A stretch of DNA of 64,000 bases. It comes from Corynespora cassiicola (taxonomy: Eukaryota > Ascomycota > Dothideomycetes > Pleosporales > Corynesporascaceae). The notes beneath the pieces are model-generated. The model was not told where the DNA came from. It saw only the letters and a list, made by a program, of their open reading frames with translations, and made no database searches. Positions 1 to 64,000 of the stretch are shown piece after piece. The number at the start of each line of letters is the position of its first letter. Position 1 is the first letter of the stretch. The position numbers and the translations under genes were made by a program. The stretch is taken from the NCBI GenBank assembly GCA_022059125.1, contig JAEUWY010000002.1:5394001-5458000 (forward strand), given 5' to 3'.

Positions 1-216
1 TTGGAGGGTAAAGAGTCGTTATGGGTCGTAACGTCGTGAAAATGTTTCTGGAGACAGGAGTGGACAGCCCCTCGTGGCCGGAGATTGAGGGCGACCCTGA
101 CGCTAGTGGGGAGCGGGTCCCTTAGTCAGCTGCCTCGAGCTCACGTGGCCACGCGTGGTCTAGTCGGCTTTGGGATGGTGGCTTGGCGCGAGGCTGCATG
201 CGCTGCATGCCTTGCC

Positions 217-234
217 GGTACCTAGGTAGGTACC
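217..234. repeat. Palindromic GGTACCTAGGTAGGTACC promoter motif
   Basis: An 18-bp palindrome-like CTAGGTAGGTAC repeat lies in the otherwise featureless segment 1-344, which falls downstream of the minus-strand cyclase gene. Related TACCTAGGTA sequences recur at about 25489 and 55837, both in intergenic DNA. Such motifs are scattered in Pezizomycotina genomes; no function is claimed. Nothing else is seen in 1-344. Confidence 0.4.
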
Positions 235-344
235 TGAGGGGTGTAGCACGCATTCATATGTTCAAGACGAGAGCAAGGCGTGGAACTGGGGTATCAATTG
301 GTTCATGTCCGTCATCATGGACTCGTCATCTCTAAAGCAAGTAG

Positions 345-1472
345 CTAGGCAGTTGGCGCCAATCCCACACCCTCACAGCTGCCCTCCTCATCAAACTCCA
401 CGCCCATGAGCTCCTTGACCACCCATTGGGCCGTCTGGGCATGGAGACTGGGCTCCACCAGCTTGTCCATCTTGAGCCCTCCCGACACGCTGCTCCTGCC
501 CTCGGCCAGTGCCTGGTAGATGACATACTGGTCTCGCATAAACTCGTCGACGCATCCACCGTGATTGATCTCAGTGATCAAGTCCCCAACCACCTTCTTG
601 GTCAAATTGACCATTACAACTTCCTTGGACACAGCCTTCATGCTGTGATCGTACAGCCAGTCGCGGCCCAGCTTGACGCCGGTCGAGGTCGTGGCCACGA
701 GCAAGAGGTAGAAGCGCTTGTCGTGCTTGGAGTCCTCGAACCTAACCCCAATCTTGGGCGCTACATCTCCAAAGATCTCCACTTGGCGCCTCTCGAGTAC
801 GGCGTCCAGCTGCTCGCGAAACGTCTGCTCGTGCTCCCCGGGAGCGATGATCGTGGCTTGGATGCTCTCGATTTCGCCACGGTTTGTCACTTGGAACGCG
901 GGGAGTTTCCCAGACAACGGCATCACCAGGTAGGTGGCGCTGCCTACTCTTGTTCCGCCCATAGCCCAGCCCCGTGAATGGAGCTCTGCAGTGACCTTAG
1001 GGATGTTGATGCGTTCCAGCATGGGAAGGAGCACCTGGTCGACGTAATCGAAAGACGGCGAGTTGGACACGTTTGTACCTCCGGTTATGCGGACTTTGTA
1101 CTCTGACTGAGTGTTGGAGAAGATTAAGAACGGGAGAATCGCTTGGAGTATGAGGCCGGTGCTGCCGGGCGTCTTCTGAATCAATTCAACGTCAGGGTCG
1201 AGTTGCTTCACGGCGTTAGAATCGGTTTTGGGCGTGAAGGTCAACGTCTTGCTCTTCAAGCCGATGCCGCTGGCGCGGGCCTGTGCGGATCGTGCAAGCC
1301 ATTGGACAGATGTAAGGTGCTGGGCCTTGAGGCCACCGCCACCACCCCGCCCACCACGGATGTTGGTGATGTGGATGGGGGTCTTGGTCAAGCTGGATAT
1401 GCCCAAGGCGATGCGGAGGAGCTGGCCGCCGCCTTCAAGAGTGGTGCCTTCGAGATGGATTGGAGTAGCCAT
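345..1472 (-). CDS. RNA 3'-terminal phosphate cyclase-like protein
   Basis: Single-exon gene of 375 aa. The family (RtcA/RTCA) converts RNA 3'-phosphate ends to 2',3'-cyclic phosphates using ATP. The N-terminus has the family's EGGGQLLR-type motif (residues about 10-17), followed by a Gly/Arg-rich stretch (RGGRGGGGGLKAQH). The C-terminus has a SLHAQTAQWV segment with the likely nucleophilic His near residue 344. The central signature expected as RGxxPxGGG is degenerate (RGWAMGGTRVG, Pro lost), a deviation that bears on activity. The frame stays open upstream to 1613, but ATG 1472 was chosen because conserved sequence begins there. It is divergent from the ABC transporter gene and shares an upstream region of about 800 bp with it. 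An Rcl1-type paralogue without catalysis is the main alternative. Confidence 0.88.
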   Translation of the reverse strand: MATPIHLEGTTLEGGGQLLRIALGISSLTKTPIHITNIRGGRGGGGGLKAQHLTSVQWLARSAQARASGIGLKSKTLTFTPKTDSNAVKQLDPDVELIQKTPGSTGLILQAILPFLIFSNTQSEYKVRITGGTNVSNSPSFDYVDQVLLPMLERINIPKVTAELHSRGWAMGGTRVGSATYLVMPLSGKLPAFQVTNRGEIESIQATIIAPGEHEQTFREQLDAVLERRQVEIFGDVAPKIGVRFEDSKHDKRFYLLLVATTSTGVKLGRDWLYDHSMKAVSKEVVMVNLTKKVVGDLITEINHGGCVDEFMRDQYVIYQALAEGRSSVSGGLKMDKLVEPSLHAQTAQWVVKELMGVEFDEEGSCEGVGLAPTA

Positions 1473-2268
1473 GGTGTATGGCCAGGGAAGAGGCTGTAGA
1501 TAACAAACCGTGGGATTTGGAGTGGGGCGAGGGGAGGAAAGGAGGACGAAGTAATCGTAGGTTGACCTGTAAACAAAGCGAAAAGAAATAGAACGAAACA
1601 GAGTGAATCCCACCCAAATATTTCCCCATCACCTAGCGACCATATGGCTTGGGGCGGGATGAGTCGAAGTGAGCATCGCGGAGTCATGGCGGAAGTGGCT
1701 GTGCGCAGCTGCCTGGTGAGACGAACGGCACCAAGGTATTTAAGCCATTAATCCGTGCCCTTCATGATGCCATGGCGTGGATTTGGTTCTCCCGAAAGTT
1801 GACGCTGGTCTACAGGCTGCGAGTTTGCTGTTGTCGGTCATTGGTCATGCAAGCCCCGGAGAGCAAACATGCCCAGGTGCCCTCTGCTCAAGGCCCTCGG
1901 TCTAGCCTAGTTCACGTGTCTTGGGGAGAACGGGAACCTTGGAGACAACCAATCCGCCTCATCAACTCCATCATCGCAAAAAGTCGGGTCGTGTCCGATC
2001 ACTGCACAGGACGCACGCAGACATCCAGCGCAGCCATCGGAACGGGCACGTGTTTTGCGCCGAACCCCGGCCCGCCGCTTCGTTTCGTCATTCAATCCTC
2101 ACCGAGGCCGAGAAGTTTTGTCGTCCAGGAGCTCCCACCCCCAAACTACCGAGGCCACGCCGCTCGTTTCTCACGCCTGTCCTGCCATCATCGCCATGTC
2201 GACTGCTCTGATTGCCTGCCACATCCTGTCCCGCTGCAGGTAGACGCCCAGTCTGCCCCTGTTGAGCC
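1473..2268. promoter_or_regulatory. Divergent promoter region
   Basis: About 0.8 kb between two divergent genes. No convincing reading frame is seen on either strand. The only distinct signals are scattered CACGTG-type hexamers (for example near 1913 and 2046). Both flanking transcripts presumably start here; the start sites cannot be placed from sequence. Confidence 0.45.
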
Positions 2269-4666
2269 ATGCGCGGCTTGTCGGCCTTCTCCGCCAAGGC
2301 CTGGCATGGTCCCGGAAACGGAGCTCTGTTCTCCCACATACCGTCTCGCGTGAACCTCTTGTCGCCCCTATCACTACGTGGGTCCGCCGCGAGGACGAAC
2401 TGCGCCGACGAAATCGCCTCCCAGGCGCGCTGCCTGGCTACCAGGGGCCCGCTCGCTGTCCGTCCAGCCCTCCTACATCTACATGCGCCAGCCGGCCTTG
2501 CGCGTCGCAATGGCGTGCCACAGCCCAGTCGCGCTTTTTCTGCGTCGAGGGCCGCCTTTGAAGCCCAAAAGGCCACAAAACAGCCCGTCAAGGCGCGCAA
2601 ATCATACAAAGACGAGATGAAGGAGAAAGGCGTCGTCAATGTTGAAGAGCAGGAGCCGGAGAGCGAGGAGATGGGCTTCGTCAAGTCGGAAAGGGCGTCT
2701 GCTGCCGCTCAGGTGAATCTGAGCGCCAAACTGAGCAAGGACGGGTCCGGAGGCGGCACCCCCGGCGGCATGAGGGAGATGTGGAGGTTGATCAAGATCG
2801 CTCGCCCGGAGATGGGCACCCTCTCGTGGGCCTTTTTGTTCCTGCTCCTGTCCTCGGCCGTCTCCATGTCGGTTCCCTTTTCCATTGGAAAGATTCTGGA
2901 TATTGCGACGCAGCCTGAGGGCTCCAAGGAGCTACTCTTTGGCATGGACATTACCACCTTTTATGCTGTCCTGGCCGGCGTGCTGGCCACTGGTGCCGCG
3001 TGCAACTTTGGCCGCATCATCATCCTGCGCATCGTTGGCGAACGCATTGTCGCCCGCCTCCGATCCCAACTGTACCGCAAGACTTTTAACCAAAACGCCG
3101 AGTTCTTTGATGCCAACCGCGTCGGTGATCTCATCTCTCGTCTTGGATCGGACACCATCATCGTAGGCAAGAGCATCACACAGAATCTGTCTGACGGCCT
3201 CCGCTCGCTTGTGAGCGGTGCTGCAGGCTTCGCCATGATGGGTTGGGTCAGCATCAAGCTCACAGGAATCCTCGCCATCATTGGTCCCCCCGTTGCCGTC
3301 GTTGCTTTCCTTTCCGGTCGGTCGCTACGCAACATCTCCCGGAAGATACAAAAGAATCTCGGAACTTTGACAAAAATTGCCGAGGAACGTTTGGGCAATG
3401 TCAGGACGAGCCAGGCTTTTGTTGGAGAGGTTCAAGAAGCAGGCCGCTATAACCGCCAGATCAAACGGATATTTGCCCTCGGTAAAAAGGAAGCCCTTGT
3501 TGCTGCATCCTTCTACGGAAGCACTGGCCTGATGGGCAACATGACGGTGATTGCCGTGCTCTATGTTGGCGGCGGCATGGTCAAGTCTGGTGCCATCTCC
3601 ATTGGTGAACTATCGTCGTTCTTGATGTACACGGCCTATGCTGGAGGCAGCATGGTTGGCTTGTCTGGATTCTATGGCGAGATGATGAAGGGAGTTGGAG
3701 CCGCGAGCCGCCTCTTTGAGCTTCAGGACCGCAATCCGACTCTCTCGCCTACAAAGGGTGAGCCCGTCAAGTCGGCCCGTGGCCCAATCGAGTTCAAGAA
3801 TGTCACCTTCAGCTACCCTACTCGCCCTGCCGTCACTATTTTCAAGGATCTCAACTTTAGGATTGACCAGGGTATGAACGTGGCAATCGTCGCCCCAAGC
3901 GGTGCTGGTAAATCCACAGTAGCTAGCTTGCTCCTGCGATTCTACGTCCCCAATGAGGGCCTTATTACCATCAACGGACGCGACATCACAAAGCTGAATG
4001 CCAAACAGCTCCGAAGAAAGATTGGATATGTCGGACAAGAGCCAGTCTTGTTCTCTGGAACCATTGCCGAGAACATCGCCTACGGTGTTCCGAATGCGAC
4101 TCGTGCTGAGATTGTTGCGGCTGCACGCAAGGCCAATTGCCAGTTCATCAGCGACTTTGTAGGTTTATCCACCAATCAATCTGAAATGGTACTAACAGCT
4201 GCAGCCTGATGGCCTGGAAACCCACGTTGGCGCACGAGGCACGCAACTATCTGGAGGCCAGAAACAGCGCATTGCTATCGCTCGAGCCCTCATCAAGAAG
4301 CCCGATATCCTTATTTTAGACGAAGCCACCAGCGCCCTTGATGCCGAATCCGAGACCCTGGTCAACCAAGCCTTGGGTAAGCTGCTTGAGGAGAGGAACA
4401 CGACAATTAGTATTGCGCATCGTCTGTCCACCATCAAGCGCTCGGACCGCATCATCTGCATTGGAGCTGACGGTCAGGTCGCCGAGGAAGGGACCTACCA
4501 TGAGCTATCCAACAACCCCAACGGTGCATTCAGCAAGCTCATGGAGTGGCAGTTGAGTGGCGGGGACGCAGAGCCCACTGTGAACAACCCCAGGCCTACC
4601 GAAGTAGAGGAGATTGAACGGGAGCTTGAGATTGAAGAGGCCGAAGAGGAGAAGACCCGCAGGTAA
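2269..4666 (+). CDS. Mitochondrial ABC transporter, MDL1/ABCB10 type
   Basis: Two exons, 2269-4158 and 4205-4666, with one 46-bp intron carrying a CTAAC branch signal; 783 aa. A long Arg/Ala/Ser-rich N-terminus without acidic clusters fits a mitochondrial presequence. A half-transporter membrane domain (about residues 185-470) follows, then a nucleotide-binding domain: Walker [10 protein letters not shown] (542-550), Q-loop GQEPVLF (about 589), signature LSGGQ (645-649), Walker B ILILDE (665-670), switch His about 702. The intron lies between the Q-loop and the signature. The tail is Glu-rich. Family members are inner-membrane half-transporters linked to peptide export or haem metabolism. The Walker A begins with Ala where Gly is usual. 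Assignment to MDL1 rather than ATM1 rests on overall resemblance, so no symbol is given. Confidence 0.9.
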
Positions 4667-5879
4667 ATAAACCTGCCTCAGAACACACGCACATAGATGC
4701 CGATCGCAAAGGGCAATCATTATCGATAGCAAGGTGCTGTCGCAATCAAACGTCTCAAACTTTTCTCACATGGATTCTGTCGAGGCGCGATCATGTGCGC
4801 GACCAAGTCCACTGTGCTTTAACAATCGCGAATATTTCAAGGCGTCTCTCCGACTCATCCCGTAAAATCATTTCATGTGGGCACGCAGTCCGATCGTCAT
4901 TGGTGTGGAAGTCCACCCGGTGGTCGCATCCCTTGTAGATCGCACGGCGGTGGTGTCACCTTCTTAGCGACAGGGCCTTGTTGGGGTCGTACGATCACTC
5001 CAACCCTACACGCTCATGCAGGTTTCCCAAAGCATCCTACGCAAATGTCGGCTGACATTCATACGGCGTTCGAGAGCATCATACCATGCACGATAGAGGC
5101 GCACTGGGTTATCTTGTATATTAGTCTCCTCTCAGCATTCGAAGCTTGACTTGTCGATAGCACGTATATTTACTTGATTCACATCCTCATCAATCACCAT
5201 GTCGTCTGTTGGCTTCATTGCGCTGAACCACTCGTACGGCACGAACTCGAACTTGTTGAATACTGGCATTCCTGAGTCGAATCACTACTCTGAGTTTGCG
5301 AATAAGCATCATTTTGCCATCTTCTGGAAGTTTTTTGATACTAGGAAGTATCTCGGAGAAAGGAGAAAGAATCCCAGACAGTACACCTAGTCAGGTGTTG
5401 GCTTATTCATTCTCCTTTGCATCACCGATCGCCTGTAAGCAGGTCAGGGCCCTTTACCAACCCAGCAGGCTCTAGCCATGCGCTGAACAATGATGCTAAA
5501 TCAATACACAAGAGCCGGTCTCGGCGATCTCGGATCTCAATACCACGATATCTTAACGTCATTGAGGGCCGCGTAGCCACCATTATTTATCGCATTCCGA
5601 GTCTCGACGATGCTGGAATCATCGCCCAATAATACAAATAGAGAGTCCAGCTCCGTGGAACTCGCAATGCAAGAGCACTGCGACCACTCCCCCATGCTCA
5701 AAACCGCCCAATACACATCCTACCGCCTAGTCCACCGCACACCCTCATACTTCCATCCCAGCAAAACCCTCAACCTCTCTACCACAGTCCCGCTCTCGCA
5801 CCCTTCGAGCAGTATAAACTCGTCCCGAAGCGCCAGCACCACATCCTCGCGCTCCCCAAGCCTAGAACGCAGATCCAAA
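4667..5879. other. Intergenic region, 1.2 kb
   Basis: No supported gene. A 63-codon frame at 5199-5390 (+) begins with a clean ATG but resembles nothing recognised. The frame of the downstream cupin gene stays open back to 5610, giving a Ser/Thr-rich extension. A minus-strand frame at 5720-5914 reads oddly protein-like (Glu/Arg/Leu-rich). Without conservation data none of these is called. Confidence 0.5.
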
Positions 5880-6458
5880 ATGGCAGACTTCAAAAACGTG
5901 GGCAACAAGGCCAACCAGCCCCCAAAACACGAAATGGTTCATTTCAAAGGCTTGCTCAGCGAGAAGCGCAAGTTTAAAGAGTTTAGGAGGGTTTTGCACA
6001 CAGGAGTGTACTCGCAACTTGTGGCTATGGAGGTTCCCGTCAATGGGGAGATTGGAGATGAGGTAAGTTGCTCCCTCGACTTCACGCCGCTACAACCTGA
6101 TTCATAGAATGTGTACTGATTTTACAAGGTTCACACCGTTGACCAAATTCTACTTTTCACGTCGGGGCGCGGCCGCGCCACTGTTACGGGCAAGGACCAG
6201 GATGTAGCCGCCGGAGACGTCATCGTTGTGCCGGCGGGCACGCAGCATCAGTTCGTCACAGTAGGCGAGGAGCCGCTAGAGCTTGTTACAGTGTATTCGC
6301 CTGCGGAGCATGATCCAGCAACTGTGCATCGAACTAAGGAGGAGGGTGATGAGGAGGAGGAGAGTGGGAAGGATGAGGCGCCAGGCTGGAGTCGAAGGGG
6401 GAAAAAACAGAATGAAGACGATGGATTGGTGAAGTTTGATGGGGTGTATCAGGAGTAG
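5880..6458 (+). CDS. Small single-domain cupin protein
   Basis: Exons 5880-6062 and 6129-6458 (66-bp intron, GTAAGT donor); 170 aa. The core is an RmlC-like cupin beta-barrel: SQLVAMEVPVNGEIGDE (motif 1 start), VHTVDQ with a metal-ligand-type His after the splice, then GDVIVVPAGTQHQFV (motif 2 with PAGTxH). The C-terminal 60 residues are acidic and low complexity. Close relatives are common in bacteria and fungi as stand-alone cupins of unknown reaction; sugar isomerase or dioxygenase activity cannot be inferred from this. ATG 5880 was chosen because homologous-looking sequence starts there and the preceding context (ATCCAAAATGG) is favourable; in-frame ATG 5610 is possible but would add a low-complexity leader. 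Confidence 0.82.
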
Positions 6459-7781
6459 GATATTAGGGTTGGTTGTACGTGATTCAAGGAGCTTATGAGT
6501 GTGTTTGTTCGAAAAAATCAATTTATAGGGTAATGAAAAAGACAGAGAACTATCTAAAGTGCCCATTTCCAATCGGTCGCCTCGAGGATCAAATTTGATG
6601 TTTGTATGCTGCGTTGAGGCGGTTACTGGTCTTCAGCGCGGAAATCCTGAGCGTTCTACCAAGATGCGGTAACGGCTTTAGGTACCCTTTGCATGCACAT
6701 AAACCCAATGAATAGGGCTAGAAATGGTTTCACTAGAAACGGAAACTTTGCTTAATATGAACTGAATGGATTTCGGTTAGTTTGCTTGTGAAAATGGGGA
6801 CAATCAATTCATGATCAGTCAGAATGAGCTACTTGCGCTAAGATAGGATCCGACAATATATAGGTTTTCAGTCTATTATTTTCCTATTGTTCGATTACAA
6901 GAAATCTGGTGGCTTGCAAAATTCATGTTGCTAACTCGATTTAAAAGGGTTTTTTCTTTCTTGAAAAGGAATCGTCGTTCTTGGGCGCCCATCTCTGTGA
7001 CTCGTGTTCCATGCCTGGACCAGGAACTTTAACCACAGGCGTACTTGACTCTGACGCTATATTTTGTGTACAAATATCGTCTTTGCCACTTTATTTGCTG
7101 TTATAAAATGTTAGGGATGCATTCATGCATCCATGCATAGGGCTCTAATATGTTATAACTCACTATAACTTCGACAAATAGATCTAACATATACAACTTG
7201 GTCTCACTTTGAATTTCAACAGGTGCTTGTACCTGGAACACATGGTTCATAAATTGCCTTAAAATCTTGCTTTTCTAAAACAAAGCACTGATAGTAAAAA
7301 GAATATTTAAGATAAGCCTCGTGTAAGTTATGAAATTATCTTTAGCATACGGCACCTGGTGGACTTGAGTATTCAAGAATGATTATTTTTCTTCCATAAG
7401 ATGTATTGCAGTCATCCAGGTTTTGGCATCCCTAAGATGATCTTCGGCGCTAATAGTCATCGATGACTAGTTGGACCTTGACTCACCCCAAGAAAGTCAA
7501 CATCACTATCCCATCAATATCATGATATTATCTAAACCTAGGCTATTTATTCACTAACTAATAAAGCTATTCTATTTATGACGTTCCGCGCTCTCTCACT
7601 ATGTGTATTATCTACCCAAAGGCAGCAGTGCACTGAAAAGCCCGCTTAGGTCGCCTCTCTCAATCATCTTAGTAGCCGTTGACGGTGGAGATTATACCAA
7701 TTGTGGCTGAATTTAATTATAGTTTCATAGCAATAGATTGTAAGAGTGATAACCAGTTCTGACTTCAGTCCCCATAAAGCG
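6459..7781. other. Intergenic AT-leaning region
   Basis: About 1.3 kb of AT-leaning unique sequence with no frame worth calling. A cluster of ATGCAT hexamers lies near 7118-7137. The sequence is less extreme than the RIP blocks and contains normal CA/TG, so it does not look like a decayed transposon. It presumably includes the promoter of the secreted protein gene downstream. Confidence 0.5.
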
Positions 7782-7790
7782 TATAAATAG
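7782..7790 (+). promoter_or_regulatory. TATA box of the secreted barrel protein gene
   Basis: TATAAATAG lies 85-93 bp upstream of the ATG at 7875 and is followed by a C/A-rich leader, a good match to a strong fungal core promoter for a highly expressed secreted protein. Confidence 0.55.
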
Positions 7791-7874
7791 GATCCCATTT
7801 CCACAGCACCCATTTCTACAACAACAGCAAAACTTCCTGGAACTACTCCAGATTCAAAATCTACATCATTCAAA

Positions 7875-8409
7875 ATGAAAATTATCTCTATTATTGCTGC
7901 ATCTCTTGGAGCTGTTGCTTCAGTCCCGCTCGCAAACTCTCCGGCCGATCCACTCCAAACCAGCGCAACGTATGCATACAATCTTTTTTATCTTCTCACT
8001 AAGCTGACAAGGTTACACCATAAAGGTACGAAGGAAAGGCTAGTTATTATATCCAAGGTGACATAGGATCCTGCGGTGAAAAGCACCTGGACAGCGAAAG
8101 GATCATTGCCCTATCTCCCATCTGGGGAGGTAAGGTCAATTGCAACCGCATCATCAAAGTTACCAACAAAGGCGGTGGCATAAACAACAATGGTGTTGGC
8201 AGGACTATTGTCGCCAAAGTGAAGGATACATGCATGGGCTGTGGGCAGAATCATCTTGATCTGAGTATTGGTGCCTTCACTCAGCTCAGTGGTGGGAGCT
8301 TGGACCCTCCTGGAGCCTTCAAGTAAGTACTTTTGAGGTATCATGTGGAAATGAAACTCATAATAACAGTATTGATTGGCACTTTTGTGATGAGGATGGT
8401 CAATGCTGA
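7875..8409 (+). CDS. Small secreted double-psi beta-barrel (RlpA/expansin-like) protein
   Basis: Three exons: 7875-7969, 8026-8322, 8370-8409 (introns GTATGC..AAAG and GTAAGT..ACAG); 143 aa. A signal peptide covers about residues 1-18. The mature part follows the RlpA-like/barwin pattern: GKASYY start, Cys pairs in GSCG and NCNR, RTIVAKVKDTCMGCG, then LDLSIGAFTQL, closing with an IDWHFC strand. Fungal relatives are secreted at the plant or microbe interface; some inhibit proteases or loosen cell walls, but catalysis is not established. The barrel is preceded by only about 14 residues and there is no carbohydrate-binding module. A nearby MFS transporter and pectate lyase suggest a plant-associated role. 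Effector function is possible but inferred. Confidence 0.85.
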
Positions 8410-8828
8410 TTTAGCCGATGCCTGAACCGAGGAAATTAGAAGAGCTTATGGGTGATAAGGTTTTGATCGTCGGTCAAAGAAATGTAAAAGTCATCGACTT
8501 TCATTAAGAAATTAGGATGTAGTATAACTTTAACCCACACTTTTTAGGATGCAGTGAATGTCTCATTATATTTCTAATGAATTAATGTTATTTCACGACT
8601 ACGATGAGCATTCCATAAAACATTTTATTCCATAGAAAACAGACTTTCACTGCCATAGTGCGACAAAACGAGAAGTTTCTTAGAGTTAGCTATATTCTTT
8701 GAGGACATCCAGAAGCTCATATTCGGGTTCAAAAACTGGTCGTATATGCAGCCAAAAGAAATACCAAAGCGGTCTCATGAACCTCAACAAGCCTCATTAT
8801 GACGCAAAATATTCCTCGGCCTCGAGTA

Positions 8829-10501
8829 TTAAGCAGTCGCCTTAGGCCCGTCCTTTGTGTTCGCTTCAACCGCGGCAACTTCGATCAATTCAATCTTTCC
8901 TTTTGCAAGCTCTGCACTTTGAACATGGTTGGCGCCACCGAAGATTGCATCCATCTCTTCAATTCCGACATTCTTAGTTTCCGCGATGAAAAACCAGACG
9001 TACGCAAAAAGCACCACATTAATTGCACCAAACATGTACATCGCATAAAACCCCTCATTAGCCAGAAATACAGGAAACACCTGTTGAAGCACTGCATTGG
9101 CTGCATTCTGTGCTTGCGATGATATGGCGATGGCCTGGTTCCGGACATTCATAGAGAATATCTCGCCGGTCCAGATCCACACTGTCGCCCCCCAAGAGGG
9201 CTTGAAAAAGAATGCGAAAAGAAACATTAGGAACACAGTGGCAATTCCGACGCTTCGACTCTTGCCGTCGGAAAGGCTGCCGGGCGTCTCTGTCACGACG
9301 GCTGCCGCGGTTAGCATGCAAATTGCCATTCCTACAGCACCAACTAGGAAGAGAAATCGTCTTCCAAAGCGGTCGACGGTCCATGTCGCATTGAGAGTGA
9401 AGATGATCCCAAGTGTTCCATTAAGGGCATTGATGAGTTGAATTGTGGAGTTTGACGTGAAGACTGCCTGGTAAATTTTGGTGGAATAGTTATTCAGCGA
9501 CCCTTGGCCGGTTAATTGCTGGCCAATATTCAATAAGATGCAAAGATCTAACTCGGGTGTGAGCAATTCTCCTGTGCTGTGACCTGTAGGGCATATAAAT
9601 ACTCGAGCTTTAAACTTACACAGTCTTTTCCGGACGGACTTGTCCTTCCAAAGCGCAGAATAACCGGATGAAATGTTCTCTTTTTCGAATTGTAGCGCTC
9701 TTGTTATGTCGCTAATTTCATTTTGCACGCGTTCTGCATCATCGCGAACTAATGACAGTGCTCTCACAGCGTCCTCGAGGCGGTCATGGGCTATGAACCA
9801 ACGCGGGCTTTCTGGGCAAAATGAGACCGTAATGATGATGATTATTGGGGCGAGCAGTTGGAACATCTGCACAGTCTTCCAGTCCCAGTCTCCGAGTGAG
9901 CCGCTGTTTTTGGTGCAAGCGTAGTTAATCCAATAAGCGAGGAAACTCCCTACGCTAAAGTTCATCTGCCTAGGTGCATTCGTCAGCATGTACTACATTG
10001 CTGGGTAGGTTTTCAAGTATAATACCAGAAGCTCATGATTTTTCCTCGGCTTTCTGCTGGTGCAATTTCGCTGATGTATGTTGGACCTGCAGGTAACGCG
10101 ATTCCTTGTCCTATCCCCACAAGCGCCCGACCTGCAATGAACCCGCCGATGTTTCTAGGTGTAAAGGTGGAGATGAATGTGGAAATAATCACAATGACGC
10201 AGCCAACGATGATTGCCCATCGTCGACCAAAGTTGTCTGAAATCGGAGCAGAAAAGAGCACACCTAAAAGGTCAGGGAATACGATATTGATCAAACGGGA
10301 TTACGCACCCGCAAGAATTCCACCCACAGTGTAGGCGGTGTTGATGGATCCAATCACACTGGGTCCCGGCTGATGGAAGTACTCATTCCAGTGGTCAGAA
10401 CCTTGGACTGCATTGAAAGTCGAAGAATCGTAGCCATAAAGTATCATGGTCGTAGCAACCACCATACACACATACCATGCGTATATGTTTCCCTTCGCCA
10501 T
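8829..10501 (-). CDS. MFS sugar transporter (lactose/hexose permease type)
   Basis: Four exons on the minus strand: 10309-10501, 10026-10263, 9620-9969, 8829-9547; 499 aa. The 72-bp third intron (9548-9619) is a multiple of three with no stop, so the frame reads through it; splicing restores RKRLYLCILLNIGQQLTGQG, the expected helix-7 start. Motifs: YGYDSSTFNAVQG near the N-terminus, NFGRR (loop 2-3), GRALVGIGQGIA, PESPRW (end of helix 6), QQLTGQ, VDRFGRR (loop 8-9), and a C-terminal ETKN. These define the 12-helix sugar-porter family; sugar specificity cannot be read. It lies about 0.8 kb from a secreted pectate lyase gene on the same strand, consistent with uptake of pectin-derived or other plant sugars. 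Confidence 0.9.
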
Positions 10502-11303
10502 GCTATTGTTCTTTCGATTGAGGTGGTACCCACTTAGTGTAGTTTTAGCCTGCAGCGGATCAAAACTAACGATAGCACCATGGCAAGACCCATCTTGATA
10601 TACTCTGTCTCTAAGATTTATCATGCATTGAGCGAAGGATCCTTCATTAACCTTTGAGGAAAGCGATGGTCGCCAAGATGTGTACGCCAAGCGTAACCCC
10701 TCATGAGCTGCTACGAACGAGCTCTGTCATTCGAGGAGAAATTGATGCGGAGTTTTCACCATCACGAAAATGATGGGAATGTTTTCATGTGCAAAGATAC
10801 CCGGTGGTTAATATACACGCGGTGAGTTTGATCGGCGTGATATCCTAAACAACGCTAATTGAACATCAGCGCGTGAGGCTGATGCTTATCAGACTTGTCA
10901 ATGTGGAGCTACATGGCCCATGTAGGAAAATTTCGAGTCAGTACTAGCTAATTGCTCGTAATAAAGTACGAAACGGGGGTCAGTGAGACGTCATGATGTT
11001 GAATTCAGTACAGATTAGCTGAAAGTTACTATCTTTTGCCATTCTATCAACGCAGATATCACGCTAAAAAGGGGCCCTTTTGCATTCCTATTTCTGATAA
11101 AACTTATTTCTGTGTTTTTTTGTCTACTATTTGTGATACAATTAGCCGTAGTATATTCCCCAGAATGAATTTTTAATAATTAATTTTAGTAAATACATTT
11201 ATTCAAAGAGTATTAAGATTTGCACAATGTAAATAAATATATCTTGTAAGCTATAAGATATCGAAGATTTTAGGTATAAAGATGTATAATTCTAAGAAAC
11301 TAT
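10502..11303. other. Intergenic region between MFS and pectate lyase genes
   Basis: Upstream of the MFS gene and downstream of the pectate lyase gene. From about 11030 the sequence becomes AT-rich with a weak poly-T/poly-A character, probably the lyase 3' region. No gene, RNA or repeat recognised. Confidence 0.4.
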
Positions 11304-12319
11304 TTACCTTCCTACGTCTTCCTGCGGGCCAGCAAAGTACGGAATATCATTCGGAAGATCATAGGGATCCCTGAGTGTGTACTGATACAGATCGCTAGCC
11401 TTGAAAACTCGATTAGAGTTCACATCTAACATTCTTTCGCCTCTATCGTCTTTAAATTTGACCCAATTAGCCTTGATCGATGCATTTGGTCCTGCAACAA
11501 CAGGGTCGAAGACGTTGTCGTAATACGAGTGCTCAATCAGCAAATTGGTATGGCCACGCGCATAGGTTCCATAGGCTGTGCAGTTGCGGAAATAGTTATT
11601 GTACATGTGGCATTTCTCCAGGTTGTCAGCAGAAGGGTTTCGGGCATTTGTTGAATTGAAGAAGTTGTCATTGATCGTGGCTTTGGCAATGACATTTTGA
11701 GTCCATCCGATTCCAAAGGCTTTGTTGTGTTCCGAAAAGATGCAGTTTGATACAGTGACATAATCTGAGTCGCGGCGCAGATCAATAAGACCGTCGTTCA
11801 TGCGAGCGAACTGACCCACTTAGTATTCGGACAATATAGTACCATCCTCGCTCGACTCACCTTGACGTGGTCAATCCAGATGTTTGTTCCGGTGTCGACC
11901 TGAATTCCATCCCAGTCCTCTCCTTTTCCTGGCCAATCTTCAAGTATGCGTGTATCACTCACTTGCAGATTACGCAGGATGATGTTTCTCGTTTCCTTGA
12001 CAGCGAAACCGCCGCCTAGGACCTTTGCATCCTTGCCGACCCCGATTATCGTTTTGTTGCTGGCAATGGGTATCTCAAATCCGCGTGGCTCAGCTGTAAG
12101 CTCTCCGTTGACTCTAATGATAAGTGGCCCTTGCTGTGATGCGTAGTCTCTGAGCTCCTGGAATGTATTTGCGAACACGATTTGGCCACCTTTCCCCCCT
12201 ACGGTACCCCCATTCAGTGACGCAAAACCATGGGCTTCATCTTCACAACGATCACAAGTAGTGTTTTGCGATGCGATGGTCGTTATGAGGAGAAATAAAA
12301 AAGCTGATTTCCAATGCAT
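11304..12319 (-). CDS. Secreted pectate lyase, polysaccharide lyase family 1
   Basis: Two exons: 11861-12319 and 11304-11810 (50-bp intron, GTGAGT..TCAG); 321 aa with a signal peptide of about 17 residues. The parallel beta-helix lyase core is visible: FANTFQELRDYA, the NKTIIGVG motif, RNIILRNLQ, the WDGIQVDTGTNIWIDH segment, and NDGLIDLRRDSDYVTVSN, followed by NKAFGIGWT. These match PL1 pectate lyases, which cleave polygalacturonate by Ca-dependent beta-elimination. The intron falls right after IDHVK, inside the conserved block. Several NxS/T sites suggest glycosylation. It is in the same orientation as the sugar transporter gene downstream. Spacing around WIDH is shorter than in typical bacterial Pel enzymes. 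Confidence 0.9.
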
Positions 12320-12936
12320 CTTGAAGCATCCAAAGCTTAGGGAACTTCAAATAATAGCACAAGATGGAACTATTCAGTCTTGTTTGATATTTATAGTGTC
12401 TATAGATGGGAATGCTACACTGGACTACACAGTCAGAGGCTCGAAAGAACGTAGCGCTACCGAAGCATAATTGCGTAAGAGCATTGGGCACTCTGCCACA
12501 TGGGACTGAAGAGGCCCCTCCGGAAGGAATTCCTCCATGCAAAACCTAGGTTCAGCTCAATGATTCTCGAGTAAAGTCGATCGAACGCAAGTCAAATCCA
12601 CCAATAACAGGGTTAGGTTTGAGTTTAGCGCCAGCCGTAGCACGAGTTGGAGTCCGTGGAGTCCGTGATGAGACATGAAATTTTGGGTTCAGGAAAGCTG
12701 CGTAGGATGCGAAAATGCGGGGATAGGACGGTGGAGGCCTAGAGATAGAAACCATTGCCAATTTGGGATGTACCTTGCATATATTTTAGGCTAAATTCTC
12801 AGAACTCAGGCTATCGGGTTCCTGAGAACAAAAACTCAGAGAAGACAAATTATCAAGTGCAATCGAACATCATTCAAATTTTTCTTGGAAGAATTCAATA
12901 ATTTTCCAAGAAAGTTCCACAGGAGAGCGCTGATTT

Positions 12937-13932
12937 TCAGAGGGCATTTCCGTCGACTCTTGCATCATCTGGTAGCTCGTACATGGGCTCAACCTCTAGC
13001 GCTCCTCTCTGTCGAAACGCATCCCAAGGCTTGTATTCACCCTCGGATACTCCAGCTGGAATATCAATGGTCTTTTTATACCTTTTTCGGATTATGAGCA
13101 TCGCGATAACTAGTGCAGATACTCCTATGCCGCCGAAGAGGAGCCTATTCCAATTCCAATCTTTGCGCCGACAAAGAGTCCATTGTTTTTTTAGTCCGGT
13201 GAGCTTGAGATAAACGTGGTAGCAGGAAGAGGTAGTGTGGGTGTGGGGTTGGGTAGAGTGATTGTTGAGGCTTCCGTGACAGAATGGCTAGTTGTAGACT
13301 CTGGACGATCCACATCATAACCCACAACAGCGATCGCACCCGCGCTCGATGAAAATTCCATTTTAGTAGTGGTTATTTCCCATTCGGAGGGTGAGTTTTT
13401 AGGAATCCATGCATATGTTAGTTCCATTCCACTTCTCAGGTTGGAAATGCAATCGCCATTAACAGGCCCGGGCGTGGCATGAGTCAGTCTGTAGCCTCTA
13501 TTACCATATGAAACAAAGTATGTCAAAGCATTGTGTAAGATTTACCTACGATGGGCAACACATTATCTGTGTTGTGGATGTGTTCTTAGTGAAGGTCGCG
13601 ACAGTCGTCCAATCGCTGGGGCATATCAAAGGCTGTATACTAACGACGGTATGTTCATTGCCCCCATTTCCCATTCTTGCCTGTTCCCACTATGTAGTGA
13701 CTGCCGAGGGTGCGCATTTTACTTGAGAGTCTATGTCCAGGCCATAGCCAGGATCAAAGGCAACTAGGCTGGGTCCATTGAGCCTGAAAATTGACTCACA
13801 TCCAGAGGAAGGGGTAAAAATACTGGTGAGTGGGATCCAAGACGTTACGTCGCCATTGTTGGTCTCTGTCGGTATTGACATTGGATTTGACAATGGGAAA
13901 GATAAATTAGCCCCCAAGCCTGGAAGAGTGGC
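12937..13932 (-). pseudogene. Broken single-pass surface protein gene next to AT block A
   Basis: Minus-strand remains of a secreted/membrane-anchored fungal protein. An exon starting at 13932 after a TTTTAG acceptor has a conserved-looking ectodomain (SGCESIF, GPSLVAFDPGYGLDID). The frame hits TAG at 13690-13692 inside a segment reading SAVTT-stop-WEQ, where related sequences would have Trp-Trp. Beyond an intron (GTAGGT..AATAG) the reading resumes as SGYRLTH..NGDCISNL, then a Ser/Thr-rich stalk, TAA at 13191-13193, a frameshift near 13150, a hydrophobic helix and a basic-to-acidic tail ending at 12937. The 5' coding exon is missing or unreadable: only about 80 bp separate the acceptor from the repeat block. 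Family function is unknown. TGG-to-TAG is a RIP-type transition. Confidence 0.72.
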
Positions 13933-14785
13933 CTAAAAGTGGAGTTACAATCTAGAGGTACCAGAAAGCAAGGAGCAGTCTCGGCTTAAGAAACTTGTGT
14001 GATGAACTGCATAACGTAAACTATAAGCAAGCGACGTACTTAATACTAAATATTTATATAAAATTTTAAAGCTTAATAACTTTCTAATTATAATAGCTAT
14101 TAAAATAAAAATTTAATATATATAAAGCTAAAATTTATAGTTTTTTATAAATATAAAAATTATATTTATAAATTTACTAATAAAAACGTTATTAAACTTT
14201 AAAATTTATATAAAATAGTATTAGTTTAGTTAATATAATAACTTTAAATAAGCTATAATAAATTATAATTATTTTTATAAACTATATAAATATATATTAG
14301 TTTATTAAAGTAATTATTATAGCGTATAGTATTTATTTTAGTATAGTTTATTTAGTTTTTTTTAAAAATATTAAAAAAAAAAAAGTTAAATTTAGTATTT
14401 TATATAAGTAAATATATATTACTAAAATATATTTTACTTTAATACTTAATTTTAGTATTTATTTTTATAAAATATTTTAATTCTAATAATAATTTATAGT
14501 ATTTAGTTTATAATAAGCTTAAAACTATTTAAAAAACTACTATTATTTAAAAATTTAATTATATAAACTATTTTTAAGTAATATATTAAATTAAACTAAA
14601 TGAACTTTATTAAAATAAGTACTATATACTATAATAAAATATTCTATTTATAAAAAAGATATTATAATTTATTATAGCTAATTTGAAATTATTATATTAA
14701 CTAAACTAATACAATTTTATATGTAAATTTTAAAATTTAATAACTTTTTTTTTAAATAAATTTAAAAAAATAATTTTTATATTTA

Positions 14786-14799
14786 TAAAAGGCTATAAA
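14786..14799. repeat. Target-site duplication, 1.6-kb repeat copy A (left)
   Basis: TAAAAGGCTATAAA; its partner at 18134-18147 is TAAAAAGCTATAAA, a 13/14 match differing only by a G/A transition. The inverted copy of this host sequence in the left arm of the enclosing element has it only once, supporting duplication on insertion. Confidence 0.7.
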
Positions 14800-17700
14800 A
14801 AAAGCTACAGAAGTTTTTTTCTCTTAGCTGTACTAGACTAGAACTAAACAGTAAATATAAATTAATAAAAAAAACAGAAATAATACTAGTTAAGTATCTA
14901 ATAAAACAGTAATTAAAAATAATAAAAAATACTTAAGTTATTAATAAGTAAGTAAGTAATTTTTATTTTATAAATTTATTAGCTTATTAGCTTATAAATT
15001 TATAACTATATAAATTATAAATTACAGATTATAAATTATAAAAGTAATAAAAAAATACTATTTTAAAATTTTAAAGTTTTAAAACTTTAAAGCTCTAAAA
15101 ATTTATTTAAAAATAACGTAAATAAAAAATATAATTTATAATTATTAAAGTATTAAATATAAAGCGTAGTTACGTAAAGTAAAATACTTTTAATAAATTA
15201 CTATAAACTTTAATTAAAAGCTTTAGATAAAAGCTTTAATATTATAAAAATTTAACTTTTATAAAAATTTATCTAAATAAGTATTATAAAAAAAAGCTAT
15301 TACTGTTTAAAAAAGTATTATTAGCTATATTTATAACAACTGTGCAAATTATTTACTTTTTAAATTTTATTATACTTTATATCTATACGCGTAAGTTTTA
15401 AAACTTATATTAAAATTATAATTAATTATTATAGTTAGTTTATAAACTACAGACTATAAACTAGCTTACAGTTAATTATAAGTTTTTAAAATTAATAGCT
15501 GTATTATAATAAGCTAATTAATATAATAATATAGATTTTGTTTTTATAGTTCTCCGGGCTGTAAGTATTACTAATATTACTAATATTATTATAATAATTT
15601 TTATTACTATATATATTTTTTTATTATAATAATTTTATAAAATTTAATATATAGAATTTTAAAAAAAAAAATTAATAAATATAAAATTATATATACTAAT
15701 ATAAATTATAAGCGAGCGACGCACATAAGTAAATAACGTATTTTCTAACTACTCTAGTACATATATAACTACTTACTTAACTACTTTAAAAGAATACTGT
15801 AATAATTAATATAAATAGTAAATAAAATAGTTATACTACTATTTTATATATATAAATTTTATATTTTTATTTTTTATAGCGTGTACAGCGCGCTTTTAAC
15901 TACTAACTACTACTAAAATAAATTATTTTTTTATACTTTTTTTTATTTAATTACTTTTTAACGTTTTTTTAAGTAATAATTTTAGCTTTTTTAGCTTTTA
16001 TTAAAAACATTTTATACTAAATTTTTTTTTTTAATACGCTGCGTAGCGGTTTTATTAGTTTTTTTAAAAAATTTATTTTAGCTTTTAAGTAATACAGATA
16101 TATAAAATATTACTATAGTTTTTTTTTAAGCTAACTAATAGCTATAAAAATAAAAATAAGTAATAAATTTTTATTCTTTTTAATTTTATTATAAATTAAT
16201 ATAAATTAAGCTTTTAGCTTATACGCGTTATTTAGTATTTTAGTTTTTTATTAAATAACTTTAGAAAAAACTAGCGTAAATATATATAATTTTATATTAA
16301 ATTTTAAAAATACTATTTTTAAATTATATAAAACTATTTTAGTTTTTTAAAAGCTTACGCGTATATTAGTTCTAGTAAAAAATTATTTAATTTTTTTTTA
16401 AAAACTAATAAAAAAATAATTTTATTAATATAATTAATATAATTATATACTAAACTAAAAATTTTATTACTGTATACCCGCTTTAAAAGTAAAAAGCACT
16501 CTATATTACGTAGTTAAAAAATATATATATAAAGTAATAATTTTACTTTTTATATAAAAATTTTAAAAAACTAAAAAATTATAGCTTTTATAGCTATTAA
16601 TAATAAATAGTTAGTATATTTTTACTGTATAGTTTTACGTATAAATATTAAAATATTTTAGCTAATATATTTTTAGTTTATTTATTATTTAGTCTGTTTT
16701 ACGAAGCGATATATACTAATTAAATAAAATATTATTTTTTTTAAATTATATAAAAAAATAGTACTTATCTGTAAAAATAATAAAAAAAAATTTATTTAGC
16801 TATATATATTAATTTTTTAAATTACTATAATTTATTTATAATTATTTAGCTAAATATTTTTTAGCTAATTTTATTTTTTTAAAACTATAACTACTAATTA
16901 AGCTAAAATTATATTTATTATAAAGTTTATTTTATTAAAGTTATACGTGTTTTTATTAATAATACTATTTTTTTTTATATAATATAGTAACTTAAACTAA
17001 AAACTAATAATTTTAAAATTTTTATATAAAATATACTAGTAATTTTACTAGTAAATTAATTAAACTTAAAAATTTAGCTAATACTTAATAAAATTACTAA
17101 ATTAGTTAATACTAATATAATCTGCACTTTATTTAGTAAGTAACTAATTAACTATATTATATATAGCAGTTAGCGTAGGCGTAAACTTTTATAAATTTAG
17201 CTTAAAAATATAAATAATAATACTTTTTTTAATTTTAGCTAGCTGTTTTAAATTAGACTAGTAATTATATTATATAAATTATCTTAAATATTAGTAATAA
17301 ATTATAGTTTTTAAAATATTATAAGTAGTAGCAGTATATCGCACTTTTTAAATTAATTAATTTTTAATAATTAAAATTTTTTTTAGTAAAAATATTATAT
17401 ATATAAATAGTATTTACTAAAGTAGTTAGAAAGTACGTCGCTTACTTATATACGTCACTTACTTATAGTTTATATTAACTATTTTTATATACTTATTACT
17501 ATATTTAAATATATATTTTATATAGTAAGTAATATTTTTTTATTTTTTAGTTAAGTATTTTTTTAAAATAAAAAAAAACGTCTAAATACGTACGTAACAG
17601 TATTTATAAAAAATAATATTTATAAAAAATAACGTTTATAAAAAACAGTTTTTAACGTTAATAGTTTTTTTATTTAATTAATTAATTCTTTTTTTAAGTT

Positions 17701-18133
17701 TTTACTATAACTGCTATAAACTATTTTATATATAATTATACTATATATAACTATAATAATAAAAAATGTATATAAAATAATTAAAATAGTAAAAAATAAT
17801 AGTATTAAAAAGTAAGTATATAGGCAGCGGCGATTATATAAACTATATAATATAAATGTAAAAAATTAAAAAGTAAAAATATCTTCTAAAAATTATATAG
17901 TTATAGTTATAGTTATTATAAATTAAAAATAGAAAAAATTATTAAAAAATTATTATTATTTAAAGTAAAAGCGTAAATTACGTATTAATATTATATTATA
18001 TAATAAAATAATATTATAAAATATACAAAATTACGCAACGGGTAGTACGTGCTAACTAAAATAAAATAAAAATAAAATAATATACTTACTGCTTATTAAT
18101 AATAAAATAGAAATAGTAGAAAAAAACAGAAAC
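14800..18133. mobile_element. 1.6-kb retroposon-like repeat, copy A (split)
   Basis: Begins AAAAGCTACAGAAG and ends near AAAAAAACAGAAAC. Subtracting the internal transposon leaves about 1.56 kb that aligns along its length with copies at 35891-37513, 57297-58943 (inverted) and 63043-64000 (inverted, cut by the window). It is flanked by 14-bp direct repeats. No coding capacity is readable. Confidence 0.7.
15699..17475. mobile_element. 1,777-bp TA-flanked transposon nested in the 1.6-kb repeat
   Basis: The terminal inverted repeats are about 60 bp; left and right arms differ at about 11 positions, all C/T or G/A transitions. Their first bases match the ends of the enclosing block A element (ACG decayed to ATA). 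TA dinucleotides flank it at 15697-15698 and 17476-17477. Two other copies of the host repeat give an uninterrupted site with a single TA (near 36751 and 57977), which proves insertion at TA. Length fits pogo/Fot1-type or Tc1/mariner transposons. No transposase could be read through the decay. Confidence 0.82.
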
Positions 18134-18147
18134 TAAAAAGCTATAAA
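18134..18147. repeat. Target-site duplication, 1.6-kb repeat copy A (right)
   Basis: Partner of 14786-14799; see that entry. Confidence 0.7.
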
Positions 18148-18286
18148 TTTTAACTTTATATATATTAAACTTTTATTTTAATAGCTATTATAATTAGAAA
18201 GTTATCTAGCTTTAAAATTTTATATAAATATTTAGTATAAAGTACGTCGCTGGCTTGTATGCGTTACTTGCTTATAGTTTACGTTA

Positions 18287-19269
18287 TGCAAAATCTTCGA
18301 TATTCTTGCCCATCCAAGGCACGTTTTCATCCAATTGGTTTCATGGTTTACCAAGTGCCAGATTCTCTAACCCGTCGGAGCAGGTGGCACGAAAGATGAT
18401 TCTCAGCTGATGATCCTTCACTCCCGACTATCTACTCTCCTTTTGGCCAAACTTTCGGATGTCATGGATACCATAGAGTGCTTGCATGTGTTAGAATATC
18501 TCATTTCTAGGATTTAAATTGTTAGCCGGGCTTTCATGTATAAGACACAAAACAAAAAGGTAGCTGAAAGTGGTTGACGAGCCGGTTTTCTTGCACTAGG
18601 ATCCGGTCGACCAGTGTTACTGTGAGATTGGGACGCTCTTGGCTTGCCTATGGGAGCATGATACATAGTGACACCGAGCGTATGCCTTATCTTCGGCGAT
18701 GAGGGATATGTAAATACCAACATGTATCATGCTAATGGAGATATTGTCGCGGGGGTGCCCCTTTCCTGCATTCTCGCGAAAAAAAAAAGGACCAACACTA
18801 GTCTAGTAGCCTGGTTTGTCTGATAGGTATTCCTAGAGTCTGGAATAGTAAGAGCAAGCTGCAGTGCATGTATTAATCTTTGTTTAACATCACAAGTTCT
18901 GTGACCAACGTGCGCTTTCCTATTAAAAAAATGCAAGCTTATGCTGTGCCACCCAAGTGCATTTTGCCCATCCACAAGCACGTTCGTGAACCAGCGGCGC
19001 TTATATCGTGATTTTAGAGTGAAACATCAGCTTCAGTGAAATATACTCAAGCTATTTTGAGGAAACTAGAGTTTGACTGTATTGCAGACTCCCTCATACA
19101 TGGGGGAAAGAGTGGGCGCCGAGGTTCTTTATCCGTGCACGGCCCACCAACTCCAGTACTACATCAACACTGCTGGCGTAATTAAAAGTCCTCACCCCTT
19201 AGTTTGCGCTCTTTCAAAACCAAGTAGCCTAGATGATTCAGGTGCTTCTACCGATCGTATCCTAAAAAA
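18287..19269. other. Intergenic region after block A
   Basis: Base composition returns sharply to normal at 18287. No gene is supported. Short frames near 18514-18723 and 18727-18981 (-) show no domain or start context of note. Confidence 0.45.
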
Positions 19270-21143
19270 ATGGCGCCGCGCCCATCTCGAGCGAGGAGGC
19301 AGGCTTTGGAGGGCAAGTCAAAGCCAACTTCATCGCCCGCAAGCACTTTGACAGCCCGCAAGACATCCTCGATCACCATTATTACGGATATCTTCATATG
19401 CCTGATTGGATATCTTCTCTCACCACTTCGACCTCCTTCCGAGACCCAATGGTACGCCAGACGACAGGAGGTCAAGGAAGCTTTTGTGGCTAGCTGGAAT
19501 GCTTATAGCAAATATGCTTGGGGTTAGTAAACTTCACCCTTAGACCCCCTGTGTTGATTTTTTAGGAAACGGCCAATTCCATCCTGTATCCAAGGCCGGG
19601 TCCCAGATGAGTCCCAAGGGGCTGGGTTGGATCATCGTCGACAGCCTAGACACACTGATGATTATGAATCTTACCGGGCAGCTGATAGACTGTCGTAAGT
19701 GGCTCCACAGAAATCTTGACTACGACCAGGATCAAGATGTCAACACGTTTGAGACCACAATTCGCATACTTGGGGGTCTGCTCTCAGCACATTATCTGTC
19801 CAGCACAGTTCCTGGGGCGTCTTCAAGGAGAGATCGTGTCTACCTAGATAAAGCGATCGACCTCGCAGACCGCCTTCTCGGAGCGTATGATACCAGAACC
19901 GGCATATCTTACGCAAGTTTACATCTTGCCAATCGAAAGGGGATATGATCCCACGCCGACGGATGGTCTTCCTCTACAGCCGAGGCTACGACGTTGCAAC
20001 CAGAAATGAAATATCTTTCGAACATCACGGGGAACGAGATATACTGGCGCAAAGCAGAAAAAGTCATGGAGGCAATAGAATCTGCTGGTGCAGCGGAGGG
20101 TCTTGTTCCCATCTTTGTGGACCCGCATTCAGGCAGATATACTAGCCAGGAGATTCGATTAGGGAGTCGAGGTGACTCATACTATAGTTAGTCTTCTCTT
20201 CAAGATATTGAGCCGGATGCACTTGTTGACAAGAACGGAATATCTTGTCAAACAATACCACCAAACTTCTGGAAAGGAGCCAATATATCATGACATGTGG
20301 CAGGAAGCCCTACAAGGAATCCAAAAGCACTTGACCATGCCCACCAAGAATACCAAATTGAACATTGTGGCAGAACTTCCACGCGGCGTAGGTGGTCAGC
20401 TATTGCCCAAGATGGACCACCTGGCCTGCTTTCTTCCAGGTGTCATCGCGCTCGATATAACGGGTGGGCTCACAAAGGCCGAGTATAAGCAATTGCATAA
20501 TTGGACTAGGGAGCAAACTCAGCAGATGAGGCTTGCTAGGGAGCTGACAAAGACTTGCTGGAGCATGTACAATGTGACTGCAACCGGTCTTGCACCCGAG
20601 ATTGTTTGGTTCCGTACCAGCGAAAATCAACTCCAGCCGCGTATGCATAAGTCTCCGCATGTTGGAAGCAGCTCGAATTCAAGGTCACTGCGGATGAAAG
20701 ATGTTGAGGTACGGCCGCTTGATGCGCACAACCTTCAACGACCTGAGACTATAGAGAGCTTATTCGTGATGTGGCGAGTCACAAGAGACCCTATATACCG
20801 TGAGTGGGGATGGGAAATCTTCAAGGCATTCCAACAGTATACGACGATTCCACTTGGTGAGGGCCACTCTTCGCTCGACAATGTCAATGCTGTTCCTCCG
20901 CCGCGAACAGATAACATGGAAAGCTTTTGGTTGGTATGTTACAACTCAACTTTACGCTTTTCTAGAATACTAACATCATTTCAGGCTGAGACACTAAAAT
21001 ATCTATACCTGCTATTCTCCCCCGATGACGTCCTTCCACTTAGTGAGGTTGTATTCAACAACGAACCACTCGTCTATCCCCGTATCGAGCTTGGACAGTT
21101 TGCTACCGGGTGGAAAAGAAAGCATAGCCGAAGACTTAATTAA
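19270..21143 (+). pseudogene. GH47 class I alpha-1,2-mannosidase pseudogene
   Basis: Exons 19270-19522, 19566-20186, about 20239-20933, 20985-21143. Family enzymes trim mannose from N-glycans in the secretory pathway. The N-terminus has a short basic segment and one hydrophobic anchor. Hallmarks: GLGWIIVDSLDTLMIM, FETTIRILGGLLSAHY, GRYTSQEIRLGSRGDSYY, EYLVKQY, PETIESLFVMWR, ETLKYLYLLFSPDD. Defects: an in-frame TGA at 19946-19948 directly before the SHADG segment; the acceptor expected at 20237-20238 reads GG instead of AG, so no splice joins SRGDSYY to EYLVKQY in frame; and the Ca-binding FNTEAHP motif near the C-terminus reads FNNEPLV. The rest of the frame is intact on both sides of the TGA, so decay is recent or the gene was lost by few events. 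It starts about 1 kb from AT block A. Confidence 0.85.
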
Positions 21144-21617
21144 ATGCTCCCTTGGAGATGATAATTACACTAACAGGCAACCTGATTCGTAAACAGTCAA
21201 TTAATTTTTTAAAAAAAGTTAGCAAATCAATCATGATTTTTGAATTCGAAAAACTGTACTGTAGGTCTAAGAAGGGTACAGCTGTTGTGTATCCGGACTT
21301 GGATGTATGGAAAGCAATAAAGGATGAGGAATATAACTTTGAAGCTACATAGTTAATAGACCTTATCTACCAAGGCAATGGCTCCAAATAATCCACGGTC
21401 AACAGAAGCACTTTATGGTATGGAACTATTAATAAGTCTTGATTCGCAGCTCAGGCTTCTTAGTACTCTCTGCCAAATTCTGTTGCTCGATCTCCATCGC
21501 ATGATGAGCCTCCAACGTGTGCTTGTCAAAACGCTCTCGCAATATTTCCCACTGTTTCTCCTCTCCAAGCGGTGAAATTTTGTCTCCTTCGAGACTGGAA
21601 TTCCCATCCTCAGCAGA

Positions 21618-22331
21618 TTAATACTCATCGTCGCTCACAAAGCAGGAAACCTCATTTGTTAACTCCTTGGGCGGATCCCAGTGACAATGCCGCCGCAAAC
21701 AGTACGTTGAATTAAAAATGCCTCTTTGGTCATAATCCTCAGAAGCCAGATCCTGTAAAAAATCCAGGACGTTTTCAAAAGCCACTAGCTTCTGGGCGAC
21801 ATATCTAAACGGCTTTCGAAACCCCATGATCCCAGCCCGGAACGAATCCGGCGAAAGCCCCATCTCACCCCATCGTTGCAGAAGTCCCAAAATCTCCTCC
21901 GCTATGTCAAGCTCATCAGCATATAGCGCATTAATCTTGTTCTCCCCAAAGTCGGACAGGAAAGCGCGGAGCCAGGGGTCGCGGACAAACCCCACATTAA
22001 CCCGCAAAGCCCTGTCTGTTATCAATCTCTGTGCAAGGCGTTGTCCCTTCTTCCAGTAGGCTCGTAGGTCCTTGATAACATTGTCCAGAAAAATAGCGTC
22101 CGAGGACGTGTATTCATTGCACTGAGTGCAGGGGCCGAAGTCTTCATACTGGGTTGCGATCATCGCTGGGTTGTCGATATCAGTCTGAAGAGGGTGACAA
22201 CTTGCGGGTGGAGCGGCTAAGCTTCTGTGAAGACCGAAAATGTGGGCAGATCTGCAGGGTTGTGTGTGGTTATAAGTAGTGAGGAGGGATGCATGGCCGC
22301 AGGCGTAGTCTACGCGGGTGAATTTGCACAT
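21618..22331 (-). CDS. Conserved-looking fungal protein with Cys-rich N-terminus
   Basis: Single exon, 237 aa, no signal peptide or membrane segment. The N-terminal 71 residues contain a CGH motif and paired cysteines (CTQC) that could bind a metal; many uncharacterised fungal proteins begin with a similar MC(K/R)..YxCGH pattern. The C-terminal two thirds is predicted helical (Leu/Glu/Ala-rich: LDIAEEILGLLQRWGEM), ending in an acidic SDDEY. No family function is recognised. The gene converges on the mannosidase pseudogene, whose end lies 475 bp away. Confidence 0.62.
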   Translation of the reverse strand: MCKFTRVDYACGHASLLTTYNHTQPCRSAHIFGLHRSLAAPPASCHPLQTDIDNPAMIATQYEDFGPCTQCNEYTSSDAIFLDNVIKDLRAYWKKGQRLAQRLITDRALRVNVGFVRDPWLRAFLSDFGENKINALYADELDIAEEILGLLQRWGEMGLSPDSFRAGIMGFRKPFRYVAQKLVAFENVLDFLQDLASEDYDQRGIFNSTYCLRRHCHWDPPKELTNEVSCFVSDDEY

Positions 22332-22913
22332 GGTGGGTAGTTAGTTGGTTGGAGGAAACTTGGCTGTTGGAAGGTATGATCTACTTTGGATAGGCTTTGC
22401 TAGATCTTGAGATGACTGAATAATGGGTGCTGACTTCATTTGAGTTTAATAATGGGGCCAGATAAAGAACTTGTGATATGGCCATGACTATGATTCTCTG
22501 CATTGTAACTGGTGTTGTCTTAGGCTCACAGTCATTGTGAGACCATGCAGACGAGGCACCTGGCGATTAATATGTGTAAACCACATTGTTCAACCCAATA
22601 TAGGCAATGTATAAACCATAGGAATGCAAAAATTTAGGTCGAATTCCAAAGCGTACAAATGACGCATCGCTATGCTCTTAATGCTAAGCAAGATCAACAA
22701 GAACCAAAATGGGATATCCACGCCTCTTCCACCACTCCGATCAATCAATCCCAATCAAACCTTCCCAGTCCTGAGGTCATCCAGAATCTTCCATAAAGTG
22801 TGAGGGCGATGTGTAAGTTATTCAGGGCTAGGAAATTGGAAGCCATCATCTCTTCACTTCGATGCTCATCATAGCCATTTCTCTACAGTCGCTCTCCGTC
22901 TTCCCTAGATCCA
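22332..22913. other. Intergenic region, 0.6 kb
   Basis: Upstream of the 237-aa protein gene and downstream of the surface-protein gene. No feature recognised. Confidence 0.4.
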
Positions 22914-24047
22914 TCATCGATACCCTACAACCCCCTGCGGCTTACTCCCCTCCATCTCCACCGGCCCGTCCCCGTGAGCCTCCATCTCCACCGGTGCCCT
23001 CCCATGCCCTGGCGCCTCACCCGCAACTTCATGCGCATACTTTTCCTGCGCCGGCGCCTCCTGCGCGACCGCGCCATAGCCGCCCGCACTGGGCCCGTGT
23101 GCGTAGGGATTGGCATCTAACTCGGACCCCGCGCCCTTGGGTCCGCCAGCTGTGTTGTTCCGTGACCGCCGCCACAGGAAGAATGCGCCTGCGCCTAGGA
23201 TCGCAATACCTCCTACGACGCCGACAACAATACCGCCGATTGCGCCGCCAGAGAGGCCGGTGTTGTCTGAGCCGGGCGCATCGGGGAGGGGGGAACCGCT
23301 GGATGTAGGAGTGGTGGAGCTCGATGCTGGTTCAGATGTTGCGGCCGTTGAGGATGAGACGGAGGCGGAGGTGCTTGCAGCGGTCGAGGCGGGGGTCGAA
23401 GATGTGGTGGAAGAGAGGGAGTCGAGGTCGAAGGTCCAAGACGTTGCGCTAGGGGAGGCGGATGAGAGCGAGGAGAAGGTTTCGTTTACAAGGGTCTCGG
23501 AGAAGTTTGTGAGAGGGTTGGAGAGCGTGGCCCAACAGATGTTGATTTGGTCTGGAGGGGAGCGTTAGCTTGGGGTTTTGTGATGGGTAGACTGATTCAG
23601 CGCGCAGAGGTGTACTTGGGGGGTCGAATGGACGAGTATTGGGGCGTCTTACTGAATCGCTGGGTGCATTCCTCTCTGTAAAGCTTTTATTAACACTTCA
23701 CCTCATCTCTATAAGTCTAATATGAATTTGACTCACCTTTCCGAGAGACAACAAAATGCATTATCCCCCTCCGAACACCCAATCCGCCCTGTCGCAGGCG
23801 AATCGTTCGATCCGCCGCACTCGGAACTGCCCGACCAGCACACGGCATTCGAAGATCCAGTCCCGCAACAATAGTATTTGTCGAGCAGCGACTCGTGCGC
23901 GCACACCTGCGGTGCTACGCAGTCGAATCCCATCGTCGGACATTTCCAGTCGGAGGCCTCGCTCGCGAAGAAGAATTCATCGTAGGCAGCTTGGATGCCC
24001 CGCGAGAAGAACAGCGCCGATGCTGCGAGGGCGAGAGACCGTGTCAT
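22914..24047 (-). CDS. Cys-rich single-pass cell-surface protein
   Basis: Three exons: 23737-24047, 23653-23675 (23 bp), 22914-23551; 323 aa. The signal peptide is about residues 1-20. The ectodomain has about twelve cysteines (KCPTMGFDCV, VCAHE, YYCCG, CCLSEREECTQRF, NQINICWATLSNPL), then a long Ser/Thr/Ala stalk, a Gly/Ile/Val-rich transmembrane helix near residues 212-237 followed by an RRSR stop-transfer, and a cytoplasmic tail of about 85 residues. This layout is typical of fungal wall or plasma-membrane sensors and adhesins (Mid2/WSC-like), but no named domain is recognised. The micro-exon restores the SEREECTQRF block, strong support for the model. The pseudogene at 12937-13932 has a similar layout. 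ATG 24047 was chosen because it starts the signal peptide. Confidence 0.8.
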
Positions 24048-26046
24048 GGTCGGCAATCAATCGAGCGCGTGTGCGTTTGGAGGAATGCACCGAAACAACG
24101 CCGTACTGCTCCTAAATCGAGAGGGAAAAAGACCAGGGAATTAATAAGAATAAAAGAGGGAAAGAAAAAAAACCGCGGTCGCAAAAGGTGAAGTGAAGCC
24201 CCAATGTCAAGGTGGGAATCCCGGTAACCGGGGAGAACAGGCAGAAGACGTCGAGGTCAAAGATGTGGTTCAGGGACGGGGGGCAGGCAAAGCAGAGCGA
24301 AAAGCGCGGGCGGATCCCCAGGCCTATCTTTTAAATCGAAAAATAAGGTCCCCAGCAGCGCAGCGCAGCCCATTTGCTCGGAAATCTCAAATTGCACCCG
24401 GGGCTGTGCAGGGATGGGGCAGAGCGGGTATTACTACGAAAACGACGCAGGGGGCGTACCGCGGTCGGTCCTTGGGGGCTGGCTGTCCGTTTCTGGTGTT
24501 GGTTTTGTGTATCGCGATTGTAGGGATCCAACGGAGTTGTAGATGGTTTGGAGGCACGCAGCACTCTGCAGCGATGCTGTTGATCCAGATGGTTGAGACA
24601 GAGAAAACGATCCCGGGAGATGTTTGCAAAGACTGAGGAGTGGAGATAGATGCAAGACGGGGGGGGGGGGGGGGGGGGGGCTTCAGGGCGTAGCGCCACA
24701 GGATATCTCAAAGTTAAGGCGCGCCATCAGGCTGTCCTCATTTCACCCTGCGCGCCCCTTCTCGCTGCGTCCAACCCTACTCTCCTACCACGTGGTAGTA
24801 CACCACACAACCCAAGTCTTCCTCATCTCCATGCCCTCCTCGATCGCCTTTTTTTCCAAATCCATCGCTGGCCGCTCCCCACTTTCATGGCCAGGTCGGC
24901 GACGTCGGACCCTCACCAGACGACATAGTAGCACGCCTTGCGCGCACTAACCCAACCGAGCCGCTGCTCAGCACTCCCGCGGGCCTATCAGACGGCCACC
25001 CGCCGGGACAGAGCCTCACCGTGCGCGCATTCAAGCTTCAGCCCTGCCCCCCAATCTCCAACGTTCTAAATCAAGCCTTCCCCCAGCCACGCCCAAGTTG
25101 CCGTGAGAAGCGGCCTCAAAACTTGCACTGTCCCATCTGACCCCCTAGGACACGCCTGCAGGGTCCCGTATGTATTCCATTCTAAGCCGCAAGCTACAGC
25201 GGGCGGTGCAGCCGAGTTGAGCGAGCCATCGAGCCGGCCTTTTGAGATGCGGATCGCATCCCCATCTTCGCATCCTCCTGGGGATCAAGTCAGTGCTCTA
25301 CTTCCGCGGACTTGGGTCATCGACTCGTTGTGGGGGCCAAGCAAAAGCTACTTTGCGCTATCTGCACAGGTCTGCTAGGAAGGGTGCAAGTATCCGCTGA
25401 TCACGTGTCGGGCTATGCGAGGAACGATCATGTATGAGGCGGCCATGTCAGGACTGCGAGCAGCACACAGATGTTCCGTAGATGTGTATACCTAGGTAGT
25501 GACAAAACGAGCCAAAGCATGTCGACGCCGTCTGCGTGGCTGGCGGGTGATGTGAGAATAAGGTTGCCCGTCCCACATGGCGAAGGAAGGCACAGTCGGC
25601 ACTTCCTCGGCGGCGGCGGCATGTTTGCACAATCAGTCAGCAAGCAGCAAGGCAATACGAAGGTTTAGTTGATTTTTTTTTTTCAATTCAGCTATCGAAA
25701 CACTACTCAACTTCTAAATAGTCCAGGCTAGTAAATCACTCAGCCAAAAGGTAGCCTAGCAGGTAGATAAGGACTGCTTCCTACGCCCCCAAACTCCGTG
25801 CTTCTCGGGTGCTTTTGATTAAGCCAAAAAAGACAATAGACCGCCTGGAATGACAACTCAAATGTCCTCCAACATGGTACGATATGCGTGAGCAATTTTC
25901 TTTCTCTAAATGACCCCTTTCCGCAACGCCTATTGTAAATGATTAAAGATAAAAAAAAGGGGGGGTATGTACGCGACCGCAGGACGTGATCAGGAAACAA
26001 TATTTACAGCCGCCCGCATGATTAAGACAGTGAGGAGTCGATCAAT
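24048..26046. other. GC-rich intergenic region
   Basis: About 2 kb with many overlapping frames of biased GC composition and no domain or splice pattern; no gene is called. Contains the poly-G tract at 24659-24680 and, near 25483-25500, a TACCTAGGTA motif. Confidence 0.45.
24659..24680 (+). repeat. Poly-G tract of 22 bases
   Basis: Uninterrupted run of 22 G, about 610 bp upstream of the surface-protein gene. Such tracts are G-quadruplex-prone and unstable in length and in assemblies. Confidence 0.95.
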
Positions 26047-28080
26047 CTACCAGGTCTCCTGTGGATTATTAGAAAAAGTGGAACGGAGAGGTCGTGGGGC
26101 ACTTACAGCAATGTACTGGCCATCCTCCTTCTTCTTCGCCCAGAACTCGCGGGCCTGGGCCTCGCTAATGCCGCCCTTTTGCATGACCACCTCAACGAGG
26201 GACTTTTCCACGCCCTCGCCCATGCCCTTGCTGCTTCCGCAAACAAAGATGCGACCGTCGAGGGCGTTGATGACGAACCAGACAATGTCAGCCTGGAGCT
26301 TGACCTCGTCCTGAACGTACTTGGCCTCACTCTGACCAGGGCGGAACTTGCGACTCTGGACAACCTTTTTAATTTCACGCTCGTGATCACCGAGCTCGCC
26401 CGAGTAAATCTCATCCAGCATCGAGTCGCGAACACCCTGAATCAACCAAATCTTGTTGGCGCAGTTGGCGTTCTTGAGCCGGTTAAGGATGAAGCCGCGG
26501 AACGGAGCCATGCCCACGCCGGCGCCAATCAGGACCATGGGGCCCTCGCCACCAAACTGGCGGGACAGTGGGTTGGACATGAGCCCACGGAACATAGGCA
26601 CGCGAATGTCCAGGATGCTGCGGGGGTCGATGCCCTCGCTCTCGGCCTTGATGAAGCTCTGGGCAATGCGTTCCATGAAGCCGCTGCCAACACCAGTGCG
26701 CACTCCATCCTTGGCATGCCAATCTGGAGACTCGTGGATTGTGACTGCCATCTCGATCAAGCGACGGTTTCCGGGGAGGCCGGGACGGGCCGAAGAGATG
26801 TGGGGATCGTTGGAGAGCGAGTAGAAGCGGGGCATGAGCTGGTTGAGGATGGAGAGGAGGGCGGGAAGCGACGGCTTGGATGACGGGAAGGCGTGCAGGA
26901 GCTGGGCGATGGTGAGGTGCGATGTGGTTCGGAGGTCGCAAAAGGCGGCCTGGCCCTGGGCAGAGACGAGGTAGAAGAGGATCTTGCGCTCGTTGGGAGC
27001 ATCGGCATACTCTGCCATGACGCGAAGCAGCTGCTTGGTAGGGGGGAACGATTGCACGTCAGTGCACCAGGTCAGCAATTCGCGGCGTGTCGTGACGAGC
27101 TTGCGGGGCTTGTCCTCGCCCCAGATGGTGGGCCAACGGCCGCCTGTCGTCTTGAGCGTGACGGGCTTGTCCCTCACAAACTTTGGCACGCAAAGCACGT
27201 CGAAGAGCTCATCGACAATCTCGGCCGAATTGGGCGGGCAGATGCCGATGGCACCGCCGACTTTGAAGTCCACGCCGCCCTCGTCTGGGTAGTCAGTCAC
27301 GTCGAGGTCGAAGTGGAAAGTGCGCTTCTCGGCGCCCGGCTTGGTCAGTTCGCGGGCATGATACAGCGGAGCCGGGTAGACGTCGTACGGCGGGTGGGGC
27401 TGGACGTATTTCGGGGGCTCTTTGTGGACGGTCGAGAGGTGCTTCGGGGCCTCGGCCGGGACGCCCTCAAAGGACATTTTGCATTCCGGGAGTTCCATGG
27501 TGTCAGTGAGCTCGCTATCGAGGGCGAGGGGGCCCAATCGCAGGTTGAGACTGCGGAAGGCTTCATTGTCCGGAAGGACCACGGGAGTGAAGCTGGGCGA
27601 AGCCGTGTCGGGGGCAAGCGTCTTGAGCAAGCAGCAGCCACCACCGCAGCATTGGCTGATGAGCTTGGTGGCCGTCTCGCCCTCGCCCAGTATGCGACGG
27701 ATGTCGGCAGGGCTATCGGATATGAGAGTAGTGGAGGCGCGTCGGGGACGCGTCTGGGGCTGGGCGGCGGGGCCATTGAAGTTGATGGCGGCGGCGGGCA
27801 GGGCCTGCAGCTTATCGACGATCTCGTCGACCTGCGGTTCAGGCTCGGTGTTGGGTGTGAGGGGCGCCTCGGATTCATCGCTGCTGTGGCTGCTCCAGAG
27901 CATCGACTCGCCTGACGAGCGCGGCGACGTCTGCTCGGGCTGGTGCTGCTGGGGGCGAGACTGTGTGGGCTGAATGGAGAGCTGGGGCACGGCGCGCGGC
28001 TCCTGGGGGACGGGGTCGTCGGGGTGCGAGGTAGCCGTGGTGGGGAGGGGCGCGTGGCCCTGCGAGAGGGTCGAGGCCAT
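26047..28080 (-). CDS. Flavodoxin-less FAD/NADPH reductase with CCGGGCC motif
   Basis: Two exons: 26107-28080 and 26047-26058; 661 aa. The 48-bp intron separates the last three codons (ETW), which give the C-terminal Trp that stacks on FAD in this superfamily. Residues 1-130 are Pro/Ser/Gln-rich and probably disordered; a CCGGGCC motif lies at 144-150; then come the FAD-binding connecting domain, RFYSLSNDP (418-426, FAD), GVGSGFMERI, NADPH-binding GAGVGMAPFRGF (519-530) and FVCGSSKGMGEGV. This is the sulfite reductase alpha/cytochrome P450 reductase C-terminal half without a flavodoxin (FMN) domain, so electrons must pass to another acceptor. The Cys motif may bind metal. Five perfect iron-GATA motifs upstream hint at a role in iron metabolism, such as ferric or siderophore reduction (inference). 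Confidence 0.85.
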   Translation of the reverse strand: MASTLSQGHAPLPTTATSHPDDPVPQEPRAVPQLSIQPTQSRPQQHQPEQTSPRSSGESMLWSSHSSDESEAPLTPNTEPEPQVDEIVDKLQALPAAAINFNGPAAQPQTRPRRASTTLISDSPADIRRILGEGETATKLISQCCGGGCCLLKTLAPDTASPSFTPVVLPDNEAFRSLNLRLGPLALDSELTDTMELPECKMSFEGVPAEAPKHLSTVHKEPPKYVQPHPPYDVYPAPLYHARELTKPGAEKRTFHFDLDVTDYPDEGGVDFKVGGAIGICPPNSAEIVDELFDVLCVPKFVRDKPVTLKTTGGRWPTIWGEDKPRKLVTTRRELLTWCTDVQSFPPTKQLLRVMAEYADAPNERKILFYLVSAQGQAAFCDLRTTSHLTIAQLLHAFPSSKPSLPALLSILNQLMPRFYSLSNDPHISSARPGLPGNRRLIEMAVTIHESPDWHAKDGVRTGVGSGFMERIAQSFIKAESEGIDPRSILDIRVPMFRGLMSNPLSRQFGGEGPMVLIGAGVGMAPFRGFILNRLKNANCANKIWLIQGVRDSMLDEIYSGELGDHEREIKKVVQSRKFRPGQSEAKYVQDEVKLQADIVWFVINALDGRIFVCGSSKGMGEGVEKSLVEVVMQKGGISEAQAREFWAKKKEDGQYIAVSAPRPLRSTFSNNPQETW

Positions 28081-28347
28081 GTTGCGGCGTATAGAGGTGG
28101 GAGAGGGTGGGTGGTTTGGGCGGCAGTGGAGGAGAGAGTGGAAGGGCGGTGGGCGGGGGCACGAGGGCTTTAGGGACGCGACAAAGGCGGCGCTGGCTGG
28201 CGTGTTGGACCATGGTTAGCAACTTCTGAGTCAGGACGGGGCAGCGGTGATGCAGCAACGCGGGCTGCACAGCGGCAGCGGAAAGCGTGCGATTGCTTTT
28301 GTAAGCCCTCGGAACGCGGAGAAGGGCGGCGTGGTGGTGGTGTCGCA

Positions 28348-28356
28348 TTATCAGAT
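28348..28356 (-). promoter_or_regulatory. Iron-GATA motif ATCTGATAA, site 1 (with CCAAT)
   Basis: Perfect match on the minus strand to ATCWGATAA, described for the SreA/Sre1 iron repressors, 268 bp upstream of the reductase ATG. The minus strand reads CCCAATCTGATAA, so a CCAAT box (CCAAT-binding complex target) overlaps the GATA site by two bases. Confidence 0.6.
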
Positions 28357-28377
28357 TGGGACAGGGCTGCCCCCACG

Positions 28378-28386
28378 ATCTGATAA
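28378..28386 (+). promoter_or_regulatory. Iron-GATA motif ATCTGATAA, site 2
   Basis: Perfect match on the plus strand, inverted relative to site 1 with centres exactly 30 bp apart, about three helical turns. Confidence 0.6.
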
Positions 28387-28510
28387 TGGCGACGACTCGC
28401 GCACACGGGCGCAGGCACGGGGCGGCGCACTCACCAGGACGAAAAGGAAAGAATGACAGTCGCCGGCTTGCGGCCTGGAGGCGAGGAGCGGACACGGTGG
28501 GTGGGCTGCG

Positions 28511-28550
28511 GATGGCGGATGGCAAATGGCAGATGGCAGATGGCAGATGG
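28511..28550 (+). repeat. GATGGCA short tandem repeat
   Basis: About six imperfect 7-bp units (GATGGCG, GATGGCA, AATGGCA, then GATGGCA twice and a partial unit) in the reductase upstream region. Confidence 0.8.
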
Positions 28551-29560
28551 GCGAGGGAGGGCAATGAGGGCGAGGCCAGGGAAAAATACGTCTGGCAGTA
28601 GAGACTAGCAGCGGCCGGGGCTCGGAGGGGGCCGCGCGAGTTTTATCGTGGCATGGACGCGGTGACGAAGAATGGAAGAATCGAGCAGGCGGCGCCGGTG
28701 CGGGACGGGTGGACGAGCGGCCTGGGTTTGCGCCGATCGAGGGCTTCCCGGGCTCGAGGCTGAAGACACGATGAGCATATCAACTGCCCACTCTGACCAA
28801 CAAATTGCTCCTCGCGTGCGCGCCCCCTGTGCCGAATCGCGCACCCGACCAGGGTCGCGGAAGGGCTCCCGCTGCCCACCGCTGCCCACCGCTTGCCAAC
28901 GGCCGTCCGCTTGAATCCTCACCCACCGCAATGCACGCCACGCCCGGGCTCGGGCTCAGGCTCAGACCCGCGGCTGTTGCACCGTCCCCTGACTGCTGCT
29001 CAACACGCGCGGCGACGCCATCGAGTCCCAGAGCCCTCCTCGCCCTCGCCTTCTCGCTCGCTCGCTCTCTCGGTCTCGCGGGTGGGCCACGGCCACGGCC
29101 ATGGCCATGCATGCACTGCACTGTCATGTCTGGCCTCTAAGCAGACAGCCTACGCCATCCCCGCCTTCGCAATCGCTGCAACAATTGCGGCAGATTCGCT
29201 CTTGTTCCACGCCTCGCCACGCCTACGTCGTTGAATCCCCAGGCCAAGCCCCCGCCCGCGCACAATTGCCAGAAGCGGCTGCCCCAACCTGGCCCAACCT
29301 GGCCCTCGGCAGCTGCGCTGTTTCGAAACACCATTCTCCTTCTCCTTTATGCTGCGGCCTGCTATTCGAGTGCGGACACGTGTAGGGCGAGGCGTCGCCT
29401 CGTGGCCGCGCAATGCTCGAGGCCCCTACTCCTCCACGCCTACGCACCTGGCCACCACGTCTAGGGCCCCACCCCCCGAGTCCCCTTCAGGACATACTTT
29501 TCAGTGCTCCTCCATCCAGCCTCCCATCCCGGCTCACAACTCCTCCCTGTCTGTTCATTA

Positions 29561-29569
29561 TTATCAGAT
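29561..29569 (-). promoter_or_regulatory. Iron-GATA motif ATCTGATAA, site 3
   Basis: Perfect minus-strand match, about 1.48 kb upstream of the reductase ATG. Confidence 0.5.
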
Positions 29570-29643
29570 GGCTCACCGCAGTCCCGCTGCGATATCGGAA
29601 CCCGAGCCTTGCCAGGGAGCAATGTCATTGATAATTTCGGATC

Positions 29644-29652
29644 TTATCAGAT
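29644..29652 (-). promoter_or_regulatory. Iron-GATA motif ATCTGATAA, site 4
   Basis: Perfect minus-strand match, 83 bp from site 3 in the same orientation. Confidence 0.5.
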
Positions 29653-29705
29653 TCTGATCCGCCTCGTCGCGCATGGGCAAAAGGCGAGCCCGAGCGTGCG
29701 TTTCC

Positions 29706-29714
29706 ATCTGATAA
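29706..29714 (+). promoter_or_regulatory. Iron-GATA motif ATCTGATAA, site 5
   Basis: Perfect plus-strand match, inverted relative to site 4 with centres 62 bp apart, about six helical turns. Confidence 0.5.
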
Positions 29715-30406
29715 TTCTGGCCCGGTGAGATCATAGTCGAGCCTGAGCACCCTGATTGCTCGTAAAGCATGGGCTCGCCCCCCCGGGAACCACCGGAATG
29801 TCGAAACCTGTGCGTCGACCATATTTCTTCTGGAGCTCCTCCTTTCAGCCTCCTCCCCTGATCGATTGTGCCGAAGGGCGACCTCGGGCACCCGTGTTGG
29901 TTTCACCCTCCGCTCGCCGTCCACCCAGCTAAGTTTTTTTTTCCTGTCCTCACCTGACCCCCTCGCATGGAGTCAATGGGGGATGCAATGGGTCCCTCTG
30001 CTGCACTCCCAAGTCAGGTGGGTGTAGGTTTTTCGTCCACCTCATTGCAGCTCCAGCCGTCGGTCCAGTCACGTCAGGCCTTAGTCACCCCGCAGCCCAT
30101 TGGCCCACAGCCGGGTCGGTTCCTCTTTCCTCATCCATCGCCTCCTGCACCTCCCCCACTGCCAGCAGCCACCCAACCGAGATCTGATTGCCGCTTCACC
30201 CAGCCCTACCACCACCCTCGCTGCCCCGGCGCCCTCTCCTCCACATTGCCCTTTTACGCACTCGATTCCCGCCTGCGCCTGCGCCTGCGCCTGCGCGCTG
30301 CTATGCCTCTGGCACATGCCCCCCAGCCGCTTTCCAACCAGGAACCTGCACATCATGGTCCGAGTCACGCTGCCGCCGCACAGCCGACCCGTCCCTCGGA
30401 AATACG

Positions 30407-30442
30407 CTATCAGATGTTGAGAGCTCCGCGCCCATCTGATAC
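30407..30442. promoter_or_regulatory. Inverted pair of near-match iron-GATA sites
   Basis: ATCTGATAG on the minus strand (30407-30415) and ATCTGATAC on the plus strand (30434-30442), each one base from the consensus, with centres 27 bp apart. They repeat the inverted-pair arrangement of sites 1 and 2. Confidence 0.35.
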
Positions 30443-30543
30443 CGTCTAGACCCGAGCCCCTCCTTCCGACTCGGCGGCTGTGGGCGCCCACCGGGTGGGG
30501 TAGACAGCAGCAAAGTACCGGCGTCGCAGCCCAGGCATATACC

Positions 30544-30585
30544 GAGCCCAGAGCCCAGAGCCCAGAGCCCAGAGCCCAGAGCCCA
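30544..30585 (+). repeat. GAGCCCA tandem repeat, six perfect units
   Basis: Six exact copies of a 7-bp unit (42 bp) with a partial seventh. A minisatellite likely to vary in length between strains. Confidence 0.95.
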
Positions 30586-30999
30586 GAACTCGTGTGGGGC
30601 TGCCGTGCCCGTGGATCTCATGGCTGTTTTTAGCCACGGCCTCTTGGTGGGACAGCACCACATCTTTTCAGCCACCACGCCTGCATAAACGGAGAAGACG
30701 CGAAGAAAGGAGCTCCGCGGGTTTGGGGAGGCTGTTGTGGATATGGCTTGTGGAGCGGCTGTGCGAGTGCCGAATGCGGCTATATGGGCCGTGATGCACC
30801 ACGCAACTCACGCCAGAGCTCCTCGACTGATAAACCGTGTCCTCTACAGATGATTACATTGTAGGTACCAGTGCCAAAAGACTTTGGACCTTACCTGCAA
30901 ACCTTGGAATACGTAGTGGGTCTTGTCACGTGGTTTTCCTTGCAGCTGGGGCCTATCTTTTCAGAAAGCCACCTCACCATATAACACTACTCTGATACT

Positions 31000-31347
31000 T
31001 TGGCCATTGTTATCAAATCTGCTAACGCCCATGTAAAGAAGATTTATCAAACAAAAAGACCAAAGACCCTGACACTAAGGCAAAATAACGAGGAGGCTGC
31101 ACAAAGATTTGACAGTCTTCTTCAGCTACCAAGTGTTCAGGCTCTTCGTGGCTTGCATATTGCGCAGAGATTCTTGAATACGATGCGAATGGCCATTCCC
31201 GGTATGCATCATTTCGACCTCAGCCAGAGCTTTGGTCGAATGAGCCCCCTCAGTTGGACCATGATATTCGGAGGCAAACATGTGCTAGAAGCGGAGTTCC
31301 AAGACGAGTACGAAATGCCACGGCCCTTGGTAAAGCGAGTCATCTAA
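31000..31347 (+). other. Possible gene fragment, 115 codons
   Basis: An open frame without an ATG at its start reads like real protein (for example LQLPSVQALRGLHIAQRF and GMHHFDLSQSFGRMSP) and ends in TAA at 31345. It could be the last exon of an unrecognised gene or a relic. No domain is recognised and no convincing acceptor was fixed. A minus-strand frame at 31340-31594 is similarly suggestive but unassigned. Confidence 0.25.
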
Positions 31348-31758
31348 ACGGCACCAAATCGTCCTCCACTTTCCGTTCTCTCGAGTTTGCAGGACATTTT
31401 GACCAGGTAATGGCTTGATTAGCATAAGAGTCTCGGTATAGGTTATCAGAAGGCCAAAATCCTATATGAAGAGTTGCGGGAGGTGCGTCCCGAGCAGGGT
31501 ATTCAAATGTGGTGCTTAAAAAGGCCATGTACACCTGCCAATTTCTGATTAGGGGGCGGGGCCTTGACGTTGGAACGGAATCTGCTCCATACAAGTCAGC
31601 CTTGAGTCCAAAATAGAATCGTACAACATCGAGCGCTATGGGGAAATATCAGTCTGTAGATGCAAAAACGCTCAACACCGATGTGACTTGAATCGCCCAG
31701 AATCTCTTACTCCGAGACATATCTCTTTCAACATTGGTATACCTGAGTATATCGCGCC

Positions 31759-33776
31759 TCATACCTTGTGTATCTGAATCCTCTCCAACACCACATCATA
31801 CGGCGGATACCTCAACTCGACCCCGCCTTCGGTCTCCGCCAATACAACCTTACTCAATGGCCAACCATTCTGATCTGTGTACCCATCAAAATCCCACCAA
31901 TCGCACTTGTCCAGCCCCGGCAACATCATCCTCCAAACCTGGGCTCCGGGTCCAAACTCCTCATTCTCCGCCGCCCCCTCCGCCGGCGTGAGCGCAACGC
32001 CCACATCTGTCGACCAGAATCGTGGACCCTCTTCCTCCTCGGTCCACCCCAGCCGATCCAATCCTTCCAGTGCACTCGTCCCATTGACCACCAACTCGCG
32101 CAGATACAGGATCTGCTCTTCGACCTCGACCTTGGCGTACGTTGTCGTGTTCCCCGCCGCGGCGCCGGGTACTTGCTCTGCAATCACCCCGCCATCACGC
32201 CCATTCGAGTACCACCCGCCAAACCGCTGCCTCGTCCTCTCCGCCACGGCGCTTGCAAACGCCGGGAGCAGAATCGCGTGCACCGCGTCCCGCACCGCGG
32301 TGGGGACTATGCGCGCGAAGCCCTCCTCCCTTGCCTCCTGCGCGAGGACCACGATGCCATAGCCGAGGTTGGGGACCACGTCCATCCACGCGTGCCATCC
32401 ACCCGCGTCGCCCGCTTTGCCGTACGCGGCGTACGTTTTGCTCAGGGCGGTGGAAGAACCCGGACTGGTGGGGATGGTGAAGAGGTCGATCTCCCAGCCG
32501 GGGCCTACGAGTTGGGTGCCGTCTGGGAGGGCGGAGTTGGGTTTCAGGGTTAGACGGCGTTGGGGGAGGGTAATGAGGGGGAATGGGGGTTCAGGAGAGA
32601 GCCAGATGTGGTGTATGTATTTTGTTAGGTCGTTGGCAGAGCTCTAGCGGGCAGTGTCAGCGAGCTATGGGGGGTGAGGAGTCAAGGGAATATGCTTACC
32701 CACATGCCGGCTGCCGGATCGTAGCCGGTACCTACCAGAAGATCTGCCCAGTGGGGGAAAGCTGGGACTCCAACGTCGGGAGTGAGTGAGGAGGGGATCC
32801 GGCCCGTAAAGGTGTGGGTCATGTTGAGGGGGGCGAGAATCTCCTGTGCGGCAAAGTCGTTCCAGCTCGTGCTTGAGCCCTTGATCTTGCTATAATAAGC
32901 GGCCACGGCACCTTGAGGCTGTCAGCCATGATGGAGACGACTGGACGATACACTTACTAGCTAAGATGGATATTCCAGCATTCGAGTCTACAGTCAGTCA
33001 GTATGATAGCCCTGGCATGATGCCGACGCCAGGACTCACATCCAGCACGCTGCCCAGGTGCGAACATTAACTTAGTTTTTCTTGTAATCTCAATGACTCC
33101 TTCTGGAGTAGTCTCAGCCCACGCCGAGCCTATGGTATCCGCGTCGGCCTTTCCGAATCCAGTCACCATGTTGAAATTGGTCGTGTAACCTTCGCGGGGA
33201 AGACCAGCACTGTGACTAGCTAGCATGCCAAGCGTAATGTCTTTCCCACCATTCTCCCAGTCCTTGTCGGGCAGTCCAAATCCGGGAAGCACCTCACGGA
33301 CGGGAGTTTCGAGCCTCAGCCCCGGAACTGTGGCATTCTGGGCTCTGGCCCCGCTCCCGGCGACCAAGACCGAGAACATCGCGAAATGCTTGGAAATAGA
33401 TGCAATTCGCATGATGGAGTCGCTGGTGATTTCATTTCCGTCATACGTTTCGTTCAGTTTGAGCGCGCCATGATTGAACGAATAGGCCTTATCAGGGGTC
33501 GACGCATGAACCTGCGCACCGTCAACCTCATCGACTAACCCAACTACCGGCGTCCTGAACACTTACGATCGCGAAGCTGAGCCCGTCTCTCGTCGTGTTG
33601 ACGAACAAGGCTGACAAATTCCTCCCCACTTCCTCGAAGGCTGCCGTCACGGCAGGATGGCTCAAAACCAAAGGATCCGCCAGTAGCTTCTCCGGGGCAT
33701 CCGGTATGCAATCCGCACGCGCGGCGACTGCCAGTAAGCCCGTCCATACCAACAGCGCCTCTATGAGCGCAATCAT
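31759..33776 (-). CDS. Secreted beta-lactamase-fold serine hydrolase
   Basis: Five exons: 33567-33776, 33040-33511, 32958-32987 (30 bp), 32700-32911, 31759-32643; 602 aa. The signal peptide is about residues 1-20. Class C beta-lactamase/DD-peptidase-type motifs: SISK (SxxK, Ser108 and Lys111), YSN (Tyr228, encoded across an intron), and a GGWHAW segment (His392) where the third active-site motif is expected. Fungal relatives are annotated as beta-lactamase-related proteins and include esterases and lactonases; some act on polyketide or peptide products. Antibiotic hydrolysis is not implied. The roughly 200 residues after the core are poorly conserved and acidic. Restoring the YSN motif by splicing the 30-bp exon strongly supports the model. 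Several NxS/T sites agree with secretion. Confidence 0.86.
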
Positions 33777-35875
33777 CCCGGCGGCGAGGATGACGGGACC
33801 AGCTGAGGGTGACAGTGGTGGGCTCTCCGGGAAACCGTAACGGGCATTTTTAAAGGCGACGGCGCATCAAGGGCCCAAAAACCCCGCGCATACTGCGGCC
33901 GCACAGCGGTGTAAAGATAGGCAAGATAGTGCACGTCGAGGAGATCCTTGCTGCGTTGATACACCCGAGAACAAGCGCCACCAATCAAGCAGCTCTGCCA
34001 AGGTCGGGCCTGCTACCTTCCGCTTCAGTCGCTCCGATAGGGTGCTTTTTGCTGTGTAGGAAATTAGGCCGAAATAGGAGTGAGTTGGCCAGGAGAATCG
34101 TCTCTCGCATAATGTTTGCGGGTGTGAGAGAGCGAGTTCCGATATCAATGTGTGGGAATATTGCGATACCTGGACCCGATTGTTCGGCATCTTCGAATAC
34201 ATGGTGGGGGTGAGGGATTGAGACTATTGAATGGCTGAAGCCAAACGCAAAAGCAAACCTCATGTTGTGTCCTTCTCAAACTTGTTTTTGTACGCCATCG
34301 AGCGGATGAGTGTCTATCCAATCATGCACATCAGATTCGGAGCATATTGGAGCTCAACAATCATGTGCCATGCATTCTGTATCCGACATTCGAGTAAATG
34401 GCCTTGTTCAACGACCAACTTACTCATAAAACTACCGTGCAATGTCTGTAAGCTCATGGATAGGCTGTGCTAGTATGGATCTTAGGTATGCTTCGCATTC
34501 CATCAATAATCATGCCAACCCGTCCCGAGTCGAAGATTTATCACGAGACACAAGAACCATTTCATCACTTACCTATCCATGTTCCTTCATACGTTGTTCC
34601 ACCCTTTTGTGTGTCTTTATGCTTGTTCTTCCTATGGCGTACCATTTCCTCTAAAGAGGAAATTGCATTTAAATAATCATCCATGCATTGTTGTTAGAAA
34701 ACGAGCAATGCTTCAGTTGACGGCGCACATGGCCACGCTCACATGGTCCTTCTCAGCGAATATGCGTTTTTCCAGCCGACACAGGGCACCGGATTTCTTT
34801 GCCAAGTCATATACCTCCTCCAACCGCTCCACTATTGCTGTAAAATTCTGAAACTCCCGTCGCCGCTCGTATTCTTCGTCCTTCTTCTGAGGCAGTTGCA
34901 TAGAGTGTTGTTCGAGCTCGACCACACTTAGAAATAGGTTCTGCCGGCCGTCACTTGTCAGACGTTGCGACGCAAATGATTTAGCGAGGCATAGCACATG
35001 ACCATTGTCCCACCAAATGGAGGGACTAGCAGCGATACCATGACAGCGCTGCGTGTAATATTCGAGCCGGTGAGGGCTTGGTCTCTGACTTAGGTCTGCA
35101 CAGTAGTTCTGATAAAAGCAAAAAATTTATTAGCCACTCCATGAGCCTCGCTGGATTTGGATTCATAGGTTGTGGGCCGTGGTGCGTGGTTTTTAGTCGC
35201 AGGTGCCAAATCGTAGCTTCTCCTCCTCCATTCAAAGAGGTTGGCCGAATTTGGATATCCTATAGCGGCCACCACTGGCTGTGTATCGCTCTTAACAAAT
35301 GGAGAGATGCCACACTAGCGTGCACATTACGCTGCAGAGAAGAAAAGAGCGTCCCCGTCAATGGCATAACTTGTACAAAGATTAGTGAAGTTACGCACTG
35401 AGATGTGGAGCACAATATTAATTTTAACCTACATTACACTCAGGTCCGAGACGATATCTTTCGGTCGTTCCCAAACCAGTGGCCACGAGATCTGAATTCG
35501 GTACAAGCTTTCGCCTGTTTTATGTCGAGCTGTCGTATGCGTAAACTTTGAGCCAGTTCGCTGCCTCTTCCATCATCAATGGCTATCATATTATGGTTTG
35601 TTGATGATTTCAGATGTAAAAATTACGCAGTACAACTATCCAGTATACTTGGAATTCAACCCCCAAAAACAACAAAGTGTAATCTTTGTATTAATTCAGG
35701 CAGCCTCCCCAGCGCCAAATCCGCCCTTCCTAAGCTTGGCTGTTGCGATTCAGATTCTTGTAGGTAAGCGCCCTTGCAATAGGTTCGGCAGGATACGTTG
35801 TTGAGCCCCGAATCTGTATATAGGATTCGCCTGGCGCAACTAGAGTGTGAATAAAATATCTATTAAGAAAGCTAT
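33777..35875. other. Gene-poor stretch before block B
   Basis: Unique sequence of ordinary composition. A minus-strand frame from about 35112 to 34713 stays open for about 133 codons and ends in a charged, coiled-coil-like segment (VVELEQHSMQLPQKKDEEYE); it lacks an ATG at its start and may be the last exon of a degraded gene. Nothing else supported. Confidence 0.35.
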
Positions 35876-35890
35876 AGATTAAGTATTTAT
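35876..35890. repeat. Target-site duplication, 1.6-kb repeat copy B (left)
   Basis: AGATTAAGTATTTAT; the identical 15-mer is at 37514-37528 on the other side of the repeat. Confidence 0.85.
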
Positions 35891-37513
35891 CAAAAGAGCT
35901 ACGGGAGTTCTTTTCTCTCAGCTGTGCTGGGCTAGAACTAAACAGTAAATACAAATTAATAAAAAAAAACAGAAATAATGCTAGTTAGGCATCTGATAAA
36001 ACAGTAACTAAAAATAATAAAAAATAATTAAATTATTAATAAATAAGTAAGTAATTTTTATTTTATAAGTTTACTAGCTTACTAGTCTGTAAATCTATAA
36101 CTATATATATTATAAATTATAAATTATAAATTATAAAAGTAATAGCTAAAAAAAAATACTATTTAAAAATTTTAAAGTTTTAAAGCTTTAGAAATTTATT
36201 TAAAAATAATATAACTTATAAAAATTATAATTTATAGTTATTAAAGTATTAAACATAAAGCGTAATTATTTAAAGTAAAATATTTTTAATAAATTACTAT
36301 AAGTTTTAGGTAGAAGCTTTAAATAAAAGCTCTAATATAGTAAGTATTATAAAAAAAAGCTATTACTGTTTTTTAAATTTTATTATACTCTGTATTTATA
36401 CACGTAAGTTTTAAAATTTATATTAAAATTATTTTATAAGCTAATTATTATAATTAGCTTATAAACTGCAGACTGTAAACTAGCTTATAAACTAGTTTAT
36501 AAACTAATTTATAAGCTAGTTTATAGTTAACTATAAGTTTTTAAAATTAGTAGTTATAGTAAACTAATTAGTATAGTAATATAGACTTTATTTTTACGGT
36601 TTTTTAGACTGTAAATATTACTAGTATTACTAATATTACTAATATTATTATAATAATTTTTATTACTGCGTGTATTTTTTTTATTATAATAATTTTATAA
36701 AACTTTATATATAAAATTTTAAAAAAAATTTTAGTAGACGTAAAATCGCGCACGCTAACTATTTCTATATACTTATTATTATATTTAAATATATATTTTA
36801 TATAGCGGGTAATATTTTTTTATTTTTTAGCTAAATATTTTTCTAAAATAAAAAAAAATATTTAAGTATATACGCGACAGTATTTATAGAAAATAATATT
36901 TATAAAAAATAATATTTATAAAAAGTAATATTTATAAAAAATAATATTTATAAAAAGTAATATTTATAAAAAATAATATTTATAAAAAACGGCTTTTAAT
37001 ATTAATAGTTTTTTTACTTAATTAATTAATTTACTTTTTTTTTAGCTTTTACTATAACTATAAGCTATATTATACATAACTATATTATACGTAACTCTAT
37101 TATAATATTTATATAACTATAATAATAGAAAATATATATAAAATAATTAAAATAGTAAAAAATAATAGTATTAAAAAGTAAAGTAAAAGCAGAGACGTAC
37201 GTGCGTAGATAGTAGTAATTATATAAACTATATAATATAAATATAAAAAATTAAAAACTAAAAATACGTTTAAAAGTTATACAGTTATAGTTATAGTTAT
37301 TATAAATTAGAAGCGGAAAAAATTATTAAAATACTATTATTATTTAAAATAAAAATGTAAATTATGTGTTAACGTTATATTATATAATAAAATAATATTA
37401 TAAAATATATAAAATTACGAGACAGATAGTACGTGCTAACTAAAATAAAATAAAAATAAAATAATATACTTGCTGCTTATTAATAATAAAATAGAAATAG
37501 TAGAAAAAAACAG
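35891..37513. mobile_element. 1.6-kb retroposon-like repeat, copy B
   Basis: The least decayed copy (1,623 bp), starting CAAAAGAGCTACGGGAG and ending TAGAAAAAAACAG. The first 85 bp (through a run of A after AATTAAT) is also found alone as the 83-bp element at 38205-38287. It holds a 16-bp minisatellite (36881-36990). No long frame. It is the left edge of block B and directly abuts unique DNA through a perfect 15-bp duplication. Confidence 0.8.
36881..36990 (+). repeat. 16-bp minisatellite inside the 1.6-kb repeat
   Basis: About seven units of ATATTTATAAAAARTA in copy B, against about three in copy A (17609-17645) and two in copy C (inverted, about 57825-57862). Confidence 0.8.
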
Positions 37514-37528
37514 AGATTAAGTATTTAT
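37514..37528. repeat. Target-site duplication, 1.6-kb repeat copy B (right)
   Basis: Exact partner of 35876-35890. Confidence 0.85.
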
Positions 37529-38204
37529 AAAATATAATTATAGTAGAGTAATATTAAGAAGAGTTAAATAAAAAATAGTAGTTTTTAAACTAAAATAGTT
37601 TTTTTAACTAATTCTACTACTATTAAATTAAAAAAAAGTTAATTTAATAGAAATTTACTAAAAACTTTATTATAAAAATAAATAACTAAATTTTATATTA
37701 AAGTTATTTACTGTTTATACTTATCATTTATATTTATTATTTAGTTTTAGCCTAGTAAAACTAAGAGAAAAAAACTGTTACAGCTTTTTAGATATTAAAG
37801 TTTTAGTACTAAAAATAAGTTTAAACTAAAAATAAAAAAAAAATGCAAAGTAAAAATACTTTTTATTTAAAATTTTATTTTAACTTTTTATTCTAAACTA
37901 ATTAAATTTAGTTTAATATATATTATATAAGTAAAAAACTAAAACTAAAAAATTATTTAAATATAAAAAAAATTAAATTTAAAAGAATATAATTTTATTT
38001 ATATAAATAACTATTATATAATAAGAAACTAGTTAGAAAAAATGTAAATAAATATTTTAAAAATATAAATATAAATTTTTTTTTAATAAAAGCAAGATAA
38101 AACCTTAATTTTTGAAATATAAAAAAAAAGTTAAATTTTTATTAAAAGCTATTATATCTATTACAATAATTTCTAATTTATTAAATTAAATAAAATTAGT
38201 ATTT

Positions 38205-38287
38205 CTGTTTTTTTTTTATTAATTTGTATTTACTGTTTAGTTCTAGCCCAGTACAGCTAAAAGAAAAAGACTTTCGTAGCTCTTTTG
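38205..38287 (-). mobile_element. 83-bp SINE-like short copy with perfect 15-bp target duplication
   Basis: Flanked by ATAAAATTAGTATTT at 38190-38204 and 38288-38302, a perfect 15/15 match. Read on the minus strand it begins CAAAAGAGCTACGAAAG, contains GTACTGGGCTAGAACTAAAC and ends in an A-run followed by CAG. It equals the first about 85 bp of the 1.6-kb repeat. Confidence 0.75.
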
Positions 38288-39670
38288 ATAAAATTAGTAT
38301 TTATTATACTGTATAAATTTTTTTAAAAAAATTATTAATTATTTAATAGCTTAATAAGAAAAAGAAATCAAAGCAAGATTAAATTTTTAAAAAAAAAAAT
38401 TAATAGAGATTTAATTAAAAGCCGTAAAAATTAAATAAATAGATATTATTAGAAAATAATTTAAATAAATCTAAAAAAAAACTTATAAAAATATTTAAAT
38501 AAATAGTTATAGTATAAAAATTAGTATAGTAGAGTAATATTTAAAAAAAAGTAATAGAAATAGTATTTTTTAAACTTATATAGCTTTTTAACTAAACTAG
38601 CTAAACAAAAAAAAACTTTATTATATAGAGATTTATTCTGCTATTTTTATTTTATCATTAACAAGTAGTAAGTATATTATTCTATTTCTGTTCTATTCCA
38701 GTTAGTACGTAATACGTTTAATTATTTTTCTAACTAAACTATACTACTACAGAGAGGTAACATTAAAAAAAAGTATATAAAAAAATTATATTTTTTAAAC
38801 TTGTAACGTATACTACAGGCAAGTTAATTAATAGATAAATTAGTTACTTTTACTAAAACTATACTAAAACCTAATCTATTATAGCTTAAAATACTATACT
38901 TTAGCTTTTTATAGTAAACTACAGCACGTAATATTATTTAAAAAAAAATTTTATATTAACTTTATACGTTCGCGCGTTATATTTAGTCTAATTATATTTT
39001 TTATAGTATTTTTAAAATAGTTTATTTTTTTAGATACGTATTTGTTTTTTTGTTTTTTTTATTACTACGTATTTTAAATTTTTTTAAAACTATTAGTTAC
39101 TATCTATTTTTAACTATTAAGATTTTTTTTTTAAATTTATTTTTTTTATATAATTTTTATTACGTAGTAGCCTTATTAGCTGCTTAAAGTTTTTTAATTT
39201 TTTATTAAGCTAAAACCAGCTTATACGTAATAATTACAGCTTTTTTTAATACTTTTTTAAATATTTTAACTATAAATATAAAAAAGCTGTTTATATATTT
39301 TTAAATTTTTAACTTTATAAACGTTAATTATAATTTAAATTCTAGAGTATTACTAAAAATTTATAATTACTAAAGTATATTATTTATAGTAAATAGTAGT
39401 AATAAAGTTTAAAACTTTATATTAAAAGCTAATATAATCTGTTTTAGATTAAAAAGAATTAATTTAGTATTTTAAAACTTTTTTCAAATATTATTAAAAG
39501 TAAATACTGTATTATAAGCTGCTTTAAAGTATAGCAGAAACTTAAATTTTATAAAGTAAATAATTTAGTTATATATAAGTATTTCGGCTTAGCGTCTATA
39601 CGCAGTTTTTAAAAAAATAAAATAATTTATATTAAATAGCTATAGAAAATATAATAAATATAAAAATATA

Positions 39671-41719
39671 CAGAGGGGTGATATTAAAAAAAAACCAACT
39701 TTTTTTTTATACTTTTTAAACTATTATAACTTTATAACTAAAAAAGTTATAAAAAAAGTAAAAACTTAGTTTTATAAGTTTTTACAGATTTCTTTTAAAA
39801 AAACTAAATTTTTTTTAGCTTATATAAATTTTTCAGCTTTAAAAAAAGTACTAAATAAGAAGTTAAAAAAAACTAAATTTAATAGCGTTATTATTTTTTT
39901 TCTAGCGTAATATTTTTATTTTTTATTTTTTTATAGTAAAGCTATATATAGTATATAACTATGGTTTTTTTTTAAAAATAACTTTCTATTCTAAAAAATT
40001 AATAAATTAAAAAAAAAAAATTTTAAAAATTTAATTATATTAGTAAGTTATAGATTACTAGTTACAAATTTAAATTTTTTTATTACTAATTACACTATAT
40101 ACTAATATTATAAAAATTAAAAAAAAAACTTCTTTTTAGTAGAAATTAGTTATTAATATTTAAAACTTATATTTTAATTACTATAATTAATTAAGTAATA
40201 TTATTTATAAAAAAAGAATTAAATTAAAAATTATATACAGTTTATTTTTAAAAAACGCTTTGTTTATTTTTTTATAAAAAGCTAAACTAAAGCTTAAAAA
40301 TGTAAAAAAGTAGAAAGTTTTTTTTAAAATAAAATTTAAAATTAAACTAAATTATTATATATTACATTTATTATTTTGGTTTTTATATCTTTAGTAGCTA
40401 TATTAAAATCTATAAAAGCTTATATTTAAAAATTAAATTTTTTTTAAAAACTAATATAAATATTTAAAAAAATAAAATAAAAATAGATCTTAAAAGTAAA
40501 ATATTTTTAATATTAAAAAAAATAGATTTATTTTAAGTTTTTTAATTTTTAGTATATATCTTATATTTATTATTTATTTTTTAATAATTTTTTAAATACT
40601 ATTTTAAAATAATTTCTATATTTATATTACTTTAAAAATATATAAAAATATATTTAGCTTATAGCTAGAAAGCTATATTTATTTTTTAAAAAAAAAATTC
40701 TAAAAAACTTATAATAATTACTTAAAAAATTTATATAAAAGTACTAAAAATTTTTATTTTTTCAAAAAGCACTTTTAAAATTTTATTATTAAATTTTCTA
40801 CTTAGACTTATATTTTAAAAAATTCTAAATTATTAATAAAGAAGAGTTTAAATGCTAAAAAATATATACTAAAATCTTTTAGGCTTTTTTTTAAAAAAAA
40901 TTTAATTTTAAACTTATTTTTTTAATTAAAAATATACTTTTTTTTAAAAGCAGTATTATTATATATATATTTAATAGAAATAATTTTTTTTCTCTAAAAC
41001 TTATATTACAAATACTAATAAAACCAAAATAATAAAAAATAAAAAAGGTTTTTAACTATATTTTATTTATTTAAAGTTTTATTAAAAAGTACTTTTTTTT
41101 TATTAATTTATAATTTAGCTTTTCTAAGTATTTATATTTATAAATTTATATTTAATATATTCTATTATATCTATATTTTAATTACAAATGTTATTTAAAT
41201 TTATAGAAATTTTTTAAGTAATTATTTTTACACTTTTAAAAATACTATTTTTTAAAAAATTAGTAAAAACTTTTAACTCTATTATCTCTATAATAAAGTT
41301 ATATAAAAAAAACTGTTTTAAAATTTTTAAATAAAATATTAAAGTAAATAAAATTAAAATTTTATTATATAATATATGCTTATATAAGCAATACTCTAAT
41401 ATTTGAATCTATAATAATTTATTTTTCGTTATATATATATTACCAATAGATATTTATTTTTATAAAATAAAAAATTAAAATTATACGCTAGAAACAAAAT
41501 AAATCAGCTTTTAAATTTATACTTTTTTAACTATACTTTTCCTTTAAAATAACAGGTAATAAATATTATATAAGCTATGTAATATTTTCTATATAAGAAA
41601 AAGACCTCTAAATCTCTTTAAAATTAATTTTTTTTTATTTTAATAGCTAGTCTAGTTACAGAGTTATACTAGTTTTAAAAGTATACCTTTTTTAGTTTTT
41701 TTTTAATGTCATCCCTCTG
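39671..41719. mobile_element. 2,049-bp Tc1/mariner-like element (CAGAGGGGTGA ends)
   Basis: Starts CAGAGGGGTGATATTAAA and ends in the inverted form (ending CCCTCTG), with TA on each side (39669-39670, 41720-41721). The terminus style (CAG-R-GGGGTG) and size match the impala-type Tc1 group of fungi. A second, opposite-orientation relative starts at 61617. RIP has destroyed any reading frame. Confidence 0.75.
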
Positions 41720-43230
41720 TATATAAAATAATAATTTTATTATTTTTATAGTATTACTAGAAAAAAAGTAATTTATAGTTTTTATAGCTATTAATAACTA
41801 GCAGTTAGTAGATACTAACAGTATACTTTTTTATATATTTATTAAAATACTTTAACTATTTAAAACTAAGCTTATTAGTTGTTTAGCTATTACTAACAAT
41901 TTTAATAACTTAGTTTTAGAATAGATTTTTTTTTATATTAGCTAGTAAAATAGTAGCGCGTTTTAAAAATAATAAAAAATAAAATAATTTATTTTTTAAT
42001 ATTAATATTTTATATAACTATTGTCTACTTACAGTTACCTAACTAAACTATTTTTAATTTTTTTTATTATTTTAAAACTGTAATAACTGCTTTTATTAAT
42101 ATTTATTTTATTAAAGTTATACATATTATTATTTTAAATATTATACTTAGTTTTAATACTAGCTACTAAACTAAACTAGCTCTAAATTACTTTAGAATTT
42201 TTATATTTAGCTTTTTTATAGTTATATTTTTAATTAAATTTTATTTTAAACTTTAGTTAACGTTTTATAAACGTACTAAGCTAGTTTATACTAATTAAGT
42301 TTAAATTACGCTTAGCGCGTAAAAAATTAGTTATAACAGCTATATTTACTAGCTAAAAGCTAAATTTTTACACATTTAGCTTAAATATATAATTAATAAT
42401 TATCTGCTTTTTATTATTATTTAATTTTTATAAATTAAATATAGTATTAGTTTATAAAAGTTGTTCTACGCGTTAGTTACTTAGTATATATTAAAATACT
42501 TTATAAATAGCTGTAGCGTGTTGCTAAAAAAAATTTATATTTTATTTAAAAGCTTAAAATATAAGCTGTACTTAAGTTTTCTAAAACATATTAATAATAA
42601 ATTATTATTAAAGTATTAGTATAAAAAAAGTATTTTAGTATAGTTTTAGTAAAAATAACTAACTTATCTGTTAACCAACTCGCCTGTAGTATACATTAAT
42701 AATTAGTATAAATATAAATTTTTATAAATTTAATTTAAAAATATAAATACTAATTGTTATTTTTTCGGCTTAGTTAGCTATTTTAAATTAAGCTAGTAAT
42801 TATATTTTATAAGTTATCTAACGCGTTAATTATAAAGTATTATATAAAAAATATTATAAACAAAAGTAGTATATTATGTATTTTAAATAAAATTATTTTT
42901 AACAGCTAAAAAAATAAAACTTATTAGTTTTTTATTATTTAATAGTTAAAATATAGTTAGTAAAAGTATTATTAGTATAAATAGTATATATTAAAGCAGT
43001 TAAAAAAGATAGCGACTTATTTATTCTAGTAACTTACTTATTCTAGCGACTCGCTTATAAATTACTTTATAGCTTTTTTAATCTATTATTTATATTTATT
43101 ATCTAGTTTTAGTTTTATAAAATCTAAAATAATTAATAGTTTTAAAATAGTTTTTTTTAAAAAAAAAAGTTTTAGTTTAGTATAGCTAAAAAAAAACTTC
43201 TATAGCTTTTTTTTATAAATTTTATTTTAG

Positions 43231-45564
43231 ACTAGGTTTAATTCGGCTCTACGCTAATTAGCTATAATATTTGCTTCTTTATATTTGTCTTTGTAGAAAA
43301 CTAGAGGTAAGGTACAGCGCGCACAGCCGAAGGAAAATTGCGATATTTTAGTGAACATAGAGCAACACGCGATTCTATTATGCAATTAATGTAGGCAGCT
43401 ATATAAGTTTAGTGTATCTCGAAATTAGGTAATAGCTTGTAAAATTCTCAGGTTATCTTTAGTCCTTCCATACCAGCAAACAGACTGCGATTAGGTAATT
43501 TTCCGGCCGCTTATGCATTATATTTCTATAGGTTAACTTAATAGTAAGATTGCCTAGATTCTTGAGACATCACCATACTGATATCCATTATTGCTTCTAA
43601 TCTAAATTTAGGAGGCCTAACAAGTTTATTTTAGCTACATTGCTTTGCATCCTCTCTCTTACTAAAATTTTAACAAAAAAGGGCTTTTGTTATTGCTTGC
43701 GCTTCACAATCTCTGTTAACATTTCCTTTAGATTGCCTTTCCGTTGAATTAAGACCCAAGAAATAGCCCAGGAGTCTCTGAGCGGGATAGGGAGACATTG
43801 TATACAAAGTAGGGCGGCAAATTGGCATTATCAGCGACCCTAAAGTCAACTGAAACCCAACACCGTGTTTTGAAGCGGACCAGGAGTGCACCATAGATTT
43901 CCTTCGACGACGATACCCTCTATGAGTTTCGCAAGGCTTCTGGAGCCGCCACTACGGCTATGTTGAAGCTTATTGTTTGTGACTATTCCGCAAAAGTCGA
44001 GAAAAGGAAATATCAGTAACAGAGCTCGAGTCGGAGTACCAAAGGATACTAGTGAAAAAATACATCTGTAGCTTTTGCTGGCAAAAAACCGTCGAAAGAA
44101 TGCCGCTCAAAAAGATTTGGCGCTTTACTGAATGCCTTGGAAATACCATTTCGAGAGTCATAGATCCTGGCCCCTGGCCCTCTCGATTGCTAGTGCGCCT
44201 TTGATAGATGCCCAGAGGTTGCAATCCTGCGATTGCTTTTACCAGGTCAATACCATGAGGCAGTGCACCGTCAGTGGTTCCTTCAACATGGGCCGAGCAT
44301 TGATCAAGCAAGGCGTCTTCGGATTGGGTCCGCGGTGTTTGGAGCCACGGGACGACTGGCCGGGCCAATGGCAGACGGGGGGTCTGTTTTGGCGACAGGA
44401 CGCGGTTGAGCTGCATCAACTGTGGAGCGGGCCAATTCTAAGCTGTCGGCACTTCTCTAGCAAGTGGGCTCGGAGATTCAGGCGAATTCTACGCGCATAC
44501 GGGCACACGAGCGTTATGAGCTGATCCGTGGAGACGTCGACGCTGGGCACGCCGGGCGCATTGGCTGCTGCAGATCAGGAGGGCAAGAAGGCGCCAAGTG
44601 CGGTTAGGCGGCTCTTGAGATGCTTGTGGTACTCTTGTCTCGACCCAAGGGCATCGCAGCCACATGTACAGCGGCGCATTGCCGTATACTCTCTCGATGG
44701 TTGATGCGGACCCACGCAGCGAGTGCACTGCAGGTCCAAGAGGAACCTGGGAGACCGGGAAACCAAGCGATGCTGGTCATGGAGGCTTGGCACGGCGCCT
44801 ACACTCCGAGATTCCCAGGTCAAAGCAGCAGTACCAGACTAGGTGTCTATATTGATACGTCCCGCCCACGAAATCGCATGAGATGCGGTGAAAAGGCGGC
44901 TTGGTTGCCGCTAGGCTATGGCGGTGCGCTCGGGCTGCCGAGTCCCGTCTTGAAGATTGGCCCGCAGCAACAGCACCCCGAGGGCTTTGCGAAGTGCGGG
45001 ATTGGATGCTAAATGCTCAATGGCTATGCCGCCTTGGTCGGACTGACGAGATGAAATGTGGGATTCTATGGCCCTCTCAAGTAGGGCGAGCATACTGCAT
45101 GTGCCCTACGCCACGCTGCATGGCCCGCGTGCTGCGTCTGTCCAGCGGCTGGTCCAGTCTTTGCCGTCCTGCCCTGTCCTGCCCTGTATTTCCCTGCCCC
45201 CTGCCCTCTATACCCTGCCTCGGCTTCTAGAATGCACTCCCGCCGTGCGGGAGAATTTCGGAGACGTGCTGTTTTGGTGCTTGGCGCGCCTCCAACCGCC
45301 ATTCCAAAACACCCATCTCCAATAGTCGATGCTTAGCCCTGTGCTCTACCACCGCTTCTAGATTGCTGCGGGCCACTCGACCGTTACAGATCACGAGATG
45401 CTCCTCCATGAACGTCCAAACAAGCAAATTTGCCATCCACATAAGATGGGCGGGCTTCGCCTTTGCAGCAATGATTGTCTTCCATCCCTACTGCATTCCT
45501 TCCCCCCGTTCCTTCTTCTCATTGGCTCATCGTCGTTGAGCGTCCATTCTTTCTTGCCCTCATC
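43231..45564. other. Intergenic region between block B and pectin lyase
   Basis: AT content falls gradually over 43231-43700, then is ordinary. No gene is supported; the longest frames (43970-44419 -, 44132-44524 +) overlap each other and show no domain. A short C/T-rich repeat (CCTGCCCTGTCCTGCCCTGT) lies near 45167-45190 in the pectin lyase upstream region. Confidence 0.45.
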
Positions 45565-46770
45565 ATGAAGTTCTCTCTTCTTGCGCTCGGGAGCGCTCTC
45601 TCCGTCAACGCCGCCGTCCTCGGCCAGCGCGCGTCCTACGCCGTCGTTGGCAAGCCCGAGGGCTTCGCCTCTGGAACCACGGGTGGTGGCAGCGCCGCCT
45701 GCAAGGTTCCTTCCAGCGTCTCCGAGCTCAAGACCTGGCTCACCGACAGCACCCCTCGCTGCATTGTCCTCGACAAGGAGTATAACTTCAAGGGCACCGA
45801 GGGTACTGCAAAGGAGACGGGCTGCAGGCCAGCCTCGAACAAATGCCCCGGAAACGGTGGCCAGGATGCCATCAATCACGCAGAGTGGTGCACTAACGGA
45901 AATGCTGGCGCTGGTAGCAAGAGCATTTCCGTCACCTACGACAAGGCCGGCGTGAGCGGCATCAACATGGGCTCCAACAAGTCCGTCATTGGCGTGGGCA
46001 GCAAGGGTGTTATCCGTGGAAAGGGCCTGCGCATTGCCAACGGCGCCAAAAACATTATTATCCAGAACATCCACATCACCGAGCTGAACCCTCAGTACAT
46101 CTGGGGTGGTGATGCCATCACCGTCGATGGAGCTGACCAGGTCTGGATTGGTAAGCCGCCTTGGCCCCCCCATTGAACTGCCTCGACTAACGAGTCAGAC
46201 CACTGCAAGTTCTCCCTGATCGGCCGCCAAATGTTTGTCGCCGGAAACGGCGCCTCCAACCGCCTCACCCTGTCCAACAACGAGTTTGACGGCCAGACCA
46301 GCTGGTCTGCCACCTGCGATGGCCGCCACTACTGGGCCATCTACCTCACCGGCTCGTCCGACCTCGTCACCATGAAGAACAACTACATCCACCACACCAG
46401 CGGCCGCAGCCCGAAGATTGGCGGAAACTCGCTTGTCCATGCTGTCAACAACTACTGGTACTCCAACTCGGGCCACGCCTTTGACAACGGCCAGGGCGGC
46501 AAGGTCGTCGCCGAGGGCAACGTTTTCCAGAATGTGGCCACTCCTCTCCTCGAGAACAAGGGCAGCTTCTTTGGCTCGCCCTCCACTAGTGCCAATGCTG
46601 TCTGCAGCGCTAACTTGGGCCGCACTTGCCAAATGAACTCCTTCGGCTCTAGCGGATCTCTGGGTGGATCTGATACCAACTTCTTGTCCAACTTCAAGGG
46701 CAAGTCGATTGCCTCGGCCTCTACTGCCAGCTCCAACATTGCTTCCAAGGCCGGTGTTGGCAAGATCTAA
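45565..46770 (+). CDS. Secreted pectin lyase, polysaccharide lyase family 1
   Basis: Exons 45565-46150 and 46199-46770 (48-bp intron splitting the Asp of WIDHC); 385 aa. The signal peptide is about residues 1-16. Pectin lyase features: [68 protein letters not shown] and HHTSGRSPK, plus conserved Cys pairs. Such enzymes cleave methyl-esterified galacturonan by beta-elimination without calcium. The in-frame ATG at 45475 was rejected because the signal peptide starts at 45565. GC-rich third positions contrast with the nearby AT blocks, so this gene has escaped RIP. With the PL1 enzyme at 11304-12319 it gives the organism two pectin-degrading activities in one window. Confidence 0.93.
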
Positions 46771-47656
46771 GTGTCTTTGTCTAGCTGGACATTTTTGTGA
46801 ACGAGTATGCCTGTGGAGCCGCTTCTTGTACATTCATCTATCCATTTTTTGTACATACACTACCTTCTTTGCAATAGATAATTCAATCTGTTAAATACTC
46901 AAGTATTCAGCTGTCGTGATCCGTAAACTTTCTGCTCTAGCTGTAATACAAAGACTGTTTTAACAGGGAGTGACTAATTAAAGCACTCTGAAACATCATC
47001 ACGAATATTTCAGAAAGCCAATAAACCACTTTAGCGTCTGGCCAGGGCTTTGAGCTGACCTTTTTTTCATGTACCACCTAGGATGCTATTTTTAGCAGCT
47101 AAAATCTTTACGTGTCTAACTTTAACGTTTTCCCTATGGCAAGTAGTTTGTCACTGCTTTCATAAATTTTCAACTCTGAAAGTGTTTTCAAAAATGTTTG
47201 CTACGTTATTCCAAATGTGATCTAATTTGCGACTATTTGCTTCTATCTCTATGGGGATTGGAAGAATCCCATGTTGGTCGTAATTGTTAGTCGTCTCCCA
47301 TGTAATTGGATTACAAACAGGACACTTGCAGTGAGATCTTCAGAGGAGACACTCAAGGGTTTTCTGGCAAAGGGGTAGTAAGTAAAGCATCTAACACCCC
47401 CCTAGCTCCCCAATAAATAGTCCAAACCATCTCATTAGGTGACGGAGACAATAGAGTAGGTGTCTCATCCCACAGGCTTCCACTCATAAACTCCACTTTG
47501 GCTCATGATTTTAGACTGATTGTACTACCCTATCAAACCAGGAAGCACGCCACAACTATGCTGTTCATGTAAGAACAAATAAGAGGGCATCTCAACATCG
47601 AACAACAGAAAACAACTCATTGACTCATATTCCGAGTACTTTAGCCTATTTTACTG
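46771..47656. other. Intergenic region, 0.9 kb
   Basis: Pectin lyase 3' region followed by AT-leaning unique DNA; no feature recognised. Confidence 0.4.
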
Positions 47657-47714
47657 TCATGGCTTTCTGGCCACACACAACACACTTACAGGTCCCAATA
47701 TCGAGCGACGTGTC

Positions 47715-48846
47715 ATGAAGCCTTGTGATACCAAGGATGATTCCGAAATCGGAGGTTCAGAGTCCGATGGAGCATTCCATGACTTCATGAAAGAAGCAGG
47801 TGAAGATACTTGGATGAAATACCGGTACAGGGGCGAGAAGCTGTTGCAGGGCATGCTTGGGACTGCAGCTCAAACAGCTCAAAGTATCTGGCAGGGCGAT
47901 CTGCGACGTAAGTCTAAACAAACAATAGTGTGCGCAGAAACTGACTGAGCGCATAGAGAATCTGAAAAGGTGGTATTGGTTCCATGCCACGCCATCCGAT
48001 GACGCCGAGTGCGACTTCTCAGTAGAAGATCGCAAATTCACGTCTACCTTTAAAGAGCTCCAAATCGATACCCGCCCGGCATCTAGGGGGGGGGGGGCTG
48101 AACCAATACCACGAAGTTCTACACCAAGATGACAATAAGAAAGACAACCAGGGTATTGTGCCATGCCATCGACAAAAATACAGTGTTGATGGAAAAGAAT
48201 ACCACGTAAGTCGGTTGGAACATCTCTCCCTCTGCGAGGTATTTTGACTCGAACAGGCCACTGGAGCATACTACAAGTTTGGGATCAACCAGTCAGACGG
48301 AGGTTTGTGCGCCACATGTCGTTTCAAGGTTTTACTTACTATATCTTAGTCATATTCGCCCTATACCTCTACAATCCGCGCACCTCCATAGAGGAAGACG
48401 CTTTGATTAGCAACAAAACAGAGCCTCCTAAACTTCATTTCTTCTCAGACATCCTTTGGGGCTGCTGGTCCCACGATGAGAAGAAGGTGAAAAATATACG
48501 CTACTTTATTCAGTTGAGCATTACCAACACGGAGACGCTCTCCCTGATCTCAAGAGCATTGAAGATTACTAACCAGCAAAATGACCATTGGCCTGGAGTG
48601 CATTTTCTCACCAGCACACCGGAGGGCGCGGGGCTATTAGGTACCTTAGCCTCACATGAATGAAATTTCTGTGTTCTAACTCATCATCAGCTTCCCCCCA
48701 ACGGCGCATCATTTGCCTACTTCCTCATGCAGCACAAGACAGACCTCGGCCCCAAGATGATCATCAAAATCACTGTTTTTCTGGCTGGAAAAGGGGGCGA
48801 TGAGATTAACTTGGTATTTCACGTACATGATGCGCCTCAGTTGTAG
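47715..48846 (+). pseudogene. Unknown fungal gene with two homopolymer frameshifts
   Basis: Five exons are visible: 47715-47907, 47957-48205, 48257-48302, 48350-48640, 48691-48846, all with good GT..AG introns of 47-51 bp. The product would be about 310 aa (SIWQGDLRQNLKRWYWFHA; then NQYHEVLHQDDN; then FFSDILWGCWSHDEKK; then NGASFAYFLMQHK). Two +1 shifts break it: a run of 12 G at 48085-48096, where 11 would keep frame, and a run of 6 C near 48694-48699, where 5 would. Both shift by one base, so one cause (assembly error or real slippage) is likely. A further 5' frame (47657-47716, beginning MAFWPHTTHLQ) ends in TGA 14 codons before a resumed frame and may be the true start with another defect. 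No family function is recognised. Confidence 0.6.
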
Positions 48847-51022
48847 TATAGGTCGGTCGATATGGTCTCGAACAATGTTATCGGAGCCCACAACAATGAT
48901 GTTTCTCTTCGGTGCAGGTGTGATGAAGTTATGTCATTAAAACTACGACACCTATGCAAGATGGGGCATATTATTGATTATAGAAGTATGTTTTTTCTTC
49001 TAATTAATGCCTGTTTTTACTTTTTTTTCCCTTTCCTCTACATGTTTCTTTATATACATTAACCCACAGGCTACACGCTTTTAATATTAGGCAGGTCCTA
49101 ACTATACCTACTTTGCCTTTTCCCTCTTTATATCAATTTTAATTTAGGCAAAGAAATATAAGACTACACCTACTCATAATGTCGAATTCCTAGTTTTATA
49201 TATTATCCATTAACCCACTTGGATATAATTTGCCCTGATTACAAAACCTATTCTAGATACAGACGGTATAATTGCATTGGAAACAGCGCACACGTAAAAA
49301 ACGGGCAGTGACGCATTGCTTCAACAGCTGGCATGCGCAATAGCACCGAGCGTACTACGCATTCTTGGGAGCGCGCGGGCAATCTCGGCTGATTAAGCGC
49401 CACCAAGATCTCAGGGTTCATAAACAAACATCATAACTCTTCGAACCTCAAAACCAAATACCTTTGGTCCAGAATAAGAAATACTCAGCAAAGGCATCGC
49501 TGTGTCTCAAGAAGTATATGCGCATAATTTCCCCTCCCGCTTTCACAACTTATTGGGATTTAATTCTCCTAATTATTATTGCTTCTGCTGTAAAATTCGG
49601 CCCCTAAGAAATGTGCCCACGTAAAAATCTGGCTGACATCTGAGCTGCTACTAGATCTTGCACCGTCTCGAGGCCTATCTAAATAAAATTTTCAAGTCCT
49701 CAAAGCACTCATAATAGGAATAACACCTGTAGCAGGTGCTCTCGTTTTCCTCATCGCACTTCGCAATGACTCAAAAACCGATCTGCTCCTCACCCATCAG
49801 AACATGATCTGATCAATACGCCCTCATCGCTCAACAAGGTACTATTATCAGATTATCATACTCCACGGGCATTTCGTGCAAAGACAAAAGAGCTGCGTAT
49901 CAAATGCATGAAAAGAAGGAAAGGAAAGAGGGAGAGGGGCAAAATCGGCACCGGCAAGCAAATATCGAACCACGGCACGTAAAAGCCGTCTGTGCGCAGC
50001 CTCCTGACGGAGTAGCATCATTTTCCGGCCTGTTTACCGCTAGGCAAGCGAACTTCCTGTTCTTCTGGCCATGCGACTGTGCTTTCGGCCCTTCCAGGTC
50101 ACCTACACAGACTATCACGGACAAAGACCCGGGCGTAGGGCGCGATTCGTCAACAGATCACGTGCTCTCACACACCACCAGAGCTCCCACGTATCCTCGG
50201 TTTTACGTCCATCAGCGGCTTCCAGCGGCACTTGAGACACCCAACGATACTTTTGGATCTCAGTCAATTATGAATCCCACTGCTGCACCAAGCTGTGGCT
50301 TCGGTCATATACCGTAAGAGGCGGTTGCAGTATCAAATGCTCACCTGCGCCTCGCAATGTGCTGATAGCTGATCCTGCGAGAGATGCCCTCCACCAGTAG
50401 GAGGGGACCAGACGACGCAATCGACATTTTCATTATCACTTAGCGTATGCAACAGAAAACGTGGGCTCGACGTAAACCTAGCTGCTCCCCGCCATCAGGC
50501 AAAAAGCCAAGCTTGTGCAGCCTTGGAGGCACAAAGTTTGATCCCCGCTCCGCTCCGCCCCAGAGTGTTCGACCGCAAGCGACCCAGTCAAATTTCAAGA
50601 AAAATGGCGGAGGGACGTTATCAAGTATGGGCTTCGTCTGGCCAAGTGGTCTGTGAGGAGAGTGCCCGACCCTGAGTGGTATGGAAGAAAACGCCAAGCA
50701 GATCCCAGCCGGAACTCGGAACACTGTGGTGGTCTCCTGCCCCTAGGGTGATAATTGCCAACTTTGCCAAACAATCCTTCAGCAGGGGTTTCGATCCAAA
50801 AAAATGGGTCGAGATACCGGGCAGCTGGGCATGGGGTTGATGTTGCATTGAAGATAACGAACCGCCACCGTGGTCGACCTCTGAGTATAAGATGTGCGGT
50901 CGCCAGCCCGCTGGGAGCTGTTTTGGCCTCACGCAAAATTGATTGATCGAGACCTGCTTTCCTCGCTCGCATCACATCGACTCCATTCCTTGTTAAGAGC
51001 CGACCGATCTCCATTGCCTGTC
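48847..51022. other. Intergenic region upstream of the symporter
   Basis: About 2.2 kb, no gene supported. Contains one perfect iron-GATA motif (49845-49853) and a near match (ATCTGATCA, 49807-49815) 38 bp away. Confidence 0.45.
49845..49853 (-). promoter_or_regulatory. Lone iron-GATA motif ATCTGATAA
   Basis: Perfect minus-strand match, 1.17 kb upstream of the symporter ATG. Alone and distant, so its function is doubtful. Confidence 0.3.
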
Positions 51023-52588
51023 ATGGCTGAAAAAGACATTAAGGGCGTGGAGCCAACCACTCTTCCCAGCCCCGATTTCAAGGGGGGGGAAAAGATTCGC
51101 GAAGGATCTCCCATCAGCGACCCTGCTCTTTCTCCACAGTCGAGCGTTGAGGAAGGTGAGGAGAGGCGCAAAACTTTTTGGGAGCGTGTCAAGGAGCCAG
51201 GATCGGTCTGGCAGATTCTCATTGCCGCTATCTTAGCCATTGGCATCGGTATGGCCGTGACCTCCACAGTGGATGAGGTGCCAGATGCTTGCGTTGTTCT
51301 GCTTCAAATTCCGGGTGACCTCTGGTTGCGCGCTTTGAAGTGTGTGGGTACGTACACTTCACCTCCAGCCGTTTGCGGCCTTGCCCCCGGCCTGGCGCAA
51401 CTCGACTGACTCGCTACAGTAATGCCAATGATTATCTGCGCCATGATCCTTGCTGTCCAGCGCCTGCGCGAAATGACTGGTCGTGCCGGACCCCTAGCCA
51501 AGTGGACCATTGGATACTACATCATCACGACCTTTATTGCCATTTTCCAGTCCTGCCTTCTCGTCGGACTCGTCTGGTCTAAGCTCATGCCCGTAGTCGA
51601 TGATGATATGCTTCAAGTCACGGATGAGGACGATCAGGATATGATTGATGAGCGCGCGAAAACCCAGATCCATGATGTGGTATTGGACATGTTTCAGTCG
51701 CTTGTTCCTGACAACCTTGTTGGTGCCATTGCCGACAATGCACTACTTTCGATTCTCGTCGCATCGGTCGTCATCGGATACTGCATCAAACCCAACTCGA
51801 ATTCTTCCATAATTCGTGGAGTGAAGGAGGTCGAGGTCATCATCACCAAGATCATCACTATTTTGATCTACCTTGCCCCAATCGGTGTCTTCTTTTTGAT
51901 CCTCCCGAATCTCTTCCGCCTTGACCTTGAGCAGGTTGGAATGAATCTTGGTATTCTGATTGGAGGAACTCTGACTATGATGTTTATCCATCTGTTCATT
52001 GTTATCCCCATCATCTTCTTCTCCTTCACCCGCCAGAACCCATACACTTTCTGGCTCAAGAATTCGCCGGCCTGGATCACTGCTTGGGGTACCGCTTCCT
52101 CTGCAGCCACCCTTCCGGTCACTATGCGCTGCGTTCTCGCTCGAGGTGTGCCAAAGACGGTTGCCAAATTCGCTATTCCACTTGGTTGCTTGATCAACAT
52201 GGATGGTACAGCCATCTACTTCCCGATTTGCGTGGTTTTCCTTGCAGCCACCCAGGGCATCGTACTGAATGGCGCCGACTACACTGTTGTTGCCCTCCTT
52301 TCGACTCTTGCGTCCATCGGCACGACCCCCATTCCTTCGTCTTCTCTTGTCCTTACAGTCATGATTGCGCAAAGCATCAACGTCCCCATCACTGGCATGT
52401 ACGCCGTGGTTGTTGCCATTGATTGGTTCCTGGATCGCTTCCGAACTGCGGTCAATGTCTCGGGTGATTTATTTGCGGCAGTGGTAGTTACCAAGATGAC
52501 TGGGATCAAGGATAGCGATGACGACAATCTCGACTACGAAGAGGAGATGCGCCAGCAGTCTGTTCCCAATGCTGTTGACCGCGTTTGA
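51023..52588 (+). CDS. SLC1-type dicarboxylate/amino-acid:cation symporter
   Basis: Exons 51023-51347 and 51420-52588 (72-bp intron); 497 aa. A cytoplasmic acidic N-terminus of about 55 residues precedes the membrane domain. Family motifs: TASSAATLPVTMRC (hairpin 1), NMDGTAIYFP (helix 7, sodium/substrate site), SIGTTPIPSSSLVL (hairpin 2), and DWFLDRFRTAVNVSGD (helix 8), with the Arg that selects acidic substrates over neutral ones. Members couple uptake of glutamate, aspartate or C4 dicarboxylates to Na+ or H+. Substrate and coupling ion in this fungus are inferred. The next gene, a Zn2Cys6 regulator on the opposite strand, converges on it; their 3' ends are 613 bp apart. Confidence 0.93.
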
Positions 52589-53201
52589 TGCCATTTTGGA
52601 TCCTCTTGCTTGTAGACTCGTGTAGCATAGTCCCTGTTAGGAATTAACCCTTTACTGTATGGTTTTGCATGTTAATCTGTTTGTACCCAAAGTAAAACTA
52701 CTTTTAGCCCCCAATCATATAGCGTACAGTTGCTTACCTATTCCAACGCCAGAGTACAGGCGCCCTTCTCGTTAATCCAATTATTACTATTCGTAACTCC
52801 GCTCGGTCCAATTTTCTCGCGTGTTACTCCATATTTCAAGAGTGTTAGCGGTGAGCACTGACCATCTGGCGCCATTACGTCGGTGACGGCAGGGCACGAT
52901 CATTAACGGCAGTCTGCATCAAGCCCCACTGGCCGAGCGAGGGAAGATTTCAAAACAACTTTTGAAGGATTATATGGAGGACTATATGGATAAACGCGGG
53001 CATCTTAGGAAACAATAAATAGCCCAAATCTGGACCCTTTACCCTACAACACAAAAAAAATCAGAATCTACATACAATGTTCTTAAGACCTAGTGCGATG
53101 TTTACCTCTAAACTTAGCGAAAATCATTCTATTAACTTCGGAGATATATAAATTTTATAGCCCTGCGCCCCTTCCTTTTTTTCTTATAAAAGGAACTCTG
53201 C
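52589..53201. other. Convergent 3' intergenic region
   Basis: Between the stop codons of two convergent genes. T-rich and A-rich stretches probably serve as polyadenylation signals. No gene. Confidence 0.45.
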
Positions 53202-55577
53202 TTAAAGTCCTGTGCTGTTTCCACCAAAACCCATACCCTCATAGCTCTCCGGTCCCCATATACCCAAGTCGAGTATCTGGTCCATGTCAAAATCAGGGCT
53301 TTGCATGGCAGCAAATGGATTGCTGGATCTAATGCTTCCGCTGTTGAGCATGCCCATGCCCATATTCATATCTAGTCCCATGTCTCCCATACCATGCTGC
53401 GTAAAATCGTCATTGACTTCAAATGAATGATTCAGAAATAAACTCGAAGACTCAGCTTCATTGTTACTGGACCCGTTTGTAGTATCCGGTGTTGGAATGT
53501 TCGTTGGTGTTGGCTGCGGGGCATTCTTCGGGTTGATTTTGCGACAGTACCACTTACGAGTCAAATCCATAATCATCCTCATAGCCCACCAAAAATCTGG
53601 GTGAGACTGATTTTTCCGATCGTACGTCGATAGTTCTTGCATACGATAGCACAATGACTCAAGATAAAGATCCAGCCTGACTCGATCCTGTGCCCCTTTC
53701 ACGTCCCACTGTAGGGCAGAATGTGCTTCGCTTGGTATACATAGGCGTGCGGTTGTCATGACTACTGTGGGTAGACGCATCCATTCCGAAAAAGAGATCC
53801 AATGGTATTGCGTGACAGGAAATGAGAGAAGAGAATCCAGAAAACTTTTTGCAGCCTCAAGAGTTGATAGTAAGGAATTGAGCTGAGTGTTGCTAGCATT
53901 TCCAGCGCCATTGGAAGAAGTTGCTGGACGGAGTGCAACACTATGAAGCTGGAGCTCGGTAAATGAACTGGAAAGATCGAGAGCTGCTTGTCGTCAGTGA
54001 CCGACAATTCTAGGATTAATTAGGACAGACTTCGTTGATATTCTTCACTGTGGCTTGAGCGCTTCCATTCCTCGAGCTGATTTACCATGAACCTCAGATT
54101 CATGGAGATTCGAGGGTCTCCAATAGGCAAATCAACTTCCTCGCCATAGTAAAACGTATCGTGTATTTGATCATCTAGACGCCTCAACGAAATGAGCTCA
54201 CTGATGACTTTATCTCCTGCATATTCGCAAGTCAGTTTCAAATCTCGGGCGCATTCTGCCATGTAATCGTTAAACTTCAGCAAGTTTGGCTTCTGAAGCC
54301 CGCCTGCTATCCTGAAGCTTGTCAGTAGAGACAATGACTATACGACAATCCTCCGTACATGGATGAAAGATAATAGCAGCCCAGAAGTGTTCTTTGTCGT
54401 TCTCTTTGATCCTCAGGCAAGAGGGGGCTAGGCTTTGGTATGCCTGGAAAGTCTATCAAAGTCCGCTTGGTCTTTTGGTGGAGGCCAAGATCTAGTGCTA
54501 GACCAATCGCGACTTGCTGCAAAAAGAAAATTTGCTGGGTTTTGTGACTGAATACAAAGTGGTACCTACAATTATAAGTTATATCTTTTGGATTGAAAGA
54601 ATGACTTACCACGAGAGATATACGATGATACCCTGCAACAGAGGCAGCGTCCTCCGTGGGCGAACTAGGGTGCGGTTGGCGAGCTCATTCCTGTATATTT
54701 CGTCGAGTAACATTTGACGATTGTGATCTCTCCAAGATGACACTGTTATTATGGCCAAAAAAAGCATGGGTTTTGCTGCATGCAAATCATGTGCACTCAG
54801 CATCTGTGAAAGTGGAACAAAAGGAAACGACGCCGACATAGAGCAGAAATCGCTCAACAGTACGTCTGCTTCTCCACTAGTTAAAAGTTGCCGAACAGTT
54901 GCATGATCGATGGGGGGCTCTGATTTGTTGGTGGAATGGAAAAGAGTATCTGGCGGGCGCGTTGAGTTTGGATCATCACCAAAGCTGTGGATTTCTCGCA
55001 ATTTGGTCAAGAACTGTTGGTTAGTATCCACATCCCCTTCATTAGGTTCAGCAGATGGCTCATAATCCACCGTTTCCTCTTGGGTGAATGATGATGGGAA
55101 GGGTAGCCAGCTTCCTGGCGCTAGGGGTCTTGAGCTTGAGGTTGGATTCGGTCTGGGCGCTCGTTCGGCAGCTGGCTCGACGGGAGCATTGGCTACATAG
55201 GCCTTGTTGGATTCTGAATTAACCAAGCTAGCCACCAGTCCATCGATCTTCTGCTCAACCTGCGATATGCGGCTTGGTACGCGTCAACGTGGAATCGTGC
55301 GGCTCAAGGCAGGGATGACGCACGACGGACCGCGATGTTTGCGGACCTTCCGAGGTGCTTCTGCCCAAACACACTCTCGCTTAGTCTTCAGACACCTACC
55401 AGGTCTTAGTAAAGAACTTGAATGAATATCGTGTTGTCAGAGGACGTACCTTTGACACGTGCCAGGTTGCTCTTCGCTAAGATAGCATCGCGTTTTCAGA
55501 CTGCGGCAACGCTGGCACGCTTGAACGGCACGCTGGGCCGCAGTCTTGCCACCACCGGATTGTTCAACCTCTTCCAT
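53202..55577 (-). CDS. Zn(II)2Cys6 transcription factor
   Basis: Six exons: 55450-55577, 55324-55395, 54610-55272, 54359-54565, 54031-54311, 53202-53983; 710 aa. The DNA-binding cluster is CQRCRSLKTRC...CQRCLKTKREC (Cys 21, 24, 31, 41, 44, 51: Cx2Cx6Cx9Cx2Cx6C), split by the first intron. A basic linker and short coiled-coil (SRISQVEQKIDGLVASL) follow. The middle carries the fungal-specific regulatory region (QVAIGLALDLGLHQKT, LLGCYYLSS). The C-terminus is Met/Asp/Gly-rich and may be an activation domain. The 51-bp second intron is a multiple of three and hides a TGA, so ignoring it would wrongly suggest a stop. The target genes are unknown; proximity to the symporter is suggestive only. Confidence 0.9.
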
Positions 55578-55938
55578 CCCGAAGCGAAGAAATCACCGTT
55601 CAGAGCGATGTGTTGAAGAGCTGAAGCTTGATCTGGCGGGTCGGAAGACAGCGTGAGATCCGATCCGCGATGATGACTAAGCAGCGCTAGCCGCAGTCAG
55701 CAATCGTTTCAGGAAGATTTTCAGGTGCCTCCAGGGCTTGCCGCGTTTTTCCTGTAAGAACAGTTCAGTGATCAACCACATATATTAATAAAACGCAAAT
55801 CAACTTAGAAAACATGTAGTTATTATATTAGGTGGGTACCTAGGTAAGTTACTCAAGTCCGCGATCACGTGTTGTTCGCTCAAAGGATGGAACATTCTAA
55901 AAAAAGTGAAATAAAATACTTCCGCTTTTTTGCTTTTA
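55578..55938. promoter_or_regulatory. Promoter region of the Zn2Cys6 factor gene
   Basis: Between the TF start and AT block C. Contains a GGGTACCTAGGTAAG motif near 55834 and a CACGTG near 55866. TF transcription probably starts here, within 0.4 kb of heavily RIP-mutated DNA. Confidence 0.4.
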
Positions 55939-56240
55939 ACGTAAACTACAAGCAAGTAACGCATATAAGCAAGCGATGTATTTAATACTAAGCATTTATA
56001 TAAAACTTTAAAGCTAAATAACTTTTTAACTATAATAGCTATTAAAATAATAATTTAATATTTAAAAGGCTAGAATTTAAAGCTTTTTATAAATATAAAA
56101 ATTATATTTATAAATTTACTAATAAAAACGTTATTAAACTTTAAAATTTATTTAAAATAGTATTAGTTTAGTTAATATAATAACTTTAAAATAGCCATAA
56201 TAAATTATAATTTTTTTTTAATAAGTTGAATAAATATATA
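55939..56240 (+). mobile_element. Left arm of a second ACGTAAACTA element
   Basis: Begins ACGTAAACTACAAGCAAG after a TA (55937-55938) and matches the left arm of block A over about 300 bp, then is cut by a Tc1-like element beginning at 56241. The intact sequence in block A shows the undisturbed target. Confidence 0.75.
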
Positions 56241-56805
56241 CAGTAGGGTGACACGAAAAAAACTTTTTTTAAAAAATAGTAATTATTAAACATTAATAAC
56301 TTTTATTTAAACTAGCTATTAAAATAAAAGATATTAATTTTTAGAGAATTAGTAAGTATATTCTAAAAATTTAAAAAAATTTAGTAGCTTATATAATATA
56401 TATATTCTAAAAATTCAAAAAAATTTAGTAGCTTATATAATATATATAGCTTTAAAATTTAAGTAAAAAGATAGTAAAAAAAATACAAAATTAAGTACTT
56501 AATCATTTTTGATTTAGTTATTATAAACTTATATACTATATAATTATACACAAAAAATTCTAATATAGCTTTTTTATTTAAAAAAATAATAATAATATAT
56601 AACGAATGTTGCAGAATTTTAGCTATTTTATATTTATATTAGCGTGTAAAGTAAATAAGCTACGTAAAACCTACGCTTAATATATATTTTAAATATAATT
56701 AATATTATTTTTAAAACTACTATTAATATATTATTTAAGCTATTTTTCTGTTATTAATTTTAGTATAAAATAAATACTATTACTTAAAGCTAAATTTTTT
56801 ATATA
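56241..56805 (+). mobile_element. Truncated Tc1-like element (CAGTAGGGTGACACG end)
   Basis: Left end only, preceded by TA. Followed at 56806 by the start of a related element. No matching right end is seen elsewhere in the window. Confidence 0.5.
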
Positions 56806-57296
56806 CAGTAGGGTAATACGAAAAAAACTTGCTTAAAAAAATAGCTGTTTTTAAGCTTAAATAACTTTCTAATTAAACTAGTTATTAAAATAAAAAAATT
56901 AATTAATAAAGGTTTATTAAAACTTTAGATTTACAAATAAAAAATTAGAGTTTGTATTAAAGTTATAAGGTTATAAATAAGTTTAAAATAGAGATAAAAA
57001 AAAGTACAAAATTAAGTACTAATTTATTTTTTATCTAGCGTATAATTTAATTTTTTCATTTAATTATTATAAACTTGTATACTATATATATATAAATTTA
57101 TATAAGTTTTTTATTTAAAAAAAATAATAATAATAGTAGAATTTTTTTTTTAAAAAATCAAATTATATAAATAAATTAAAAATTAAGTAAATTATTAATA
57201 TTTTGTATAATATCCGTTAGCTTTAATAACTACTTTCTAACGTCTAAGTAAAAATAATATACAGTTATCTATTATTTTTTATAGAATTAAAATTCT

Positions 57297-58943
57297 CTGT
57301 TTTTTTTTACTGTTTTTATTTTATTATTAACAAACAGCAAGTATATTATTCTATTTCTGTTTTATTTTAGTTAGTACGTACTATCTGTCGCGTGATTTAT
57401 ATATATTTTATAATATTATTTTATTATATAATATAACGTTAATACGTAATCTGCGCTTTTACTTTAAATAATAATAATTTTTTAATAATTTTTTTTTATT
57501 TTTAATTTATAATAACTATAAATATAACTGTATAACTTTTAAATATATTTTTAATTTTTAATTTTTTATATTTATATTATATAGTTTATATAATTACTGT
57601 TATCTGCGCACGTATATCTCCGCCTCTACTTTACTTTTTAATACTATTATTTTCTACTATTTTAATTATTTTGCGTATATTTTTTACTATTATAATTATA
57701 TAAATGTTATAATAAAGTTATATATAGTATAGTTACGTATAATATAGCTTACAGCAGTTATAGTAAAAACTTAAAAAAAGTAAATTAATTAATTAAGTAA
57801 AAAAACTGTTAACGTTAAAAGCTGTTTTTTATAAATATTATTTTTTATAAATACTGTTACGTACGTACTTAGATATCCTCTTCTACTTTAAAAAGATATT
57901 TGGCTAAAAAATAAAAAAATATTACTTACTATATAAAATATATATTTAAATATAGTAATAAATATGCGGGAATAGTTAGTATACGTAATTTTATTTCTAC
58001 TAAATTTTTTTTTAAAGTTCTGTATATAAAGTTTTATAAAATTATTATAATAAAAAAATATATATATAGTAATAAAAATTATTATAATAATATTAGTAAT
58101 ATTAGTAATATTAGTAATATTTACAGCCTAAAAAACTATAAAAGTAAAATTTATATTACTACTTTAATTAGTTTATTATAATAAAACTACTAATTTTAAA
58201 AACTTATAGTTGACTGTAGACTAGCTTATAAACTGGTTTATAAACTAATTTATAAGTTAGTTTATAGTCTGCAGTCTGTAAACTAACTATAATAATTAAT
58301 TATAATTTTAATATAAGTTTTAGAACTTACGTGTATAGATATAGAGTATAATAAAATTTAAAAAGTAAATAATCTGTATAGTTATTATAAGTATAAATAA
58401 TAATACTTTTCTAAACAGTAATAGCTTTTTTTTATAATACTTACTTAAATAAATATTTATAAAAGTTAAATTTTTATAGTAAGATGTTAAAGCTTTTATC
58501 TAAAGCTTTTATTTAAAGCTTTTATTTAAAGCTTTTATTTAAAACTTATAGTAATTTATTAAAAGTATTTTATTTTATGCAACTACGCTTTACGTTTAAT
58601 ATTTTAATAACTATAAATTATAACTTTTTTACGTTATTTCTAAATAAAATTTTAAAGCTTTAAAGCTTTAAAATAGTATTTTTTTTCTAGCGATTATTTT
58701 TATAATTTATAATTTATAATCTACAACTCGCGTAGTTATAAATTTATAAACTAATAAGCTAGTAAGCTTATAAAATAAAAATTACTTATTTACTTATTAA
58801 TAATCTAATTATTTTTTATTACTTTTAGTTACTGTTTTATTAGATACCTAACTAGTATTATTTCTGTTTTTTTTTATTAATTTATATTAACTGTTTAGTT
58901 CTAGTCTAGTATAGCTAAGAAAGAGACTCCTGTAGCTCTTTTA
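57297..58943 (-). mobile_element. 1.6-kb retroposon-like repeat, copy C
   Basis: Inverted copy of the repeat at 35891-37513, inserted in the Tc1-like element and flanked by ATAGAATTAAAATTCT (57281-57296) and ATAGAATTAAATTCT (58944-58958), which differ by one A. Starts CTGTTTTTTTTTACTG and ends GTAGCTCTTTTA. Confidence 0.75.
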
Positions 58944-59058
58944 ATAGAATTAAATTCTATTTTTTATTTATAGTGTTTATAAATAAAGTATTTTCTTTTT
59001 TATTATTTTTTTTGCTTAATAAATTAGAATGTAATTTTTTTAAATTATTTTTTAATAT

Positions 59059-59187
59059 AGCCTAGATATTATCTATAGATGCTAAGTCTGGGCTATAAAC
59101 TAGATGTTTAAATAATTCTATTTTATTTCTTTTAAACTATTTTAAAACTAGTTTAGCTGTATGAATTTTTGAATTATCTTGTTGAAA
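59059..59187 (-). pseudogene. DDE transposase relic, catalytic core with Trp-to-stop changes
   Basis: Translation of the minus strand reads FQQDNSKIHTAK, then FKRNKIELFKH, YSPDLASIDN. This is the catalytic core of Tc1/mariner transposases: the second Asp (QDN) and third acidic residue (IDN) are separated by 34 residues, giving the DD34D spacing. Stops at 59137-59139 and 59062-59064 sit where a Trp is conserved (VLK-W-F and IDNI-W), each TGG changed to TAG, the transition expected from RIP. Upstream on the same strand, SELVFIKT, NNFNIIDYI and KVLKPIIKK (about 59280-59420) match the region before the QDN motif. Confidence 0.75.
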
Positions 59188-60562
59188 TTTCCAGTCTATA
59201 AAGTAATTAGTATTTATATTAATTTTATAATTTAATATTGAATTAAATAAATTTAATTAAATAATAAATTTAATTTAAAAAGTTAAAAAAAAGGTATATA
59301 AACTAACCGGGTTTTATTTGTTTTTTAATAATAGGTTTTAATACTTTTTATATGTAATCTATAATATTAAAGTTATTTTTAGAATTAGGTGTTTTAATAA
59401 ATACTAATTCTGATTTTTCTTCTATCTAAATAGCTTTCTATATTAATATAACAATATCTTAAGCTATAATTTAATTAGTACTTATTTTTTTAAAAAGTAA
59501 TTAAATTAAAAACTATAATTAATTTTTAATTAATTTTAAATTTTTTAATTTTTTTTTTTACCTATAATTTGATTTTATAAAAGCTAATTTAGCTTCTACA
59601 TTCTTATTTCTTTTTTTTTATATTCTTATTTAGAACCTAGATCTCTTTCTATTACTTACTTATTAGAAAATATAATTTTATTTAAATTAATATTTTCTAT
59701 ATTTTTTAATTATTTTTTTATATATTTTAATTTTATTTTAGCTTTTTTTTATTTCAATACGGCTTTTTAGTACTAATTTTTATACTATAATTTTCTTTTT
59801 TTAAATATTTTTGTAAGCTTTTTTTAGATACTTTTACATTATTTTTAAATAATATCCTTTTATCTATTTTTTTAGAGCTTTTAATTAAATTTCTGTTAAT
59901 AGTTTTTTTTATCTTTTTTAGAAAGCTTACTTTTTTTATTAGCCTTATTTAAACTATTAAATAATTTTTTTTTATTAATTTGTTTTATAGTATAATGTAT
60001 ACTATTTCTAGATTTATTTAATAAATTAGAAATAGTTATAATAAGTGTATTAGCTCTATATAAAAGATTAAATTTTTTTTTATAGTTTAAAAATTAAAGT
60101 TCTATTTATATTTTTGTTCAAAAAAAATAGAAATTTAGATTTAAATTTCTAAAATACTTATTTATATACTAATTTAACTAGCTTGTTATTATATAATAAT
60201 ATTTATATAATTAAACCTTTACTTTTTGAACTTTAATTTTTTATAATCTAAATATAAAACTATAGCTCTAGTTTCTTGCTTACGTAATATATATTAATCC
60301 TAATTTAGTTAGTATTAAAATAACTTTGTTAATAAAAAATAATTAAGCACTTAATTATATACTTTTTTTACCTATATTTTAAGCTTTATTCTAATCTTAA
60401 AACCTTAATATAAACTTTCTTTCTTTAGTTTTGATATTAAAATGCAAATAAATTTCTATTTTATTAGTTTTTTTTTATTTTAAAAGCTAGTCTAGTTAAA
60501 AAGTTATTATTATTTAAAAATTGCTATTTTTTAGAGAAAGTTTTTTTCGTGTTACCCTACTG

Positions 60563-61616
60563 TATAAATAAAATTTTTTAAAGCTAGATAGACGTTTTTT
60601 AAAGTTGAATAGAGGTTTTTTAAAGCTAAATAAAAATTCTCTAAAACTTAAAAGAGGTATTTTTAAATTAAATAGAGGTTTTTTTTAATTTAATAAAAGC
60701 CGCTTTAGAAAAAATAGAAAAGCTTTAATTTAAAAAATATAGTACTTAGCTAACTAATATTTAAATTAAAATTTATAACTAAAATTCTAAACTTTAAACC
60801 TGGTTTAAAAAAATTTAAATAAAATATATAAAAATTAAAAATTTTAAAATAAAAATAAGTAATAAAAATATTTACAGTTTTTATTAAAAACCCGACTTTT
60901 AAAATTTAAAATAAATTTTTAATAGCGTTAATAATAATTTTTTACTATTTATTTATAATAATTTAAAATTGAAAATTAAATATAAATTTAAAAGTGTAAA
61001 TTAGAAGTCTAGAAAAATTAGTAAAATTTTTTAAAAAAAACTCATTTGAAATATAAAAAAAAGTATAGTTCTAATTTTCTTTTTATAATAGTCTAAAAAG
61101 TTTTAAATTAACTAAGTTTATAAAAAATAATTTACGTCAATATCTGCAGAAAACTTTAATTTTTTTAAAAAAAATTATTTTTTAAATAATACTTATTTAG
61201 AAGAATTAAAAGTAATTGTATGATTTTGAAATTTTAAAAAATTTTTAAAATAATTATTTTTTAAAAAATTAAACTAGTATAAAAAATATATATAAATATA
61301 TTAAGTTTAAAATTTTTAAGTGAAGTAAAACTAATTAACTAGAATTATAAAAAAAATTAGTTAAGTTTTATAAAGTAATAAATGTTAAAAATTTATGAAA
61401 AGCTATATTTTTTAGAATTTACAGTCAAATTAAATATAAAAAAAAAATTCTATATTTATTTTTATTTTATTAATATTATGAGCTAAAAATATAATAATTA
61501 GTAAAACACTATATTAGCAGCTGTTTAAAATATTAATACAAAAAAAAAATATAAAACGTATTATTAGTTTAGTTTATTTAAAATTTCTAGAAGTAGATTA
61601 TAGTTAATATTATATA
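60563..61616. other. Unclassified AT-rich RIP-type sequence
   Basis: Between two Tc1-like elements; includes several imperfect repeats of a TTTTTTAAAGC-type unit near 60575-60640. No family identified. Confidence 0.4.
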
Positions 61617-62910
61617 CAGAGAGGTGACATTAAAAAAAAAATATATATACTTTCTAACTACTATAACTCTGTTATTAAAGCAGCTATTAAAATAAAAAAA
61701 AATACTGTTTTAAAGACATTTACAAAATCGTTTTTAGTTTAAAAAAAATCTCTAGTTTATATAATATTAATAGCTTTAAAAACTTAAATAAAAGTATAGT
61801 AAAAAAAACGCAAATTTAAAAGCTAATTTATTTTTTTTCTAGCGTACAATTTTTATTTCTTATTTTATAGAAATAAATATCTATTACTAATATATATATA
61901 ACCGAAAAAAACTATTTATATATTTTTTAAAAATTGAATTATTATAGATTAAAAAATTAGAGTATTGCTTATAGAAGCAGATATTATGTAATAAAATTTT
62001 AATTTTATTTACTTTAATATTTTAACTAAAAATTTTAAAACAGTTTTTTTTATATAACTTTATTATAAAGATAATAGCGTTTAAAGTTTTTACTAATTTT
62101 TTAAAAAATAGTATTTTTAAAAGTGTAAAAATAATTACTTTAAAAATTCCTATAACTTTCAATAACTTTTTTAATTAAGATAGAGATATAATAGAATATA
62201 TTAAATATAAATACTTCAAAAAGTTAAATTGTAAATTAAGAAAAAAAACTTCTAAATAAAACTTTAAATAAATAAAATAAAGTTAAACACCTTTTTCTAA
62301 TTTTAATTTTTTTTAGTTTTATTAGTATTTTTAATATAAGTTTTAGAGAAAAAAAGAAAATTATATTTATTAAATATATACACAATAATACAACTTTTAA
62401 AAAAAGCGTATTCTTAATTAGAAAAATAAGTTTAAAATAAGATTTTCTTAGAAAAAAAGTAGATGATTTTAGTACATATTTTTTAGTATTTAAACTGTTT
62501 TTTATAAATAATTTAGAATTTCTTAAAATATAGTTCCAACTAGAAAATTTTATTATAAAATTTTAAAAGTACTTTATTCAAAAAAATATTTTTTAGTACT
62601 TTTATATAAATTTTTAACAAAACTTAATTTTATAATTTTTTTTAGTAATTATTATAAGTTTTTTAAATTTTTATTTTTTAAAAAATTAATATAGCTTTAT
62701 ACCTATAAGCTAAAAATACTTATATATATTTTCAAAGCAATATAAAATATAGAAATTATTTTAAAATAGTATTTTAAAAATACTTAAAAATATATAATAA
62801 AAATAAAGTATATACTAAAAATTAAAAAACTTAAAATAAATCTATAATTTTTAATATTAAAAGTATTTTACTTTTTAGATATATTTTAATTTTATATTTC
62901 TAAATATTTA
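61617..62910 (+). mobile_element. Partial Tc1-like element (CAGAGAGGTGACATT end)
   Basis: Left end after a TA; its sequence is the inverse of 40450-41719, so it belongs to the 2,049-bp family. It is interrupted at 62911 by another element. Confidence 0.6.
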
Positions 62911-63042
62911 CAGAGGGGTAACACGAATAAAAAACTAAAAAAAAGTTATACTTTTTAAACTCGTATAACTCTGTAACTAAACGAGGTATTAAAATTAAAA
63001 AAAAAAAACTAATTTTAAAGAAATTTATAAGCTCTTTTTTTT
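62911..63042 (+). mobile_element. Start of another CAGAGGGGTAACACG element
   Basis: Left end preceded by TA, inserted in the partial element to its left; the corresponding uninterrupted target is present in the 39671-41719 element near 40450. It is itself cut at 63043 by a 1.6-kb repeat. Confidence 0.55.
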
Positions 63043-64000
63043 CTGTTTTTCTCTACTGTTTTTATTTTATTATTAATAAGCAGCGAGTATATTATTTTAT
63101 TTCTGTTTTATTTTAGTTAGCACGTACTACCTATAGCGTAATTTTATATATTTTATAATGTTATTTTATTACGTAATATAACATTAATACGTAATCTGCG
63201 CTTTTATTTTAAATAATAATAGTATTTTAATAATTTTTTCTGCTTTTAATTTATAATAACTATAACTATAATTATATAACTTTTAAATATATGTTTAGTT
63301 TTTAAAATTTTATATCTATATTATATAGTTAATATAATTACTACTACTTACGCACTTACTTTTTAATACTATTATTTTTTACTATTTTAATTATTTTACG
63401 TACGTTTTTTACTATTACAGTTATATAAATATTATAGTAAAATTACGTACAGTATAGTTATATACAGTATAGCTTATTATAGTAAAAGCTTAAAAAATTT
63501 TATAATTAACTAAATAAAAAAACTGTTAACGCTAAAAGTTACTTATAAATACTATTTTTTATAACTACTATTATATAATTTATAATTACTATCGCATGTC
63601 AGCAGTTACTTAAATATAAAATATATATAATATATAAATTACTACTACTGCTGCTGCTGCTTAAACTATTACTTTTTTTTTAGCATTTTTAAAAGCTTAT
63701 AAAAAAAAGCTATTTACTAAATAAAATATTTAAATAAAAATACTATATAATAAAGTTAAAATTTAAATTTTAATCTGTTATTAGTACTAAAATTATAACT
63801 AAAATTTTAACTAAAACTTTACCTAAAATTTTAAAAAAAAAATATTTTTACTGTAAACTAAAGTTATTAAAATAATACTAACTATATTAAGTATAGCTGT
63901 AAAAATTAGAGCTTTATAAACTATTATAGCTATCATAGCGATTACAGTTATTAATATTACGTTAGTTATAAGCTGTTTTAGTTCTATAAAACAGCTTACT
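63043..64000 (-). mobile_element. 1.6-kb retroposon-like repeat, copy D (cut by window end)
   Basis: Starts CTGTTTTTCTCTACTG and follows copy C for several hundred bases; later parts (63590 onward, including a CTGCTGCTGCTGC run at 63647) diverge. Continues beyond the window. Confidence 0.6.

Follow-up and report, generated by a model that had tools for sequence, protein, structure and literature searches.

A predicted SreA operator array before an MSR-like reductase gene of Corynespora cassiicola and the probable place of the enzyme in the GrxD/[2Fe-2S] arm of iron handling

Corynespora cassiicola is a plant-associated fungus of the Pleosporales, the order to which Curvularia lunata also belongs. 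In the stretch of its genome analysed here (64,000 nucleotides, hereafter the window), a gene for a reductase resembling methionine synthase reductase (MSR) has a 2.4 kb promoter region that contains an array of sites of the type ATCWGATAA, the published motif of the fungal iron repressor SreA (PMC2610380; PMC6762210; PMC10602907). The locus thus raises the question of which regulator these sites serve, which gene they control and what that gene has to do with iron. We read the region 28348-30442 as a predicted SreA operator array of a reductase that works in the GrxD/[2Fe-2S] arm of iron handling, and put the probability of this reading as a whole at about 0.7. Its best-supported step is the control of the reductase gene by SreA, which, judged from the DNA, is in all likelihood correct.

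Table 1. Sites and genes of the window (plain positions) and iron loci with ATCWGATAA elsewhere in the genome (positions preceded by a contig)
Feature	Position	Strand	Remarks
ATCTGATAA, divergent pair	28348-28356 and 28378-28386	- and +	perfect; 268-306 bp 5' of the reductase ATG
ATCTGATAA, lone site	29561-29569	-	perfect 9-mer match
ATCTGATAA, second divergent pair	29644-29652 and 29706-29714	- and +	perfect; gap 53
Third divergent pair, ATCTGATAG and ATCTGATAC	30407-30415 and 30434-30442	- and +	each 8/9
MSR-like FAD/NADPH reductase gene	26047..28080	-	stop 26047-26049; last exon encodes ETW
CCGGGCC codons, residues 144-150	27631..27651	-	cysteine motif
sidA	C2:2559155		positive; sites 808, 639 and 102 bp upstream
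SidA-like gene	C5		positive; one site, 3' side of the matched gene
Siderophore acyltransferase locus	C5		positive; five sites, 3' side of the matched gene
hapX locus			positive; two sites
grxD locus			positive; one site about 160 bp upstream (hand count)

The five perfect copies of ATCTGATAA and the two near matches stand at the positions that an earlier, sequence-only reading of this DNA had given them. The perfect copies, between 28348 and 29714, are all the T variant of ATCWGATAA, a motif of which the window holds two more perfect copies, at 35991 and 49845. The grouping of four perfect sites into pairs (28348/28378 and 29644/29706) proved equally sound, both pairs being divergent, while the near-integral helical spacing claimed for them did not hold. 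With a helical turn taken as 10.5 bp, the centre distances of the two perfect pairs of the array (30 and 62 bp), of the near-match pair (27 bp) and of two other genomic pairs (29 and 43 bp) amount to about 2.9, 5.9, 2.6, 2.8 and 4.1 turns; these five distances give no support to helical phasing, which was dropped. A CCAAT box (ATTGG at 28355-28359, CCCAATCTGATAA on the strand of the gene) overlaps the end of the first ATCTGATAA site, so that binding by the CCAAT complex and by a GATA factor could be mutually exclusive at this point. Three more CCAAT boxes lie in 28081-31750, and the HapX motif CSAATN12RWT, by which a CBC:HapX target would be recognised, has zero matches in the same interval.

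The reductase and its probable link to GrxD

The gene had been described as coding for a flavodoxin-less FAD/NADPH reductase; its coordinates were right and the domain search agrees. Pfam finds FAD_binding_1 (E 1.6e-44) and NAD_binding_1 (E 2.1e-08), and there is no match to Flavodoxin_1, the domain that would mark a diflavin MSR, in the 722-aa frame. Among the paralogs, Flavodoxin_1 is present in L063, L065, L066 and L069 and absent from the scanned frames of L064, L068 and L070. The C-terminal ETW is preceded by a short intron at about 26059-26106, as read by hand from the DNA, and the orthologs end in YIAETW. The best protein match, at 99%, is to a C. cassiicola protein. Judged by its sequence, the reductase is a member of a conserved family closest to human MSR: for the FAD/NADPH part the latter (2QTL) is the best match in sequence and fold, a second look with VIA-align included, although in this comparison, which covered 3 of the 13 PF00667 matches, the P450-reductase paralog L066 matches human MSR equally (114 bits, against 112 for the reductase) and only the ranking differs. 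Since fungi are not known to have a B12-dependent methionine synthase, the name is one by homology only.

Within the family, RFYS is invariant in 115 of 115 alignment rows and GAGVG is listed as invariant. CCGGGCC occurs in 273 of the 280 fetched members of at least 590 aa, and in 291 of all 337 fetched. The segment RRAST (residues 113-117) keeps its S and T in 111 of 111 ungapped rows; it is a possible kinase site, and CCGGGCC a possible metal or thiol site. A first structure model was too poor for use (pLDDT 42), and a second (pLDDT 72), weak at about residues 1-150 and in much of 500-600, serves for the FAD part alone; the placement of CCGGGCC in the model is unreliable.

A functional hint comes from Aspergillus fumigatus, where GrxD is the iron-sensing glutaredoxin: among the proteins that co-purified with GrxD, Table 1 of the study of its partners has Afu4g10100, labelled '(Methionine synthase reductase)' and paired with SPAC1783.01 as its S. 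pombe ortholog (PMC6762210). The log2 values in that table, 7.62 at low, 4.11 at sufficient and 2.49 at high iron, are no proof of iron regulation, since the GrxD bait was induced with tenfold more xylose at low iron, which confounds the pull-down; the table gives no value for GrxD devoid of its Trx domain (PMC6762210). In the open-access literature, Afu4g10100 and SPAC1783.01 were found in this paper only, once in its main text, in the said table, and a search of the fungal open-access literature for 'methionine synthase reductase' with siderophore and iron led to PMC6762210 only. A family member from Exophiala, 59% identical over its length, is named '[methionine synthase] reducta..', and the family is present in Eurotiales, with a Paecilomyces protein 58% identical to the reductase. 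Going by this name and by the membership of Eurotiales in the family, the reductase is probably the ortholog of Afu4g10100.

From the observed sites, their rarity and genomic company, the protein family and the co-purification reported for the probable ortholog, we infer the following course of events. In iron-replete cells SreA would bind the divergent ATCTGATAA pairs and repress the reductase gene; at low iron this gene would be derepressed at the same time as siderophore synthesis and uptake. Its product would then act in the cytosolic GrxD/[2Fe-2S] arm as a putative electron donor to GrxD-bound or regulator-bound clusters, the electrons passing from NADPH by way of FAD to these clusters or to thiols, perhaps through the CCGGGCC segment. 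For GrxD itself two possible modes of action have been proposed, removal of the [2Fe-2S] clusters that SreA and HapX carry or a conformational change (PMC6762210), and a later paper cites this work for the first of them (PMC11285713). In a bolder version, which we consider unlikely, SreA and HapX would have their [2Fe-2S] clusters stripped or remodelled by GrxD as iron falls, and the reductase would be the missing electron donor for this step, with CCGGGCC as a cluster or thiol relay in place of the flavodoxin. Because SreA would repress the reductase gene through the array, the two would then form a positive-feedback switch, in which falling iron relieves SreA, more reductase-GrxD follows and the remaining SreA is disarmed faster.

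The sequence-only reading had predicted a different role, in ferric, haem or siderophore chemistry. The array would in that case still be that of SreA, and the enzyme would act in iron acquisition, either by freeing iron reductively from siderophores or haem or by serving a ferric-chelate step as electron donor. The promoter evidence, that is the sites, their rarity, the pairs and the iron loci, is identical for this alternative, and the P450-reductase superfamily, to which the family belongs, feeds haem enzymes. However, the GrxD pull-down, the one hint of function that turned up for the family, points to the GrxD or iron-sulfur sensing arm, and no siderophore gene is seen among the 29 of the 74 listed window frames that were scanned with Pfam. 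A part in acquisition chemistry is hence rather doubtful, and the GrxD/[2Fe-2S] arm remains our preferred setting for the enzyme.

Iron loci and site pairs across the genome

The bearing of the motif on iron was examined at loci chosen by gene family and not by motif, each taken with 1.5 kb on either side and counted as positive if it held at least one perfect ATCWGATAA. Five of the 7 iron loci are positive (Table 1), against 0 of 22 control loci; sreA and a second siderophore-type acyltransferase locus are the iron loci without ATCWGATAA. The controls comprise five other PF13434, six other GATA-factor, one weak GNAT and three other glutaredoxin loci together with seven PF00667 paralogs. Where two matches fell in one gene (L044, L056, L061 and L075 being the second ones), they were counted as one, and the comparison drew on 8 of the 19 PF13434 and 8 of the 13 PF00667 matches. 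At no locus examined does the number of perfect sites exceed the five of the array. The genome also encodes the expected regulators: SreA has two GATA fingers (C13:455516 and 455963, one frame with CPGGGRCNGTGGQQGCNGCPAFNNR) and the Cys-rich iron-sensing region (CPGGGRCNGTGG..CNGCP), HapX has its Cys motifs, and GrxD combines Trx and CGFS Grx domains. For Curvularia lunata, a yeast one-hybrid assay showed binding of SreC to an element much like this one, which is printed there in two ways, as ATGWGATAW and as ATCWGATAW (PMC10938068). The contrast between iron loci and controls, together with the rarity of the sites and the company of the pairs, makes the iron-GATA reading of the array, first proposed from its sequence, well supported.

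These observations also bear on the idea that the sites serve a different GATA factor, such as the nitrogen regulator AreA or a factor of light or development, and are unrelated to iron. The genome has six further GATA-finger matches besides SreA, and the GATA core is common to all GATA factors; but the enrichment in the array is that of the full 9-mer (5 against 0.006), far beyond that of generic HGATAR (8 against 2.3), and the 9-mer recurs at sidA, hapX, grxD and the siderophore loci while sparing all the controls. Another factor is thus very unlikely, and SreA stays the predicted occupant.

The paired arrangement is itself uncommon. Perfect divergent pairs with a gap of 10-40 bp are found at three places genome-wide, with 0 in the control and about 0.05 expected, and all three lie at a similar distance from an ATG (306-268 bp at the reductase, 333-296 bp at C1:969461 and 324-273 bp at C16:759464). 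The pair at C1:969461 precedes an MFS gene, matched by MFS_1 in Pfam below the cut-off only, which by its sequence we take to be of the siderophore-transporter type; a search for solved relatives of its exon gave none at E 0.01. The pair at C16:759464-759515 precedes by 273-324 bp a NifU_N gene (ISU1-type Fe-S scaffold), from which the reach of the iron repressor may extend to mitochondrial Fe-S assembly. Both pairs, having been found by the motif itself, are not independent support. With a gap of 41-101 bp there is one perfect divergent pair in the genome, that at 29644/29706, and also one in the reversed-pattern control; and the 8-mer version of the divergent pattern, with 5 places (2 of them in the array), is hardly above its control with 4, so that it was not used as evidence. 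Direct pairs with a gap of 2-62 bp occur at 10 places, against 2 in the control. One of these is at hapX and two are no more than about 7 kb away from siderophore loci; the genes at the other seven (C2:2851575, C2:5301315, C4:225137, C4:4067361, C6:2485083, C12:458641 and C16:182048) are candidates for further iron-regulated genes.

As to the gene served by the array, the earlier claim that the reductase is the only recognisable one is borne out among the frames scanned, in that no other turns its 5' end towards the sites. The next recognised gene, about 3.6 kb away, is a beta-lactamase-like gene on the minus strand whose 3' end faces the array. A region of this length with many open frames might instead house, between 28.1 and 31.7 kb, a transcript not yet annotated, be it a non-coding RNA or a small gene, on whose behalf the sites exist. 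Yet Pfam has no match in the nine open frames of 27.9-30.8 kb or in the one at 30985-31347, Rfam has none in the window at gathering thresholds, the right-hand neighbour presents its 3' end, and the nearest pair precedes the reductase ATG by nearly the same distance as the pairs of two other genes. We regard such a transcript as highly improbable and the reductase as the predicted target.

Two features of the surroundings are recorded here. A half ABC transporter gene lies at window 2266-4209 (+), about 24 kb from the array, and its closest solved chain is human mitochondrial ABCB10 (E 1.8e-118). Very AT-rich blocks of 12-25% GC (window 14001-18000, 36001-44000 and 56001-64000) stand beside blocks of about 43-64% GC, near a contig end, and have the look of RIP-affected isochores.

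Rarity of the array

In the window, ATCWGATAA occurs 7 times against a shuffle mean of 1.46, and 0 of 100 shuffles reach 7. In 28081-30500, five perfect copies stand against a mean of 0.006, with 0 of 1000 dinucleotide shuffles reaching 5, and seven copies of ATCWGATA against 0.034 expected from 1000 such shuffles. For HGATAR the rise is mild, 2 of 1000 shuffles reaching the observed 8, and this weak enrichment was not used as evidence; sites with at most one mismatch are not enriched over the window (28 against a shuffle mean of 41). The whole genome (44.35 Mb, 23 contigs) has 548 copies of ATCWGATAA, or 0.012 per kb, as against 656 of the reversed-pattern control, so that over the whole genome the motif by itself shows no enrichment; as the pattern search passes over simple repeats and very frequent words, these counts may miss some. 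At this density five sites in 1.4 kb are not a product of chance, as the sequence-only reading had argued. The usual state is seen on contig C1, where 28 of the 30 loci around its first 30 sites hold one non-overlapping site in 3 kb and the remaining two are one place, at the transporter-like gene of C1:969461. The sites were also considered as copies of a local repeat unit, which was rejected as no repeat family or tandem array was found covering them. A chance cluster in GC-rich, low-complexity promoter DNA, which might appeal to the short tandem repeats in parts of the region and to the unenriched one-mismatch sites, is of negligible probability given the shuffles, the single sites of the contig C1 loci and a Poisson expectation, for five sites in 1367 bp, of about 2e-6 such clusters in the whole genome, and of 4.5e-4 even with every site confined to a quarter of it.

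Significance and comparison with known systems

For the signal of iron starvation that passes from GrxD to SreA and HapX, the 2019 study allows for cluster removal as well as for conformational change (PMC6762210). A reductase that probably binds GrxD and has five SreA-type sites in its promoter offers itself as a candidate for the redox step that is missing here, and the cluster of sites, taken with the pull-down of a probable relative, suggests that the enzyme may be part of the iron-sensing machinery of the cell. It also offers a testable iron role for the 'putative methionine synthase reductase' of fungi, which are not known to possess the usual partner of this enzyme.

The known operators of SreA, Sre1, Fep1 and Urbs1, such as those of the A. 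fumigatus siderophore genes and grxD, have in common with the array the 9-mer and its several copies within 1-2 kb upstream. The host genome has a canonical SreA, and its own sidA, hapX and grxD carry the 9-mer. The array differs from these operators in that its predicted target is an uncharacterised MSR-like reductase, that its five perfect sites are T variants and that divergent pairs dominate. The probable ortholog Afu4g10100 (SPAC1783.01 in S. pombe) shares its annotation with a member of the reductase family, which is found in Eurotiales. Unlike human MSR, the reductase is devoid of a flavodoxin domain and has in its stead an N-terminus modelled with low confidence, with RRAST and CCGGGCC. 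The Tah18-Dre2 pair of cytosolic Fe-S assembly likewise joins an NADPH flavoprotein to an Fe-S protein partner, and Tah18 and the reductase presumably belong to the same flavoprotein superfamily; Tah18, however, keeps its flavodoxin domain, whereas the reductase has none and possesses a Cys motif of its own.
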